The position numbers and the translations under genes are program-made. Under the pieces are notes generated by a model. The model saw only the letters and a program-made list of their open reading frames with translations, made no database searches and was not told the origin of the DNA. Positions 1-64,000 of a DNA stretch of 64,000 nt are shown here, piece by piece. Numbering within the stretch: the first letter of the stretch is position 1; each line of letters opens with the position of its first letter. The stretch is from Jaapia argillacea MUCL 33604 (lineage: Eukaryota; Basidiomycota; Agaricomycetes; Jaapiales; Jaapiaceae), in the NCBI GenBank assembly GCA_000697665.1, contig KL197711.1, forward strand, positions 1,044,325 through 1,108,324. Direction: 5' to 3'.

Positions 1-265
1 GCAGGCTGATCGTTGCTCTGATTATGAACACGAAAGCGGCAGAGGCGCGTTGTCCTTAGAACTGGCATGTTTTGTGTATGTGTTTACTGCTCGCACCCTC
101 GTCAATTCCTACCATACCACGCAATTTCGTTACTGTGCGCAACTGGATGCTCCGGCCGGCGAGGCATTTATACCATTACAAGGAACTGTCCTGCTCACAA
201 TGTCGGTTCAACTCGAGGGGAATTCCACGGACTGAATTCAGGTGGGGGAAAGTCTCAAACACGAC

Positions 266-980
266 TCAGCGTTTAGACGAACCTTCAGCTTTACTCCTGC
301 TGAGACTGCGTCGCTCCCTCGAGTCATCTGAGCGATCATTGTCGGATGACGACACTGAACGCGTCCGTCGACGCCCACGAGGAACTCGTCGTTTTGAGTC
401 TCGCTCTCTGGAGCGTGCAGAGTCCGGACTTCCTGAGCGTGAACTACCAGAGTCGGATTCCGAATCCGAGTTGTCTGAGCCAGAAGAAGAGTCCGAGTTT
501 GAGCTCGAATCTGAGTCGGACGAATTTGAACCACTGGGGACCGTTGCTTGAGAGTTGCAGAGGAAGGGAGAAATTATGCAGGCTTACCGTTTGGTACGCT
601 TGCGGGGTGGCACATCCTTGTCTCCTGATGCCTTTCCCTTCGCTCTCTCCTTCTCTTTCCCTTCCAATATCCGATTCGCTGTACCAGACCTAAGGACCAC
701 AACATGACTTAACATCCACACAATTGCAAACCAAGATGGAAACGTACTTGTTCTTGAACTCTTCTGGCACATCAACAGACGGCTTGCCATCCGCCTTCAA
801 TTTCGCCAGGACCTTTGGATTCTCAAGTTGTTGTGTGCGTGAAGGTCGGGAGAGGTATGGACGGGCAGCCGCTGTGCATTCATAAGTGAAATGGCCTGTT
901 CTTAGACATTTCTGGCAGATCGTGGAGGAAGATGCGCGAGGATTGTTGGCTGCTCTGCGATGGGGGGCGAACTTGGACAT
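266..980 (-). CDS. Zinc-knuckle (CCHC) Ser/Arg-rich protein, ZCCHC10-like
   Basis: Three exons: 980-748, 689-588 and 533-266, joined by canonical GT-AG introns of 58 and 54 nt that keep frame. The start MSKFAPHRR and the block RPSRTQQLENPKVLAKLKAD are typical of the fungal ZCCHC10-like family. The zinc knuckle CQKCLRTGHFTYEC (C-x2-C-x4-H-x4-C) sits near residue 22. The last exon encodes a Ser/Asp/Glu-rich tail followed by an RS-type Arg/Ser tail. I infer a small nuclear, RNA-associated protein; the biochemical role of the family is not well defined. It is divergent from the gene starting at 1210, with 229 bp between the two ATGs. The third exon matches no long open frame from an ATG, so a simple ORF scan would miss it. 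Confidence 0.85.
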
Positions 981-1209
981 TATTCTGGTGGGTGTTGGGG
1001 TGGCACCGGACCAGCTGGAGGGACTGGAGTCTGGGATCGGAAGCTGAAAGTCATTCCCACGCCATGCAGACTCTGATCAGGACCACAGCCTTCGTTGCAG
1101 TGCATAACCATGACTTGCTGGCTGTGTGACTCGACAGGACTCGATACAGTCTTCATAAATACCATTCTCCTGCATCGCATGATCTCTACACGTTCCCTCT
1201 TCAACAATC

Positions 1210-2452
1210 ATGGGAGGTAAAGCCTTCTCCCAACTCTTGCCTCGGGCATCCTTCCCTCGCATGTCTCCCTCGAAATACCAATCGCTCAAAGCGACTTATC
1301 TCCCTCGTCTCCGAGGTCTCTACGGGCTCGTTGAAGTACCCCGAGAGGCTCCAGAGAAGACAGACCATGGGGATCTCGACTTCATCGTTGCTTTCCCCAA
1401 AGAGGGCCTTGAACATAGCGAGGTCAAGGCTGCTCTTGGGGCTAGCGCGAGCATACCCTTGGATGGAAATCGGACAAGTCATTTTGCTGTACCTGCTGAA
1501 ATGGGGGAGGATGAGTATATCCAGGTTGATGTCCATGTTTGTGCCGATAAGGAGGAATGGGAAAGGATCGTTCTGTTTCATTCCTTTGGGGATTTGGGCA
1601 TGATATTGGGAGTTTTGGCGAAATCGGGAGGATTGCAGCTCGGAACGAAAGGACTCAAGGTGAGTATCCACTAGAGTGATCGAATAGGATGCACGAGCGA
1701 GTACGTGGAGTGCACGACTCGGAATGCGTCTGTCGGTCCACACTCTACTCCCATAACGTGTTTTTTGTCCTTCCTCGATGCCCCTCCTGACTCGTTGTGT
1801 GCAGGTTCATAACATTTTTCCCGAGGAAAATCACCCCGTATCCTTTCCACTCTCAGCTTCATTCGAGAAAATTATGCCTTACTTCGGACTCTCTTTGGAT
1901 ACTTGGAAACAAGGATTCTCCTCGCAGAAAGAGATATTCCAATGGGTGGAGACATCTAGATTCTTCGAGCCACGTCGTTTGGTCAAAGCCTCAACATTCG
2001 AGACTCCAAACGCTAAAGAGAGGTCGCTCGAGGATAGAGGCATGTATCAATCGTTTCTAGTCCATGTTCGAGAGATCGCCTCACAACAAGACGTGGACAC
2101 TTGGCCCCGTCTGAAGACCAAGGCGGAGATTCGAGACGAAGCTTTGACGTACTTCGACAAAAAGGAAGCGTACGAGCGGCTGGTACACGACAATTGGGTC
2201 AAGGCTCGCGTCAGGGCGACGTGGAATGGCAATAAAGTCATTGAGTGGACAGGATTGTGGGGGTTGAGGGTGAGAGAGCTTATGCAAGAGGTCGAGAGGA
2301 GGGTTGGGGGCAAGGAAGGGATCGCTGGAATGGAGGATGGCGAGATAAAGAAAACCGCTCTTGAAGCTCACGAGACGCTGAAGCGGGTCTGGGCAGCAGC
2401 TGCTGTGGGTGGTATCGAGGTGGACGGAGGGGTCATCCAGCAGGCAGTTTGA
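1210..2452 (+). CDS. Nucleotidyltransferase-like fungal protein
   Basis: Two exons, 1210-1659 and 1805-2452, joined in phase 0 across a GT-AG intron (donor GTGAGT, acceptor GTGCAG). The product is 365 aa. The N-terminus MGGKAF and the stretch HGDLDFIVAFP look like a nucleotidyltransferase-fold G-x-D-x-D-type segment, followed by an acidic DEYIQVDVHV strand that could supply a further metal-binding Asp. The C-terminal half is helical (KEAYERLVHDNWVKARV). I recognise it only as a conserved fungal hypothetical protein; the transferase assignment is an inference from these motifs and no substrate is implied. It shares a 229-bp upstream region with the zinc-knuckle gene. Confidence 0.65.
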
Positions 2453-2887
2453 TGGTCACCGCCAGAGTGTCTTGGTCGAGCTCAGACTAAGACACTTGTC
2501 CCTGTGGTTAGTCTCATAACCAAATTCTCGAATATCTCAGAGACTGGTCGCGAGTCTATCTTCAGGTGATGGGGCGGAATCTGGGCGGTATTCGGAGGTT
2601 TGATTTCTTGGTTCGACACATGGATGATGGGGTTGGGTAGATGTAGAATAAGTGCGTATGCGCACCGTCGACTGGTGTATGTTTCTTGTGTACACATACG
2701 ATGTACATAACATCCTTGTATGTTCTGAATCATCGGCACGGCCTGAATCGGTCTTGCAACATTTCAGATAATCCGATTCTGTTCCTTCCTATCCCGATCA
2801 TATCAGCTCTGTTGGGTTGGATCCATCACGATCCGACAGCGTTGGTTATGGTACTCTTAAACCTTTGACCTGAACCACCACCACACC

Positions 2888-3710
2888 ATGGCCTCCCAAT
2901 TCCCTGTTCTCGCTCGTTTACTGGCGACGAACGCTCAGTGGGCAAAAGATGTCGAAATTGCTGAACCTGGATTCTTCGCGGCTTCGGCGCAAGGTCAATC
3001 CCCGAAGGTACGACCACTGGGTGAATCGGCCAAATGTCAATTGACTTAAGACTTTGATCCCTTTCGATTTTTGTTGCAGGTGTTGTGGATCGGCTGTGCC
3101 GACTCTAGAGTTCCTGAATCTGTGGTGACAGCCAGCAAGCCTGGTGACATATTTGTCCATCGTAACATCGCCAAGTAAGTCGTAGTCACCATCTTCACTG
3201 TTCTTTGAATTGACGAAAGCGATGTTCTGGCAGCCAGTTCCCCTTGCACGATGTCAACGCCGAGGCTGTCTTGGAATATGCTGTCGGCCATCTTGGTGTT
3301 GAGCATGGTGAGCACCAGCACTCCAATCACCCAAGTTCTTCCTTCTTTCGTGATACATATTAACGAGATGCTTCCCAGTCATAATCGTCGGTCATAGCAA
3401 GTGCGGTGGTGCTGCTGCCTGTCTCGCCGCCGCTCAACACCCCACCGGGCTCGCTGATCCTGAGGCCGGTCCCGATGCACCCCTCAACAAATGGCTTGCT
3501 CCACTCGTTGCAATTGCATCTTCTCTCGTCAACGCGTACCCCGAGACTCTCATCGAGGAGAATATCAAGGCACAGGTGGAGAACGCTGCACAGAGCCATA
3601 CCATCAAAGAGGCTTGGCACAAGGGAAAGAAAGTGTATGTTCACGGATGGTTGTATGAGATTGAGAAGGGTACTTTGAAGGATCTGGGTATTACCAAAGG
3701 GCCTCAGTAA
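2888..3710 (+). CDS. Beta-class carbonic anhydrase
   Basis: Four exons: 2888-3007, 3080-3174, 3234-3307 and 3379-3710, giving 206 aa in one frame. It should catalyse reversible CO2 hydration, supplying bicarbonate for carboxylation reactions and pH/CO2 sensing, as yeast Nce103 does. The zinc ligands are visible: Cys and Asp/Arg dyad in [11 protein letters not shown], and His/Cys in [16 protein letters not shown] and [16 protein letters not shown] are also family hallmarks. No mitochondrial presequence is evident, so it is probably cytosolic. The length matches compact fungal beta-CAs. MSH5 follows on the same strand about 205 bp downstream. Confidence 0.95.
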
Positions 3711-3794
3711 AACGATTCAAGTAGCTTTAGATGAATGAAATGTAAATCGAAGCTTTGAGCACTTGCAGTTGAGGCCTTGAGGTCGAGATCGTGG

Positions 3795-3821
3795 ACGCGT
3801 TTGACGCGTGACGTCACGCGT
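3795..3821. promoter_or_regulatory. Three ACGCGT (MCB-type) boxes with an 18-bp palindrome upstream of MSH5
   Basis: ACGCGT occurs at 3795-3800, 3804-3809 and 3816-3821. The last two flank GACGTC to form a perfect 18-bp palindrome (3804-3821) with TGACGTCA at its centre. The cluster lies about 96 bp before the chosen MSH5 ATG. ACGCGT is the MBF/MCB box that drives S-phase and premeiotic genes in yeasts, and TGACGTCA is the CRE core. The use of these sites here is inferred. Confidence 0.45.
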
Positions 3822-3916
3822 TGAGCCACTTGGACTTGGACTTCCAACTGCTTGTTGATCCCCATCCTTCGCCTAACACTTGCAATCTGGCCAGACCTGC
3901 TTCCACACAGGCTGAT

Positions 3917-6900
3917 ATGGCATCGCGTGCTATCTCCTCGTCTCATAGAAAGGTGAAACTCACCACGAAATCAAAAAGAAAGCGTCCCGCCCAAGACGGC
4001 AGCGACATCGATCATGATGAGGAGGCTGTGACAGAGAGTGGAGTTGCCATACCCGGTATGCGAGGCGGAAATAAGAAAGTAAGGTGGGGGAGCGAAGTTG
4101 TTCAGTCAGGAGATGAGGGTGAAGAAGAGGACGAGACTGAGGAGGGTTCGAAGATCGAGGAAGATTCATCAAACGAAAAAGTCAGTCCTTGACGTCGGTG
4201 GCTGCCATAGGGATCTGACCCTAATTCTCGAAAGATATGTTTGGCAACCACTTGCCAGTCGTGAGTCGCTTCGCTCCAGAAGTATTCGAATTCTCATGGC
4301 TTGCTTAGCGGACGGATGGGATGCGCCTACTATGATCCAGTTAAAGCTATAATTTACGTCCTAGAGGATACTCAAGAAACACCCCACTTTGACCTCACGC
4401 GAATGTGTGAGTGCTTTTACTCTTTAGTCAGGTTAAGCCCAACACCCGATTCTAGTGCTCGAGCAAACCAACCCGGACATCGTCCTCACCAGCTCGAGAG
4501 CAGATGACAAATTCATGGACGTCCTTCAAGATTTCAGTAACGAATATTCAAATTCTATCAATATATTTGCGCATATACTCACCCGATGGTGTCCAGTGGA
4601 TACCTCGCAAGGTATTTTCCAGATTCGCCCTTACAAGGACTTCGTTGCAGGTAAAGGAAGAGAGAGGTTGCTCTCTTTGCGACTCCTCTCCGAGTTACCA
4701 ACTATCATGGCGGAGCTTGGTAACACAGGATCCTCCGATTCCGGGCCTTCCACCGAGCCAATGAATGCATACGACTTCATGCAACGACGGAGGGACTACC
4801 ATGGAGACCCTACCATGAAGCGCTGGAACGCCTCGATCAGACTGTCAAACTTTGCCTCTATGGAGTGTTCACCATTCTGCGTGCGTTATTGTATCGTGAT
4901 TGTAATGTTCCTCCGATAGGCTTATTTCTTCTCATTGGTAGCTCTCTGCAGTTGGCGCCCTCCTCAACTATCTTGCCTGTGAGAGAGCAGTCGGAGAGTT
5001 GGATGACCAAGGTATTGGTGGTTTGGATGTCCGTGGAATCGAGGCCCTTGCCCTGTTCGTAGTTTCAACTTGGTTCCATTTCCGGACACTTTTGACCCAA
5101 CAACAGCGACGAGGTGATGCAGATCAATGCCGATACATTATTGTACGTGCGAATAGTCTCTCTCCACCGTCTACTATTTAGCTTTGGCCAAGAATAGCTC
5201 TTTAGGAGTCTTCGAAAACGAAAGTCATGCTTCTATCCATTCAGACAAAACAAAAGAAGGCTTGTCTCTCTTCGGTATGATCCTTGTCTAAACGTCGACT
5301 ATTTTGTTCTGAGAGCAGCCTCGAAGCCATCCTCAATAATACTCGCACGACGCTTGGCCGTGCCCTGCTTCGTACATGGCTTTTGCGGCCCTGCCTTTCT
5401 ATTCCGGCGATCACCGCTCGCCATGACGCCATTTCGTGTTTTCTTTCCCCAGACAACCTCGTCACCTCCGATGCCATGCACAATCATTTGAAGGGCGTCA
5501 AGAACGTGCCCAAGATTCTAAGTTCCATGCGAATGGGAAATGCAGGGATTTCGCAGTGGGGCGGACTGGTGAATGTATAACCTCTTCGTTTAGGCGGAAA
5601 GGATGACCACTGACTGCGTTCCTTCAGTTCGCCTTCCATTCAGCCATGTTGAGGGAAGCGTGCACTGAATTGCATCATGTCAGCCGCGTCGAGGTTATCA
5701 AGAAGGTGGTCGTTCAATGTAAAAAGTCCACCTCCATTTCTTACATTCTCTGTAGCTTCTCAAGGCGCTAGACAGCACCAACTTCAAGGAGGTTGGGAGT
5801 CTGATTAACGGAAAGGTAACCAATGATATGGTCTCCTTACTCCACCGTATCGCTACCAACTTGAAACAAAATCTTCTAGATCGACTGGGAAGAGTCAGCG
5901 AATGCTGGGCGAGTGTGCATCAGACCTCATGTCGATGAGGAACTGGACAAATTGAAGCACATTTATCATGGGATTGACTCGGTCCTCGTACGTACACTGG
6001 GAGCAGCGCCTTCTAATACTTCTGATGGAGCTTCATCACAGTGCAAAGTAGCGGAGCGAGTCTGCTTATCTGTCCCGTCCGACTATGCATCGTCCCTCAA
6101 TGTCGTGTATTTCCCCCAGCTTGGTGCGTGCGCAGTTTTACATCTCCTATCTGCGATGATAACATTCTCCAGGGTTCCTGATTTGCGTTCCGATGTTGGA
6201 CGAGTGGAAGGCCAACGAAGAAATCAAGGAGATTGATGGCTGGAGTTTCCAGGTGACCTTTCTGAGACGTTACTTTACGCTTACCATCCTAATGTCCATC
6301 CCTTTAGTTCTCGTCAGAGTGCGGAAGTTCTACCCTCATAGGTCCGGAAATGATTGACATTTTACGAAAGGTCCAACGTCTACTTCAAATCTGGAGAAAT
6401 GCATGGTTCGTCGTCTGCGAGAACTTTGACCAGATCCTGATAGCCTTCCGGTAGATTTAGACACCCACATCGGTGACTTGCACTGTTCTATCGTTGGTGA
6501 GATGATACTTCACTCTCCTGAACTCACGTGACAATGCGCCCCAGATCGAGAGATAGAGCTTGTCCAAGCACTATTGGAAAATATACTCGTCTACGATCAG
6601 GCCATAGCAGATGCGTGCGATGTTTGCGCCGAGCTCGACTGCCTTCTTTCATTCGCTGAAGCCTCTCGGGCGTATGACTACGTACGACCAGAAATGGTCA
6701 AGGAAAATATTATCAACATTAAACAGGGCAGGTAGTGTGGTTACTTTACCCATCCTCACTTGGCTTGGCCTTTTATTGCGCATTTGGCAGACACCCATTG
6801 CAAGAACAAGTGGTCGCCACCTTTGTACCAAACGACGCCATTCTTGCTGGCGGTCGTGGCGTTGGCTCTCATTTTACTGAATTTCAAGAAGATCAACATG

Positions 6901-8395
6901 ATTGTGATGAACTTCGGGAAGCCCATAGTGTCCTGATATGTACCGGTGCGAACTCTTGTGGAAAGGTCAGCCATATTTGCTGTCCACGGGTCTCCGGATT
7001 GACGTGATAATGTTCAAGAGCGTGTATCTCAAACAGGTGGGTTGTCGAGTTAACACTTGCTTGGATGGTGATTCACCATACCAATAGACCGCCCTGATAC
7101 AGTACATGGCACAAGTACGTTGTCTTTTTGCTCAAGGTGCGAGCGCTGAGCGTGTTTAGATTGGATGGTATCTCCTATGCTTTGTCTCTCGGGGATGTTG
7201 ATCACTGACTGCTAACAGCTTTGTACCAGCACTTTCGGCAAAGCTGGGTATCGCCGATAAGAGTGAATTTGTGATCCGCTTCTATCCATACACTCCCTAA
7301 TCCCTGCCCACAGTTCTTACGCGAATCCAAACCCGAGAATCCGTTTCAAGGGTAAAAGTCTCCCAGCATTCGACCACATTATGTCTATCCTAAACTGTGC
7401 TAACATTCCCAGCTTCAATCTGCCTTTATGATCGACCTCAACCAAGTTTCGCTCGCCCTTCGAAACTCTACGGCTCGGTCTTTGATACTTCTGGACGAAT
7501 TCGGCAAAGGAACCCTTTCCACAGGCTCGTACATTTTCTTCGCCTTCTGGGGCACTTTCTACCGTCACCGGATTTTACTTTCCTCGTCATGTATAAGTTT
7601 TCGACTTGTCGCTGACTCTCCGATGGCCCTGGTCGCTTTCGCTCTTGGTTCTGTCTATGCCTGTCTTGTCTGTCTAGATGGCGCTGGCCTGTTCTGTGGC
7701 GTCATCAAGAGCCTACTCGGACGAGGCTTATCTTGCCCCAAAGTGCTAGCCGCAACACACTTCCACGAGGTCTTCACTGACGAATTGTTGGCTCCTTCTG
7801 AACTTCCGGTCACGTTCGCACATATGCAAGTGATGATCACTTCAAGCTCAGGAGAGCTGCTTGGCGTTAGTCGCAACACTTCCGTTGAACTGGAGACTCC
7901 CACTGGCTCAATCCATGACGGGGAAGAAATTTCTGAGAGAGCTCTTGTACCAGGAGAGAGGATAACTTACTTTTATAGGTGCGGATTCATTCCCATTACC
8001 TGTAAGTCGATTCTCACCAATCACTCAGAGTCGCGAAGGGTCTTACTCTCCAGTCGCACGCTGCGAAGTGTGCCGAGATATTCGGTATCCCAGCTCGAGT
8101 TGTTCAACGTGCTCAGTATGTCACGTAGGTCTTTCGATTTTATATAGCGTCCGGGCTTGGGCTGATAGCATGATTCCGCAGTGACCTCCTCTCAACACAA
8201 TCATTAGGCCTCCTTCTCGACGAAGAGATGACTGATACGGAGAGACAGGACCTCGAAGATGCTGAATTGATTTGCAGGAAGTTCCTGGCTGTGAATTTCG
8301 AAGAGGAATCGCGGACAACGAGAAACTGTCTCGGGGACGTGCTCGGCCGACATGTAGATGGAGATGCAGCCGAACAGGAGAATTCACTCAGTTGA
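3917..8395 (+). CDS. MSH5: Meiotic MutS homologue MSH5
   Basis: A heavily split gene of roughly 20 exons. MSH5 pairs with MSH4 as a clamp that stabilises recombination intermediates and promotes crossovers; it does not do mismatch repair. The start (MASRAISSS at 3917) opens a Lys/Asp/Glu-rich tail. Then come SGRMGCAYYDPV (about 4310), a MutS core/lever region, and the ATPase. Walker A is split by an intron and reads TGANSCGK|SVYLKQ. ESVSRLQSAFMIDLNQV, the Walker B region LILLDEFGKGTLSTD and AATHFHEVF follow. The C-terminal helix-turn-helix part reads AKCAEIFGIPARVVQRAQ. The stop is at 8393-8395. All ATPase motifs are intact. One exon is only 8 nt (7160-7167), and the intron at 7525-7677 appears to start with GC. 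I did not fix every exon border between 4900 and 6700. Confidence 0.9.
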
Positions 8396-8518
8396 GGGTC
8401 CCTAGCGGATATGTAAATTCATACATTGCAGTAATACAGTAGTTTACAGCGCAGAATGTCCAGGGGTATTTGCTGGAGTACATGCTCTTTGTTCATACTT
8501 CGACAACACTACTTGCAC

Positions 8519-9324
8519 CTAGCCTACATATGGGCTAAGCTTGACGTGTTTCACCACGACCTCCGCAGCTTCGAGGAGGGTCCCAACTATGTCGTGCATA
8601 TGGTGATTCTCCTTGACCGTGCTCCAATGTTTCTAGAGAGATAGATGAGCTCGACTGTCCACTGGAGAGACATGAACTGGCTTACCGCAACACTTTCCCA
8701 ACCGACAGCTAACGTGACCAGACCTTCCTTATCGACAGCAGGTCCCCATGCACACGGAATACCAGCCTTCGTCAACATTCTCTCCATCTCTTTCACCATC
8801 TCGGTCACCTTCACCCTCTCTTCCTCATCCTCCGATTTCGGGGTGATGAACGAGAGTTCTGTCACGGGACTTTCGAATGCTTTATTCGGAGGAAAGCCAA
8901 ATTGAATGTGGATCACTTCGACGTTTGATAGGGAGGTAGACATGGAGGATTCAAGGGAGGCAAGAAGAGGGTCGTAGTAGGTTGTGTTTGACATGAGTTT
9001 GAGGTGGTGTGCCAAGGTCTTCCAGCCTGCGGATGAAGCGGTGAACGATTGTTTTGCGACGAAAGGAGGTGACAACCATACCAACAAGAAGGTATGCCGT
9101 TTCGAGGTCTTCCTTTTCTACGCCATGATACACGCTACCAAAAGTCAGAAGAAGCTGAGTATCCTGAATGAACGAATTACTCACAACTGTGTTCCTTCCG
9201 CCTTGTTCCACAATATGTCAAAAACACCAGTCAACCCTTTCACAGGGTTCTCTTGATACTCTTCCGTGGAAGGAAACATACAAAACTCCACGACAGGAAC
9301 GTTCATATGCGAATCGCCGTTCAT
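8519..9324 (-). CDS. ABM/dimeric alpha-beta barrel-like protein, paralogue 1
   Basis: Four exons: 9324-9185, 9134-9082, 9026-8686 and 8632-8519 (215 aa), with intron phases 2, 1, 0. This is one of three neighbouring paralogues on the same strand, all with this exon structure and an exactly 53-nt second exon. Shared landmarks are VVEFCMFPSTEEY at the start, VYHGVE, LLVGWKTL, a central SPVTELSFITPKS strand and VTLAVGWESV near the end. The last exon gives KHWSTVKENHHM. The alternating layout and VGW..H.W pattern suggest a duplicated ABM/EthD-type dimeric alpha-beta barrel, small enzymes that often act on aromatic or polyketide-like substrates. That assignment is an inference and the substrate is unknown. 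Confidence 0.7.
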
Positions 9325-10192
9325 TTCGTCTTTGGTGTGCGTGTTGGGATTCGATTTCGATGGATAATGGGAGGAATTCTGGGGTGGGGTTCCATGGTGA
9401 TTTATAGGTGGAAGGCTTGATGCTAGTGCGATCGAGGCATATGCGCCAACCTACCCAGCTCTAGACGAGCCTTGGAAAGACTCTAAAGAGATCGAGGGCG
9501 ATGGAGTCACGTGATCCGGATGAGTGGTCGCGTGATGCAATGACCACGACAACGCGAGACGCGTGTACATAGCACAGAGACAATACCAAGCCGTAGGCAG
9601 CAAACCTATCAAATTATTGCTGTGGAAGGCAGCTCTCAAACGTACTGGAAGGACAGTACTAGCTGGAGAAGCGCTCCCAAACCACCCCCAGATGTTATCA
9701 CCTATGTCATGGTAGGGGGTAGGCAGCTTTTGAGAGGCACGCAAACGAGTAGGTAAAGATACTCGCCAAGATGTTTTCGTAGCCATCATATACTCGGGAG
9801 GCTCATCGATGGCTAGCGATAGCTATGAATACCGCGTGAAATGAAAGCTAAGACTTGGCAAATGCCATAGAGGGAAACCAGAGGATCCGAAGATCGTCCT
9901 GTTTGGTCGAAATCACAGATAAGCAAACGTGCGGGATCATACTGGGTGATAGAACGACGAATGTGCTTGGCAGCAATCATGACAAGTTGGGAAACTGCAG
10001 GGTCGAAATGCTGATCGTCAGTTACCAGAATTGAGGTCGAGCACTCGATCGGGATGTGTCAGTGGCTAACAGGCGCATCTCAGTTTCATTGAGAAATCCG
10101 TTCTTGAACGTACAAAACCACTTCGTTAACCACAACAGCGTACATCCCTTATGATTCTCCAGAAGAGTTTTCGGGGTGAGAAACGAGGGTCA
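9325..10192. other. Intergenic stretch without supported gene
   Basis: About 870 bp between the ABM-like paralogues 1 and 2. A 112-codon frame on the minus strand (9451-9789) has no recognisable motif and no splice-linked partner. I see no RNA gene or repeat here. It probably contains the promoter of paralogue 1 and the 3' flank of paralogue 2. Confidence 0.5.
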
Positions 10193-11039
10193 TCAAGGGG
10201 AATAACGTATTAAACGTGCGTGCTTGACGTCCAAATCGGCCACTTGGAAGGCTTTCTGGACTACAGAGACGAGGGGTTGGTAGCCCTTTGATTGGTCGAC
10301 CTGGTCCCAATGATCCTAAAGACATACACGAACGTTTTTGGATGGTCAGATTCCATTTCGGGTTTACGAGGCCGAAAAGGCGGAGGAAGAAAAAACACAC
10401 CTGAACGCTATCCCACCCGACGACGAGTACGATGGTATCCTGTTTGCCCTCCTCGATCCCTTGACCCCAAGCACAACTCTGCTCGTAGGGAGCCTCGTTA
10501 AGCCTCTTCTCCAACTCTTTCATCAACTCCAGCACCTGAGCCTTTTGCTCAGGGGATTTGGGTTTGATGATGGCGATTTCGGTTGCAGGTGCTTTGAAGG
10601 ATTTGAGGGGATCGGTCTTGAATTCGACATGGACCATGTCGAGAGGGCCTGCGAGGTGTGGGACGATCTTGGAAATCAGAGGCGGGTAAAGCTCGGTGTC
10701 ATCCATGAGCTTTTTGTGGTCTTGGTAGGTCGCCCAACCTGCCAAAGGTGAGCGGTGTGAGTAAGTTGAGATGAGTACGTAGGATGATGAACAGAGGGGG
10801 CGCACTAAGGAAAAAGTAGCCATTGTTCTTATCCTCCGTCTGGAAACCGTGGTAGATGCTAATCAGCATTAATCAGTCGTGTCTCACGTTGTAGAATGAA
10901 AAAAACTGGCAACTCACTAGTTCAATCCAGTAGCTACTTTATAGATGTAGCTGAAGGCATCGTGCATGACCTTTGGATCATTCTGATAGCCTTCCTTCGC
11001 AGGGAAGAGGCAAACTTCGACGACATGAGGTCCGGGCAT
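10193..11039 (-). CDS. ABM/dimeric alpha-beta barrel-like protein, paralogue 2
   Basis: Four exons: 11039-10918, 10858-10806, 10738-10401 and 10315-10193 (211 aa), all with GT-AG introns in phases 2, 1, 0. The start is MPGPHVVEVCLFPAKEGY. Later landmarks are IYHGFQTED, WATYQDHKKLMDD, a central APATEIAIIKPKS strand, TIVLVVGWDSVQ and the last exon DHWDQVDQSKGYQP. The exon pattern and the 123-nt last exon match paralogue 3 exactly. The likely fold is a dimeric alpha-beta barrel as for paralogue 1; the function is unknown. It is divergent from the phosphate carrier gene, with 351 bp between start codons. Confidence 0.75.
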
Positions 11040-11390
11040 GGTTGTGATGATAGATCAGTGGAAAGACAGGGAAAAGATGAGAATATCGATTCGAGCCGTA
11101 TTTATGGCCATGTTGTCTCCATACACGCGTGATTACATACCGTGTCGAGCAAGGCTGCTGATCTGTCACATCTGAGGAGAAGCAGGTCCACCGAGGACCC
11201 CTGATTTGGTCTGGTGTGGACCGGTCTCTCGGTCCTAACGGTCCGATGTCGCTGTAATTGACGTCACTTTGCACCTCACCAAGGCCGCAACAGCACCCCC
11301 CGAGATGATTCAGATGCGTTTAAAGTTGGACTCCTTCCCCGGTTCTGTCACCACAATTCATCTGTCCATACTCCTCTCCACCAAGTCGTG

Positions 11391-12689
11391 ATGTCCAACC
11401 TGAAGGTTTCGAGTACCGGGGTACCCCAGTTTACCGCCAGGGATTATTCCTCGTTCTTCTTCGCAGGTGCGGGGAAGCAGCAATTCCAAATTGCCCAGGT
11501 GAAATTAACCACAATTTCAATCTATCTAGGGGCAATATGTTGTACTTTAACTCACGGAGCCATGACCCGGTGGTCGACTTCCCTCCTCCGCCTTCATTAT
11601 CTGGACTTACCTCTAGAATAACATGCAGCCATAGACGTGGTAAAGACACGCATCCAAATCGACCCTGCACTTAAACGTTCCTCATTACTCAAAGGCGGTC
11701 GTTACATTATCGCCCAAGAAGGTCCTACCGCCCTCTTGACTGGTTTCGGTCCTACTGCAGTTGGCTACCTCGTGCAGGGCGGTGCCAAGTTTGCTGGATA
11801 TGAATTTTGGAAGAAACAATTCGTAAATGTCGCAGGAGGCCAGGAGGATGCTGTCAAGTACAGGACCGCAATCTATCTTGGAGCTGCGAGTGTGGCTGAG
11901 TGAGCGGTCGATGACCTCCAGACGCCTTATCAGAATCTAATCACATTGATATTGCAGATTCTTCGCCGATATCCTCCTGACTCCTCTTGAGGCGACCAGG
12001 ATCCGATTGGTGTCGCAGAGGGGATATGCGACTGGTCTCGTGACTGGTTTCACTCGACTAGCTCGTGAAGGCGGAATCCGTGAGATGTATGCCGGATTCC
12101 TACCCATCCTCTGCAAGTAAGTATACAATTTCTCTATTATTACCACCTATTTTACACTACCGACGCAGACAAATACCATACGCTATCGGCCAATTCACAG
12201 TGAACGAGTTTTGTCACGAATTAGCATTCCGTTCAATGTCAGAAGAAACCAGACGATCACTCTCCCCTACCGCCAAATTCGGTATATCACTCGGAAGTGG
12301 AATTACAGCAGGCTGTGCTGCAGCGGTACTCAGCCAGGTCTGATCTACGCTATTTAACGGGTTTGGAGCGCATTCGTCTAACTGCCGATACCACGCATTT
12401 AGCCCGCAGACACCCTATTATCCCAGATTAACAAGGGGCATGGTCCGACTGGTAGCATGGTCTATCGCCTGACAACGCTGGCGAAGGAAGCTGGCTTTAG
12501 AGGTTTATTTGCTGGGACTGGACCGAGGATGGTGATGACTTCGGGACTCGTTGCGGGCCAGTTCTTGATTTATGGGTGGCTCAAGGAAGGTAAGAGGTGC
12601 AAGCCAGTCCCGCTTGGGCGTGCTGACGGACCCTTTGTAATTGCCTAGCTATGGGAGCTCCCCCGGGTTTGGAAATCCACAAAGAGTAA
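11391..12689 (+). CDS. MIR1: Mitochondrial phosphate carrier (MIR1/PIC type)
   Basis: Seven exons: 11391-11466, 11530-11568, 11629-11899, 11958-12116, 12169-12337, 12403-12589 and 12649-12689, giving 313 aa. It imports phosphate with protons across the inner mitochondrial membrane for ATP synthesis. The three repeats carry carrier signatures: [24 protein letters not shown] and [12 protein letters not shown]. The block [20 protein letters not shown] and the end [11 protein letters not shown] are diagnostic of Mir1. One junction is odd: keeping the invariant Pro of the first signature needs exon 2 to end at 11568, but the nearest GT donor starts one base too late (11570). This is either a non-canonical donor or a 1-nt sequence error. 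The end is convergent with ABM-like paralogue 3. Confidence 0.92.
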
Positions 12690-12867
12690 TCGAGTGGATA
12701 TCACCTTGAGTCGCATCATTCGTTTTGTTACGACCTCCCTTGGGGTTGGCGTGTATGGACTCGCAGTATTAGATTTTTCATCATTCTTATATCCTTCTAA
12801 TTGTAAATTTGTTTACAGTAGAGCCGAATTATGACCATTTTCTCATGGCGATGTGGATCGTCGGTTG

Positions 12868-13695
12868 TCAATCTTTAGGCTGGGGCCTTTTGTGCAAGAC
12901 AATATGCTTAATATTCCCTTCGCCCAAAGCTTTTAGTCTTCCAACAGCTGAGGTGAGAGGCTCATGATTCCCCACAGCCTGCAAATGCACCTAAATCCGA
13001 GAATAAATTCATCAGTTTGTTGGACGCTCGGAACATTGTCAACGAATGTCATATCTCAGCAGATTGCCAGCCTCCCATGAACACAATATTCTCCTGCTTC
13101 CTGTCCACACTCGCCCCCCAAAGACCCTTACTCGTAGATCCAGGTGTCTCACTAGTAACCTTGACCAATTCGTTCATCAACCCCACCAACGATGATTTAT
13201 TACGCGCAACTTCATCAGGGGTAGAATCCTTGGGAACGATAAACGCTAGTTCAGTTACGGGCGCGGAGAGAGACGGTGGGGGTGGGGGGGAAATGTCAAG
13301 ATCGGGTTGGGGTTGGATATGGAATACTTCGTGTACGGGCCCCGAGAAGCAGTCTTTCAGTCCTTCGCGGAGCCGGCCGTAGAGGGTTTTGTCGTCCCTC
13401 AGGTTCTGGTGGTGTTGCAAAGACTCCCAACCTATGGAAGAAATGTTGGGATGCCTTAGAGGGAAGGGGGACAAGTAAGTTGCTGACCTATAACAAGGTA
13501 GCCTGTCAGTGAATCTTCTAGTTCTACACCATGGTAAGCACTGTGGACATTTTAGTGACAAGCGATGAATCGTCCCCATAAGATGACTGATAAAAGGAGC
13601 CCCTTGGCATCCACAACGGCCTTGTCAAGTAGAATACGGTCTGAGCGGTAGCCCTCAGAGGAGGGGAAGATGCAGATTTCAATAACGGGGGACAT
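12868..13695 (-). CDS. ABM/dimeric alpha-beta barrel-like protein, paralogue 3 (two damaged donors?)
   Basis: The four exons implied by homology with the other two copies are 13695-13592, 13540-13488, 13431-13055 and 12990-12868 (218 aa). Landmarks are MSPVIEICIFPSSEGY, YHGVELEDS, WESLQHHQNLRDD, a SAPVTELAFIVPKD strand and VFMGGWQSAE; the last exon contains AVGNHEPLTSAVG. Intron 2 has a normal GT donor. Introns 1 and 3 begin with AT (ATCAGT and ATATGA) where GT is expected, although both have a CTRA-type branch site and an AG acceptor. Either this copy uses AT-AG splicing or it is a recent pseudogene. A Pro-rich insert makes exon 3 about 36-39 nt longer than in its sisters. Confidence 0.65.
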
Positions 13696-14058
13696 CAGAG
13701 AATAATCGTTTGAGATAGAGAGAGCGGTGGGAATGAACGCCCTTTTGAAGGGCGGGTGGCTACGCTCGGATGAGACATAGTTGGTACACCGAGGCCGACG
13801 GACACCGTGCGGCTCAACATTCGGGCTTACAGAGGTCACCGATCTCGGGGAAAGACACTCATGACACACGCACTGTCACGACACGTGAATCGTTACACGG
13901 GCAATGTTGGACAAGTGTAGGTGTTCATTCGATTGTCTATGATACAGAACGGTCAGAACAATTATACAGAACATTCCCGTAGCTTTCAAAAACCGAAAAA
14001 TAAACCAAATACCAAATAACCCTGTCGCCTTCTCCTTTATTCGTCGTTCTACACACCC

Positions 14059-15870
14059 TCATCGCTTATATTTCGCGGCCTTCTTCGTCAGGTATACACA
14101 GCTGACAACAGGAACCTTGCTCCTCAGCCATGGAAGCGAGTCCGCCTCGATACGGGAACAACCATCGAGGACCAACGACTTCATGGGTGTAACCCGAGAA
14201 TCACCATTCCCATCGGCCCCCGGAGTAGATGGCCAGTCGACCAGTCGGCTCTTGACGAGGCGTATGATAGGCCCAGTCTTGATACTCGGGCAATGTGGCA
14301 GATGCAGATACGTCAACTGAGGGCAAAGTCGGGGATATGGACTTGAGGCTTCTCCCCATGCAAGGCGCGAGAGGGGTGTGGAGTTGGGATCTACGAGGGC
14401 CTCGACGACGTCGTTGAGATCACATCCTATTTGGACCAACTCCAAGGTCTCCAGAGCAGATGCGGCTTGGAGAACACGCATAAGAACGTTGGGAGAGAAG
14501 CCGCAGCGCTCGATCCGCAAATGTGTTAACGACTTTAAGCCGCCCTCGCCGTTTAATAATCGATCGAAGGAATCGTCCAAGGGTAAACGCAAGTTGCAGA
14601 GTTTTAGTGTTTGGAGATTGGGGGTCGTGGAGACTTTGAAGAAAAAGTTTGCCCATACATCGAACGACGCGAGGTCGAGGTGTTTTAAATTGAGGAGGGA
14701 GAGGGAGAAATCATCGCGGGAAGGGAAAATGGTCTGGTTTACCAGGCATGGGCTGAGGGATAGGGATTCGAGGAGCGGGTTTGCTTGTAACATCGCAAAT
14801 ATTGGATAGGATGGCAGAATCATGTCGTGTGCGGAGAGGGATACGAGGCTAGTGACATGGTGGGAAATCGCTTGCCAGTCAACACTGACTCGGCGAAGTT
14901 CGAGGACTTGTAAGCTAGGGAGGGGTACTTTCCGGAACCAGGTCGGTAACGTGGAGTCCAGAGGGGTGCCGGTGTTATCCTCGTGACCATCGATGGATAA
15001 GCGGTGGAGATGGTGCAGGGCATCCTCTCGGTTAAACGTGACGAAGTACTGAAGAAATCGAGAGGGATGTATGGCCGTGCAGTGAATATGGAGAGTGCGT
15101 AGACATTCCCATGAGAGATCAGCCAGTTGCTCCATCGTCTGATCAACCTTGGATTCTAAACCACTCCTCAACGATAGGACCCTAATCCTTCCTTTCGACC
15201 GCTCTTTCCAGACTTTGGCCTTGCGGACGGGGTTACGCTGCGAAAGAACCAGCGCGTCCCATAATGCAGGCGTGGATACCGCAATATCTCGCCAGCGTCT
15301 CGACACCTGGGACAACGTGAGGACCTGCACTGCATCTTCTGCAACATGCATCCCAAAGATGGTGGCCACCACCTCGACGGGTAGCTTCCCGAAATGATAG
15401 AACGTCTTGGAATGCTCACGGCGCAGAGCTACAGCAGCCGTCATCTTGGCGTCGAAAGCCTGTCGCTTCAGGGCATTCATTTCCGCTCTCCGTTTCGTGT
15501 CATCAGGCTTCAGTCGATCCAACGCCATGTCTGCCATAGTAGACGCCGCATTGTGTTTGCCCAGTTTTAGAAAGAGTCGGGATGAACGAGCATATCCCTG
15601 CCACTGGGTGGGAGCGATGTCGATGACAGTCTTGGAGTCTTTCAGGGCGTCCTTCGTTTGTCCCAGTTTTTCGAGAACTGCGGCGCGAGAATCGTAGACT
15701 GTGAGGCCTTTCGCCCCCGCGAGAATCGCCTGTCGAAGGATTGGTACAGGGTAAGGACAAAGTATTTGGCATCTTACCTGATTGAAGTAGTCCAGCGATC
15801 GATCCAAGTTGGATGCGCGGAAAGCAGCAACTCCTTTTTCAAAATGATCCTTCCACATAGCGTTGGTCAT
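14059..15870 (-). CDS. TPR/F-box/leucine-rich-repeat protein
   Basis: Two exons, 15870-15778 and 15729-14059, joined in phase 0 (587 aa). The 48-nt intron has no stop and so hides inside a longer open frame. The N-terminus has TPR-like helices (FEKGVAAFRASNLDRSLDYF, then YDSRAAVLEKLGQTKDALKD). An F-box follows near residue 165 (FGKLPVEVVATIFGMHV ... SRRWRDIAVSTPALWDALV). Leucine-rich repeats run to the end (LKSLTHLRIERCGF, SALETLELVQIGC). The layout is that of Pof3/Dia2-type proteins, SCF ubiquitin-ligase adaptors in which the F-box binds Skp1 and the LRRs hold the substrate. The Dia2 link is an inference from architecture. Two ACGCGT boxes lie 56-70 bp upstream. Confidence 0.8.
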   Translation of the reverse strand: MTNAMWKDHFEKGVAAFRASNLDRSLDYFNQVRCQILCPYPVPILRQAILAGAKGLTVYDSRAAVLEKLGQTKDALKDSKTVIDIAPTQWQGYARSSRLFLKLGKHNAASTMADMALDRLKPDDTKRRAEMNALKRQAFDAKMTAAVALRREHSKTFYHFGKLPVEVVATIFGMHVAEDAVQVLTLSQVSRRWRDIAVSTPALWDALVLSQRNPVRKAKVWKERSKGRIRVLSLRSGLESKVDQTMEQLADLSWECLRTLHIHCTAIHPSRFLQYFVTFNREDALHHLHRLSIDGHEDNTGTPLDSTLPTWFRKVPLPSLQVLELRRVSVDWQAISHHVTSLVSLSAHDMILPSYPIFAMLQANPLLESLSLSPCLVNQTIFPSRDDFSLSLLNLKHLDLASFDVWANFFFKVSTTPNLQTLKLCNLRLPLDDSFDRLLNGEGGLKSLTHLRIERCGFSPNVLMRVLQAASALETLELVQIGCDLNDVVEALVDPNSTPLSRLAWGEASSPYPRLCPQLTYLHLPHCPSIKTGPIIRLVKSRLVDWPSTPGADGNGDSRVTPMKSLVLDGCSRIEADSLPWLRSKVPVVSCVYLTKKAAKYKR

Positions 15871-15925
15871 GTTTTGGAAGCGAGAGGCAGGGAGTAGATG
15901 TGGTCAAGTCCAGGACACCAGATCG

Positions 15926-15940
15926 ACGCGTCGAACGCGT
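15926..15940. promoter_or_regulatory. Paired ACGCGT boxes upstream of the F-box gene
   Basis: ACGCGT occurs at 15926-15931 and 15935-15940, 56-70 bp before the ATG of the minus-strand TPR/F-box gene. The motif matches the MBF/MCB core. A regulatory role is inferred from motif and position only. Confidence 0.3.
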
Positions 15941-16082
15941 CCAATCAACAAAGTCACCTGATGATTATTGTATTTCAGCCGCTCGACAGCTGCATGAGTG
16001 TGCAGAACCCCCGGCCTCCCCCAGCTCGTAATTCCAGGTTGCTATGTGCCAGGGGAAACAGTGACAGATATGGTACACGACA

Positions 16083-17562
16083 TCAAGGCTCTATCTGAGG
16101 TCCAAACAAGAACCGAACAGTCCCCTCATTCCTCCCCAACATCGCATTCACACCAGCACTCTTCCCCTCCCCACCAACCTCCGCCTTCGAACTAGGCCCC
16201 CTTCTTCTCGACCGATGTTCCGTCTCCCTCATATGAATCTTCAACCTATAAAGTTGATCCGGTCTATATGGGATTGGTTGACCAGCAGCAGGAACCGAGG
16301 AAGACAAGTGTTGGTTTCGTGGAGACGGGTGAGGGGAGGGAGATTGAGGTGTGCTTGGTGAAGTGTTGGCTGATGGGTTTTGACAGGCTTGAATTAGGAG
16401 GTCGATTGTCGCATGGGCGATTTCTACAACAAATCAAGATTATTCCATCTGTTTTATTAGTGATGAGGTATACGTCCACTCACCCTCGATGTCTTCGACA
16501 TGAGCTCGAAACTTCCTTTCCCAGTCACCATGATGACTCAATATGTTTGCAATCTCGTGACTGCTACTGTATCCCTTCCGTTCCGGCGACGCTCCTTGTT
16601 CAAACGAAGACAGAAGAGCAGCAAGATACAAGCAACCAATCGCAACTTCATGGGGTGGATACTCAAGAGACACAACAGTGCGTTGACTAACGCCAAAAAC
16701 AAAATCAGCAAGCGAGATGACAACCAAAAGATACACCGTACCTATCAACGGCGAGCCTCCAAGCCAATTTCGTCAACTTCTTAGTAGCTATCTCAAATAT
16801 TAAAATCATCATCAAAATCATAGTGAAAGACCAATGTTCACCTCGAAAAGACCTCCCAACCTTGATCACATACGGGAACGGTAACCTCGACGTAAAATTA
16901 AAACAAATCATCTCCAAAATCAACCTCTCAACAGCCAACAACCGTTGTCGATCCTGCTCAACCGTCTATCCAAAGCCACCATAAGTAACCCCAAAGACTC
17001 ACTCCCCGGAAACTTGTGAGAGAGCTCACCGCAGGATCCATATCCACTTCCCCAAGAGACCTCGATTTCGCAGCGAGGTCTGGGAACCGAACGGCATATG
17101 CTACCATCAAGAGGTCTCTCGGTTTCTTGAGCGTGTCGTGCATCTTGGTCGAGACGTAGAGGGCGGCGAGAGTGACATCCTATAGCTTGTCATCAGCGAA
17201 GTGAAGGGAAGCGACGATAACACGTATACGCACATGATAACTAAAGTCTTTCCGAGGGAAGAACAAATGGAATCGGTGGTAAAGGTTTTGAGCAGTAGCA
17301 ATCGTCTTCCTAGGGCTTCACCCAAAACAAAGGCGTCAACACCTCGCTCTCCACCAACCAACAACAGAAAGCCGACATACAAGCCAATCTTGGCACCAAT
17401 AGCTTCAACGAACCCACAAGCCTGCTGTCTCGCTTTCTCCTCCTGGTTTATCGAGAGCTTTCCACGTTGTTTGTCAGATAGCTGCTCTACTTCTGTTGGC
17501 GTGAAGTAGGGATGATGGAATTTGGAGGACGAAGAGGGTTGCGAAGTGGATGAGGAGTCCAT
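16083..17562 (-). CDS. CTK2: CTD-kinase cyclin subunit (Ctk2-like)
   Basis: Seven exons: 17562-17381, 17315-17234, 17179-17030, 16965-16842, 16787-16742, 16686-16484 and 16423-16083, giving 375 aa in frame. It is the cyclin partner of the kinase that phosphorylates Ser2 of the RNA polymerase II C-terminal domain during elongation. Diagnostic blocks are HHPYFTPTEVEQLSDKQRGK, TIATAQNLYHRFHLFFPRKD, ALYVSTKMHDTLKKPRDLL and ERLILEMICFNFTSRLPFPY, followed by the second cyclin fold KKLTKLAWRL and EYPPHEVAIGCLYLAALL. The tail is Ser/Pro-rich, then basic. The start was chosen because MDSSSTSQPSSSSK leads directly into the conserved block; an upstream non-coding exon is possible. Confidence 0.85.
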
Positions 17563-17780
17563 AGCAAGTGGAAGTGACGGTGTAAGAAGGGCGGTATCTG
17601 GGGTCCTCGATTACCTTTGTTCCAACTGAAGTCACGAACGAAGCAGTATGAGTCTTCGACAACCATACCTGGCAAACAACAACGATGAACTGGATACTTG
17701 TATTTCAGACTATGCCGGCCTAATCGGCTAAGCCAGTACTACTACTGCTCTGTACGGTATGATGTATCTCCCCCCTTCCC

Positions 17781-20039
17781 TTACCTCCCCCCCTCCCCCT
17801 CCCACCCAAGCACCCCACCCCAACACCTCCACATCCTCTCCACCACTCTCAACTTCTCCCCCCTCCCCAACCCCACCCCCTCCAAATCCTCCACATCCTC
17901 CAAAAACCCCTCCCTCACCCTCGAACCCACCGGCAAACACTCCATCGCCCACTTCCTCAAATGCGCCAACGATATCAACATCAGACCTGATGTGAGTGGC
18001 GGGATCGTTTGTGAGGGTATAGAATTGGGAGGGATGGAATGGGGTTGGGAGATTAGTAGTTTCTCGATTCGTCTGTTAACGATGCGAGGTGATCAATGGT
18101 CGAAATTTTTGAAAGTAGGGGGAAGAGGATGTACCGCATAGCAAGCCAAACCCCACCCCTCCTCCTCCTCCCTCCAAACTTCCCCCTCCCCTTGCCCCCC
18201 ACCCAAACATTCCTCAAATATTCACCAATAACGTACACAACAGCAAACGCAGGTGCAACACCCACAAACGCAAACGTCAATTCCTGTGATTTCAAAAGTT
18301 TGTCTATACCAGATAGAGCTTGATCTATATCCACCTATAACACGCGTCACTCAGCAACGAGAAGGAGGGGAGGGAGGGAGAAGAACGGACCTTGGCTTTT
18401 TGAACCTGAATAAAAACTCCACGGAGGAGTGTACCAGCAACAGCAGATTTCAACGGGCTCTTAATATCCTCCTCATAAATCTCCATAACAGGAGTCAAAT
18501 CCCCCACCCTAATATGCCTACTCAGCTCTTCCAACTGTTCCGTTCCATACCCTAACTTATCTCTCGCAAGCGCCAACACCATCCTCTCCAAACTCTACTC
18601 CAAAAACCCACATCAGCACCTCGTCCAATCAAAGAACGCAAAGAAAAAAAAACCCTCACCTCCTGATCAGCTTCAACCCCTTCCTTACTAACGATCACCC
18701 CACCCTCCCCACCAGCTCTAACAGTCCTAAAAACGTCCCTCAAAGGATCCACGATCCATCCCCACCAAAATCCTTTAACAGTCTCCCACCCATCCCTAAC
18801 CATCTCCTCCAACCCTCCCCTCTCCCTCCACGCCCAACTTGCAGCGTATACGGTTAGAGGCGGGAGGAGGAGGAGACGGGGCCAGAGGAGGGTGAGGCGG
18901 GAGGGACGTAGGAGGGAGGCGGTGTGGAGGTGGGAGATGTGGGTGGAGTTGTGGTTTGGGAGAGTGTGATTCGCTAGGTTCGTGATGGAGGAGAGGATGG
19001 TGACGTGTGGCGAGTTTGACGGGCTGAGATCTTCGTGCTGGGGTGATGCCGACAAATCCGCACCCCCACTCACAACACGTTCAAGTGTCAAAACGAACTC
19101 CAACAACTTGTCCTTATCCCCTCCATCCTTTCTCTGTTCCTCAATTGCACAAGCCAACTCATCCCTCAAAGCAGATAAAACCCCAAGACTCTCAGCCCTC
19201 TCATTCCTAACCTTCTCCAATTCCCTCCTTTTATACTTACATTCTTGACGCGTGAGTTCCACAGGTAGGTTCACAAACGCCGAGACCCTCGAGAACGACG
19301 CGACGAGGTTTTGGTAAAGAGATATAAAAGTGGTTCGATGGATGGAGATGTGAGGACGATGGAAGGATGATTTGGATAGTGAGAGTGAGAGGGAGTGGGG
19401 GTGAGTACGGATGTGGGGGAATAGAGAGCTTGAGAGGATGTTTGGGTGAGAGGTCTGTGTGGAGAGGAGGCGGTTGAGTTCGGATGGGTAGAGAAGACGA
19501 AGGCGGAGGGGGATTTTTTGTGCGTGGATAGCCTGAAGGATTGTTTGGGCTAACTGTAAGAGACGTCCCGGGAGGGCTGGAGGGGTATGTCAGCGTAAAC
19601 ATACGTTCTCCATGAAACGGAAGGAAGGAAAAAACACACTCTGCAAAAGATAATATGCAACATTGGTGGAGGACCGTTCGACCTCACCCCACCACTCAGC
19701 CTCCGTCTCCGCATCACTAGCCTCAGCCAAATAACTGTCCAAAGCCTCTGCATACAACCCGACAGTGATCCTGCCAAGAATAGCAGCCTTGAGCGCAAGT
19801 TCTTCGGGATCGTGACCACCTGCAGAAGACGCGACTTCCGGGGATCGTTCGAGAGCCTGGAGAGATTCTAGAGTTTTGCGTACGGTGGTAGAGGTGAGAG
19901 GAGGTTGGAGGGAGAGCAAGATAGAACTGAGTTCATGTTTTGTTGGTGACGGGGATGAGAGAGATGAGAAGGATGGCGGGGAGGCGGGGATGGAGGCGAG
20001 GATGAGCGGGTTCGTGTGGTGCCCGACAAACGTGCTCAT
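17781..20039 (-). CDS. NCA2: Mitochondrial NCA2-like protein
   Basis: A multi-exon gene. The start MSTFVGHHTNPLILASI is at 20039 and the stop at 17781. NCA2 is a mitochondrial membrane protein that in yeast helps control ATP6/ATP8 expression. Family landmarks are LELTRQECKYKRRELEKVRNERA-like sequence near 19240, a first membrane segment LLLLPPLTVYAASW near 18830, the WGWIVDPLRDVFRTVR block, EEDIKSPLKSAVAGTLLRG, QALSGIDKLLKSQELTFAF with a second membrane segment (FVGVAPAFAVVYVIGEYL), and RRIEKLL near the C-terminus after a phase-2 junction near 18060-18125. The region 17790-17960 is extremely C-rich on the plus strand, which biases its codons. It lies head-to-tail with the Ctk2-like gene, about 219 bp away. 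Confidence 0.85.
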
Positions 20040-20399
20040 CGTCGCAGGGGATTTCAAGTTGAAGTCCTTCTAGTTCAGTCCCTTCCAGTTCATCGTCGCG
20101 CACAACAGCAAAGAACTGCTTGACGTCACACCCCGACTCGTCACGTGCTTCCATAACTTTCCCTTCCGAACTTGTGTATCTTGTAGTTGATTGACTCCAT
20201 AAAGTGGTACACATTACGAAAAATAAATTATCCTACATCCATCGAATCTCACCTTCCCTCGCCAGTCCCAGCCAAATATTCATTTACACAACACGTCTTC
20301 CAACACGAAACTGAGCATCGCAAGCGACCATATCAGTCATCCTCGACGTCGGACCAACGCCAGCGAGTGAATGAGAGCACCCGATTCCCACCCCGTTGT

Positions 20400-22944
20400 T
20401 CACGCAGGAGCTACCTTCACCGGCCCAGGAGCCCCACCACCCACACCATTGACCGCCACCACCCCACCCACCCCCGCACTCCCAAACCCCGGCACCATCA
20501 ACCTATAAACCTTAAAAATCCCCTCCAAAACCCTCCTCTCCTCACTCGTCTGCACCCTAACCGGATGCCCCCCAAGCACCCCAACAGCATCCCCCACATT
20601 CCTCCTCGTAACAACCTTCCCCAGCACCCTCCCCCTATACCTCCCAAGCACCCTCCCCTTAAACCCATCCAAATCCTCTCTAACCCTATCCAACAAAAAC
20701 ACATCAGGTGAAACGAATCTACACATCTCTTCGACATACCACGCCCTCGGAAACGTCTCATCTTCCATTTTCACCCCAACGTCGCTAGGGTAGCCAAGGA
20801 AAGTGATGAGGACGTTCAAGACTAACCCCCGCAAGTCTTCTCGGACTCGGACGTTAGGTACGTCCAAATCATCTTCCCACCTAAACACCCTCCCTTCATC
20901 CCTCGCACCAGGTAAGAACTGCCTAATCGACAAAACCGGTAAAGGCGTCTGTCGTGCATAACACATATGCAAAACCCTCCTAGTCAACTTCATAACCCAT
21001 TCCGGTGGTACCCTCTCCGCAGCCCCATTCCTCGGATACTCCCCTGCATTCCTAGCATATTGAGCTTTCAACTCAAATTTACTAGCGACGTCCTCTACTG
21101 CTCCTTGTACCACATCCCAAAGCCATCCCCACATCTTAGCTTTGACGACTATGAGTTCTCGCAACACGAACGCTCGGTGATAGTATACCAAATCCTTTGC
21201 GTGTTCTTCGGTTGGGATGTTCGCCCAGAGGTCACGGAGACAAGTGACTATGAGCTCGGGTGTTTGAGAAGAAGTGGGGAGAGAGAGTTGGGTTTGGAGG
21301 GTATGTGAGATGTGTAGCCATGATTGGGAGTTCGGGGGTGGGAAGGGGAAGGGTGTTAGAGGGGGTGGATGGATCGTCGTTAATTGATGAAGGAGTTCGT
21401 TAAGCGAATCAAGAGAGAACGGAAGGAGGAACGCAGGAGATGACGTTTCAGTCTGCTTCGGTTTCCTTGTTCGAGTTCGGGGGAGTGGAACGGTAGTGGT
21501 GAGACTCGGCAGAGCCTTGGCCTTGGCCTTAGATTTAGATTTAGCTTTGGGAGTGGGAGCGGGGAGAGCTGGGGGAGCTCGAGTCGGGGAGGGTTGAGTA
21601 CCCCATGTCGCTGGGATGAGACGAGGTGGGGCTGGGACGGTGTAAGGAGTCGTTTCACCATCATCATGGAATACGTTCGAAGAGATCGACATTAACGAGA
21701 TATGCGTTCCCGTATCCTGCTTAATTTGCGACGAGTGGATGAGGGAGTGTGAACGAACAGGGGCCGAGAGTGATTGAGGCGTCAACGGTGAATGGTCGGC
21801 ACCACGAGCGCTGACACTAGACGAAAGCTTCCCAACGACAAGCCGTAACTGATCTACACCACCAGCGCTGAGATGTTGGTCATCGAGACACATCTTGGAG
21901 ACTGGAGGGACTGGAGGGGCTGAGGTTGGGGGTTCACGAACGCAGTTATACGAGGGTGGATGAGGTTCGGTATCGTCAATAACATCGTCTTCGCCTCCGA
22001 GTAACTGCTCCACTTCTTCCCAGTCCATCGATTCGTCAGGTTCGTCCGGTTCATGTCGTTCTGAGGGGAGAGGTTCCGCCTGGGAAATAGACCCATGTAC
22101 CTGTTGCCCTGGAGGGTTGCTCGGAAACCCAGGTGGAGGAGGGATGGCTTGTGTTGGTGGGGGCCGGACGATAAGCGTGATTTTCGTTGGTCCGCGTCGA
22201 GGTTTCGACGATGAACTGGCGGTGGTCTGTGTCCCAACTTCATCCAAACAAGAAATCAAGTAAGCTAAGTTGATATCGTAAGAATTAGAGGATGTGCGTA
22301 CGAGCAGTCCCTTCGACATTGTCGTGTACTTCTTCTTTGAGGTTAGTTCGAGTTGTTGGTTTTGTCGGGTGGGGTAACAAGGCTCGTTTACGAGTGGATA
22401 GTTCCATTAGAGGAACGTCGGAATCTGACGAGGGGTCTTCGAGTTTGATTTGGACTTTAGCTTTGGCTTTGGCTCTAGTTTTCGGTTTCGGTTTTGGTTT
22501 GGATGGGGAAGCATCCGAGTCTACTCGTCTTCGTTTGCGAGGAGGTCGAGGAGGATCTTCCGCTATTGATGTACATGGACAATCAGTTGATTCCAACGAC
22601 GACCTTAACCCCACGGAGAAAGTCGACTCACGATTCATATCCCTCTCCTTCTCTTTTCCCTTCCCTTTCGACGCAGCCCCACCTCCACCAAGCAAAGGCT
22701 TATAATGACCCAACCAGACTTTCCAAATCTCCAAACAATCCTTTCCAACGTAACCTAAATCGTCCCACCCCATGACACTACAACTAGCCGGCTCTCCATT
22801 CTCTCTGGGCACGAAGGAGGATAAGAAGAGATGGGAGTCGATGCGGAGGGAAGGATATGTTTTGGAGAGGATGAACTCTGCGTGGAGAAGGAGTGCTTTG
22901 GTCGTTAGATTGGGTTGGGGAGCGTGACCGGGGATACCGGACAT
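20400..22944 (-). CDS. Large hypothetical basidiomycete protein
   Basis: Two exons, 22944-22302 and 22237-20400, with GT-AG borders and a phase-1 join (826 aa). I do not recognise it. The N-terminal ~75 residues (MSGIPGHAPQPNLTTKALLL ...) are well structured and look conserved. The next ~330 residues are low complexity: Lys/Arg stretches such as PRPPRKRRRVDSD that look like nuclear-localisation signals, Pro/Ser runs and an acidic patch MDWEEVEQLLGGEDD. The last ~300 residues are again structured and helical (ELIVTCLRDLWANIPTEEHA, AFVLRELIVVKAKMWGWLWD). A nuclear role is a reasonable guess, but no function can be assigned. Confidence 0.6.
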
Positions 22945-23494
22945 TGTTGTTGGCGGCGGCGTTGGTCGTGTTTGTGCAATCGGAATCAGAGGGCTGCAAT
23001 GCGAGCAGATGGGCGAGGATAAGACGGAGAGTACAGAGGATGTGTCGACGATGTGCTGACGCCTGCGACTCCGAGAGACAGGAACAGACAAAACTTCCCG
23101 CAACGTGGGTCGGCACTAAACCCTAACCCCAGGCGTGTTCAGCCACATGCTCTCCGAGCCCGACAACCACCTGCAGCACACATTTCCGCAAGGGTGCCAC
23201 GGCTTTTCGTAGAGGGATCTCGGAGCCAATCAATAGGCGAACGGTCACCCTGACACTACAACGATGCTGCCTATTCCTATTCTAGCAGAAATATGTTGGG
23301 ACTGCCTGAGAGGCGAATTGGGTTCGAGATTCAAGTGTACCGTTTTACACACCAAGCAGTGAATTGGTTGCAAGGTTATGTAGAAAGATGCAATCACCAT
23401 CCAGGACTCCTGCTCTCGACTTCCGGGTGCAATGCTGTGGGCGGTAACGGGCGCAATGGAGGAGGGCGGTGGCTGAAGGATCATCATGTCCATC

Positions 23495-23600
23495 CTCTGC
23501 TCGTCCCCTCCCCTGATCCCGAAGGTGTCTTCGTTGTCATTGACGCCCAAAGAAAGGACGTCGTCCGAGTCCCTATCGTGAGTTTCTCCTTCTAATGCCC
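23495..23600 (+). pseudogene. Fragment of the small membrane-protein family (exon 1, 3' half)
   Basis: The frame reads HPLLVPSPDPEGVFVVIDAQ and then RKDV, matching the end of exon 1 in the five larger copies, down to a GTGAGTTTCT donor. Nothing upstream resembles the conserved start, and I found no downstream exons in the following kilobase. It is therefore a remnant rather than a gene. Confidence 0.6.
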
Positions 23601-24500
23601 TTTTATCCTGTATCGGTGCTGCATCAGTGGCACTCCGAGTTGGCCATGGGTGACGTGACGCCTTACTAGTTCGAGATGGTCCTCGTACCTTCCGACTTCT
23701 GACCGAGTTCAAGGTAAGTACTCGTTGGTTTTCCAGCCCTCTGGACCGAATATTTCTCAACTACCCTTCGGAATCTTGGTCATTGCGGATGAGCACCCTC
23801 AAATATTTCCCCTGAACGCAACGGCGAGTATGCTCTCGATAAAATTCAACACATGACTGTTTCAGGGTCAGGGACACTCACATTTTCGGATAGGCATTCT
23901 TGGAGTGTCAGGAGGGACCACCGTTTGCGGTAGCGACTACCGTTGGTGTTGATTGGTGACGAGATCCCTCTAAGAAGGCTACGTCCGCTGGCGGTAATTC
24001 AATTGTGATTATTGGGGCATGCATGTGGAAATACTGCGAGGCCTATGTCAGGCCGTCAGATGTCGCGGTTACGCCGGGCAGCGAGTACTTTCCACGCGAG
24101 CCCTGAATTGGGGCTCAAGGCTAGAACACGGTCCTGACCCACGTTACTAGACGTTTTGTGGCACTAATCCGTTCCGTCTTTCGGAATCGCAGGCAGCAGC
24201 ACATCGTCGAAACATCCTCTCGTACTCTCTCTACAACGACGAAACCACCTTCCTGATGAGACGTTCGATCCATGCAATACTGAATGACTCTGCCGGTATT
24301 CCCTTTTCCGCATTTCTGTCATAAAATTCTTCGCCAATATACTTGGTCCTCTCCTGTCACTCGTCGTCGAGAAACAAACATTTTTGAATTATGAAGACAC
24401 CGTTCTATTGCACAACAGTCCTATCCTAGCAACCCGTGCGTTCGGTATATACAAACGATAACAAGAAGACAGCACTATATCTACAAAACTGACAATGACA
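23601..24500. other. Intergenic, mostly unexplained; includes duplicated 3' flank
   Basis: No gene supported. From about 24262 to 24527 the sequence is the 3' flank of membrane-family copy A. It is closely related, in inverted orientation, to 49692-49945, the 3' flank of copy B. Confidence 0.5.
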
Positions 24501-24527
24501 ACACCTTTTGCACAGTAGACAGAACCA

Positions 24528-25227
24528 CTACACGGGTGAGGCATCAACTTGACTACCCACACTAGCCCTCATATTGACCACCTTGGTCCAAACAGCTCGC
24601 ATGCAAACACTCATCACGACAGCGGTAATGATGGTGGCAAAAGTGAGGAAAGGATAGGGTATGAACCTCCCTATCATCCAAACCGACATCAAGACCGTTC
24701 CCCAAGAAGGGATGGCGTTGATGACCGCAAACTTGCGTAGTCCCATGGCATGGACCCGACCCTGGCCCATCATTGAGATCAAGAGCGTGGACCGAGGGTA
24801 TAAGCTCACCTGTACTGTGGGTGTCGGAACACCTTCGAGGTAGACCCGAAGTGTGAGAGCGAGACATGCCAGGGCGCATGTGATGGAAGCGCCAACTTTG
24901 TCCTCGATGGTGGCCTGGATCCTGTGAATGAGTCAGTCAAATAGTCTAATGAGAGGACGACGGGAGACGAACGCGAAGAGAGCCAGTAACTGGGTCAAAG
25001 TTGAGGTTAAAATCTGAACGAATAAATAATATCGGGCGGTGTGGTTAGAAGTGACTGACGATAGTAACGGCATCCTTTCTTTGCACGTCAATGACTTTGA
25101 AGACACCTTCGGGATCAGGGGAGGATATGAGCAAAGGATAGGCAGTCAGATCGAGCGTCTGACGGCCGGCAGCAGTGGACTGGGAGATGAAGAGACTGCG
25201 GAGAGTGGAAAGAAAGTTGGAAGGCAT
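24528..25227 (-). CDS. Small multi-pass membrane protein family, copy A
   Basis: Exon 1 starts MPSNFLSTLRSLFISQSTAA at 25227 and ends at the GTGAGT after ..QRKDAVTI. A short exon 2 (LLALFA-type), exon 3 with the YLEGVPT motif, and exon 4 (MGLRKFAVINAIPSWGTVL to the stop at 24528) follow, as in copy B. The sequence predicts about three hydrophobic segments in exons 3 and 4. I do not recognise the family; five copies plus a fragment occur in this window. A TATA-like box (reverse of CTTTATAC) lies near 25290. The 5' flank runs toward the assembly gap. Confidence 0.6.
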
Positions 25228-25803
25228 GGCGGTGGAGAATATTGGGAGGGTTCATCTTTGCGACGTGTTGCTTGCACCTTTATACTATGTCGCCCAGGAC
25301 GCAGTGAAGAAGCAGCTTTGGCCAAAATTTGGAATGCAATTAGGAGGAGCAGTGTGGGAGCGGCCCGATCGAGCAAGATGCTGCTTCTTCGTGGGAACTC
25401 TGTCGTTGCACAAGGAAGAACCACCCCAACAGTAAGTAGTAGCCAATTCACCGTAAATACAATGGCTGCCTTTTACCTCGGTTCTAACCGATGTCATCGT
25501 GAAAACCGGTCGGAAATTCCAATTACTTAGGGGCTGATCGCAATCAACTGGAATACGTAAAATCCCTGAAAATCCCTTGCAATATCTACAATCGCTCACC
25601 TCTCTAACGCATGCATTCCTAGTGCATTGCAATTCTATTGCGTAGTATTCTAACACTATTCTACTACGATTCCAACCGGTCCCAACAGAAGGCAGATCTC
25701 CTGAGGACCTGGGCTGAGCCACTTCCACCCCCTTTGCTCGGGCGCATGAGATACGATATTTAGGCAATAATAATAGTATTATTGATGGGAGTACGAGAAA
25801 ACA

Positions 25804-26143
25804 NNNNNNNNNNNNNNNNNNNNNNNNNNNNNNNNNNNNNNNNNNNNNNNNNNNNNNNNNNNNNNNNNNNNNNNNNNNNNNNNNNNNNNNNNNNNNNNNN
25901 NNNNNNNNNNNNNNNNNNNNNNNNNNNNNNNNNNNNNNNNNNNNNNNNNNNNNNNNNNNNNNNNNNNNNNNNNNNNNNNNNNNNNNNNNNNNNNNNNNNN
26001 NNNNNNNNNNNNNNNNNNNNNNNNNNNNNNNNNNNNNNNNNNNNNNNNNNNNNNNNNNNNNNNNNNNNNNNNNNNNNNNNNNNNNNNNNNNNNNNNNNNN
26101 NNNNNNNNNNNNNNNNNNNNNNNNNNNNNNNNNNNNNNNNNNN
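25804..26143. other. Assembly gap (340 N)
   Basis: A run of N with a G homopolymer at its right edge. It lies between the last conventional gene copy and the transposon block, and frames drawn across it are not meaningful. Confidence 1.
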
Positions 26144-26807
26144 GGGGGGGTATGAGACATCATACTAAGGTGGGGATGGGATGGAGGGAAAACAGTACAG
26201 TATATGAGGAAGGGTGGAGTGTAGATGATAGGTGGATTGTCCAGGGCTCCCGACTTCGTAACCCACGAGTAACACTTGGATATCCCAAACTTGGATTTCC
26301 GGCTTTGATTGTTCGATCGGGCTGCGGACACTGGAAGTGGGAAGGCTAAGTTGTTTGCAGAACTGCTCCACGTCTGGCTTTACTCGTAGGTATCCCAGAC
26401 TCTGTTTCGGCACGAATGTTGAGGAGAGGTACGTGTTTGCAGACCAGAATACAAAAAAAGGGACAGGTTCAAGATCTCTTGTGATGAGGCCATCAACTGG
26501 GAGGAGAGGAGTGGGGCTTGAGAAGGCTTTGCAGATGGGTTTCGTTGAGGCCACAAATGAGCTCCCAGGAGACAGACAATGCAGAAACTGGGATAATCAA
26601 GTGCCGAGGCCTAGGATCTTGACAAATCATCCAGAATTAAACAATCCGTTGAAGTTTGGGTTTGTAGAACCAAATGACCGTTTTCATGGAGAACATTGAC
26701 CACGGATGACGCGACGCAGTGGAATATGGGGTCCAATGAGTCTCGAAACAAAGATGGTTCAACAGGGAAATTTTCTTCTATGTTGCAATTAGTTGGAGGA
26801 AGGGCCT
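26144..26807. other. Unassigned sequence left of the TIR element
   Basis: No supported gene. Short open frames on both strands (for example 26337-26699) lack recognisable motifs. This is the left side of the site into which the 6.1-kb element inserted. Confidence 0.5.
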
Positions 26808-26816
26808 GGGTGGTGG

Positions 26817-27081
26817 CAGGCTCCTTAAACCATCCGTCGCTACAGCGTTCTCACTCATTCATCTGAGGGCGTGAGGCGAAGTGGCAACTTTGTTTGTACA
26901 TATGTATAGAATTACTATATTAGGCCAAACAAGAGGAGGAGAATGCTGTAGGACGGCTGGCACAAATGGTCATCTGAGAATTCGCCGATGCTGACTCAGA
27001 CGACATATCTGGTCAAACAAAACATCAAGAAACATCAGATATTTCTTTTGTTTGTATCAGTTTATTCCGTGCACCCCCCCA
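26817..27081 (+). repeat. Left terminal inverted repeat
   Basis: About 265 bp, matching the reverse complement of 32669-32934 with only scattered substitutions (for example CTCACTCATTC versus CTCACTCCTTC). The inner edge is a C homopolymer (GCACCCCCCC). Confidence 0.9.
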
Positions 27082-27187
27082 GCCGACGTCTGAAAATTGT
27101 GACACCATCACATTCACTCCATAGATCTTGCAAAGTCATTCACCTCCCCGATGCCTCGTTGTTCAGGGTACATACCCCGCCCTGACT

Positions 27188-30003
27188 ATGTGTAGATACA
27201 AGATGTGGATGATACAATTTTATGTCCATCGTGAACTGAGAAAACAGTTTTGGTCGAAGAAGTCCTCTCCAGCCTCCCCCGAATTCCTCATGCCTCTCAC
27301 AACGCAAAACATAGACGATATTCTCAACATTCTTGAGAACAGCCAGGCAACCCTTCCTGAATTGCTGTTGACCCTTCTACGGGAAACCAACTGGAGGGTG
27401 TGGGGTGGGGTGAGAGAGTTCCTTTCTTGTATGGAGCAGGTCTTCGAGGCGGTATATTCATATCCGGGTGGGCGAGAGGTGGCGTCAAACTGGGCGCACA
27501 AGATAGTAGTGGAGGAATGTCGCCTTGAGATGCTTGCCCTCGCGCATAAAGACGTGGGTATGCACTTCTCAGCGCGGCGAGCGACACACGAAAGCTTGGT
27601 CGAGTTCGACATTGAAGCCATGGCCGAGGTGATCGCAAAGACAGTACCTAGGCTTTGGCGGCTCTTCGGTGTCTTGCTTTCGGCTGACAGCGAAAAGATA
27701 AAACGGCGGCAGCAGCAGAGGAAGGTGAAGGCAGGTGTGAAGAGGCCTTGAGAGGATGGGCTGGAGGCGGACAGCGAAGACGAGTATTGGCAGGAAGATA
27801 ATATGCCGCACATACCTGAGGATCCTGAGGACTCTGATAGTGAGCACGACATCCACGAAGAGGATAGACAGCGGCAGAAAATTCTGACCTTGGTGAGTCC
27901 TGAGTTGTGCCTGTGTGATCAAACCCTGCATTGGTTGACGGGGTTTCGTACTGTAGAAATGGACAGCTATGATCAGCATTGCGGCAAACAGCACAAATCA
28001 ACTGTGGAACACCTTTCAGACCTTGAATGGAGGCTACATGCACGCTTGCAATACTCCTGAGTCCGTTATCGGTTACCAATCCAAGATTGGCCTCTCGATC
28101 TCCCCCAGCGCAATAAATGACTTGGTGACCAGCTTGGGTCGGGAGGCGTCATATTCAATCCAAAAATTGGGGTGGACATTGTTAACGTCGTATGCCTATG
28201 ACAACTTTGACGTCGAGATCAAACATTCAGTCCCGACCGTTGACAAAGCACAAGAAACCTTACTTCATCTGACCTCTGGCACACTAATTCTGCTTGAACA
28301 CGGCGTCACAATTGATGACCTCTGCTGTTCCAAGGAGCTATGGAGGAAATCAAAAGTCAACCCCGTAAATTTCAAGATGTCGAAAATGATAGACTGGAGG
28401 AAAGTACTCACATTACATCCTGAAGGCGTGCATCCCTCAGGCCTCACCCACCGTGAGCGATTCAATACGTGGAAGTTCACCCATGATTTGGTGATGCATG
28501 GGCCAGAATACTTCCACCAATTCCGTGGGAAGCTAGGGCATCCCGAGACAATCGACACAATACCTATTGTCAAATCAAAACAGATTCCCGTGCGAGGAAT
28601 GGACATCAACCAGAGCACAGTACAGGGTAATTGCAATGCACTTACTGATTTATTTGGACAAGGGGGTGTGGGCGATCCGGAAGTAAAGAAAGGTGTTCGC
28701 GACATGGGAGACCACGTCGTCCTCGTTCACAGTGACTTGGCAACATGCGAGCGAGTGCAAGGCTTACAACAGTCTTGGGTGGGAGAGGACACCCCTTGGC
28801 TTCAATTCCAGTTTGTCGTCTTCGTCCCCAGGCTATTCCACTTGAAGATGGCGGCTGCTGATGCGATGTGGAAGATTTTCATCTTCCCCAAGAAGGCCCA
28901 CGAAGATGACACAAGTCTATTTAAGCAGGTTAGCCAGATTCGCCCGAAGGAAATGGGAAAGATCGCAAGTAAGCCTGGATTTCGCCGTATGCACGAAATA
29001 ATCCACCACTGTGGTGCAGCTTCTCGCTTGAATGCCTGGGCAACGGAGGTCATGAAGCGGCATCCCGAGATCATGGAGCTTGAGGAGTGGGAGCTGGAGT
29101 GGGAGGAACTGGATGAGATTGCAAAGGTTCTCATCAAGGATTATGTGGCTGATAACGAGTTGTCAGCTAAAAGATTCTCTCCCGCGAAGGAGTGAGATCC
29201 TCAATGGGAGAATACATTGCTGAAGGAGAAATGGTTCCTGCTGTACGAGGAACTCAGCCATGCGATGAATGTGGGAGACATCGGTCGGGTGGAGGACTGC
29301 TTAAAGTCGTGGATATTTATTTTCAGGGGGTGCAGGAAGCATAAATATGCCAGCCAGATGGCAAAGTTCTTGCATGATTTGTATTTTGTATACCCTGAAT
29401 GTTTAAGGTGAGTTTATTCGATACTATCCAAAGGATATACAATGAAAACTCACAATCTGGGGTCCTAGGCGCACAATCCGAATGAATATCTTGTGCAACC
29501 CTCAGGGAAAGGCCAATCACTTCCGAGCCATTGATTGGTGGGTAGAACTCAATAACTTATACATCAAGGTGAGACTCAATGGTGATCGAAATTCGGCAAA
29601 CCCACTGAATACATGAAAGAGGATATATGGAAGTCAGTTCTCAAACCGTACAAAGGCCCGAATTCTCAAACAGTCCACGCTTATCGAAGTGTTCCGAAAT
29701 CTTCAAGGAAATCTTGAAAAGACATGTGCCTTAAGCCGTCGATCCTACAAACATTCGCCGCCAAAAATGCAGAGAACCTTTCAGAAACTGAGAGTGTATA
29801 TGAAGATTTCCAAAACTCACCAAGTGGACCTGACACGGACAACATCTCATGTCATCCTGGACTTTATGGAGGAGGGGATGATGAAGATGATAGCTGGGGT
29901 ATGTCAGGATGGCGAAGCGGATGGTAGTGAGGAAGGGTGGGTGGATGCGGAGGGTGAGGCCAACGGCGAAGACAGGGATATCGAGATTGATACCACCGAG
30001 TGA
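27188..30003 (+). pseudogene. DUF6589 protein gene, interrupted
   Basis: Agaricomycete DUF6589 proteins are large, multicopy and of unknown function; a transposition role is inferred here from location. Recognisable blocks in order are LPELLLTLLRETNW (27360), SMI-type TAMISIAANSTNQ after an intron ending at 27955, LTSYAYDNFDVEIKHSVPTV (28186), HLTSGTLILLEHGVTIDDL, AMNVGDIGRVEDCL (29262), ILCNPQGKANHFRAIDWW, and SRRSYKHSPPKMQRTFQKL (29735). The frame is continuous across splice joins except for two TGA codons, at 27749-27751 and 29193-29195, each read through by homology on both sides. An Arg CGA codon would fit both sites. The true start is uncertain; 27188 is the first suitable ATG. Confidence 0.75.
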
Positions 30004-30323
30004 TGTCCCGTGCTGTAGTCTGCCGATGAGGTATTAACGAATTGATCTTGGGGTGTGTAGCGAGATGACAAGACTTGAGCTGGTGGAGAGGGCATCAGAA
30101 ACGAATAAGGGCTGGAAAAGGGGCACAAAATGATAAATACTGTTGATAAGGGGATTCCGTGCATGCTCGTGCTCTGGATGATCTGGGCGAGGGGCGTTAC
30201 TTGTTGGCAACAAGTTGGCAATGTTGGAGGGTGTCGCGTTTTCGTTACCGTTGCCATGAGCAGTGGCAGCAAGTTCTGCGCGGCGGATACACTCTTTGCT
30301 GCGTACTGAGAGAAAATGTCAAT

Positions 30324-32604
30324 TCAATGAAGAAGAGTAGATGAACAGGGATGCGTACCAGTGTGACCTTTCTGCCTGCACCTGCCACACGTTGGTGGAG
30401 CGCGAGTCCTTGGTTTCTTGGCGCCACCATTACTATCTGGTGGGTGAGAGAGTGGTGTAGCAGCAATGTTCTGGTTTGAAGGTTGTGGGGGGACGGGACA
30501 GGGTATGATGGACTCAATGAGCTCGAGAAGAGATGAGCCATACTTATCGATCCATTCGCTGTTCCATCCAGCCTCTCGCTTGAGGTCCTCGAGGCTCGTC
30601 AACTTGTGGGCTTGAGCGCAGTCAACCAATCGCTGAACCACAGCCGTTGGGAGGAATAGGTTTCCACTGAAGTTCCTGAAAGTCATCAGGTCGAATTCTT
30701 TGATGCACCCGTCGTTTCGCCACTCCAAAAGCACGGTACAGAGAGCGACATGAGACAAGCCTGTTTGATAAGGCTTGATGTGTGATTTCTTCATGGTTGT
30801 CGAAGACTTGACTGGGGGAGGGGAGACGAGATAGAGAAATTGCGTGGGGGCACAGAGATCACAACAATAAAGAGGAAGTTTTTGCGAACAATGCCCGCAG
30901 CCCTCGGGAGACGTCTCATCACATTTGTGGTGGTCAAACTCTGATAAGGTGTGAGAACTACTTCCAGCCTTATGCAGAAAGAACGCACCCCGTTTGTCAT
31001 TCTCGTACATGAGCATTGGCACTATACGTCTGCACTCTATCCCCCTACTGCCTGCGTTGATGAGATCGTCCATCGCCGGTTCTAACTTCCACTTTGCACT
31101 TGATGATGCGCTCCGATTCTCCAAACACCTGTGATACGTGAGGCGTTGCTCTTTGTTGAGGGCATTAATCTGCCTGCTTGCTTCGGAAACCTCTGTATCT
31201 TCCCCCTCAATTTCTGCGTTGTCCTCCACATCTGGCAACTCAGCTCCTGTGTTCTGGATGTCCTCAGAGACAGATCCTGGAAGCATTGTCATGCTGGTGT
31301 TTTGTGGGCCGCAACTGCCTGAAACAGCCACTCGTTTTGGAGCTGGAAGGTCTGCTGGTTGGCCAGCCGCCTTCCGCTTCTTCTTTGCTGCATTCTCTCT
31401 CCTCTTCGCATTTGCCAACAAGATTGTGACACCTTGTCTTCCATCACCACAAGCAGCCCGACCAAACCACTGCCATAAGGTATTCAAGGTTCTTGGGGCT
31501 CTCCATTGGACAACAATCTCGATATCAGGTAAATCCAATCCCTAATAAGAGGGTGTGAGATTCGAGGCATTAACAAGGTGCGCTTCGTAACGTACCATAC
31601 CAAAACTGTTGGTTACACAAAGTCCAAATGTGTCACCCTGCATCAGAGCCTGAAACTCCTTGTCTCGGTAATATGAAGACATCACAGAATGGAAATGTTT
31701 GACTTTGAACTGGATATTGTCAGGTAAGCGATTCTGGAGGTGTATTGTCGCGTTTCCGGCCTCCTGCCTGTTGTCGAAGAAGACAAGGAATTTTGGAGGG
31801 GCCGGATCAGTGTCGGTGAGGCCATGTGGAATCAGGAAGTCCAGGTCCCGGAAGTCACCTTGGTGGTGGATGCGATTGACAACCAGGCTAATGTTCGGAC
31901 GGTCGTTGGAGTGTAGGAAGTATTCAGTGTGAGCTGCTCGGAGCTGGAGTATTTCCTTAACATCGAGAAGTGTTGGAAGAGGGAGGGTGGTGGAGGTGAC
32001 ATAGAAGGGAACTATGTGTGGGATCATGTATTGAAGACTCCCAACCTGCGCGTACTGCTTGCGAAACGAGCTCCATTCACTGATACAGTGACCCTCATCA
32101 AAAACAACATAGAGTAGCTTCGAGGTAAACTCTTGTTTTCGCCACAGCTTCTCGAATCGTCCATTCTCCTCCATTAGAATCTCAGGGTTGACCACAATCA
32201 CTCAATATTTTCCAGCTGCAACATCCTATTTGTACATTAGCTGGGAAGAGTAGGAGACAAACAAAGTAATTTCTAACCTTGAAAGTCTCGTCACTGGAAT
32301 TCTCAGCTTCGATGGCCACCCCACTGATATTGGCCTTGGTGAGCAGATTAACATTCTGCTTGCCCAAGAGGTTCAACGGTGTGACGACTATAATTAGTTT
32401 GTCCTCGTTCTCCTACAGAGCCATCAGGAGGGGAATCCAGAACGTTAGTGTCTTTCCCATCCCGGTTGCAGCAACAGACACGACATCTTTCTTGTCCTCA
32501 GCAAGAGCTTTTGCAATCTTCAGTTGGAAGAGACATGGTCGTTTCCCCAGTTTGGCCTTCATGAGGTCATGAATCCTCTTGAAAGACCATTTTGACAATG
32601 TCAT
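30324..32604 (-). pseudogene. RecQ-like DEAD-family helicase gene, interrupted
   Basis: The order of motifs is that of a RecQ-like superfamily 2 helicase. They are a Q-motif-like start FQLKIAKALAEDKKD, Walker A AATGMGKTLTFW (32480), VVTPLNLLGKQ, a DEAH-like box DEGHCISEWSSFR (32080), TSTTLPLP, FHSVMSSYYRDKEFQALMQG, and motif VI as IVVQWRAPRTLNTLWQWFGRA (31500). The C-terminal half has Cys/His clusters (CGHCSQKLPLYCCDLC and CGRCRQKGHTG) common in mobile RecQ copies. Two stops break the frame: TAG at 32413-32415 within LMAL-ENEDKL and TGA at 32202-32204 within AGKY-VIVVNPEIL. An intron near 31548-31590 is otherwise intact. It is convergent with the DUF6589 gene. Confidence 0.8.
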
Positions 32605-32668
32605 TCTTGTGCGTAATGTGATGAGATTAGACTTTAAATGTTAAGTGTGGTGGATGTGACTGGACACT

Positions 32669-32934
32669 GGGGGGGGGTGCATGGAATAAACTGATACAAA
32701 CAAAAGAAATATCTGATGTTTCTTGACGTTTTGTTTGACCAGATATGTTGTCTGAGTCAGCGTCGGCGAATTCTTGGATGACCATTTGTGCCAGCCGTCC
32801 TACAGCATTCTCCTCCTCTTGTTTGGCCTAATATAGTAATTCTATACATATGTACAAACAAAGTTGCCACTTCACCTCACGCCCTCAGATGAAGGAGTGA
32901 GAACGCTGTAGCGACGGATGGTTTAAGGAGCCTG
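32669..32934 (-). repeat. Right terminal inverted repeat
   Basis: Reverse complement of 26817-27081. It ends GGAGCCTG at 32934 and is followed immediately by the 9-bp TSD copy. Confidence 0.9.
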
Positions 32935-32943
32935 GGGTGGTGG

Positions 32944-34300
32944 TCAACGTCAATGTCGATGATGGCGAAGGAAAGAGACGACAAAAACAAGACATTGGAA
33001 CTCCGACGTCGAACTTGAACCAAGGTGCACATGAGCCAAGTAGATCAGAATGTTGAAGTCCACCAAGGAGGTTGGGATGCCATCCCAATAGCTTTGAATA
33101 CAGAGCGATATTCGAGGGGAAAACCAATTGCATTGCAACTGCTTGCAATTCTTCCCAATATTTTGACCCTGTCGCAAAGCAGCTGCACACACGTCACAAC
33201 CAATCGCAACGCCTTGGAATCTCGCGAGCCTATCGCAATCATTCCAATCTGTCAGGATCTGCAAGCCCTTTCCTCGATGCGTTATGCAAGCAGCCCTTTG
33301 TAGCAACATTCTATCATTCTACCCTCAGCCTCGCAATTTGGCTCTCGGGTCTCAGGTCACCCTTGCCTCTTCGACTTCTTTCCTGCTTCTTTCCTGTCTA
33401 ATCAGAGCTCGACCTAGAGGTGTCAAACCTATCTTATTAATAAGATAGATTTGATACCAACTGCAACCCACTCCAGACCTTGCCTCCATCTCCCACCCCC
33501 CCCCTCCAAGTCGCGGACCTGTGAATGGACAGCTAGATCTTCGCCGAAAAATCTTGTAGTGGGTATTGAGACCAGATATTGTTGTAGAGTCTTGGAGTGG
33601 GCAGATTGCATTCTTTTTTGCACAAGGACATAGAACTCAACGAGTAGCCCAAGATTCATCAAAGGTTCGCAGCAAACAGTGCAGTATTCGTCGAGATAAA
33701 ATTTGAGCAAGATTGACAGTCAAAACGAGCCTGAAGACGTGTGAGAGGAGTGCCAACCTGTGCCGACTGCTCTGAAACAGCAAAAAGTAACCTGGGTATG
33801 GAAAGTCAAACCAAGCACAAAGAACGTGTGAGAGATGCGAGTGCCTGCCAGATATAGACAGGTTCGAAGCAAGCGCGAAGAATGCGTGAGAGATGCGAGT
33901 GCCAAGTCCCAGTTTGATTGGTCCAACTGAGATGAGGCACAAGCCATGCGAGAGTGATCGAAGGGCACTGCCGCCATTGCAATCTAGAGCAAGTATGTCA
34001 TGGGACCTGGTGGACCAATCTATGGACTTGTGCCATTTAGAATTATCTGATGTCCCGCGAAGTCTCTGGGGAGACCGTGGACCATTCTGCAGAGTCTGAC
34101 TTAACCTCTCTCCACACTGCTCCGTCCACTCAAACACCCATGTTACCCTTGAATAAATCGGTCACATCTTAGCTTGATCTTGGGATTACCCCAATTGCTG
34201 TCTCTCCCGCTCCCCACCCATATATGTTAGCAGCTCAAAGAAGTCTCACTTCCTCCAGCTGCACAACCAATTCATTGCAGTCCATGTCTGCCCTCTCCCG
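32944..34300. other. Non-coding repeat-rich stretch between transposon remnants
   Basis: No gene supported. It contains a T/A-rich perfect 20-bp palindrome (33429-33448) and a degenerate ~60-bp minisatellite (about 33735-33905). Short open frames here mostly translate the minisatellite. Confidence 0.5.
33735..33905. repeat. Degenerate ~60-bp minisatellite, left array
   Basis: Units contain GAGAGATGCGAGTGCCTGCC, then a GATATAGACAG core and TCGAAGCAAGCGCGAAGAA. About two clear units and one decayed unit are visible. The same unit recurs at 48600-48795, 15 kb away. A nearby 25-bp segment (33916-33940) is the exact inverse of 48568-48592. Confidence 0.6.
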
Positions 34301-34599
34301 TATCATGGGGTGCTATTGGAACACTCCTCGCCTCATTTGCAAGTGCCTGTGTCCCCTGGGATTTCGGCTCCCCCCTCCTGGTTGATTCTACTGGCCCACC
34401 CATGGTATGTAGACCCTCTCTGTGTGATCCTGTGGCGTTCAAACAAATTTATTCGTTTTCTAGTCTATTTTCCACTGTTCTCCAATCATTCAGGCATACC
34501 GCCCTTATTCTCCCTGGCAACATTTCAAACCATGGCTTCGTATTTTTGGGTATTGCAACCCCCTCTGCCCTCTCTGGCCATTAATCCCCCCCTCCCGTT

Positions 34600-37500
34600 G
34601 TTCACCTTCGTTGCCTCAGTCCCACACTCATTTTATCTCCATGTCCACCCCCTCCCCCTCCATACCCCTCCCACTTTTATCCCCAGCTATTTCACACAAT
34701 GTGCAGATAAATCGGGAAACAACCCTCAAAGTCCTTTATAATTACCCCCCCAGCACCATCATTGAGTATCCTGAAACCAGCGAGGGAGGCCATATCGGCC
34801 ACCTTTTTACCTTGTCCCCTGACAGATGGGAGAATCCTGTCTCCAGTTTTGTGTACTCTCAAGGGGCTCCGAAGGGTTCGATGAAAAGTGGGTGAGAAGG
34901 GAAGAGCCTATTCTGTCTGGTGCTTGTGGATGGAAAAGGGGAAATGGTCCCATGTTGTATCTCACATTCAACTTGTATGTATCTCTGCAATGAATTTTAA
35001 TGAAAACAAATCTCGTTCCTTACTCAATGATCAGGCCAAGGGCTCAAGTGTTGCCCCTTTGGTGACCTCTCAATCGTAAGGGTTCCACATTGCACAGCCA
35101 CCTGAGAAGACATTGAACTTCGCCTGGCAAGAGACAAAGCCTCCCGGAAGTACTTGGGTACCCCAATGCACGATCTGTTTGAAAAGACACTTGCTCTGTG
35201 GTCAGCATTCCAAGATCTCGGCTGTACAGGTCCACTTTTCGAACCAACGACCTACACTTCAGACGAGAATACTAGGCGCAAATTATGGTTGCTCTTGTTG
35301 GAGAGGGTTCAGAGAGGTCACGAACCAAGGGCGACATGTGATGGCCACCTACTTTTCCAACGCAGCAAGGTGGGGAAGCCATATGTTCGGTGAGCAAACT
35401 TTCATGACATTTACCGTGCTGAGGTTGATTTCTTGAAAAATGCAAACATTACAACTGTTTCAGCAATGGGACCACGGCTCATTATATCAGCTATGATATC
35501 AATGAAAGTTCCTACGATATTGATTACCTGGAGGCACTCTTCACCGAAGATACAGACGAGATCAAGAGAGTTGAAGACCTTGCCAACCAATTTGGATTTG
35601 GCCCTCTTGCTCCTTGCCCAACAGTTGCAAACTTTTCTTCAAATCGCGTCTGCTGTCGTATGTTCCGCTCCCTTTTTGAACTTACCAGCACTAAATTATA
35701 GAGTTTTGCAGCTTGCGAACATCGTCTAGAAGATGGGAGTCTCTCACATGCTGAGCTGGATGTCCTTGCATGCTGCAGCAAACTTTGCATTTTCATGCCT
35801 CTCCCTGAGTATCAAGAGCGCTGTCCCAAAGTTCTCGTTGTATGCCACAGGGAACATTCACACCTACCTCCTAGTCCTTCGAAGACACCTATTTTCATCC
35901 AAAATGAGATCATTCAGCTCATGCAAACCCTTCAATTCGATCTCCCAGACCTCACCCCTCGACGACTGCTCTGTCACCCCAGCGTCCTATCATACATACA
36001 GCAGCGCCTACCCGACACACTCAATCCCACAATCAGCGGCCTTCACTCATCACTCACAAACCAAGATCACCTTCGGGTCTATATTTCCCAAGCCCAAGCA
36101 GAGAGTTTTCCTTGAGGTACAGGTTGGGAAGGTATGTTCAGTGTATCAACCTTATGTTCTCTGGAGAATACTGAAATTTCCAGTTTTCAAGGTCTCTTGC
36201 ATCTGAAAGGAATTCAAGACACGACCCTTCTCCCCCATCAGCGCTATATTAGATATGTTACCGAGCATCCTGTAACCACTTTAACTCTTGACGAAGAAGA
36301 GGAACCCGAAAATCCAGGCCAAAACCTCAGGATCGTCGTCTGCATGAGCCTGGAGGGGAGCTGACTTTTGCTTCGTAGTCAATATCTCCAGTGCGATATC
36401 AGCTTCAAGCGCATTGTTGGATTTCGGGAGTTTGCCCTTGGTGCATTAGACCGAGATTCAAGACAAAGTGAGTGGAAATTTTCTCGACTTCCTCCATTGA
36501 CAGTTCAATCAACTCACCAACCATCAACTCTGGGTAGGTATTGTCTATTGCCGAGCCTACACAACACACCAGAGCACTGTGGCTCACCGCCTCATTTTCC
36601 AGACCATGGAAAGAATAGTCAAAGCAGATACCAGACAACATTTACGTTGGCGTCACATCCATGGGAGCCATGCGAATGACCTCACTGGAATTCTTTTCTT
36701 CACTGGAGATCAACATGGCGGGCAGGGCAAAGGTTCGTTTATCCACTGTTATGTCACTCAACTACTCAGCCTCAACTCATCGCGTCAGGATTAGGTACTC
36801 ATCTTCAAGATGTTGCCATGTCTGTCCCAGATCGACCAGATTTCCATGAACCCCACAGACTGTTGTCGAGCCTCAGCCCATACGAGCACTTGCATTGAAT
36901 ATTTCAGCTTTGTAATATTCACTCAAGACGAAACATCAACACGACCCCTGTCCCTGAACTAGTGAAGAATGTGATGCGTAGTCTCGATTGCCTCAAGCAT
37001 GATGATTGGGATGGGGCAATACAGATAGTCGAGGCTGAGGGAGGGAAGGCGGGAGCTGGTGGATGTCACTCTACTCCTCTCATAGACTCTCGTCCCTCAC
37101 TGAAGGTTCTAGACTGGGTGCGGGACAAGACTCGCAGTGGATTTGCATTCCCCGGGATGTGTTGGGCAAAAAGTCACATACCTAGGATTGTCTGGCAGGT
37201 AGGTGATTCGAATAGCAATCTCATAGAAACTCTCCACGCAGATGTGAACTGTGAGGGTATCTCATGCACCTTGGTGGGTGGGGTAAAAAAGGGCCTTGAG
37301 TTCGATAACCTGAAGGTGAAAACGGTCAAAGCAAGTATTTTGAATTCAGCTACATCTTGTGGTTGCTGAGAAACGGTGTTGTTTTGCCATTAGGTTTTCG
37401 ACAAGACTGGCATTTGGCACTCATACAACGGTGGACATCTCTCAAAATCTGTATCCAAGAATCTTCGTCGACGAGGTAAGTATCACTTTTCTTTGGGATC

Positions 37501-37829
37501 ACCTGGCTCCTGAACATCGTTCTCTGGTAAAGCTCGACAACGCTACAATGTCCTCAACCGACAGGACGACAAGATTCACGAACGCAACAAGAAGGTCCTT
37601 AAAGCCTGCCAAACTTTGACAAAGGCAGAAACTTGGTTACCGCTCACTGAACGGAACGGTCATGATGCTCTGGCTAAGGCAGAAAGGGCTGTGGTATGGG
37701 CTCGTGATGTGTTTGCAAAGGCTGTGGATGCCAGCTCAAGTGTGGTTGGGATGGGAAGTGGTAGGGTTGGTCTCGTCTTGCCTGCCTCCCAACGAAATGG
37801 TTTTCATGCAGGACAGTTTAGACAATAGT
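34600..37829 (+). pseudogene. MULE-like fungal transposase gene, interrupted
   Basis: Exon pieces match a multicopy Agaricomycete transposase-like family: IIEYPETSEGGHIGHLF (34762), LKCCPFGDLSIVRVPH, LWSAFQDLGCTGPLF, YDIDYLEALFTEDTDE, FDLPDLTPRRLLCHPSV, a DDE-type core CDISFKRIVGFREFALG (36391), WRHIHGSHANDL and TGDQHGGQAKG (36710), PYEHLHRIFQ, GKAGADWVRDKTRSGFAFPG, LVGGVKKGLEF and GSGRVGLVLP at the end. The candidate catalytic residues are the Asp of CDISFK and the Asp of DQHGGQ. TGA stops interrupt the frame at 34893-34895 and 35103-35105, in places where CGA would give Arg in context. Exon edges were not all fixed. Confidence 0.65.
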
Positions 37830-38239
37830 ATTCTAGGGTACACTCTTACAAAGTATAACGACTCTTCGTAGAATACCAACACTCTCATTATCACCCCCCA
37901 GGGTATAGATCATGGAGTGATCTCGAGAATAGCGTGATGGAGGTGATGAAAAACAGTGCCGCCGATGCAGCATGAGCCAACTCAGGAGTGTTTGATGACG
38001 AAAGACCATTGAGTTCCATGATAACCAGATGGGGTACGACGACAGTCCACTGGAGCTTCTTGACCAGGCACGCAAACATTAGAGAGAAGAAAGAAGAATG
38101 CTGGTATAGAGGACAAGGACAGTATACCTGGGCACATAGCTGAGAGCGGACGAGCGTTAGTAGCTTTGGCCTTGTTAGGGTGGGGTAACGAGGAGGCGAT
38201 CCCAAACTGATGGAGCCACTCTGCATAGATGGCAGCAGG

Positions 38240-38850
38240 CTACAGAGACAACAGTGACGAACCTTGAGGGCTTGGATGTCTGGGGTGTCGTCCTCATCGT
38301 CCTCCCTCTCTTCATCTTTCACCAATGCCTCATTAACGTCAACGACCACAGAGTCGTCCCCCATCTGGTGCCTCTCCGCCTCCTCTCATCCTGCTCCCGT
38401 TCCAGCTGATCCTCCTCGCTCCAATGCCCAACCTTCTCTGCCAACGGACCAGACACTTGCCACTCACAGGTCCCCATACTCCTATTGAAGCCGCCGACGA
38501 TCTTTGCTATACTGAGTCCAGCCCTCGTCATTCTCAGCCATCTCTGATGGTTCTGGCTGAGGAGCCTCTGACTCGCACTGCTCTCCTAGTCTTCAGACGC
38601 GTCGTGAGAGTCGAGGAGACAACAGTGATGAGCCTTGAGGGCTTGGATGTCTGGGGTGTCGTCCTCATCGTCCTCCCTCTCTTCATCATCCATCAACGCG
38701 TCGTCAACTCAACGTCAACGACCACAGAGTCATCCCCCATCTGGTGCCTCTCTGCCTCCTCTCATCCTGCTCCTGCTCCAGTGTATCTGCCTCACTCCAA
38801 CGCCCAACCTTCTCCAATGAACCCATCCCTCAGGTAAAGACTTGCAGCCA
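38240..38850. repeat. Direct repeats of the EST1-like 3' segment
   Basis: A segment beginning GGCTTGGATGTCTGGGGTGT occurs at about 38270 and 38640, roughly 370 bp apart, and a third diverged copy is at about 40337. All lie in the Asp/Glu-rich linker plus PIN region of the EST1-like gene on the minus strand. Confidence 0.7.
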
Positions 38851-39900
38851 CTCATGAGCATCATCTATGAGGTGAGCTCCTTGTGGCTCGTGATGTTATG
38901 TAGCTTTGGAGGGAGGGTGATGGGGGGAAGTTAGGGAGGCTAGGTGGGAGAGGGCTGTTGGATGGCAGGTTATGTATGTCTTGTATGGCAGTTCGAATTT
39001 TGGGATCTGGAGGGGCCGTTGTGATGGGTTTGGTCAGTAGGTGTGATGGACTAAGGGAGAGAGTGATGAACCTACGATTTCTAGGAATAATAACCCAACG
39101 TAATCCTCCCCTGTGCCTCCTTCAATAACATCCCCAAGCGCCTCCAATAGCAATCACAATAAGCATCACCAAAGATGCGCGTCCTCGTTTGTCATAGGTG
39201 AGGGGTGGGAGACTAGCACTAGCGCCGTGGAACTTGCGGAGCCCAGATGAAGAGGTTAAGAGAGTGTGCTTTGAGGGCGAGGGCGAGGATGATGGGGAAG
39301 GTGGGGAGTTGTTGAATGTGACGGCCTGTAGGGTGGGGAGTGGGTTAGTATGGGGTATGTGATGGGATGGGGGTGGCGCTTGTGTAGCAGGATTGAAGCA
39401 CCCTGTGGCAATGGGCCCGTATCGATATAAGAGCAAGCAAGCCCATACACCTGGTGGAGCAGACAGAGAATGAAAGTGGTGATTATGACAGAAAGCTCAC
39501 CTAAAGCCAAAGGAATATGGACATCTCGTATGAGACCCAAATCCGATGCCTACGGCCTTTCAGAAGAAAGGAGTTCGAGCAGAGCATGTGTCCTCTTGGA
39601 GACAGTGCAAGAGCTGGCAAGGAGTTACGATGGGAGCAGCAGTTTGCAATAAGGATTCTGTACACTCTGTGGAATCATTGTCGACAGGAGAAAGCAGCCA
39701 GATTGGACTCAGAGACAAGAGTGGAGTCCATTCCGAGGTGCCACATGGTGTTGTGTCGGGATTGGAGATCAATTGTCCTGGTAATTCAAAGTTGCTGTGG
39801 TGTAAGCCAATTTTTCGGGAGGCCAAGATAAATGCCCCATGATGCTCCTCCCCAACTTTCAGAGCTTAGGTGTAGAGCCCCCGTTCTCCAGCCCTCTCAG
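38850..39900. other. No supported gene; possible small membrane-anchored ORF
   Basis: This stretch separates the repeated copies of the EST1-like 3' end. A minus-strand frame (39122-39436) ends with a hydrophobic run (ASLVMLIVIAIGGAWG), but its upstream part is low-complexity Pro/Ser and no homologue is recognised. I do not call it as a gene. Confidence 0.4.
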
Positions 39901-42900
39901 AGAGTTAGTTGCATACACATCACATGGTCACACCTAGTCACACATGTGACCCACAGGATGTAAGGACTTTGAGAGATATCGAGTGGGTACAAATTTGGGA
40001 GGTGAAATACAACAGTGCTACCAACGCAGCATGAGACAATTTGGGGGTGTTTGATGATGAGAGACCGTCGAGTTCCATGATAACTGGAAAGGGTACCACG
40101 ACAGTCCACTGGAGCTTCTCAAACAGTGACGAAAACATTGAGAGAGAAGGGCAAGGTATGTCCGTGTCTGTGACAAGGACAGTATACCCAGGTACACAGT
40201 TAAGGAGCGGATAAGATGGTAGTGTAGATTTGGCCTTGAGAGGGGTAGGGCAACGAGGAGGCAAGCTCGAACCAATGGAGCTGTGCTGCATCGATTGAAG
40301 CAGGCTGCAGAGGCAACAGGCTGACGAGCCTTGAGGCTTGGATGTCTGGGGTGTCGTCATTGTCGTTGCTCTCTTCTGAGTCATCATCCACGAATGTGTC
40401 GTCCTCGTCAACATCCATGGAGTCTTCTCCCCATCAGGTACCTCTCCGCCTCCTCTCATCCTGCTCCTGTTCCAGCTGATCGTCCTCACTCCAACACACA
40501 ACCTTCTCCGCCAACAGACCAGACACTTGCTACTCACAGGTCCCCATACTCCTATCGAAGCCGCCGACTGATCTTTGCTAGACTGAGTCCAGCCCTCATT
40601 GTTCTCAGCCACCTCCGATGGTTCTGACCAAGGAGCCTTCGACTTGCACTGCTCTCCTCGTCTTCATCTTCATCCTCGATGATACCGTCAGTGACATCTT
40701 CAGATGCATCGCGAGTATCGACAACCTCCAACTCGACATGGTCTTCCGAACTACTGCTCTTGTTCCAGAAGCTGCACTCGAAGACTTTTCGACCAACCCA
40801 CTCCATACCCCTGATGCACCAGTCCTTGGGTAATGGCTTGCAGCCACTCGTGAGCATCAGCCATGAGGTGAGTTCTTCATGGCTTGTGATGTCCTTGGGA
40901 ACGACGGTAGAGAAAAAGTTCACGAGGTCCTCCCAGGGAACAGATCGCTCCATAATTTCAAGAATAGCTTGATGTTTAAGAATAGTAGAAAGGAACATGA
41001 GGATCACAGTAATGTAAGGATTGAGGGTGCTGTGAGCGAAGGGGGATGATTTGCGTGTTGGCTTCCAGAGGGTTTGGCTGAGCATAGCAAAGGTGAGTTG
41101 AAGGGCGAATTTGAGTGGCAAAGGGAGTTCAGAAGCCGCCGAATTGGACAAGGTGGGCGACGTCTGGATGGCGGTGACAACGGCAGTCTTCATCCGCTTG
41201 TCGCCATCAGCATCAACTGTGTCGTCGTCGACATCCATAGCCTTGTCCTCGGAATCAGCTTCCTTCCTTGCAAGTTTCATCCTCGCCATAGACGCGACGG
41301 GGACAGCAGCGCTGACGCTGAGACCGAGGGCACCAGTCTTTCGCAACATACCGCTGGGCCTGCCGTATTCCAAGATACTCCCAATGTTGACAATGGCCAT
41401 CATAATCCAGTCTCTCTCCTCGGCGCCATCCAAGTCGAGCCACTCCAAGAAACGATCCACGGTCTTCGGGAAGTCGTCCAGTTGAATGTTTGTGAAAAGC
41501 ATTCCATGCAAGAATACGAAGAGATCTTGGACGCGAGCGTCGGGTTGCGAACGTCAGGCTTGAGCGGTGGGGGACCAAATGGAGAGCACGGATTCACAGG
41601 CAGTTTGGAAGGGGTGAAGGGTGGTCATCCTATACATGATGAGCATCACATCTTATGTAGATAGAACGCGAAACACGCACCCTTTCATGAAGTGATAGAT
41701 ACTTTGTAAATCTTCACCCTCCACCTCTTGGGAGAGGAGCCTGAGATGATGGTGGAGCTTGCCTTCACCAGGCTTCTCACCCAGGCAGACTCATCATCGA
41801 TCCTCACAGCAGGCTTGTCACTGATGGACCCCTTCGACTTTGATGGGGGATTCGAATCTGATGTGATCAGAACTTGTGTGACAGCCTTCGCTGTTAACAA
41901 TTGCTGACCTTGCAAAGACGTTGCCTTCGAAACCATCTTGGTGACGACCATGCGATATCGTGCGAGGTCTCCAAGGCATTCCAGCCAGTTGGAGCGGTAA
42001 GCCGCCAACGTCTGCTCCTCCAAAAGACCGGTGTAGAAAGTGTATGCATAGTAAATAAACTCTTGGAGATGTTTGAAGGCAATGGGGGATCGACACGAGG
42101 CTCGGCGCAGGTTTTCGAGGAGCTTGTTGAAAGCGTGTGTCCAGAGGCGCATGATGATGTTATATTTCTGGGGAATATTGCAAAGGGATGCAGGGACGCT
42201 GGGCACGAGAGAAATCTCGAGGAGATTATGCATCATCTTGGCCAGACTGTGCAGACTGAATAAACACACCCGAGAGAAGACTAAACAAGTACTCACCATT
42301 TATGATCCTCGACTATCTTCCACCACCGCTCGTTCTCCTTCTCAGCCTCTTCATCCTTTGGCTTCACCTCCCTCGAGTTCCGTTGCTTGATGAGGAGGCC
42401 GGGTGCCTGCAACGAGTCCCTGGGAGCCTCGTCGACACCTCCGCCTTCCAAATCTGTCTCCTCGTGGATGACCTTGGTCTCGAGGCAGGAGATCACCCTG
42501 TAAAGCTTCTTTAATTGTAGAAAGAAGGTGTTGTTTGCACTGCCACTCGAATCCTGTGATGGCTTGCCATTCTGATCGAAGAGTGCAGATCTAGTGGAGG
42601 AACCATCAGTTGTACTTGACGAGAGTGTGAAACTTGATGATGTGAGGGAGTGGGCATAGGATGACGTGGATGATGCTGAGACGTAGTCACCTGAGCTCTT
42701 TGGAGTCGGTGTAGGCTGGCCAGAAGGTACAGGCCCTGCAGCCAGTCAGGCAAGGACCGAGAATCGAATGGGGTCGTCTTTGCAATGATTGAACAATTGG
42801 CGATTAGATGCCTAGTCACGGGAGTTTGGTGAGCCACGAGCGTGCTTTGCGTGGATGTATGAGCTACTTGATAAGGTGTCGGATATGGATTCCAGCTCTG

Positions 42901-44298
42901 CAGTCTGGCGCATCAGAATGGGATCAGTCTCGGGATTGAATAATTTACGAGGAAGGTCACTCCGGGGATGGGGTGATGTCCGTGGAGAGTTGCTAATTTT
43001 CAGACAACGAGAAAAGTCTTCGTGATCAGCCTGATGCTGCGATACGATGACACAGGGAGGGGATGTTTGTTGTTGGGGGTGAAGGTGTTTTCGGGGATTG
43101 TGGATTAGGGGGGTGGAAGAGGAAGGGTTTTCGACTGATGATTGTTCCTGTGGAGGGCGGGAGGATGCCGCAGTTGCATCTTGAGTGGTAGGGGTAGATG
43201 TGGGAACATGTTTTGATCTCTCTTTCTGGCAGAGGGAACTAGATATGAATGGCATGTTAACTCGATGTCGATAACAAAAGGGAGAGGGAGAAGAGATAGA
43301 GAATTAGAGAAATGATATATGACCAACTCCAGGGTGCTGCGAGTGCAGGTAACATATTATCCGCAAGCTGTCACCAATGCACAGTCAATCCAGCCATCAA
43401 AACTTGTCATGTCTCTGGAGTACATAGGGATGCACAGATCCTCAGAGTCACAACTAATCAACCATCGCTAAGGGAGGGGATCTCCCCACTAAACAAGAAT
43501 GCGCCGCCAGAAGCTGCTCAAAAAAAGCCGCCCATACAAAAATCATCCTGGACCCCTGGTTTGTCACGGAATGGCAGCCTGCATCAGCACCTTCCCAATG
43601 ATGCTGACCCCCTCCCGTCCTCCACAAGACCATAGTCGAAAATTCATGAATTTCATAACAAGCAAAAAGACTCACCCCGCAGTGCGGCATTGGAGCGTGA
43701 TTAGGTGTTCTGCCAAGTCAGTGGGAGCAGGGTCTCGCTGTTCACACTCCTTGCCTTTGGGGAAGGGCGAGTGATAGGGTCTTCATTCGTGGTTGCGATC
43801 GTCGACGATAGTGGAGGGTAGGTCAAGAGATAGGTGTTGAGTTCTGCTGCTTGATGAGGAGGCCCGCCACTCAAGTGCAAAGTCACAGTCATACAGTATC
43901 TCATCTCATCTAATCGTGGAAACGCGCAACATGGGAAACGTGTGATGTCACGCGTTTTCCGTTTACCAAGTCGCGTTATTAGTTGCGTTGTTTACTTTTC
44001 TTGTTTACCTGTTTCCTTGTCTGCCTCTTTCCTCCGTGCGTTGGCACACAAGTACGTGTTCATCTATGTTTATTTCCAATCTCCTCCATCTCCACCTCTT
44101 CCTGCTGGGCATTACAATGGCTTAAGCAGCCAAGCACTGCAGAAGGCCCTGAGAGCAAGTGATCTGGTGCATGTGCCCAGAAGCTACTCTCGGATGCGAA
44201 ACCTCATTCCCCCCCACCGACTCCTCTTTTTCACATTGTGTTCTCTCATATTTCTATTTGTTTAGGCTCATCTTCACACTCTTGTTTCTCCAGGTTCG

Positions 44299-45944
44299 AT
44301 GCCAGACCTTCCTGCACAGCCTCGCCATCTCCCACCAGCAAGGATGAAGAAGCCAAAGAATATGGTTGCTGCTTCCCTCCACCCATCTCCCTCTTCGCCT
44401 GCCCTTCCAGCTCACTGGGAATTCGCCCCCAAGCTACCAAAGCTCACACTCCCTCCATTCCCCTCCACGACGGAAGAGAGTGGATCCATGACCAACACCA
44501 AATTCGATGTCACATCCTTGATGCACATGCTGTCAGCCCTCCCCACAGGTGACCTAGACTCAATCTCTGAGGCCCTCCCTCGTACTGCTACCAGCTGGTC
44601 TTCGGAGATGGAGGTGATATTTGGGCCATCAGACCTCAAATGTGATGTTTTAACAGATGTAGAATCTGGATATAGGTGAGTCTCATTTGCACGAATCGAG
44701 AGGGTGTCTTTTAGCTCATTCAGTCAAATAGTTCTCCCTCCGAAACACATCGTTGAAAGCGCCAGAAGTAAGTCTCATTCAATATTGTATCGATCTTTGT
44801 TCAACATTTCCATCCAGGTCTGGTCATTTCCCGTCTGGCCGCTCGGATGCTGCAAAGGAGAGGAGGGCTATTAAGGGTTTTCAGAAAGAGACAGAAAAGA
44901 AAGTTAAGGAGGCTTCAGCAAACACAGGTAAGGGAACCCTGATCTCGTCTCGAATAACCCATTAATTCTGATTGTTTGCAGTCACGTTTGAGACCTTCAG
45001 CTTGACCAACGCCCTGAATTCCGACACCCACCTAGGCGCTCCACAAATCACAGAGCCCCTTCAGACATGGGACGATGATATCTCTCGAATTGCGGTTGGT
45101 CATGATGGCCTCTGACTAGTATGTCATTTCCCAGGATACTTTAGGACAAAGGCCAATGTACGAATCATCTTTTATTACTCTTGCTTTTCCTGATCTTTCG
45201 TCAGCTGCACCTGAACACCATGTTCATGGCTCTGGGGAGGGTGGTGAAGTTGAGTGCAGGGGGTGGTGCTGATTGTAAAGGCCGGAATGTTGCGTTGTCA
45301 TATGTCTGGCGAAAGGGAGAGTTGGCTGGGGTGTTTAAGATAGTGACGGGATGGCATGCAATAGGGCATCCTGTGCGTATGATCTTTCAGTTCTTGTTAT
45401 GCTTTCCCTGATGTGTATTCAGAATGATCCCTCGATCCTTTCGTCGGACATGACCCAAACTTCCTCTCAATTCTCGGCCTGCGCCACTTTGTTGCAAGAA
45501 CTATCTATCACCTCCCGTCGCATCAATTCGTTGATCAAGGAAGTTGATCCCTCCTATTATTCTCAACTAGAAGCTCTCCAATCCCAGGTGCTCAAGAAAT
45601 ACGCCTTTGCAAAAGCCCTAAAGGCCATTGACCCCCTTCTTATGGAGGGAAGAGCAATCATGTTCAATCGGAAGACGCCTCGCCACCTCAACCATGCAGA
45701 CCCACCTGGTAGCTGGGCCATTCTCTTCGTAACAGGTGTCTTTACTGTGGGGTACTTGTTTATCCCCCAGCTTAATTTGCGGTTGCAGTATCGGCCTGGT
45801 GATGTTGTTATGCTTCGAGGGCGGGAGTTGGCTCATGAGGTGGAGGCTTGGGTTGGGGGACAACGGATTTCTGTAGCTCACTTTACCCACCAGAGCATTT
45901 GGGATGAGCATGGCCTCCGACTCTGTGTTTTACCGGCACCTTAG
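44299..45944 (+). CDS. TET/JBP-like 2-oxoglutarate dioxygenase, probably inactive
   Basis: The parts I can join are an N-terminal Pro/Ser-rich exon (44299-44674), short middle exons (SDAAKERRAIKGFQKETEKK near 44850; VTFETFSLTNALNSDTHLG near 44985), MFMALGRVVKLSAGGG (45221) and the long exon up to the stop at 45942-45944. The last exon has the pattern of basidiomycete TET/JBP enzymes: FNRKTPRHLNHADPPGSWA, FIPQLNLRLQYRPGDVVMLR, GRELAHEVEAW and RISVAHFTHQSIW. The distal His (LAHE) and the Arg are present. The iron-binding HxD motif appears as HLN (45684-45692). TET/JBP enzymes oxidise 5-methylcytosine or thymine in DNA, and fungal copies travel with transposons. Loss of the Asp should abolish iron binding. 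Confidence 0.55.
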
Positions 45945-46224
45945 GTAGCAGAACTGTTCCTGTATGTTGACCAGTATTCTCAATGATATTTTCATATGAT
46001 TTTGAATCGAAAAAAACAGTGGAAGTTGAATTCCACTACTCTAGTTACAATACTTGAGAGCCATACAACTACGAGAAGGAGTTCAAGATTATAAACACCA
46101 GGTTTGGAGATAATATCAAGTCGAAGATGGATGGGGGTGAAGCAGCAGCCAAGGTGTTCTAAGGAATGGTGGTGAGCAATCGGGGAATCAACGGGAATGG
46201 GAACGGAAACAAACCTTTACTTGA

Positions 46225-47920
46225 CTACGCCCTACTCTTACCCTTCCCCTTATCGGAAGGGGAAATTGGATGCCATTCTTCCAACTCTTGGCCAATGCAC
46301 TTGGGAGCACCATTTGCGTCTCGGTGTGCCTCGTCGCCATCGAAAGTCCTCATTTTCCAGCAGCTGCAGCAGGTAACAGTACTTGTATACACAAATGTCC
46401 ATGAGTCCACAGGAATGCCCTTCGGAGAGTTCCACTCCCGTATAGCCCTTCCAATCATAGAATCCTTGAAGTCGTTGGGGGGGTTTGATGTGCGGAACGA
46501 CGGGTGGTATTGCATGAGATCTGGAGATAGGTCTGGCCTATTGAAAGCTGAAGGCGAGGGGACTAGAAAGGGTTAAGTAACAGTTTCGAGACAATGTGAG
46601 TAAAAAAGACACACCTATTGACCGTCCCGAACCCATTGCAACTTGAGGCCTCTTACACTGCCCCAATGTAGTATGCTCCAAAAAACCATCACAAGAATAC
46701 GAGTGATAACAATACGCACAGAAGACGGAAGAGGTCAGCAATTCGACCCACACCCCCTCTGATACTCCTTCTGCAGAATTGAAGCAATGGAATGCACGCC
46801 CCAGTGCGGAGTCATACAAATGATCATGGGTGAAGATGCCAGGTAGGGATGTGGAGTGATAACGCCATAGCGATGGAGGGGGCAAATCCTTGTCCGAGGC
46901 AGGATGGCGCCGACCTGATCCACAACAATGAATCAATAATCCAAAAGAATGGTCAGATATACTTACTCAATGAAAGTTCAATGTGCAGCTCGTCGATACG
47001 GTCCAGTACAAGCTCTCGGTCTGCATATGTCAGAATTTTGGAAGGTGAGAGTGAGAACAAATGAATACACACCTAGATGAAGGCTGGCCAACAAAGGGCC
47101 AGCCTCTGCAGTCGAGACACCTCCCGATGACGAAGAACTTGCCAAAGGTGCCATTTCTGAATGCAGGAGAAGGAATGAGGTAGAGATACACAAAAATGAG
47201 TGAACAGTAGCTTACCTGATGATGTCGATTGCATCAAACTTGTGGGAATCGGGGTAGAAGGCCTCGTAGATACATTTGACCCTACTGATTTCGGCGTTGG
47301 AACTGGGCGCCAGTACCAATTCGAAAACTCCTGCTCACCTTCAAATTCATCGAGCTCGGCTTGGGTTACAATTGTCCGCGGCTGTCTATTGAAGGTTGTG
47401 ATGGTCGGAATTTTAACTGACAGAGACATGGATTAGCAAGATTCTAAGCAACCGAAAAGAGTGAAGACACACCATAAAAATCGCAATTATGGCCGATAGC
47501 TTGATAAACCCAGAGGTCCTCCCCACTGAGTGATTTCCTTCAAACCTCCATCCGACAAGTATCCTCCAATCGAAAGGAGTTTGCAGAATGTGGGCAGAGG
47601 GGAGTCCTGATCGTCGTTCCCTTCTGCTTCAAACCAACGGCTGCGACTTCTCGAGTGTGGTCGCGGAACTGGTGGAGAAGGCTGGTTGCAGTTAGCTCAT
47701 GAAGAACAACCGAGGATAAAAAGAAAGCAGCTCACCGAAACCAGGGCTTCCAGCCCCCTGAGGACAAGTCGAATGTCAACATAAGGCCTCCTTTATTGGC
47801 GAGCTTCAGTTCCCTACAGAGCTCCCTGAGTCTTGCAGGTGCAGGGTCATAGTGTCGTAGACTGATGTCCAGTTCTTCTCGGGCGAGTTCTTCATCAGTT
47901 GGTGCAGGTCATGGAAGTGG
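46225..47920 (-). pseudogene. Fragmentary Cys-containing protein of an Agaricomycete repeat family
   Basis: Several exon-like pieces lie on the minus strand: LRELCRELKLANKGGLMLTF near 47800, VTQAELDEFEGEQEFSNWYW near 47350, and a last piece MIGRAIREWNSPKGIPVDSW, then VTCCSCWKMRTFDGDEAHRD, ending at 46225. The pattern of a short IGRA..EWN..GIP..W stretch followed by a Cys-x2-Cys segment recalls a multicopy family found near transposons in mushrooms. I cannot join all pieces with good splice sites, and the function is unknown. It may be part of the same decayed element as the dioxygenase. Confidence 0.35.
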
Positions 47921-48904
47921 GCGCTGGTGGTATGGGTGAAGACAAAAATGGGTGTTGGTTGCAGGAAGGCGGCCCATTTCAGGCAAGAGCTGATGATAGG
48001 GAAGGGTTTGTTGAGATCAATTCAGGAGGGGGGAATGAACGACTTCATAGAAATTTGTTCACCTTAAAGGGATTCTCTAGCTCTCTCAGTGGAGGAACTG
48101 ACTTCGATGAAAAGTTGGGTCTGCTGCCCATATCGGCCAAAACATATTCAACAAGATCTTCCAGATCTCAAGAGTTGAAAATAGATGGTTCGGAGCACCA
48201 CCTTTACAAGCAGGCGCAGTACAGAATTTTGAATATGGGACCCACAGACAACAGTATCCAGCAGCGCCCAATATTGTGGGGGACAGCCAAGGAACAGTAG
48301 CAAGATTGGATGCAGAGATTTAATCATATCTTAATGTCACAGAATGGAAAGCCATCGAACAATCACATTGTCGGTGCAACAGTGAAGTGAAGGCTACTGA
48401 AGGGGACCAAGGTCCGTAAGGTAGGTCCAAGGACTGTGGGGACCTGGAAGCCACTCCTGTGAAAGTCACAGACCGGTCTGCAGACTTGGTGGACAATGAA
48501 GGTTTGCCGAAGCACCAGTGACGCAATGACTACCAAATAAGGTGTAGTTGATGAATTTATGTAAAATGTGCCTCATCTCAGTTGGACCAATCGAACAATC
48601 CCTCTGCCAGTGCCTGCCGGATATAGACAGTTTCGAAGCAAGCGCGAAGATGCATGAGAGATGCGAGTGTCTGCCGGATATGGACAGTCGAAGCGAGCAC
48701 ATAGTCTCATACCAATACCGTCACAGCGTCTGTTACACGAAGCATTGAGTTAGTAACGGGATTGGAACGGAGTGCCTGCCCGGATATGGAAAGTCGCCTA
48801 TACACCAGCTCTCCCGACCTTCCACACCAAGATCTCATCGAGTTACTTGGACTCCGCACGCCTTCGACTGATGGCGAGCGCTTCACCGGCTTAGATAATT
48901 AGTG
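47921..48904. other. Right edge of the transposon block; minisatellite remnants
   Basis: No gene supported. It includes a second array of the ~60-bp minisatellite (48600-48795) and the 25-bp inverse copy 48568-48592. The conserved upstream region of membrane-family copy B starts at about 48905. Confidence 0.5.
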
Positions 48905-48932
48905 GCACGCACCTTCGTCCTCGGCGCCTTTG

Positions 48933-48940
48933 TATAAAAG
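48933..48940 (+). promoter_or_regulatory. TATA box of membrane-family copy B
   Basis: TATAAAAG lies 53 bp before the ATG at 48993. The same box is at 52151-52158, 45 bp before the ATG of copy C, within an otherwise diverged flank. That supports conservation of a core promoter. Confidence 0.55.
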
Positions 48941-48992
48941 GTACAATGGGAACACATCGCAAAGATGAGCCCTCCCCAAAATTCTCCACGGC

Positions 48993-49691
48993 ATGCCTGC
49001 CAATTTTCTTTCCACTCTCCGCAATCTTTTCATCTCCCAGTCCACTACTATCGGCAGTCAGATCCTCGATCTGACTGCCTATCCTCTGCTCGTTTCCTCC
49101 CTTGATCCCGAAGGTGTCTTCAAAGTCATCGACGTGCAAAGAAAGGACGCCGTTACCATCGTGAGTTTCTTCTAATCCCACCGCCCGATTTATTTATTCG
49201 TTCAGATTTTAACCTCAATTTGTCTCAGTTGCTGGCTCTCTTCGCGTTCGTCTCCCGTCGTCCCCTCATTAGACTATTTGACATCATTCACAGGATCCAG
49301 GCCACCGTCGAGGACAAAGTCGGCGCTTCCATCACATGCGCCCTGGCATGTCTCACCCTCACACTTTGGGTCTACCTCGAAGGTGTTCCGACACCCACAG
49401 TCCAGGTGAGCCTATACCCTCGGTCCACGCTCTTGATCTCAAACGATGAGCCAGAGTCGGGTCAATGCTATGGGACTACGTACGTTCGCGGTCATCAACA
49501 CCGTCCCTTCATTGGGAACAATCTTGATGTCAGTTTGGATGATAGGAAAGCTCATACCCTATCCTTTCCTCACTTTTACCACCATCATCACTGCTGTTGT
49601 GATGAGTATTGGCGTGCGAGTTGTTTGGACCAAGGTGGTCAATGCAAGGGCTAGTATTGTAGGTAGTCGGGGTGATACCTCACCTGTGTAG
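48993..49691 (+). CDS. Small multi-pass membrane protein family, copy B
   Basis: Four exons: 48993-49160, 49229-49245, 49294-49405 and 49455-49691, giving 177 aa in frame. Exon 2 is only 17 nt and is followed by a GTTCGT donor; all copies share this layout. The start is MPANFLSTLRNLFISQSTTI. Conserved points are ILDLTAYPLLVSS, FKVIDVQRKDA, a hydrophobic segment ending in WVYLEGVPTPT, then NAMGLRTFAVINTVPSLGTI and YPFLTFTTIITAVVMSIGV. I predict three or so membrane spans with a charged tail. The family is not recognised. The copy lies immediately right of the transposon block, and its unit (with EAF6 and part of RPT5) is duplicated at 52.1-54.8 kb. Confidence 0.7.
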
Positions 49692-50007
49692 TGGTTCTAT
49701 GTGCTGTGCAAAGGGTTTCGTCGTCGGTGATGTTTGTTTTCTTGCTATCATTTGTATATACCCATCACATGGGTTGCTAGGATAGGACTGTTGTACAATA
49801 GAACAGTGTCTTCATAATTCGAAAGTGTTCACTTCTCGACGACGGGTGACGGGAGAGGACCGAGTATATTGACGAAGAATTTTATAACAGAAATGCGGAA
49901 AAGAGAGCACCAGTGGCGTTATTCAGTATTGCATGGATCGAACGGTTAGATATGTTCAATGGGTATCTCGAAAACGAATCTAAAGATACAAGCTCACGTC
50001 CTCTCCA

Positions 50008-50760
50008 TCAATCATCAGTCATCATCCTCATCCTCTTACCAGGTCTCCTACCCGTACTCCCACTAGCACTAACCACACTACCTTCTTCATCCCCACTAAC
50101 AGTCCCAGCACTCTGACCTCCAGCCACAGCTCGCTTCCTCCTCTGATATTCCCTATCTCTCAGTTTCTTAGCTTGGGCTGCTGACATTTCGGATGAGGAG
50201 AGGGAGGAGGGAGGGAGTTTTGAAGGAGGGGCTACGAGGAGGGATATTGTCATTGGTGTTGAGGGGTGGTGGGATGGGTGGCGGAGGATTAGAGGGGAGA
50301 AGGAGGGGTCTTCTTGCTGCGTTAGTTCGAGGGACTACTCCGACATCAAGTAAAAAGGAGATGAGAATTAAGGTATTTGGTGGTATAGAGAAAGAAAAGA
50401 CCTTTTGGTAAGTCAAACTATTCAGCGAGAATATCCGATCACTCTCATTGACTTCATATTTCGTACGACGCGGTCCCCGGGCTCTGAGGCAGCCGATGAA
50501 GCCTTGGATAGTGTTACCACCGGAACCTGCAGCCGTTTCAGTGAGATAGGTGGTTTCATCGTTGTAGATCTTGACTTCGATTTTTGCCTGCGGTGAGCCG
50601 AGGGAGAAGTTAGGGTTAGGGTTGGATAATGCGGTCGGAGGGAGGAGAGAAGGGACGTACGAGAGCCTTGTCAACTGCGCATTTCTTTGTGAGAACTCTT
50701 ATAAGTTCCTTTATGGCATTGTCGTATCGAGTTCGTTCTTCTGCAGTCTTCGGTTGACAT
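50008..50760 (-). pseudogene. EAF6 duplicate with frameshifted start
   Basis: Diverged copy of the EAF6 gene at 53340-54123. The body is open (ERTRYDNAIKELIRVLTKK, then KIEVKIYNDETTYLTETAAG, NESDRIFSLNSLTYQK, then the Ser/Pro-rich last exon to the stop at 50008), and its introns keep AG acceptors. The ATG that aligns with the intact copy (near 50760) is out of frame because about 5 nt are missing just after it. Conserved glycine-rich residues differ (GFIGCL instead of GFDGYL). A product would need another start, so I call it a probable pseudogene. Confidence 0.65.
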
Positions 50761-50929
50761 TGTTTGGCGGTGAGTATGTGGTTAACTGGATAGACTAGAA
50801 CCAAAAGTCGGGATAAGACACGAGGCAGATAGAGGGCGTAGACGAAACTAGAGTCAGCAACAACTCAATGCGCTGGCGGGATATAGCCGTGGTGAACGCG
50901 CAGGACGATGACAAGAGCTCAACGCCACA

Positions 50930-51320
50930 CCTTGTTTGTCCTTGTTACACCCAACGCGCACGTCCTCCAATTTGCCACGCCAATGGGCACCACAACAGAC
51001 CCGCACCCGTTGTCGAAGAAGACTGGAGTGATATCCCAGAGGACATCAAGGCTCTCGGTACCGATTAGATACTGTCCAGGATTAGGTTGGTTCAGAATGA
51101 TATCACGATGGGTTGCGAATGTCTTACGTGGTGGGTTCAGCCTGGGGAACGTGGACTGGCGCACTGCCAGCTTTTGGGTGGGATGATAAATTATATCGGG
51201 GTTAAAGGTTGCGGTGACAACATGAACAGAACGTTATTGAAGGAGAAGATTCGAGATAACGGCAAGAAGCTCAAGCAGAACAAAGTCCTTCGCTCCTTGG
51301 TAGGGTACGTGGTCGAGGTC
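50930..51320 (+). pseudogene. 5' fragment of an RPT5 duplicate
   Basis: The frame [19 protein letters not shown] is almost the same as exon 1 of RPT5 but ends at a TAG at 51066-51068. A piece of exon 2 follows ([18 protein letters not shown], then LVGYVVEV at about 51240-51315). The Pro-rich N-terminus is mostly lost, and homology stops at the point that would begin RPT5 intron 2. This is the broken right end of the duplicated unit. Confidence 0.8.
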
Positions 51321-52140
51321 ACGGGCGGGTCCATGTAGCTCAGAGGCACCTCCGTCATCAATTGGCGGGCGAAATGCCGCATCATAGTCCAAGAGGCCCC
51401 CGAGGCTCTAAGACCGCCTATTCGAGCAGCGATGTTTGTCGCTGACCCTGCAAGAGTTCCGGAGGTGATCTCAACGATACCCATTCGAGTGGGGACTCGT
51501 GGTGTTCCTCCTGATGTCGCTGATGACCCAAGGTTATGGAGAGTTATCAAATTTCTCACAATCTGCCCCAGGAGCCCAAGAGTGGCGGGTGCTATTGAAC
51601 GCTTGCCTCAAGTTCCCTTCTCCATCGAAGGTCCTCACTGTAAGTGGAAGCCCCACTGAGCCCAATGACCAGTTGTAGGCCTCCAAACATCGATCAAACA
51701 TCCCCCAACCATTGGTCGAGGATCCGAATTTCGAAAGTCTAACTCAGCGAGCGCTTCAAGTTGGACACCTGGCGAAAGCGCACGTCGACTTTCCCGTGAG
51801 AACCTGCCTATATGGGGTGGTTATCGTGCGAAACAAATCTTGACCACCTCCTCCCTTCATTCTGAGCAGGGTTTGCAATCTCGGCTTCCGTGTAGCGGTA
51901 CAAGGCCCTCCATCTCTTCCCAATGGATTGCTTGTCACCGCTAAGTATCTGGTAAATTGAAGACGGAAGCCGACAAACTTGGGATCCAGTTCCCACAGTC
52001 TCGAAGAGTTGACGTCGGAGACGGCCTTTTAAAGACTAGTACTTTGCATACTTAGATACCCATCACCACTGACATTGGAACTCAGCGATACTATTCATCA
52101 CACCCACATCCGCATCGCAGATCGAAATGCACAGATCATG
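51321..52140. other. Spacer between the two duplicated units
   Basis: No gene supported. Short frames at 51432-51659 (+) and 51191-51559 (-) show no recognisable domain. It separates the decayed unit from the intact unit. Confidence 0.45.
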
Positions 52141-52202
52141 GACGGCTTTGTATAAAAGTCAAGTAACACATCGCAAAGATGTGATCCCCCAGCTCACCCA
52201 CC

Positions 52203-52930
52203 ATGTCTCACGATCGCCTTTCTACTCTCCGCAACCTTGTCAAAACACAGTCCATTGTTGTGGGCTGTCAGATCCTCAATTTGACAGCCTACCCTTTACT
52301 CGTATCCTCGCGGCACACCTCTGACCCAGAAGGGATCTTCAAAGGCATCGACGCGCAAAGAAAGGACACCCTCGCGATCGTGAGTTTCTTCTAATCCCAT
52401 CGCCCGATTCTATTTATTCGTTCAGACGTTCTAACCCCAACTTTGTTCCAGTTACTGGCTCTCTTCGCGTTCGTCTCCCGTTGTCCCGACTCACCAAACC
52501 ATCTGACTGACTCATCCACAGGATCCAGGTCAATTTCGAGGACAACGTTGATGCTTTCATCACATTCGCCCTCGCATCCCTCACTCTCACCCTTCGCCTC
52601 TACCTCGAAGGTGTTCCGTTAACCATAATTCAAGTGAGTTTATCCCCCCTTCCTCCACGCTTTTGATGTCAATTGATGAGCCAGAATCGGGTCAATGCTA
52701 TGGGTCTACGTACGTTCTCAGTCATTAACGCCATCCCTCCGTGGGGAACGGTCTTGGTGTCAGCTTGGATGATAGGGAGATTCATACCCCATCCCCTCCT
52801 CACCCTTGCTGCCATCATCACCGCTGTCGTGACGAGTATTTGCATCCGGGCTATTTGGGCCAAGGTGGTCAATTTAAGAGGTAGTATGGGTCGTGTCGAG
52901 GGCGCCCGGGATGGGAGCTCTGCCGTGTAG
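52203..52930 (+). CDS. Small multi-pass membrane protein family, copy C (diverged)
   Basis: Start MSHDRLSTLRNLVKTQSIVV. Exon 1 ends ..QRKDTLAI before GTGAGT. The 17-nt exon 2 is present (about 52451), exon 3 carries VNFEDNVDAFITFALASLTL-type sequence and YLEGVP, and exon 4 runs from NAMGLRTFSVINAIPPWGTV to the stop at 52928-52930. Compared with copy B, exon 1 has a small insert (SSRHTSDPEG) and the C-terminus is longer. The exon architecture and TATA box (52151) are kept. It is the first member of the intact unit with EAF6 and RPT5. The function is unknown. Confidence 0.6.
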
Positions 52931-53339
52931 TGTTCTATCTGTCGTAAAAAGTTTCGTCATTGCCGGTACTGTAGGTTAGTTACGTTTTCTTGGTGTCGTG
53001 TTTCTTGGTGTTTTGTTTTCTTGCTATCGTTTTGCTTTCGTTTGAATCGTTGAGTACGTTTGGTTTTCATGCCCACGAATGACCGCGCGGTGGTTGGATA
53101 TACCCGATGGACGAGTTTGTTAGGATAGGATTGTTGTACGATCGAACGTGGTCTCCATAATTCAAGGCGTTCGCTGCTTCACGACATGTGACAGCAGAAT
53201 GTTGCAGATGTCGATAGAGAACCTTGTAAGGTAACGAGGACAAGAGAGCACCGACGGCGTTAATCAGTACGGATTGAACGATTAGATACGTTCAAGGGGT
53301 ATCTCGAAAAGTAGTCTAAAAATACAAAATCACGCCCCA

Positions 53340-54123
53340 TCAATCATCCGTCATCATCCTCATCCTCTTACCAGGTCTCCTACCCGTACTCCCACTGGCA
53401 CTAACCACACTACCTTCTTCATCCCCACTAACAGTCCCGGCACTCTGACCTCTGGCTACAGCTCGCTTCTTCCTCTGATATTCCCTATCTCTCAGTTTCT
53501 TGGCTTGGGCTGCTGACATTTCGGATGATGAGAGGGAGGAGGGCGGGAGTTTTGAGGGCGGGGCTGCGGGGAGGGAAATTGTCATTGGTGTTGAGGGGTG
53601 GTGGGAGGGGTGGCGGAGGATTAGGGGGGAGGAGGGGGAGAATGAGGGGTCTTCTTCTTGGGTTAGCTCGAGGGACTACTCGGGCATTGAATATTTAAAG
53701 AGGGATGAGAACTACAGTTTCTGAGAGCGTAGACAAGGAAGAGAAATGACCTTTTGGTAAGTCAAACTGCTCGACGAGAATATCCGATCACTTTCATTAA
53801 CCTCATATTTCCTGCGACTCGGCCCTTGGGCTTTGAGGTAACCATCGAAGCCTTGAATAATATTACCACCGGAGTGTGCAGCTGTTTCAGTGAGATAGGT
53901 GGTTTCGTCGTTGTAGATCTTGACTTCAATTTGTGCCTGCAGAGGATGGTGGTTAGGGTTAGGGTTCGGATAAAGGAAATGCAAAGGGAGATCGGAGGGA
54001 AGGCGAGAAGGGACATACGAGAGTCTTGTCGACTACGCGTTTCTTTGTGAGAGCTGCTATGAGCTCCTTCCTGGCGTTTTCGTAACGATTTCGTTCGTCG
54101 ACAGTGGGCGATTCGGTGGACAT
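53340..54123 (-). CDS. EAF6: Chromatin-modification protein EAF6 (NuA4 subunit)
   Basis: Three exons: 54123-54019, 53936-53751 and 53675-53340, giving 208 aa in frame. Eaf6 is a small subunit shared by NuA4-type (and in some fungi NuA3-type) histone acetyltransferase complexes. Diagnostic sequence is the N-terminal coiled-coil RYENARKELIAALTKKRVVD, then AQIEVKIYNDETTYLTETAA, SGGNIIQGFDGYLKAQ and NESDRIFSSSSLTYQ. The last exon is a Ser/Pro-rich then basic tail (REYQRKKRA, RRPGKRMRMM) typical of fungal Eaf6. It is divergent from RPT5 with 258 bp between the two ATGs. Confidence 0.88.
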
Positions 54124-54323
54124 TGTTCGGTGATGAGTGCGTGGTCTAACTGGACAGAGTACAACCAAAAGCAGGGATAATACGGGAGATAGATTGTAAC
54201 GTCGCTTTGAAACGGAATAGAGGCAGCAAGAACTCAGCCCAGTGGAGGGATAAAGGAGTGGTGAACGCGCGGACACGATGACAAGAGGAGAGTGCCACAC
54301 TCTGTTTGTGCCTGTTATGCCCA

Positions 54324-54335
54324 ACGCGTACGCGT
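54324..54335. promoter_or_regulatory. Tandem ACGCGT palindrome between EAF6 and RPT5
   Basis: Two adjacent ACGCGT boxes form a perfect 12-bp palindrome about 47-58 bp before the RPT5 ATG. The equivalent position in the decayed duplicate reads AACGCGCACG, so the motif is lost there. A role in the bidirectional promoter is inferred. Confidence 0.3.
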
Positions 54336-54381
54336 CCTCCAACATCACAAAGCACGTCGCTGTTCACAACTTATCACCACC

Positions 54382-56074
54382 ATGTCGACGCCCGCCCCCT
54401 CCGCCCCACCTCCAAACCCTTCCAAACCAACAGACTCTACCCCCGCAGCCCCGCCAACCACAAATCCAGATGGCTCAGCAATGGATACCACACCGGATCC
54501 TGCACCTGTAGTTGTCGAGGAAGACTGGAGTGATATCCCAGAGGACATCAAGGCTCTTGGTACTGACGAGATATTGACCAGGATTCGCTTGATTGAGAAC
54601 GATATCAAGGTGAGTTGCAAGTGAGTTGCGTGATTGTTGTACGTTCGCTGACGCAATGGATGGATGACAGGTTATGAGGTCGGAAACGCTACGGTTGCAA
54701 CACGAACAGAATGTCATGAAGGAGAAGATTCGAGATAACGGCGAGAAGATCAAGCAGAACAAAGTTCTTCCCTACCTAGTAGGCAACGTCGTCGAGGTAC
54801 GTCCCCTCCTCCATCCTCTCTCAATCTCACCATTCAATCTTCTCCCTTCCCCCACCCCCCTCAGATCCTCGATGTTGACCCCGAAAACGAAGAAGAAGGC
54901 GCCTCTCGAGATCTCGACAGCATGCGTTCCGGCAAATGTGCAGTCCTCAAAACCTCCACACGCCAAACCGTCTTCCTCCCCCTAATCGGTCTAGTCCCCG
55001 CATCAAAGCTCCGCCCTTCCGACCTAGTAGGTGTAAACAAGGACTCCTACCTCATCCTCGACACCCTCCCAGCCGAGTTCGACTCTAGGGTTAAGGCAAT
55101 GGAAGTGGATGAGAAGCCGACAGAGACGTATACCGATATTGGTGGGCTGGAGAAACAGATTGAGGAACTGGTGGAGGCTATTGTTTTGCCTATGGAGCAA
55201 GCGGATAAGTTTAAGACGTTGGGAATCAAGCCGCCGAAGGGTGTTTTGATGTACGGTCCACCAGGTATGTCCCAATCCCAGTCATCTATTCTCGTTTGAT
55301 CCTGATATCATCACCCAGGAACCGGAAAGACCCTCCTAGCCAGGGCCTGCGCCGCTCAAACCAACGCCTGCTTCCTCAAACTGGCCGGCCCATCCCTAGT
55401 CCAAATGTTCATCGGTGACGGTGCCAAACTCGTGCGCGACGCGTTCGAACTGGCGAAAGAGAAGGCTCCTGCGATTATCTTTATTGATGAATTGGATGCG
55501 ATTGGGACGAAGAGGTTTGACAGTGAGAAGAGTGGAGATAGGGAGGTCCAAAGGACTATGTTGGAATTGTTGAATCAGTTGGATGGGTTTGGGAGTGATG
55601 AGAGGATCAAGGTGCGTCTTGTTTCCTTTTCTGCTTTGTTCGCCTTTAAATCATGCTAAACTACATATTGCGGCTGACAGGTCATAGCAGCGACGAACCG
55701 AATAGATATCCTCGACCCCGCCCTCCTCCGTTCCGGCCGTCTCGATCGCAAAATCGAATTCCCCTTACCAAATGAATCAGCTCGAGCAACGATCCTAGCC
55801 ATCCATTCCAGAAAAATGAGCGTAGGAACAGACGTCAATTATGAAGAGTTGGCGAGGAGTACGGATGAGTTTAACGCTGCGATGTTGAAAGCTGTTTGCG
55901 TTGAGGCTGGGATGATTGCGTTGAGAGAGGGAGCGGCGAAATTGGGTCATGAACATTTTTTGAGTGGGATTGCGGAAGGTGAGTGTTTTGGTTGGTGTTG
56001 GTTTGCGGGGGTGCTGATGGTTGTTGGTTATAGTGCAAAGCAAGAAGAAGAACGACCTTATGTACTTTGCGTAG
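54382..56074 (+). CDS. RPT5: 26S proteasome regulatory ATPase subunit Rpt5
   Basis: Six exons: 54382-54609, 54671-54796, 54865-55264, 55319-55611, 55681-55978 and 56034-56074, giving 461 aa in frame. Rpt5 is one of six AAA ATPases in the 19S base that unfold substrates and open the 20S gate. A Pro-rich N-terminus leads into [18 protein letters not shown], a coiled coil, and the OB-fold with [20 protein letters not shown]. Walker A is [15 protein letters not shown] (split by intron 3), Walker B is [20 protein letters not shown], followed by [20 protein letters not shown]. The end LMYFA is an HbYX-type gate-opening tail. It is the functional parent of the fragment at 50.9-51.3 kb. Confidence 0.96.
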
Positions 56075-56149
56075 TCATAGATTTGGTCCGTATCGTCTTG
56101 TCATTTTCCGTTTTCTTTGCCTTTATGTCGCGTCATCCGTCGTCAGTAC

Positions 56150-56690
56150 GAGTACCAATCCATTTTGCATTCATTCCATAATCTGTCAGGAATGCGTGTC
56201 GCGGAATCAATACTTCATCCAACTCGGTCCGACGAGAATGAAAGAACCACGCCAAGATGACTCCTCGATCACTTCGTCTGCTCAACTAAATTCTAACTCC
56301 GCGACATTTCTTATACTTCCACACAACGGAACTCAAACAGCACTCAAACCCTCCCAAAACCCCTCCAAAATAGCAGCAACACCCCAAGCACCTGGATCAG
56401 GCGGCAAAGCGCCATCCTTCTCTTCATCAGGCCGTTCCCCTCCACCAACATAAATCGCTCGCCCAAGTCTAGCTTTCATCCTTCTCGTAGACTCCACTCC
56501 TCTCCTTGCAGCTCTAATCGCTCCTTCCAACCGACCTTCCTGATTCTGTGAGGGAGCGAGAACAGAACAAAGAGGTGCGAGAGCGTCGATGATGGTCCGG
56601 TCGTCTCGTTTAGCTGGGGTGTCGGTTGAGAGCATGGGGGGCAGTTTGGGGGGCTGAGGTGAGGATACCGGTTGAGGGAGAGGTTGAGAG
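56150..56690 (-). pseudogene. Duplicated 3' fragment of the dihydroxyacetone kinase gene
   Basis: The frame ending at 56333 has RTIIDALAPLCSVLAPSQ, KARLGRAIYVGGGERPDEEK and GAWGVAAILEGFWEGLSAV, nearly the same as the last exon of the DAK gene ending at 59357. The similarity also covers the 3' flank (56150-56330 versus 59170-59350). Only the last exon is present, so this is a partial duplicate placed tail-to-tail with RPT5. Confidence 0.8.
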
Positions 56691-56907
56691 GGATCTTAAG
56701 AGTAATAAAGTTCTTTACCATCAGGTTCGCTTGTCGTATAGAACTAAACACTTTCGAATTATGAAGACCACGTGCCATCGCACAACGATCCTACCCTAGT
56801 AACTCGTGCGTTGGGTATATACAAACGATATAAACGATATAAATGAAAACAGACGATAGGAAGAAAACAACACTACATCTATAATACCGACAACAAGGAA
56901 ACTCTTT

Positions 56908-57632
56908 TCACAGCAGATAGAACCACCACACGGGTGAGGCGTCACCCCGACTACCTACAATACTAGCCCTCGCATTCACCACCTTGGTCCAAACAGCTCG
57001 CACGCAAACACTCATCACAACAGCCGTGATGACGGTAGCAAAAGTGATGAAAGGGTAGGGTATGAACCTCCCTATCATCCAAACTGACATCAAGACCGTT
57101 CCCCATGAAGGGACGGCGTTGATGACCGCAAACGTGCGTAGTCCCATAGCATTGACCCGAATCTGGCTCACCGTTTGAGATCAAGACCGTGGACCGAGGG
57201 TATAAGCTCACCTGAATTGTGGGTGTCGGGACACCTTCGAGGTAGACCCGAAGGGTGAGAGCGAGACATGCGAGGGCGCATGTTATGGAAGCGCCAACTT
57301 TGTCCTCGAAGTTGGCCTGGATCCTGTGAATGAGTCAGTCAAATGGCGCGGCGAGGGGACGATTGGGAGACGAACGCGAAGAGGGCCAGTAACTGGAACA
57401 AAGTTGAGGTTAAAAAATCTGAACAAAATAAATAAATCGGGCAGTGGGATTAGAAGCGACTGACGATAGTGAGGGCGTCCTTTCTCTGCGCGTCGATGAC
57501 TTTGAAGACACCTTCGGAATCAGGGGAGGAGACGAGCAGAGGATAGGCAGTCAGATCGAGGATCTGACGGCCGATAGTGGTGGACTGGGAGATGAAAAGA
57601 TCGCGGAGAGTAGAAAGAAAGTTGGAAGGCAT
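56908..57632 (-). CDS. Small multi-pass membrane protein family, copy D
   Basis: Start MPSNFLSTLRDLFISQSTTI at 57632, with the same four-exon layout (17-nt exon 2 near 57376-57392). Exon 4 reads NAMGLRTFAVINAVPSWGTV and ends SRGDASPV followed by WWFYLL: the stop used by copy B is TGG here, and the frame runs seven codons further to the stop at 56908. It is closest to copies A and B. Copies A, B and D also share about 200 bp of 3' flank, so they arose by recent segmental copying. The function is unknown. Confidence 0.65.
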
Positions 57633-57699
57633 GTCGGTGGAGAATTTTGGGGAGGGTTCATCTTTGCGATGTGTTACTTGTACCTTTCAGCAAGTTACA

Positions 57700-59160
57700 A
57701 ATCGATAGTCAGGTCGCAAAACCCGCACAGACGCACAGAATTGACTTTCCGCCGTTAGCCGCCAGCAAGACCATCCTAAAGCAGCAATTCCCATCAATTC
57801 TGAGACCGCTTCAGTTCGAGAGGGACTCCGACGACACCGCTAACGGTCGGGCATCAATATTTGCTCTGTGTATCTTTTTTCTCAACCTGTCTATCGATCT
57901 GTAACTTGCTGTTATACAACGGCGTCGAGGGTACTTGGAAGGTTTGGTGACCCGGTTATACTCTATGTACAGCATCGTGGTAACGTGCTTTCTTATTTGA
58001 TTTGGGCGATTGGGTTTGATGGTGCCAATTTCGACAGGTTTCACTGTGTGCCGCCATCCCAGGCCATCCCCGGCTCCGAAAGAGGTAGGAGTGAGGGGGT
58101 TCTGTAATCGCCAAACGTCAGGCACACGGTTAGTTGTGTCTCGTGGGAAAGGTGATGTCAAATCTTATGTAATCAATGCCTGGCCCGGACTGAATTTCGT
58201 GAGAGAAATGAAGTACCCTCCCTGTGTTGACTTCCCTCTGTGCAACGTCGCCTCTGCTATCGACGAAAATCGAAGGCGTCGGACGTATATTGCTCACTTC
58301 GTTCAAGTATATATGTGTGAATTTTCAGCTCATATGTCAGGATTATCAGAGTCGGGGACTCTGGCTCTCCCACACCGCTACCGATAAGACGAATTGACCG
58401 GACATCAGGTCCCAAGCCTGAGAGGTCGATGCCCGTACGCGGATTTTACAACAGATCTGTTGTACTGGTCAGGATTGATGTCAGGCTGCGGTTCTCCCAA
58501 TCACGCCGACCTTGTCAGTTAGGTGATGCCGACTCGGGGATATCGCACGGTCTTGTCTACATAACGTACAGCGGGCCTCCTGGGGGCGGCCAGCACCTCA
58601 AATATCTGACTGCCGTGCATTTCGCACTTGCTCCTCCGATCTAGCTCAGTGGTCTTCGAACTTTAACCACCAGGCCTTCGAGTTTAACAACTATAAAATG
58701 CTTGCGTGGCTTTGTGGCACGCCGTTCAACTTGCCTTGTCGTCTCCCATGGCCTTCGCCCATTTTCCATCGTAGTTTGATGCTTCGCCCTCAGTCTGCGC
58801 AACTTCCAGCAATCTTCAAAACCCTGAAGACCGACTCTTGCTCCCGGCTCAGGCTGCTCCACCTCAAACCATGTCCTGCCTCAATGCGCTCACTTTGGGA
58901 ATCCAAGCAGCCCCAGATACTTCCAACATTGTCTGCAGGTCCAAGCTGGCCTTCCTTTCCTTCGTCGCGAAGAATCACTCAGGTGCCCACCGTTGCGGCT
59001 CTGCGCCGAGACTCAAGCCATTATGTTGTCTTCGTGGTGTTTTTTCCACTGGACCTCCCATCCATTCTCGCTTGCCATGCCATTGCCTTTCCCCTTTGTT
59101 GTCACCTCAATGCTCTGGATTCAGCAACACTCAAATGATCACTACGACGTCCAGATTGTG
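57700..59160. other. About 1.4 kb without a supported gene
   Basis: Several short frames occur (57868-58107, 58010-58387, 58698-59138), none with a recognised domain or convincing splice partners. It lies between membrane-family copy D and the duplicated 3' flank of DAK. Confidence 0.45.
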
Positions 59161-59356
59161 AGTGATGGATCGTGAACAAGTACCAATCCATATTGCATTC
59201 CATAAGCTGGCAAGAATACGCATCGCGAAATCAATACCTTTCACTCACTCAACTCCGACAATGAAAGAACCGCGCCAAGATGACTCCGCGATCACTTAGA
59301 TCTCACCAACTAAATTCCAACTCCGCGACGTTACAATCAACCCCTCACCGCCAAAC

Positions 59357-61550
59357 TCAAACAGCATTCAAACCCTCCCAAAACCCCTCGAAAATAGCAG
59401 CAACACCCCAAGCACCCGGATCAGGCGGTAAAGCCCCATCCTTCTCCTCATCAGGCCGTTCCCCACCACCAACATAAACCGCTCTCCCAAGTCTAGCTTT
59501 CATACCCCTCGTACTCTCCGCTCCCCTCCTCGCAGCTCTCACCGCTCCTTCTAGCCCTCCTCCTTCTTGCGTACCCGAAGCGAGTGAGGAGCAAAAAGGT
59601 TGGAGAGCGTCGATGATGGTTCGGTCGCCTGGTTTAGCTGGGGTGTAGGTCGAGAGAGCGTGCAGGGCGGTGAGGGGGGCTGAGGTTAGGGGTGTGCCCG
59701 TTGAGAGGGAGGTTGAGAGGGATGTGAAGTAGAGGGCGAATACTGGGGGAATTGTGTTAGGAAGAGGTTAGAGAAGGAGTGAAGAAAAGAGAGGAAGGGG
59801 GAGGGGGAGAAGGACGTACGAGCGCCAATGGTCCCACCCATACTATCCTCCAATATCTCTCCTATACTTCTAACCAACTCTTCAGGGTTGGAATGGGATA
59901 TGTCGAGTGTGCCTTCTTTCAACGCTGATTGGATCGCTAGGTTTGTCCGTGAGTGAAAGTAGTCGCAGGACGGATCGAGGGAGGGAGGGAGAGATCGAGA
60001 GAGAGGGAGGCGAGGGAAGAGGAGAGACGAACCTCTAGCACCAGCAGCAAACGTCTCCCCACAATCCCCATCACCCACAACCGTATCAAACCTAGTCATC
60101 TCACTCTCCACTTCCAAAACTTTGCTACAAGCACCTTCGATCCCTCTCCTAACCTGTTCCGGCGAGATGTCGGCGGATTCGTACCAAGACGATGTCGATT
60201 TTGACGCCGGGGCGGGCGTTGTGGAATCGATGGATAAAGAGATTGAAGTAGGTAAAAGTTCGTTGGTTTTGTCCTGGCGGGTACTTTTGTTGGTTGGACG
60301 GAGATGGGAGAGGGATGAGATTGGCCAGTTGGATCTGACGCCCAGCCATGATGTAGCTTCTGTTGGGTCATCTAATAATTCTAGTATGTCGAACGTTCCC
60401 GACCCTGAGAGTTCACGAGAGATGGCGGAGAGGTTTAAGAGGGAGAGGGAGAAGCCTGGTGCGTTTAGGGATGTCATGTAGCTCGACGAGTAGACTCTGA
60501 GGGGGTGTATGTCGAGTTTTTCTATAACGAGGATGATGAGACGAGGTCGAAAGTAATGAAGGAGGGAGAGATGGTCACCGAGTTGTATAAGCGTCTCGTC
60601 GACTACAGCTCCCATCTCCAATTGAGATATCCCTCCGAGGTTATTAACGAACAACACCACTTCATCTCCTCCCACCCCTCCCCCACCAAACCTCCCAAAC
60701 CCACCCTCTTTAGAAGTCAAAATGAGATTGATCATCTCGCCTACCAATTCTTCCGCACTACCCAATTTACACCTCCTCGCTCCAGGTTCGTTATGTAACC
60801 CCATTCCAATCTCGCATTCATCTTCGCCGATCTCTCCTTCGGTTTCGCTTGGTTTGGTACGGCCGGGGACGTGACAATGGCCTAAACCAACACCTACGCT
60901 CCCAAAATGTTTCACAACTGCTTCTCCCAGGGCTTTTACTTGGTCCAAAGACCCACCGCGGGCGGCAGCTGCACCTAGGATCTTGCATACGAGGATGTTC
61001 CCACCTAGTCCTCTAGCGCCAATGAGAGAAGGAGTAGGCGAGTTGAGCAAGGACACATCATCCGATACAACCACCGACGAGATGCTCAAACCCGGAATGA
61101 GCGCACGAGCTTTCTCGATGGCAAGTCCGAAATTAAGACGATCGCCAGTATAGTTGTTGATAATCACCAACACTTCCTTCTCTCCCTCGTCACCCAAATG
61201 CAATAACGCCAATTGGATACAAGTTAAAACGGCTTTGGCGCTTGGACTGGCAAAGATGTCGCCTGAGACGGAGGCGGAGAGCATGCCTTGGCCTGTGTAT
61301 CCTGCATGTGCTGGTTCGTGGCCTGCGCCGCCGCCTGAGATTACTGCGAGTCGACGTTTTGGGCCCTGGGTTGAAGGGGAGGGGGAGATGTAGACTGATT
61401 TGGAGGGTGCGTGGCTGGGTGGGGAGTTAGTGGGAGGAAAGAGAGGGAGGGGAGGACTTACAGACGCAGGGAGGGGTTGAGAGCTATTGCTCCTCGGAGA
61501 GATTTGAGGACGAGACCTTGGGGCGAGTCGAATATGTGTTTGGAGGACAT
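59357..61550 (-). CDS. DAK1: Dihydroxyacetone kinase (DAK)
   Basis: Four exons: 61550-61462, 61414-60033, 59936-59820 and 59742-59357, giving 657 aa in frame. The enzyme phosphorylates dihydroxyacetone with ATP in glycerol or methanol metabolism and detoxifies dihydroxyacetone. The start is MSSKHIFDSPQGLVLKSLRG. The DhaK domain has SGGGAGHEPAHAGYTGQGM, NNYTGDRLNFGLA and VGLGHCHVPGR with the likely substrate-binding His. The DhaL domain has DTVVGDGDCGETFAAGA, DSMGGTIGA, and the C-terminal ADP-binding segment ARLGRAVYVGGGERPDEEKD with PDPGAWG. A Gly-rich insert (FGRFGGGGVGGDE) separates parts of DhaK, so it is slightly longer than usual. No mitochondrial signal is seen. Confidence 0.93.
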
Positions 61551-61982
61551 GGTGCTGGCGAGAACAGGGAGGGAGAACTAGTGAGTGGGAGATAACAGCG
61601 CAGAGTACACGGTTTGTCGGGCCATGCTGGTCAGGTGGGCTGCAGAGGAGCTCCGATATACGTCAATAGACCAGGAAGCAAGACGTGGTCATATGTTCGA
61701 TATATTCTTGGAGGAGAGCAGATGGCCGCAAATGGTAGCCGCCGGGGTTAGGTTTGCACAGTCAGCTTTTCACACGTCCTTCAATGATAAGATTTGGGCA
61801 GTCCTCATTCAACTCAATCAACTCTACATGCTACACCGCAGTAACTACACCCACGTACTTTTTGACTATCCACCAGAACACCCCATATATCTCGGAACAG
61901 AAAGAAACCATAAACGACAGAACGACATAACACGCGAAAGCAAATGACCCAAAACACTAGCGACGCCTCCGCCGGGCTAAGA

Positions 61983-62638
61983 CTACGCTACAGAGTTCCC
62001 ATCGCTAAAATTCATGCTGGCCACCTTCTTCCATATAATCGGGACGGAAGCAGCCGCGATCACATAGGCGATTACAAACGGAAACGGAATGAAGCTGATT
62101 ATCATCCATACAGCCACTAAGAGTGTTCCCCACACAGGAATTGCGTTCATCACCGAGAATTTGCGTAGTCCCATGGCGTTGATCCGGCCCTACGACCGCT
62201 TGAATATCGTGATCAGACGAGGGCGGGGTAAACTCACCAGAGTTGTATCCGCCGACATGCCTTCCAGGTAAATGCGAAGGGTAAGAGCTAGGGATATGAG
62301 GCTGAAGGTGACGAAGGCCCCCGCCTTATCTTCTATGTTGATTTGAATGCTGTACGGGCACTAGTCAGATGGGTCGGCAAATCAAGGTGATGATACGCAC
62401 GCGAAGAAAGCGAGTAGCTGGGATGTTTCGGTCACTATGAAGCATAGCGATGGAGATAAAAGTAAGATCGACTCACCACAACGAGGGCCTCCTTCCTCTG
62501 GTCCGCTATGGCTTTAACGATTTCCTCGGAATTGGAGGGAGGGACAAGTAGTGGATAAGCAGTCAGATCAAGGACCCGAGCGCCGAAAGTGTTCAACTTG
62601 TGGATGAGGGAGACATACAATGAGGAGAGATGGGACAT
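61983..62638 (-). CDS. Small multi-pass membrane protein family, copy E (most diverged)
   Basis: Start MSHLSSLYVSLIHKLNTFGA. Conserved points are VLDLTAYPLLVPP and KAIADQRKEA. Exon 2 is again 17 nt but is followed by a consensus GTGCGT donor. Exon 3 has NIEDKAGAFVTFSLISLALT and IYLEGM. Exon 4 is MGLRKFSVMNAIPVWGTLLV to the stop at 61983. The C-terminus is shorter (SFIPFPFVIAYVIAAASVPI, then a brief tail). Sharing only the coding pattern and not the flanks, it is likely the oldest split from the other copies. The function is unknown. Confidence 0.65.
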
Positions 62639-62649
62639 TTCACAATGGA

Positions 62650-64000
62650 TATTTTACCTCATTCTATGGCACCTTCTTATAGGTGATGCTGCCGGCTCTA
62701 GATACCTGAGGTATGTAACATTGAGACTTTGATCACGCCAACCACGTTCCCCGAAATAGGAGAGAAGTCCTGTCAGATTTCGGACAAAATTTCAAAATTT
62801 GGATTGTGAGACGTATCCTGGATCTTACGCGATCTGACAGGTCACTGGTAACGAGAACTCATGATTGGCCCAGTTAGGCCAGAAATCCAAGAACAAGGGA
62901 ACTCGCCGAAGCTTCTTTGGAGGTTAAATCCACGTGTAATGCACCCCGTATCTCTATTTTCGAGAGCGCGAGGCAAGCTACTGTAGTGTGCTCGGAATTT
63001 GATACAAGTACACATGCCGGATTTGAGCACCTTCTTCGATCACCCATGAGGGGGACTGCCTCCGCGTTGTTGGTTGTATAACGAAACCAAATATTATGCC
63101 AATATCTGCATTTATTACAGTGTGTTGCATATGAAACTGCATACTCGTTTTCGTGAAAAACCTGATTGATCAACAAAAAACACCATATTGGGAGTAGCCA
63201 TGCAAGATTTCGTGAGAGAGTTGCTATATGCAGGAATTTCGGAGTAAGCCAAATCCCCTTGCGCGAAATCGAAACTGCAGTTTCATATGGTAGTTTCCTG
63301 GTTCATCTGCGGGACAAACTCAGGACGACGACCTGATCGATATCATGGGCGATCGAGCAGAGAGGATCCTAAGTATCCCTAGATGTTCTAAACAGGGTGC
63401 AATAACCAATTCTCTGCCTCCAAACATCCGCTGCCTTTCACCCGTTGCCATTATCCCACCGTCCGGGATCCCTCCCTATATAGTAATCTCAGCCCAGTGC
63501 CGATGAGTGAGGCACCTGACCTTCCCACACTTTCAGTCTTATAAGACTTGACGAACGAGCAGTTCACGAAGTCTTGTTTGTACCAAGTGTCGACTCCGGC
63601 GGGAAAGCCAGCAATAGCTCCTCACCTCAGTGAGGCCCCAAGGCTCGAGTCGGAGTCTTCCGGTGGCCATGTGCTTTCACCCGATCATCGTTTTGATCAA
63701 CGCCGGCAACTGTTGCCGGGCCCGCTTCCCGAAGCTCTCGGCAACATCAAACCTTCGTGCTCACTGTCCACAACGACGACCACGAATGTATTGTCTATAG
63801 CCACGAAAAACACATATAAATTCGCGGTTTTTTGCTCATATCAAAGGAACTAATGTATACTATGCCCCCATGGAGCCAATGGCTCAATTTTACGGCTGTT
63901 TGCATGGTAAATGAGACCATAAAAGCGAAAAATGCGCATTAATTGAGACAAAAATACACTACTACATCAGAATGACAGAGAGAGTGGGGTGGGTGTGAAT
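62650..64000. other. Right end without a supported gene
   Basis: Open frames at 62842-63176 (-) and 63548-63853 (+) have no recognisable domain. A short hairpin (CCGGCAA-CTG-TTGCCGG) lies near 63700-63717. Nothing further can be supported. Confidence 0.45.

Follow-up and report, generated by a model that had tools for sequence, protein, structure and literature searches.

A transposon of 6,118 bp, bounded at both ends, lies at positions 26817 to 32934 of the window (the whole stretch of 64,000 nucleotides from Jaapia argillacea MUCL 33604 that was analysed). It is very probably a helicase-assisted transposon with terminal inverted repeats (TIRs), and we judge it likely to be a full-length copy of an AcademH-type DNA transposon that has lost its coding competence. 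It carries a gene of the DUF6589 family and a gene for a RecQ-like helicase (Table 1), both now broken. The DUF6589 protein is probably the transposase.

Table 1. Features of the transposon and its target site, in window positions.
Feature	Positions	Strand	Family
Target-site duplication, left copy GGGTGGTGG	26808-26816		
Left TIR, 264 nt, starts CAGGCTCC	26817-27080	+	
DUF6589 gene (probable transposase), predicted model, 845 codons	27290-30003	+	PF20231
DUF6589 gene, exons	27290-27892, 27957-29407, 29469-29568, 29620-30003	+	
DUF6589 gene, three short GT-AG introns	27893-27956, 29408-29468, 29569-29619	+	
RecQ-family helicase gene, predicted model, 724 codons	30324-32604	-	TIGR00614, DEAD, Helicase_C
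Helicase gene, exons (GT-AG introns between)	32604-32278, 32225-31596, 31541-30324	-	
Right TIR, 264 nt	32671-32934	-	
Target-site duplication, right copy GGGTGGTGG	32935-32943		

The two TIRs are 97% complementary (8 of 264 positions unlike) and are separated by 5,590 nt, their outermost bases reading CAGGCTCC...GGAGCCTG. A sequence-only reading of this DNA had put the repeats at about 265 bp; the pair is there, with a length of 264. When the terminal 15 nucleotides were sought in the window with up to three mismatches, the only two places found were the termini themselves, but 1.78 matches are expected by chance at three mismatches, so only the exact pair is informative. No second copy of the TIR was found in the window, and a search of the viral contigs with its opening 18 bases gave no match.

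Both flanks carry the perfect 9-bp direct repeat that the same reading had reported at the outer ends; extension to 10 bp does not match. The G-rich 9-mer occurs seven times in the window (five times on the forward strand, twice on the reverse). Despite this, its duplication at the two ends is not a matter of chance, since only 22 of 2,000,000 random pairs of positions drawn from the window share a 9-mer. If the flanks are joined to recreate the empty site, two reading frames of at least 80 amino acids span the point of insertion. The longer of the two, 151 amino acids, has no Pfam family over the cut-off (best E 0.16), and that search, which covered the longer frame, gave no sign of an interrupted host gene.

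Within these boundaries, the expectation of a single bounded mobile unit containing the helicase and only one other gene, the two arranged convergently, holds up. Both genes possess introns, and neither has a second copy in the window. The 15 further ORFs of at least 80 amino acids that lie wholly inside the element have no Pfam family at E 0.1; one more crosses the right TIR into the flank.

The spliced DUF6589 protein, whose start codon in the model is our choice, matches PF20231 with an E value of 6.1e-98 over profile positions 19-410 of 410. Taken singly, exons give 4.5e-45, 8.7e-22, and 2.5e-4, the last of these under the Pfam cut-off. At E values up to 10, a limit at which HMMER filters remove most matches above about 0.1, the spliced protein has no other Pfam family among its listed matches. 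Codons 154 and 614 of the 845 (positions 27749 and 29193) are stops that interrupt the reading frame. Single-sequence AlphaFold models of the protein have low mean pLDDT values, 36.6 for a piece of 485 amino acids and 31.6 for one of 278, too low for the models to be informative about the fold. Among solved structures there was no relative of DUF6589; the best matches, MHC class II alpha chains with E values of 0.14 and 0.38, are ascribed to chance.

The helicase gene is broken by two in-frame stops, the 64th and the 117th of its 724 codons. Its product matches DEAD (E 1.2e-21) and Helicase_C (E 2.4e-11), both over the Pfam cut-offs, and a single exon suffices to match PDB chains of RecQ, WRN, and BLM. 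It also matches the recQ_fam model TIGR00614 (E 4.7e-39), but at 134.5 bits this lies under the model's cut-off of 219.8, and the predicted protein is therefore RecQ-like rather than a standard RecQ. Three stretches are presumably the expected helicase motifs: GMGKT (Walker A), DEGH (motif II), and QWFGRAACG (resembling motif VI). As the two genes are modelled, neither full protein can be made from this copy.

The sequence-only reading knew of no description of the pairing of DUF6589 with a RecQ-like helicase, and judged a 9-bp target-site duplication (TSD) with long TIRs to fit neither hAT nor a classical MULE neatly. The novelty so implied is not borne out, because AcademH, reportedly described by Kojima in 2020 (Mob DNA 11:15), matches in TSD length, type of helicase, and range of hosts. 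According to the accessible text of one source, AcademH encodes a helicase and has TSDs of 9 or 10 bp, those of AcademX being 3 or 4, and the difference is seemingly tied to the encoded helicase or nuclease (PMC10045372). The hosts of AcademH are given as Basidiomycota, Ascomycota, and Mucoromycota in the portion seen of a second (PMC10799480). A survey covering 625 fungal genomes reports, as far as its available text goes, that 1,568 of 1,938 Academ copies (81%) had recognisable domains, among them DEAD/DEAH (PF00270) and recQ_fam (CDD:129701), and that the copies were frequently annotated as host genes (PMC6416283). The present element shares with AcademH the TIRs (here 264 nt, 97%), the helicase (here with DEAD and Helicase_C over the cut-off and TIGR00614 under it), a TSD of 9 to 10 bp (here exactly 9), and a basidiomycete host, a likeness drawn from published descriptions of TSD, TIRs, helicase, and host range and from a single copy. 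Like fungal Academ copies, it has a RecQ/DEAD helicase. Its length also lies not far from that of bivalve Academ elements, which average 5,565 bp in a partial view of the source, Academ elements being long in general (PMC10294476). AcademX, of the same superfamily, has a nuclease in place of a helicase and TSDs of 3-4 bp; it was rejected in view of the 9-bp TSD and the lack of a nuclease family over the cut-off among the element's Pfam matches, apart from the helicase's own match to ResIII, which is of helicase type.

What, then, is DUF6589? Pfam keeps it as a family of unknown function. Because it is the only recognised gene in the element besides the helicase, it is probably the transposase, and we infer that it is homologous to the transposases of Academ. 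The proposal that DUF6589 serves as the transposase of a helicase-assisted transposon thus survives by elimination, although transposons of that kind are already in print, as AcademH. The spacing of motifs may hint at a putative catalytic triad, consisting of the D of YDN at 28197, that of HSD at 28728, and the E of WWVELNN at 29536.

If so, the DUF6589 protein would act as a DDE-type transposase, binding and cutting the long TIRs and then joining the excised DNA to a target cut with a 9-bp stagger, with cut-and-paste the most likely mode. RecQ helicases move with 3'-5' polarity, and the helicase of the element may separate strands or remodel ends during excision, integration, or repair.

An undescribed superfamily might instead be at hand, one built on DUF6589 that acquired its RecQ helicase independently of AcademH. 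The term DUF6589 was not found in the literature searched (Repbase or other papers may contain it), Pfam lists the family as without known function, and the spliced protein brings up nothing else in Pfam at E values up to 10. Against this, the length of the TSD, the type of helicase, the long TIRs, and probably the group of hosts all coincide with AcademH, and we think such a superfamily unlikely. Slightly less likely still is its broader form, in which DUF6589 would be the catalytic protein of a distinct superfamily found throughout fungi, with its own recruitment of RecQ, so that helicase assistance combined with long TSDs would have arisen repeatedly.

Mutator-like elements (MULEs) typically have long TIRs and a 9-bp TSD, and a MULE that captured a helicase would account for the 264-nt repeats and the 9-bp duplication seen here. 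TSDs of the IS256/MuDR group are put at 4 to 10 bp in the accessible text of PMC10045372. A MULE is nonetheless very improbable, as the spliced protein lists only PF20231 at E values up to 10 and neither a MULE transposase domain nor any other transposase family. The helicase is a further difference from MULE/MuDR elements.

One might equally suppose that DUF6589 and the helicase are cargo or host genes, moved in trans by a transposase encoded elsewhere. Nothing speaks directly for this; both genes are broken, so that the present copy would need help in trans to move. No third gene is recognised inside the element, and fungal Academ copies themselves carry such helicases, by the available text of PMC6416283. 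This too we hold to be very improbable.

A Kolobok element of the KolobokH or Kolobok-1_CCri type would pair a RecQ helicase with a DDD/E transposase, as the present element probably does, and the accessible part of PMC9587614 describes KolobokH from fungi only (with the helicase downstream of the transposase domain) and Kolobok-1_CCri from a red alga, in which, as in this element, RecQ is encoded on the complementary strand; but the Kolobok TSD, by the same source, is the 4-bp TTAA, in contrast to the 9-bp GGGTGGTGG, and this assignment is scarcely credible. Both MULE and KolobokH fit worse than AcademH. KDZ and Plavaka elements, DNA transposons frequently found in mushroom genomes, may likewise carry an accessory gene, but theirs is of the TET/JBP kind, going by the text seen of PMC12730594. 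The length of the TSD rules out Plavaka (2-3 bp), Zisupton and one Dileera family (8 bp), and also hAT (usually 8 bp) (PMC12730594).

Seven of the eight differences between the TIRs are CpG/TpG/CpA transitions. The element as a whole is depleted in CpG (observed/expected 0.69), and TpG plus CpA is raised (1.25). Similarly low CpG ratios (0.53-0.70) are seen in the 4-kb blocks between 28001 and 48000, and 24 of 92 windows of the element's size taken outside it have a lower ratio than it does; the loss of CpG therefore looks like regional decay by deamination of cytosine and not a mark specific to the element. With CpG-type sites excluded, the TIRs are unlike at only one position out of 264, and this points to an insertion of fairly recent date.

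The zone from 28001 to 48000, where TpG/CpA is raised to 1.20-1.26, is probably a decayed, methylated region rich in transposons; the remaining 4-kb blocks of the window have CpG ratios of 0.79-0.94, except for 16001-20000 (0.685). Within the zone, an ORF at 45339-45941 on the forward strand resembles TET/JBP dioxygenases (PF12851, E 3.8e-6, 26.7 bits, cut-off 34.9). Since TET/JBP-like genes are carried by several fungal transposon lineages, according to the accessible text of PMC12730594, a second mobile element may lie nearby. This ORF, the short introns, and the presence of DUF6589 are in themselves indications of a basidiomycete host. Also in the zone, at 37939-40666, a segment is directly repeated in two to three copies that are 71-91% identical and about 370 and 2,060-2,070 nt apart, and at 39941-40663 there is a weak match to a PIN domain (E 0.0033, under the cut-off). 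Elsewhere in the window, diverged direct and inverted copies of a repeat family, 61-96% identical depending on the piece, occupy 24262-25269, 48951-51319, 52193-54798, and 56727-57651, and pieces of the family recur at 23487-23601 and 62077-62191. Matches to proteasomal ATPases and AAA proteins lie close by, at 54739-56178, and the family is perhaps a locally duplicated cluster of genes.

Relatives of DUF6589 were sought in collections of viral, phage, plasmid, and prokaryotic sequences. Three protein queries gave four, seven, and six pattern matches in viral contigs, and 27 pattern matches were found in genome contigs; none of these was confirmed. Searches by tblastn against plasmids and phages found no relative. 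One degenerate DUF6589 motif picked out 20 stretches in viral contigs, for which, together with a piece of phage DNA, tblastn with the DUF6589 protein gave a best E of 0.60. The sole match that covered the motif (E 5.3) faces longer frames on the opposite strand and was taken as chance. Neither the 14 control genomes nor the single phage record scanned yielded PF20231, a result that does not amount to absence. In the literature, the string "PF20231" led to sources unrelated by title, and the occurrence that was opened proved to be a chance string in the name of a database. The link between DUF6589 and a transposase of the Academ type apparently has not been printed in the literature searched and may be new.

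Taken alone, the element is probably an unremarkable and decayed representative of a group already described. What is useful in it is a hypothesis for the annotation of DUF6589. If DUF6589 is indeed the Academ transposase, then a family so far without a known function could receive a new name, and the DUF6589 genes in fungal annotations, along with the copies of RecQ that adjoin them, would represent mobile DNA and not genes of the host.
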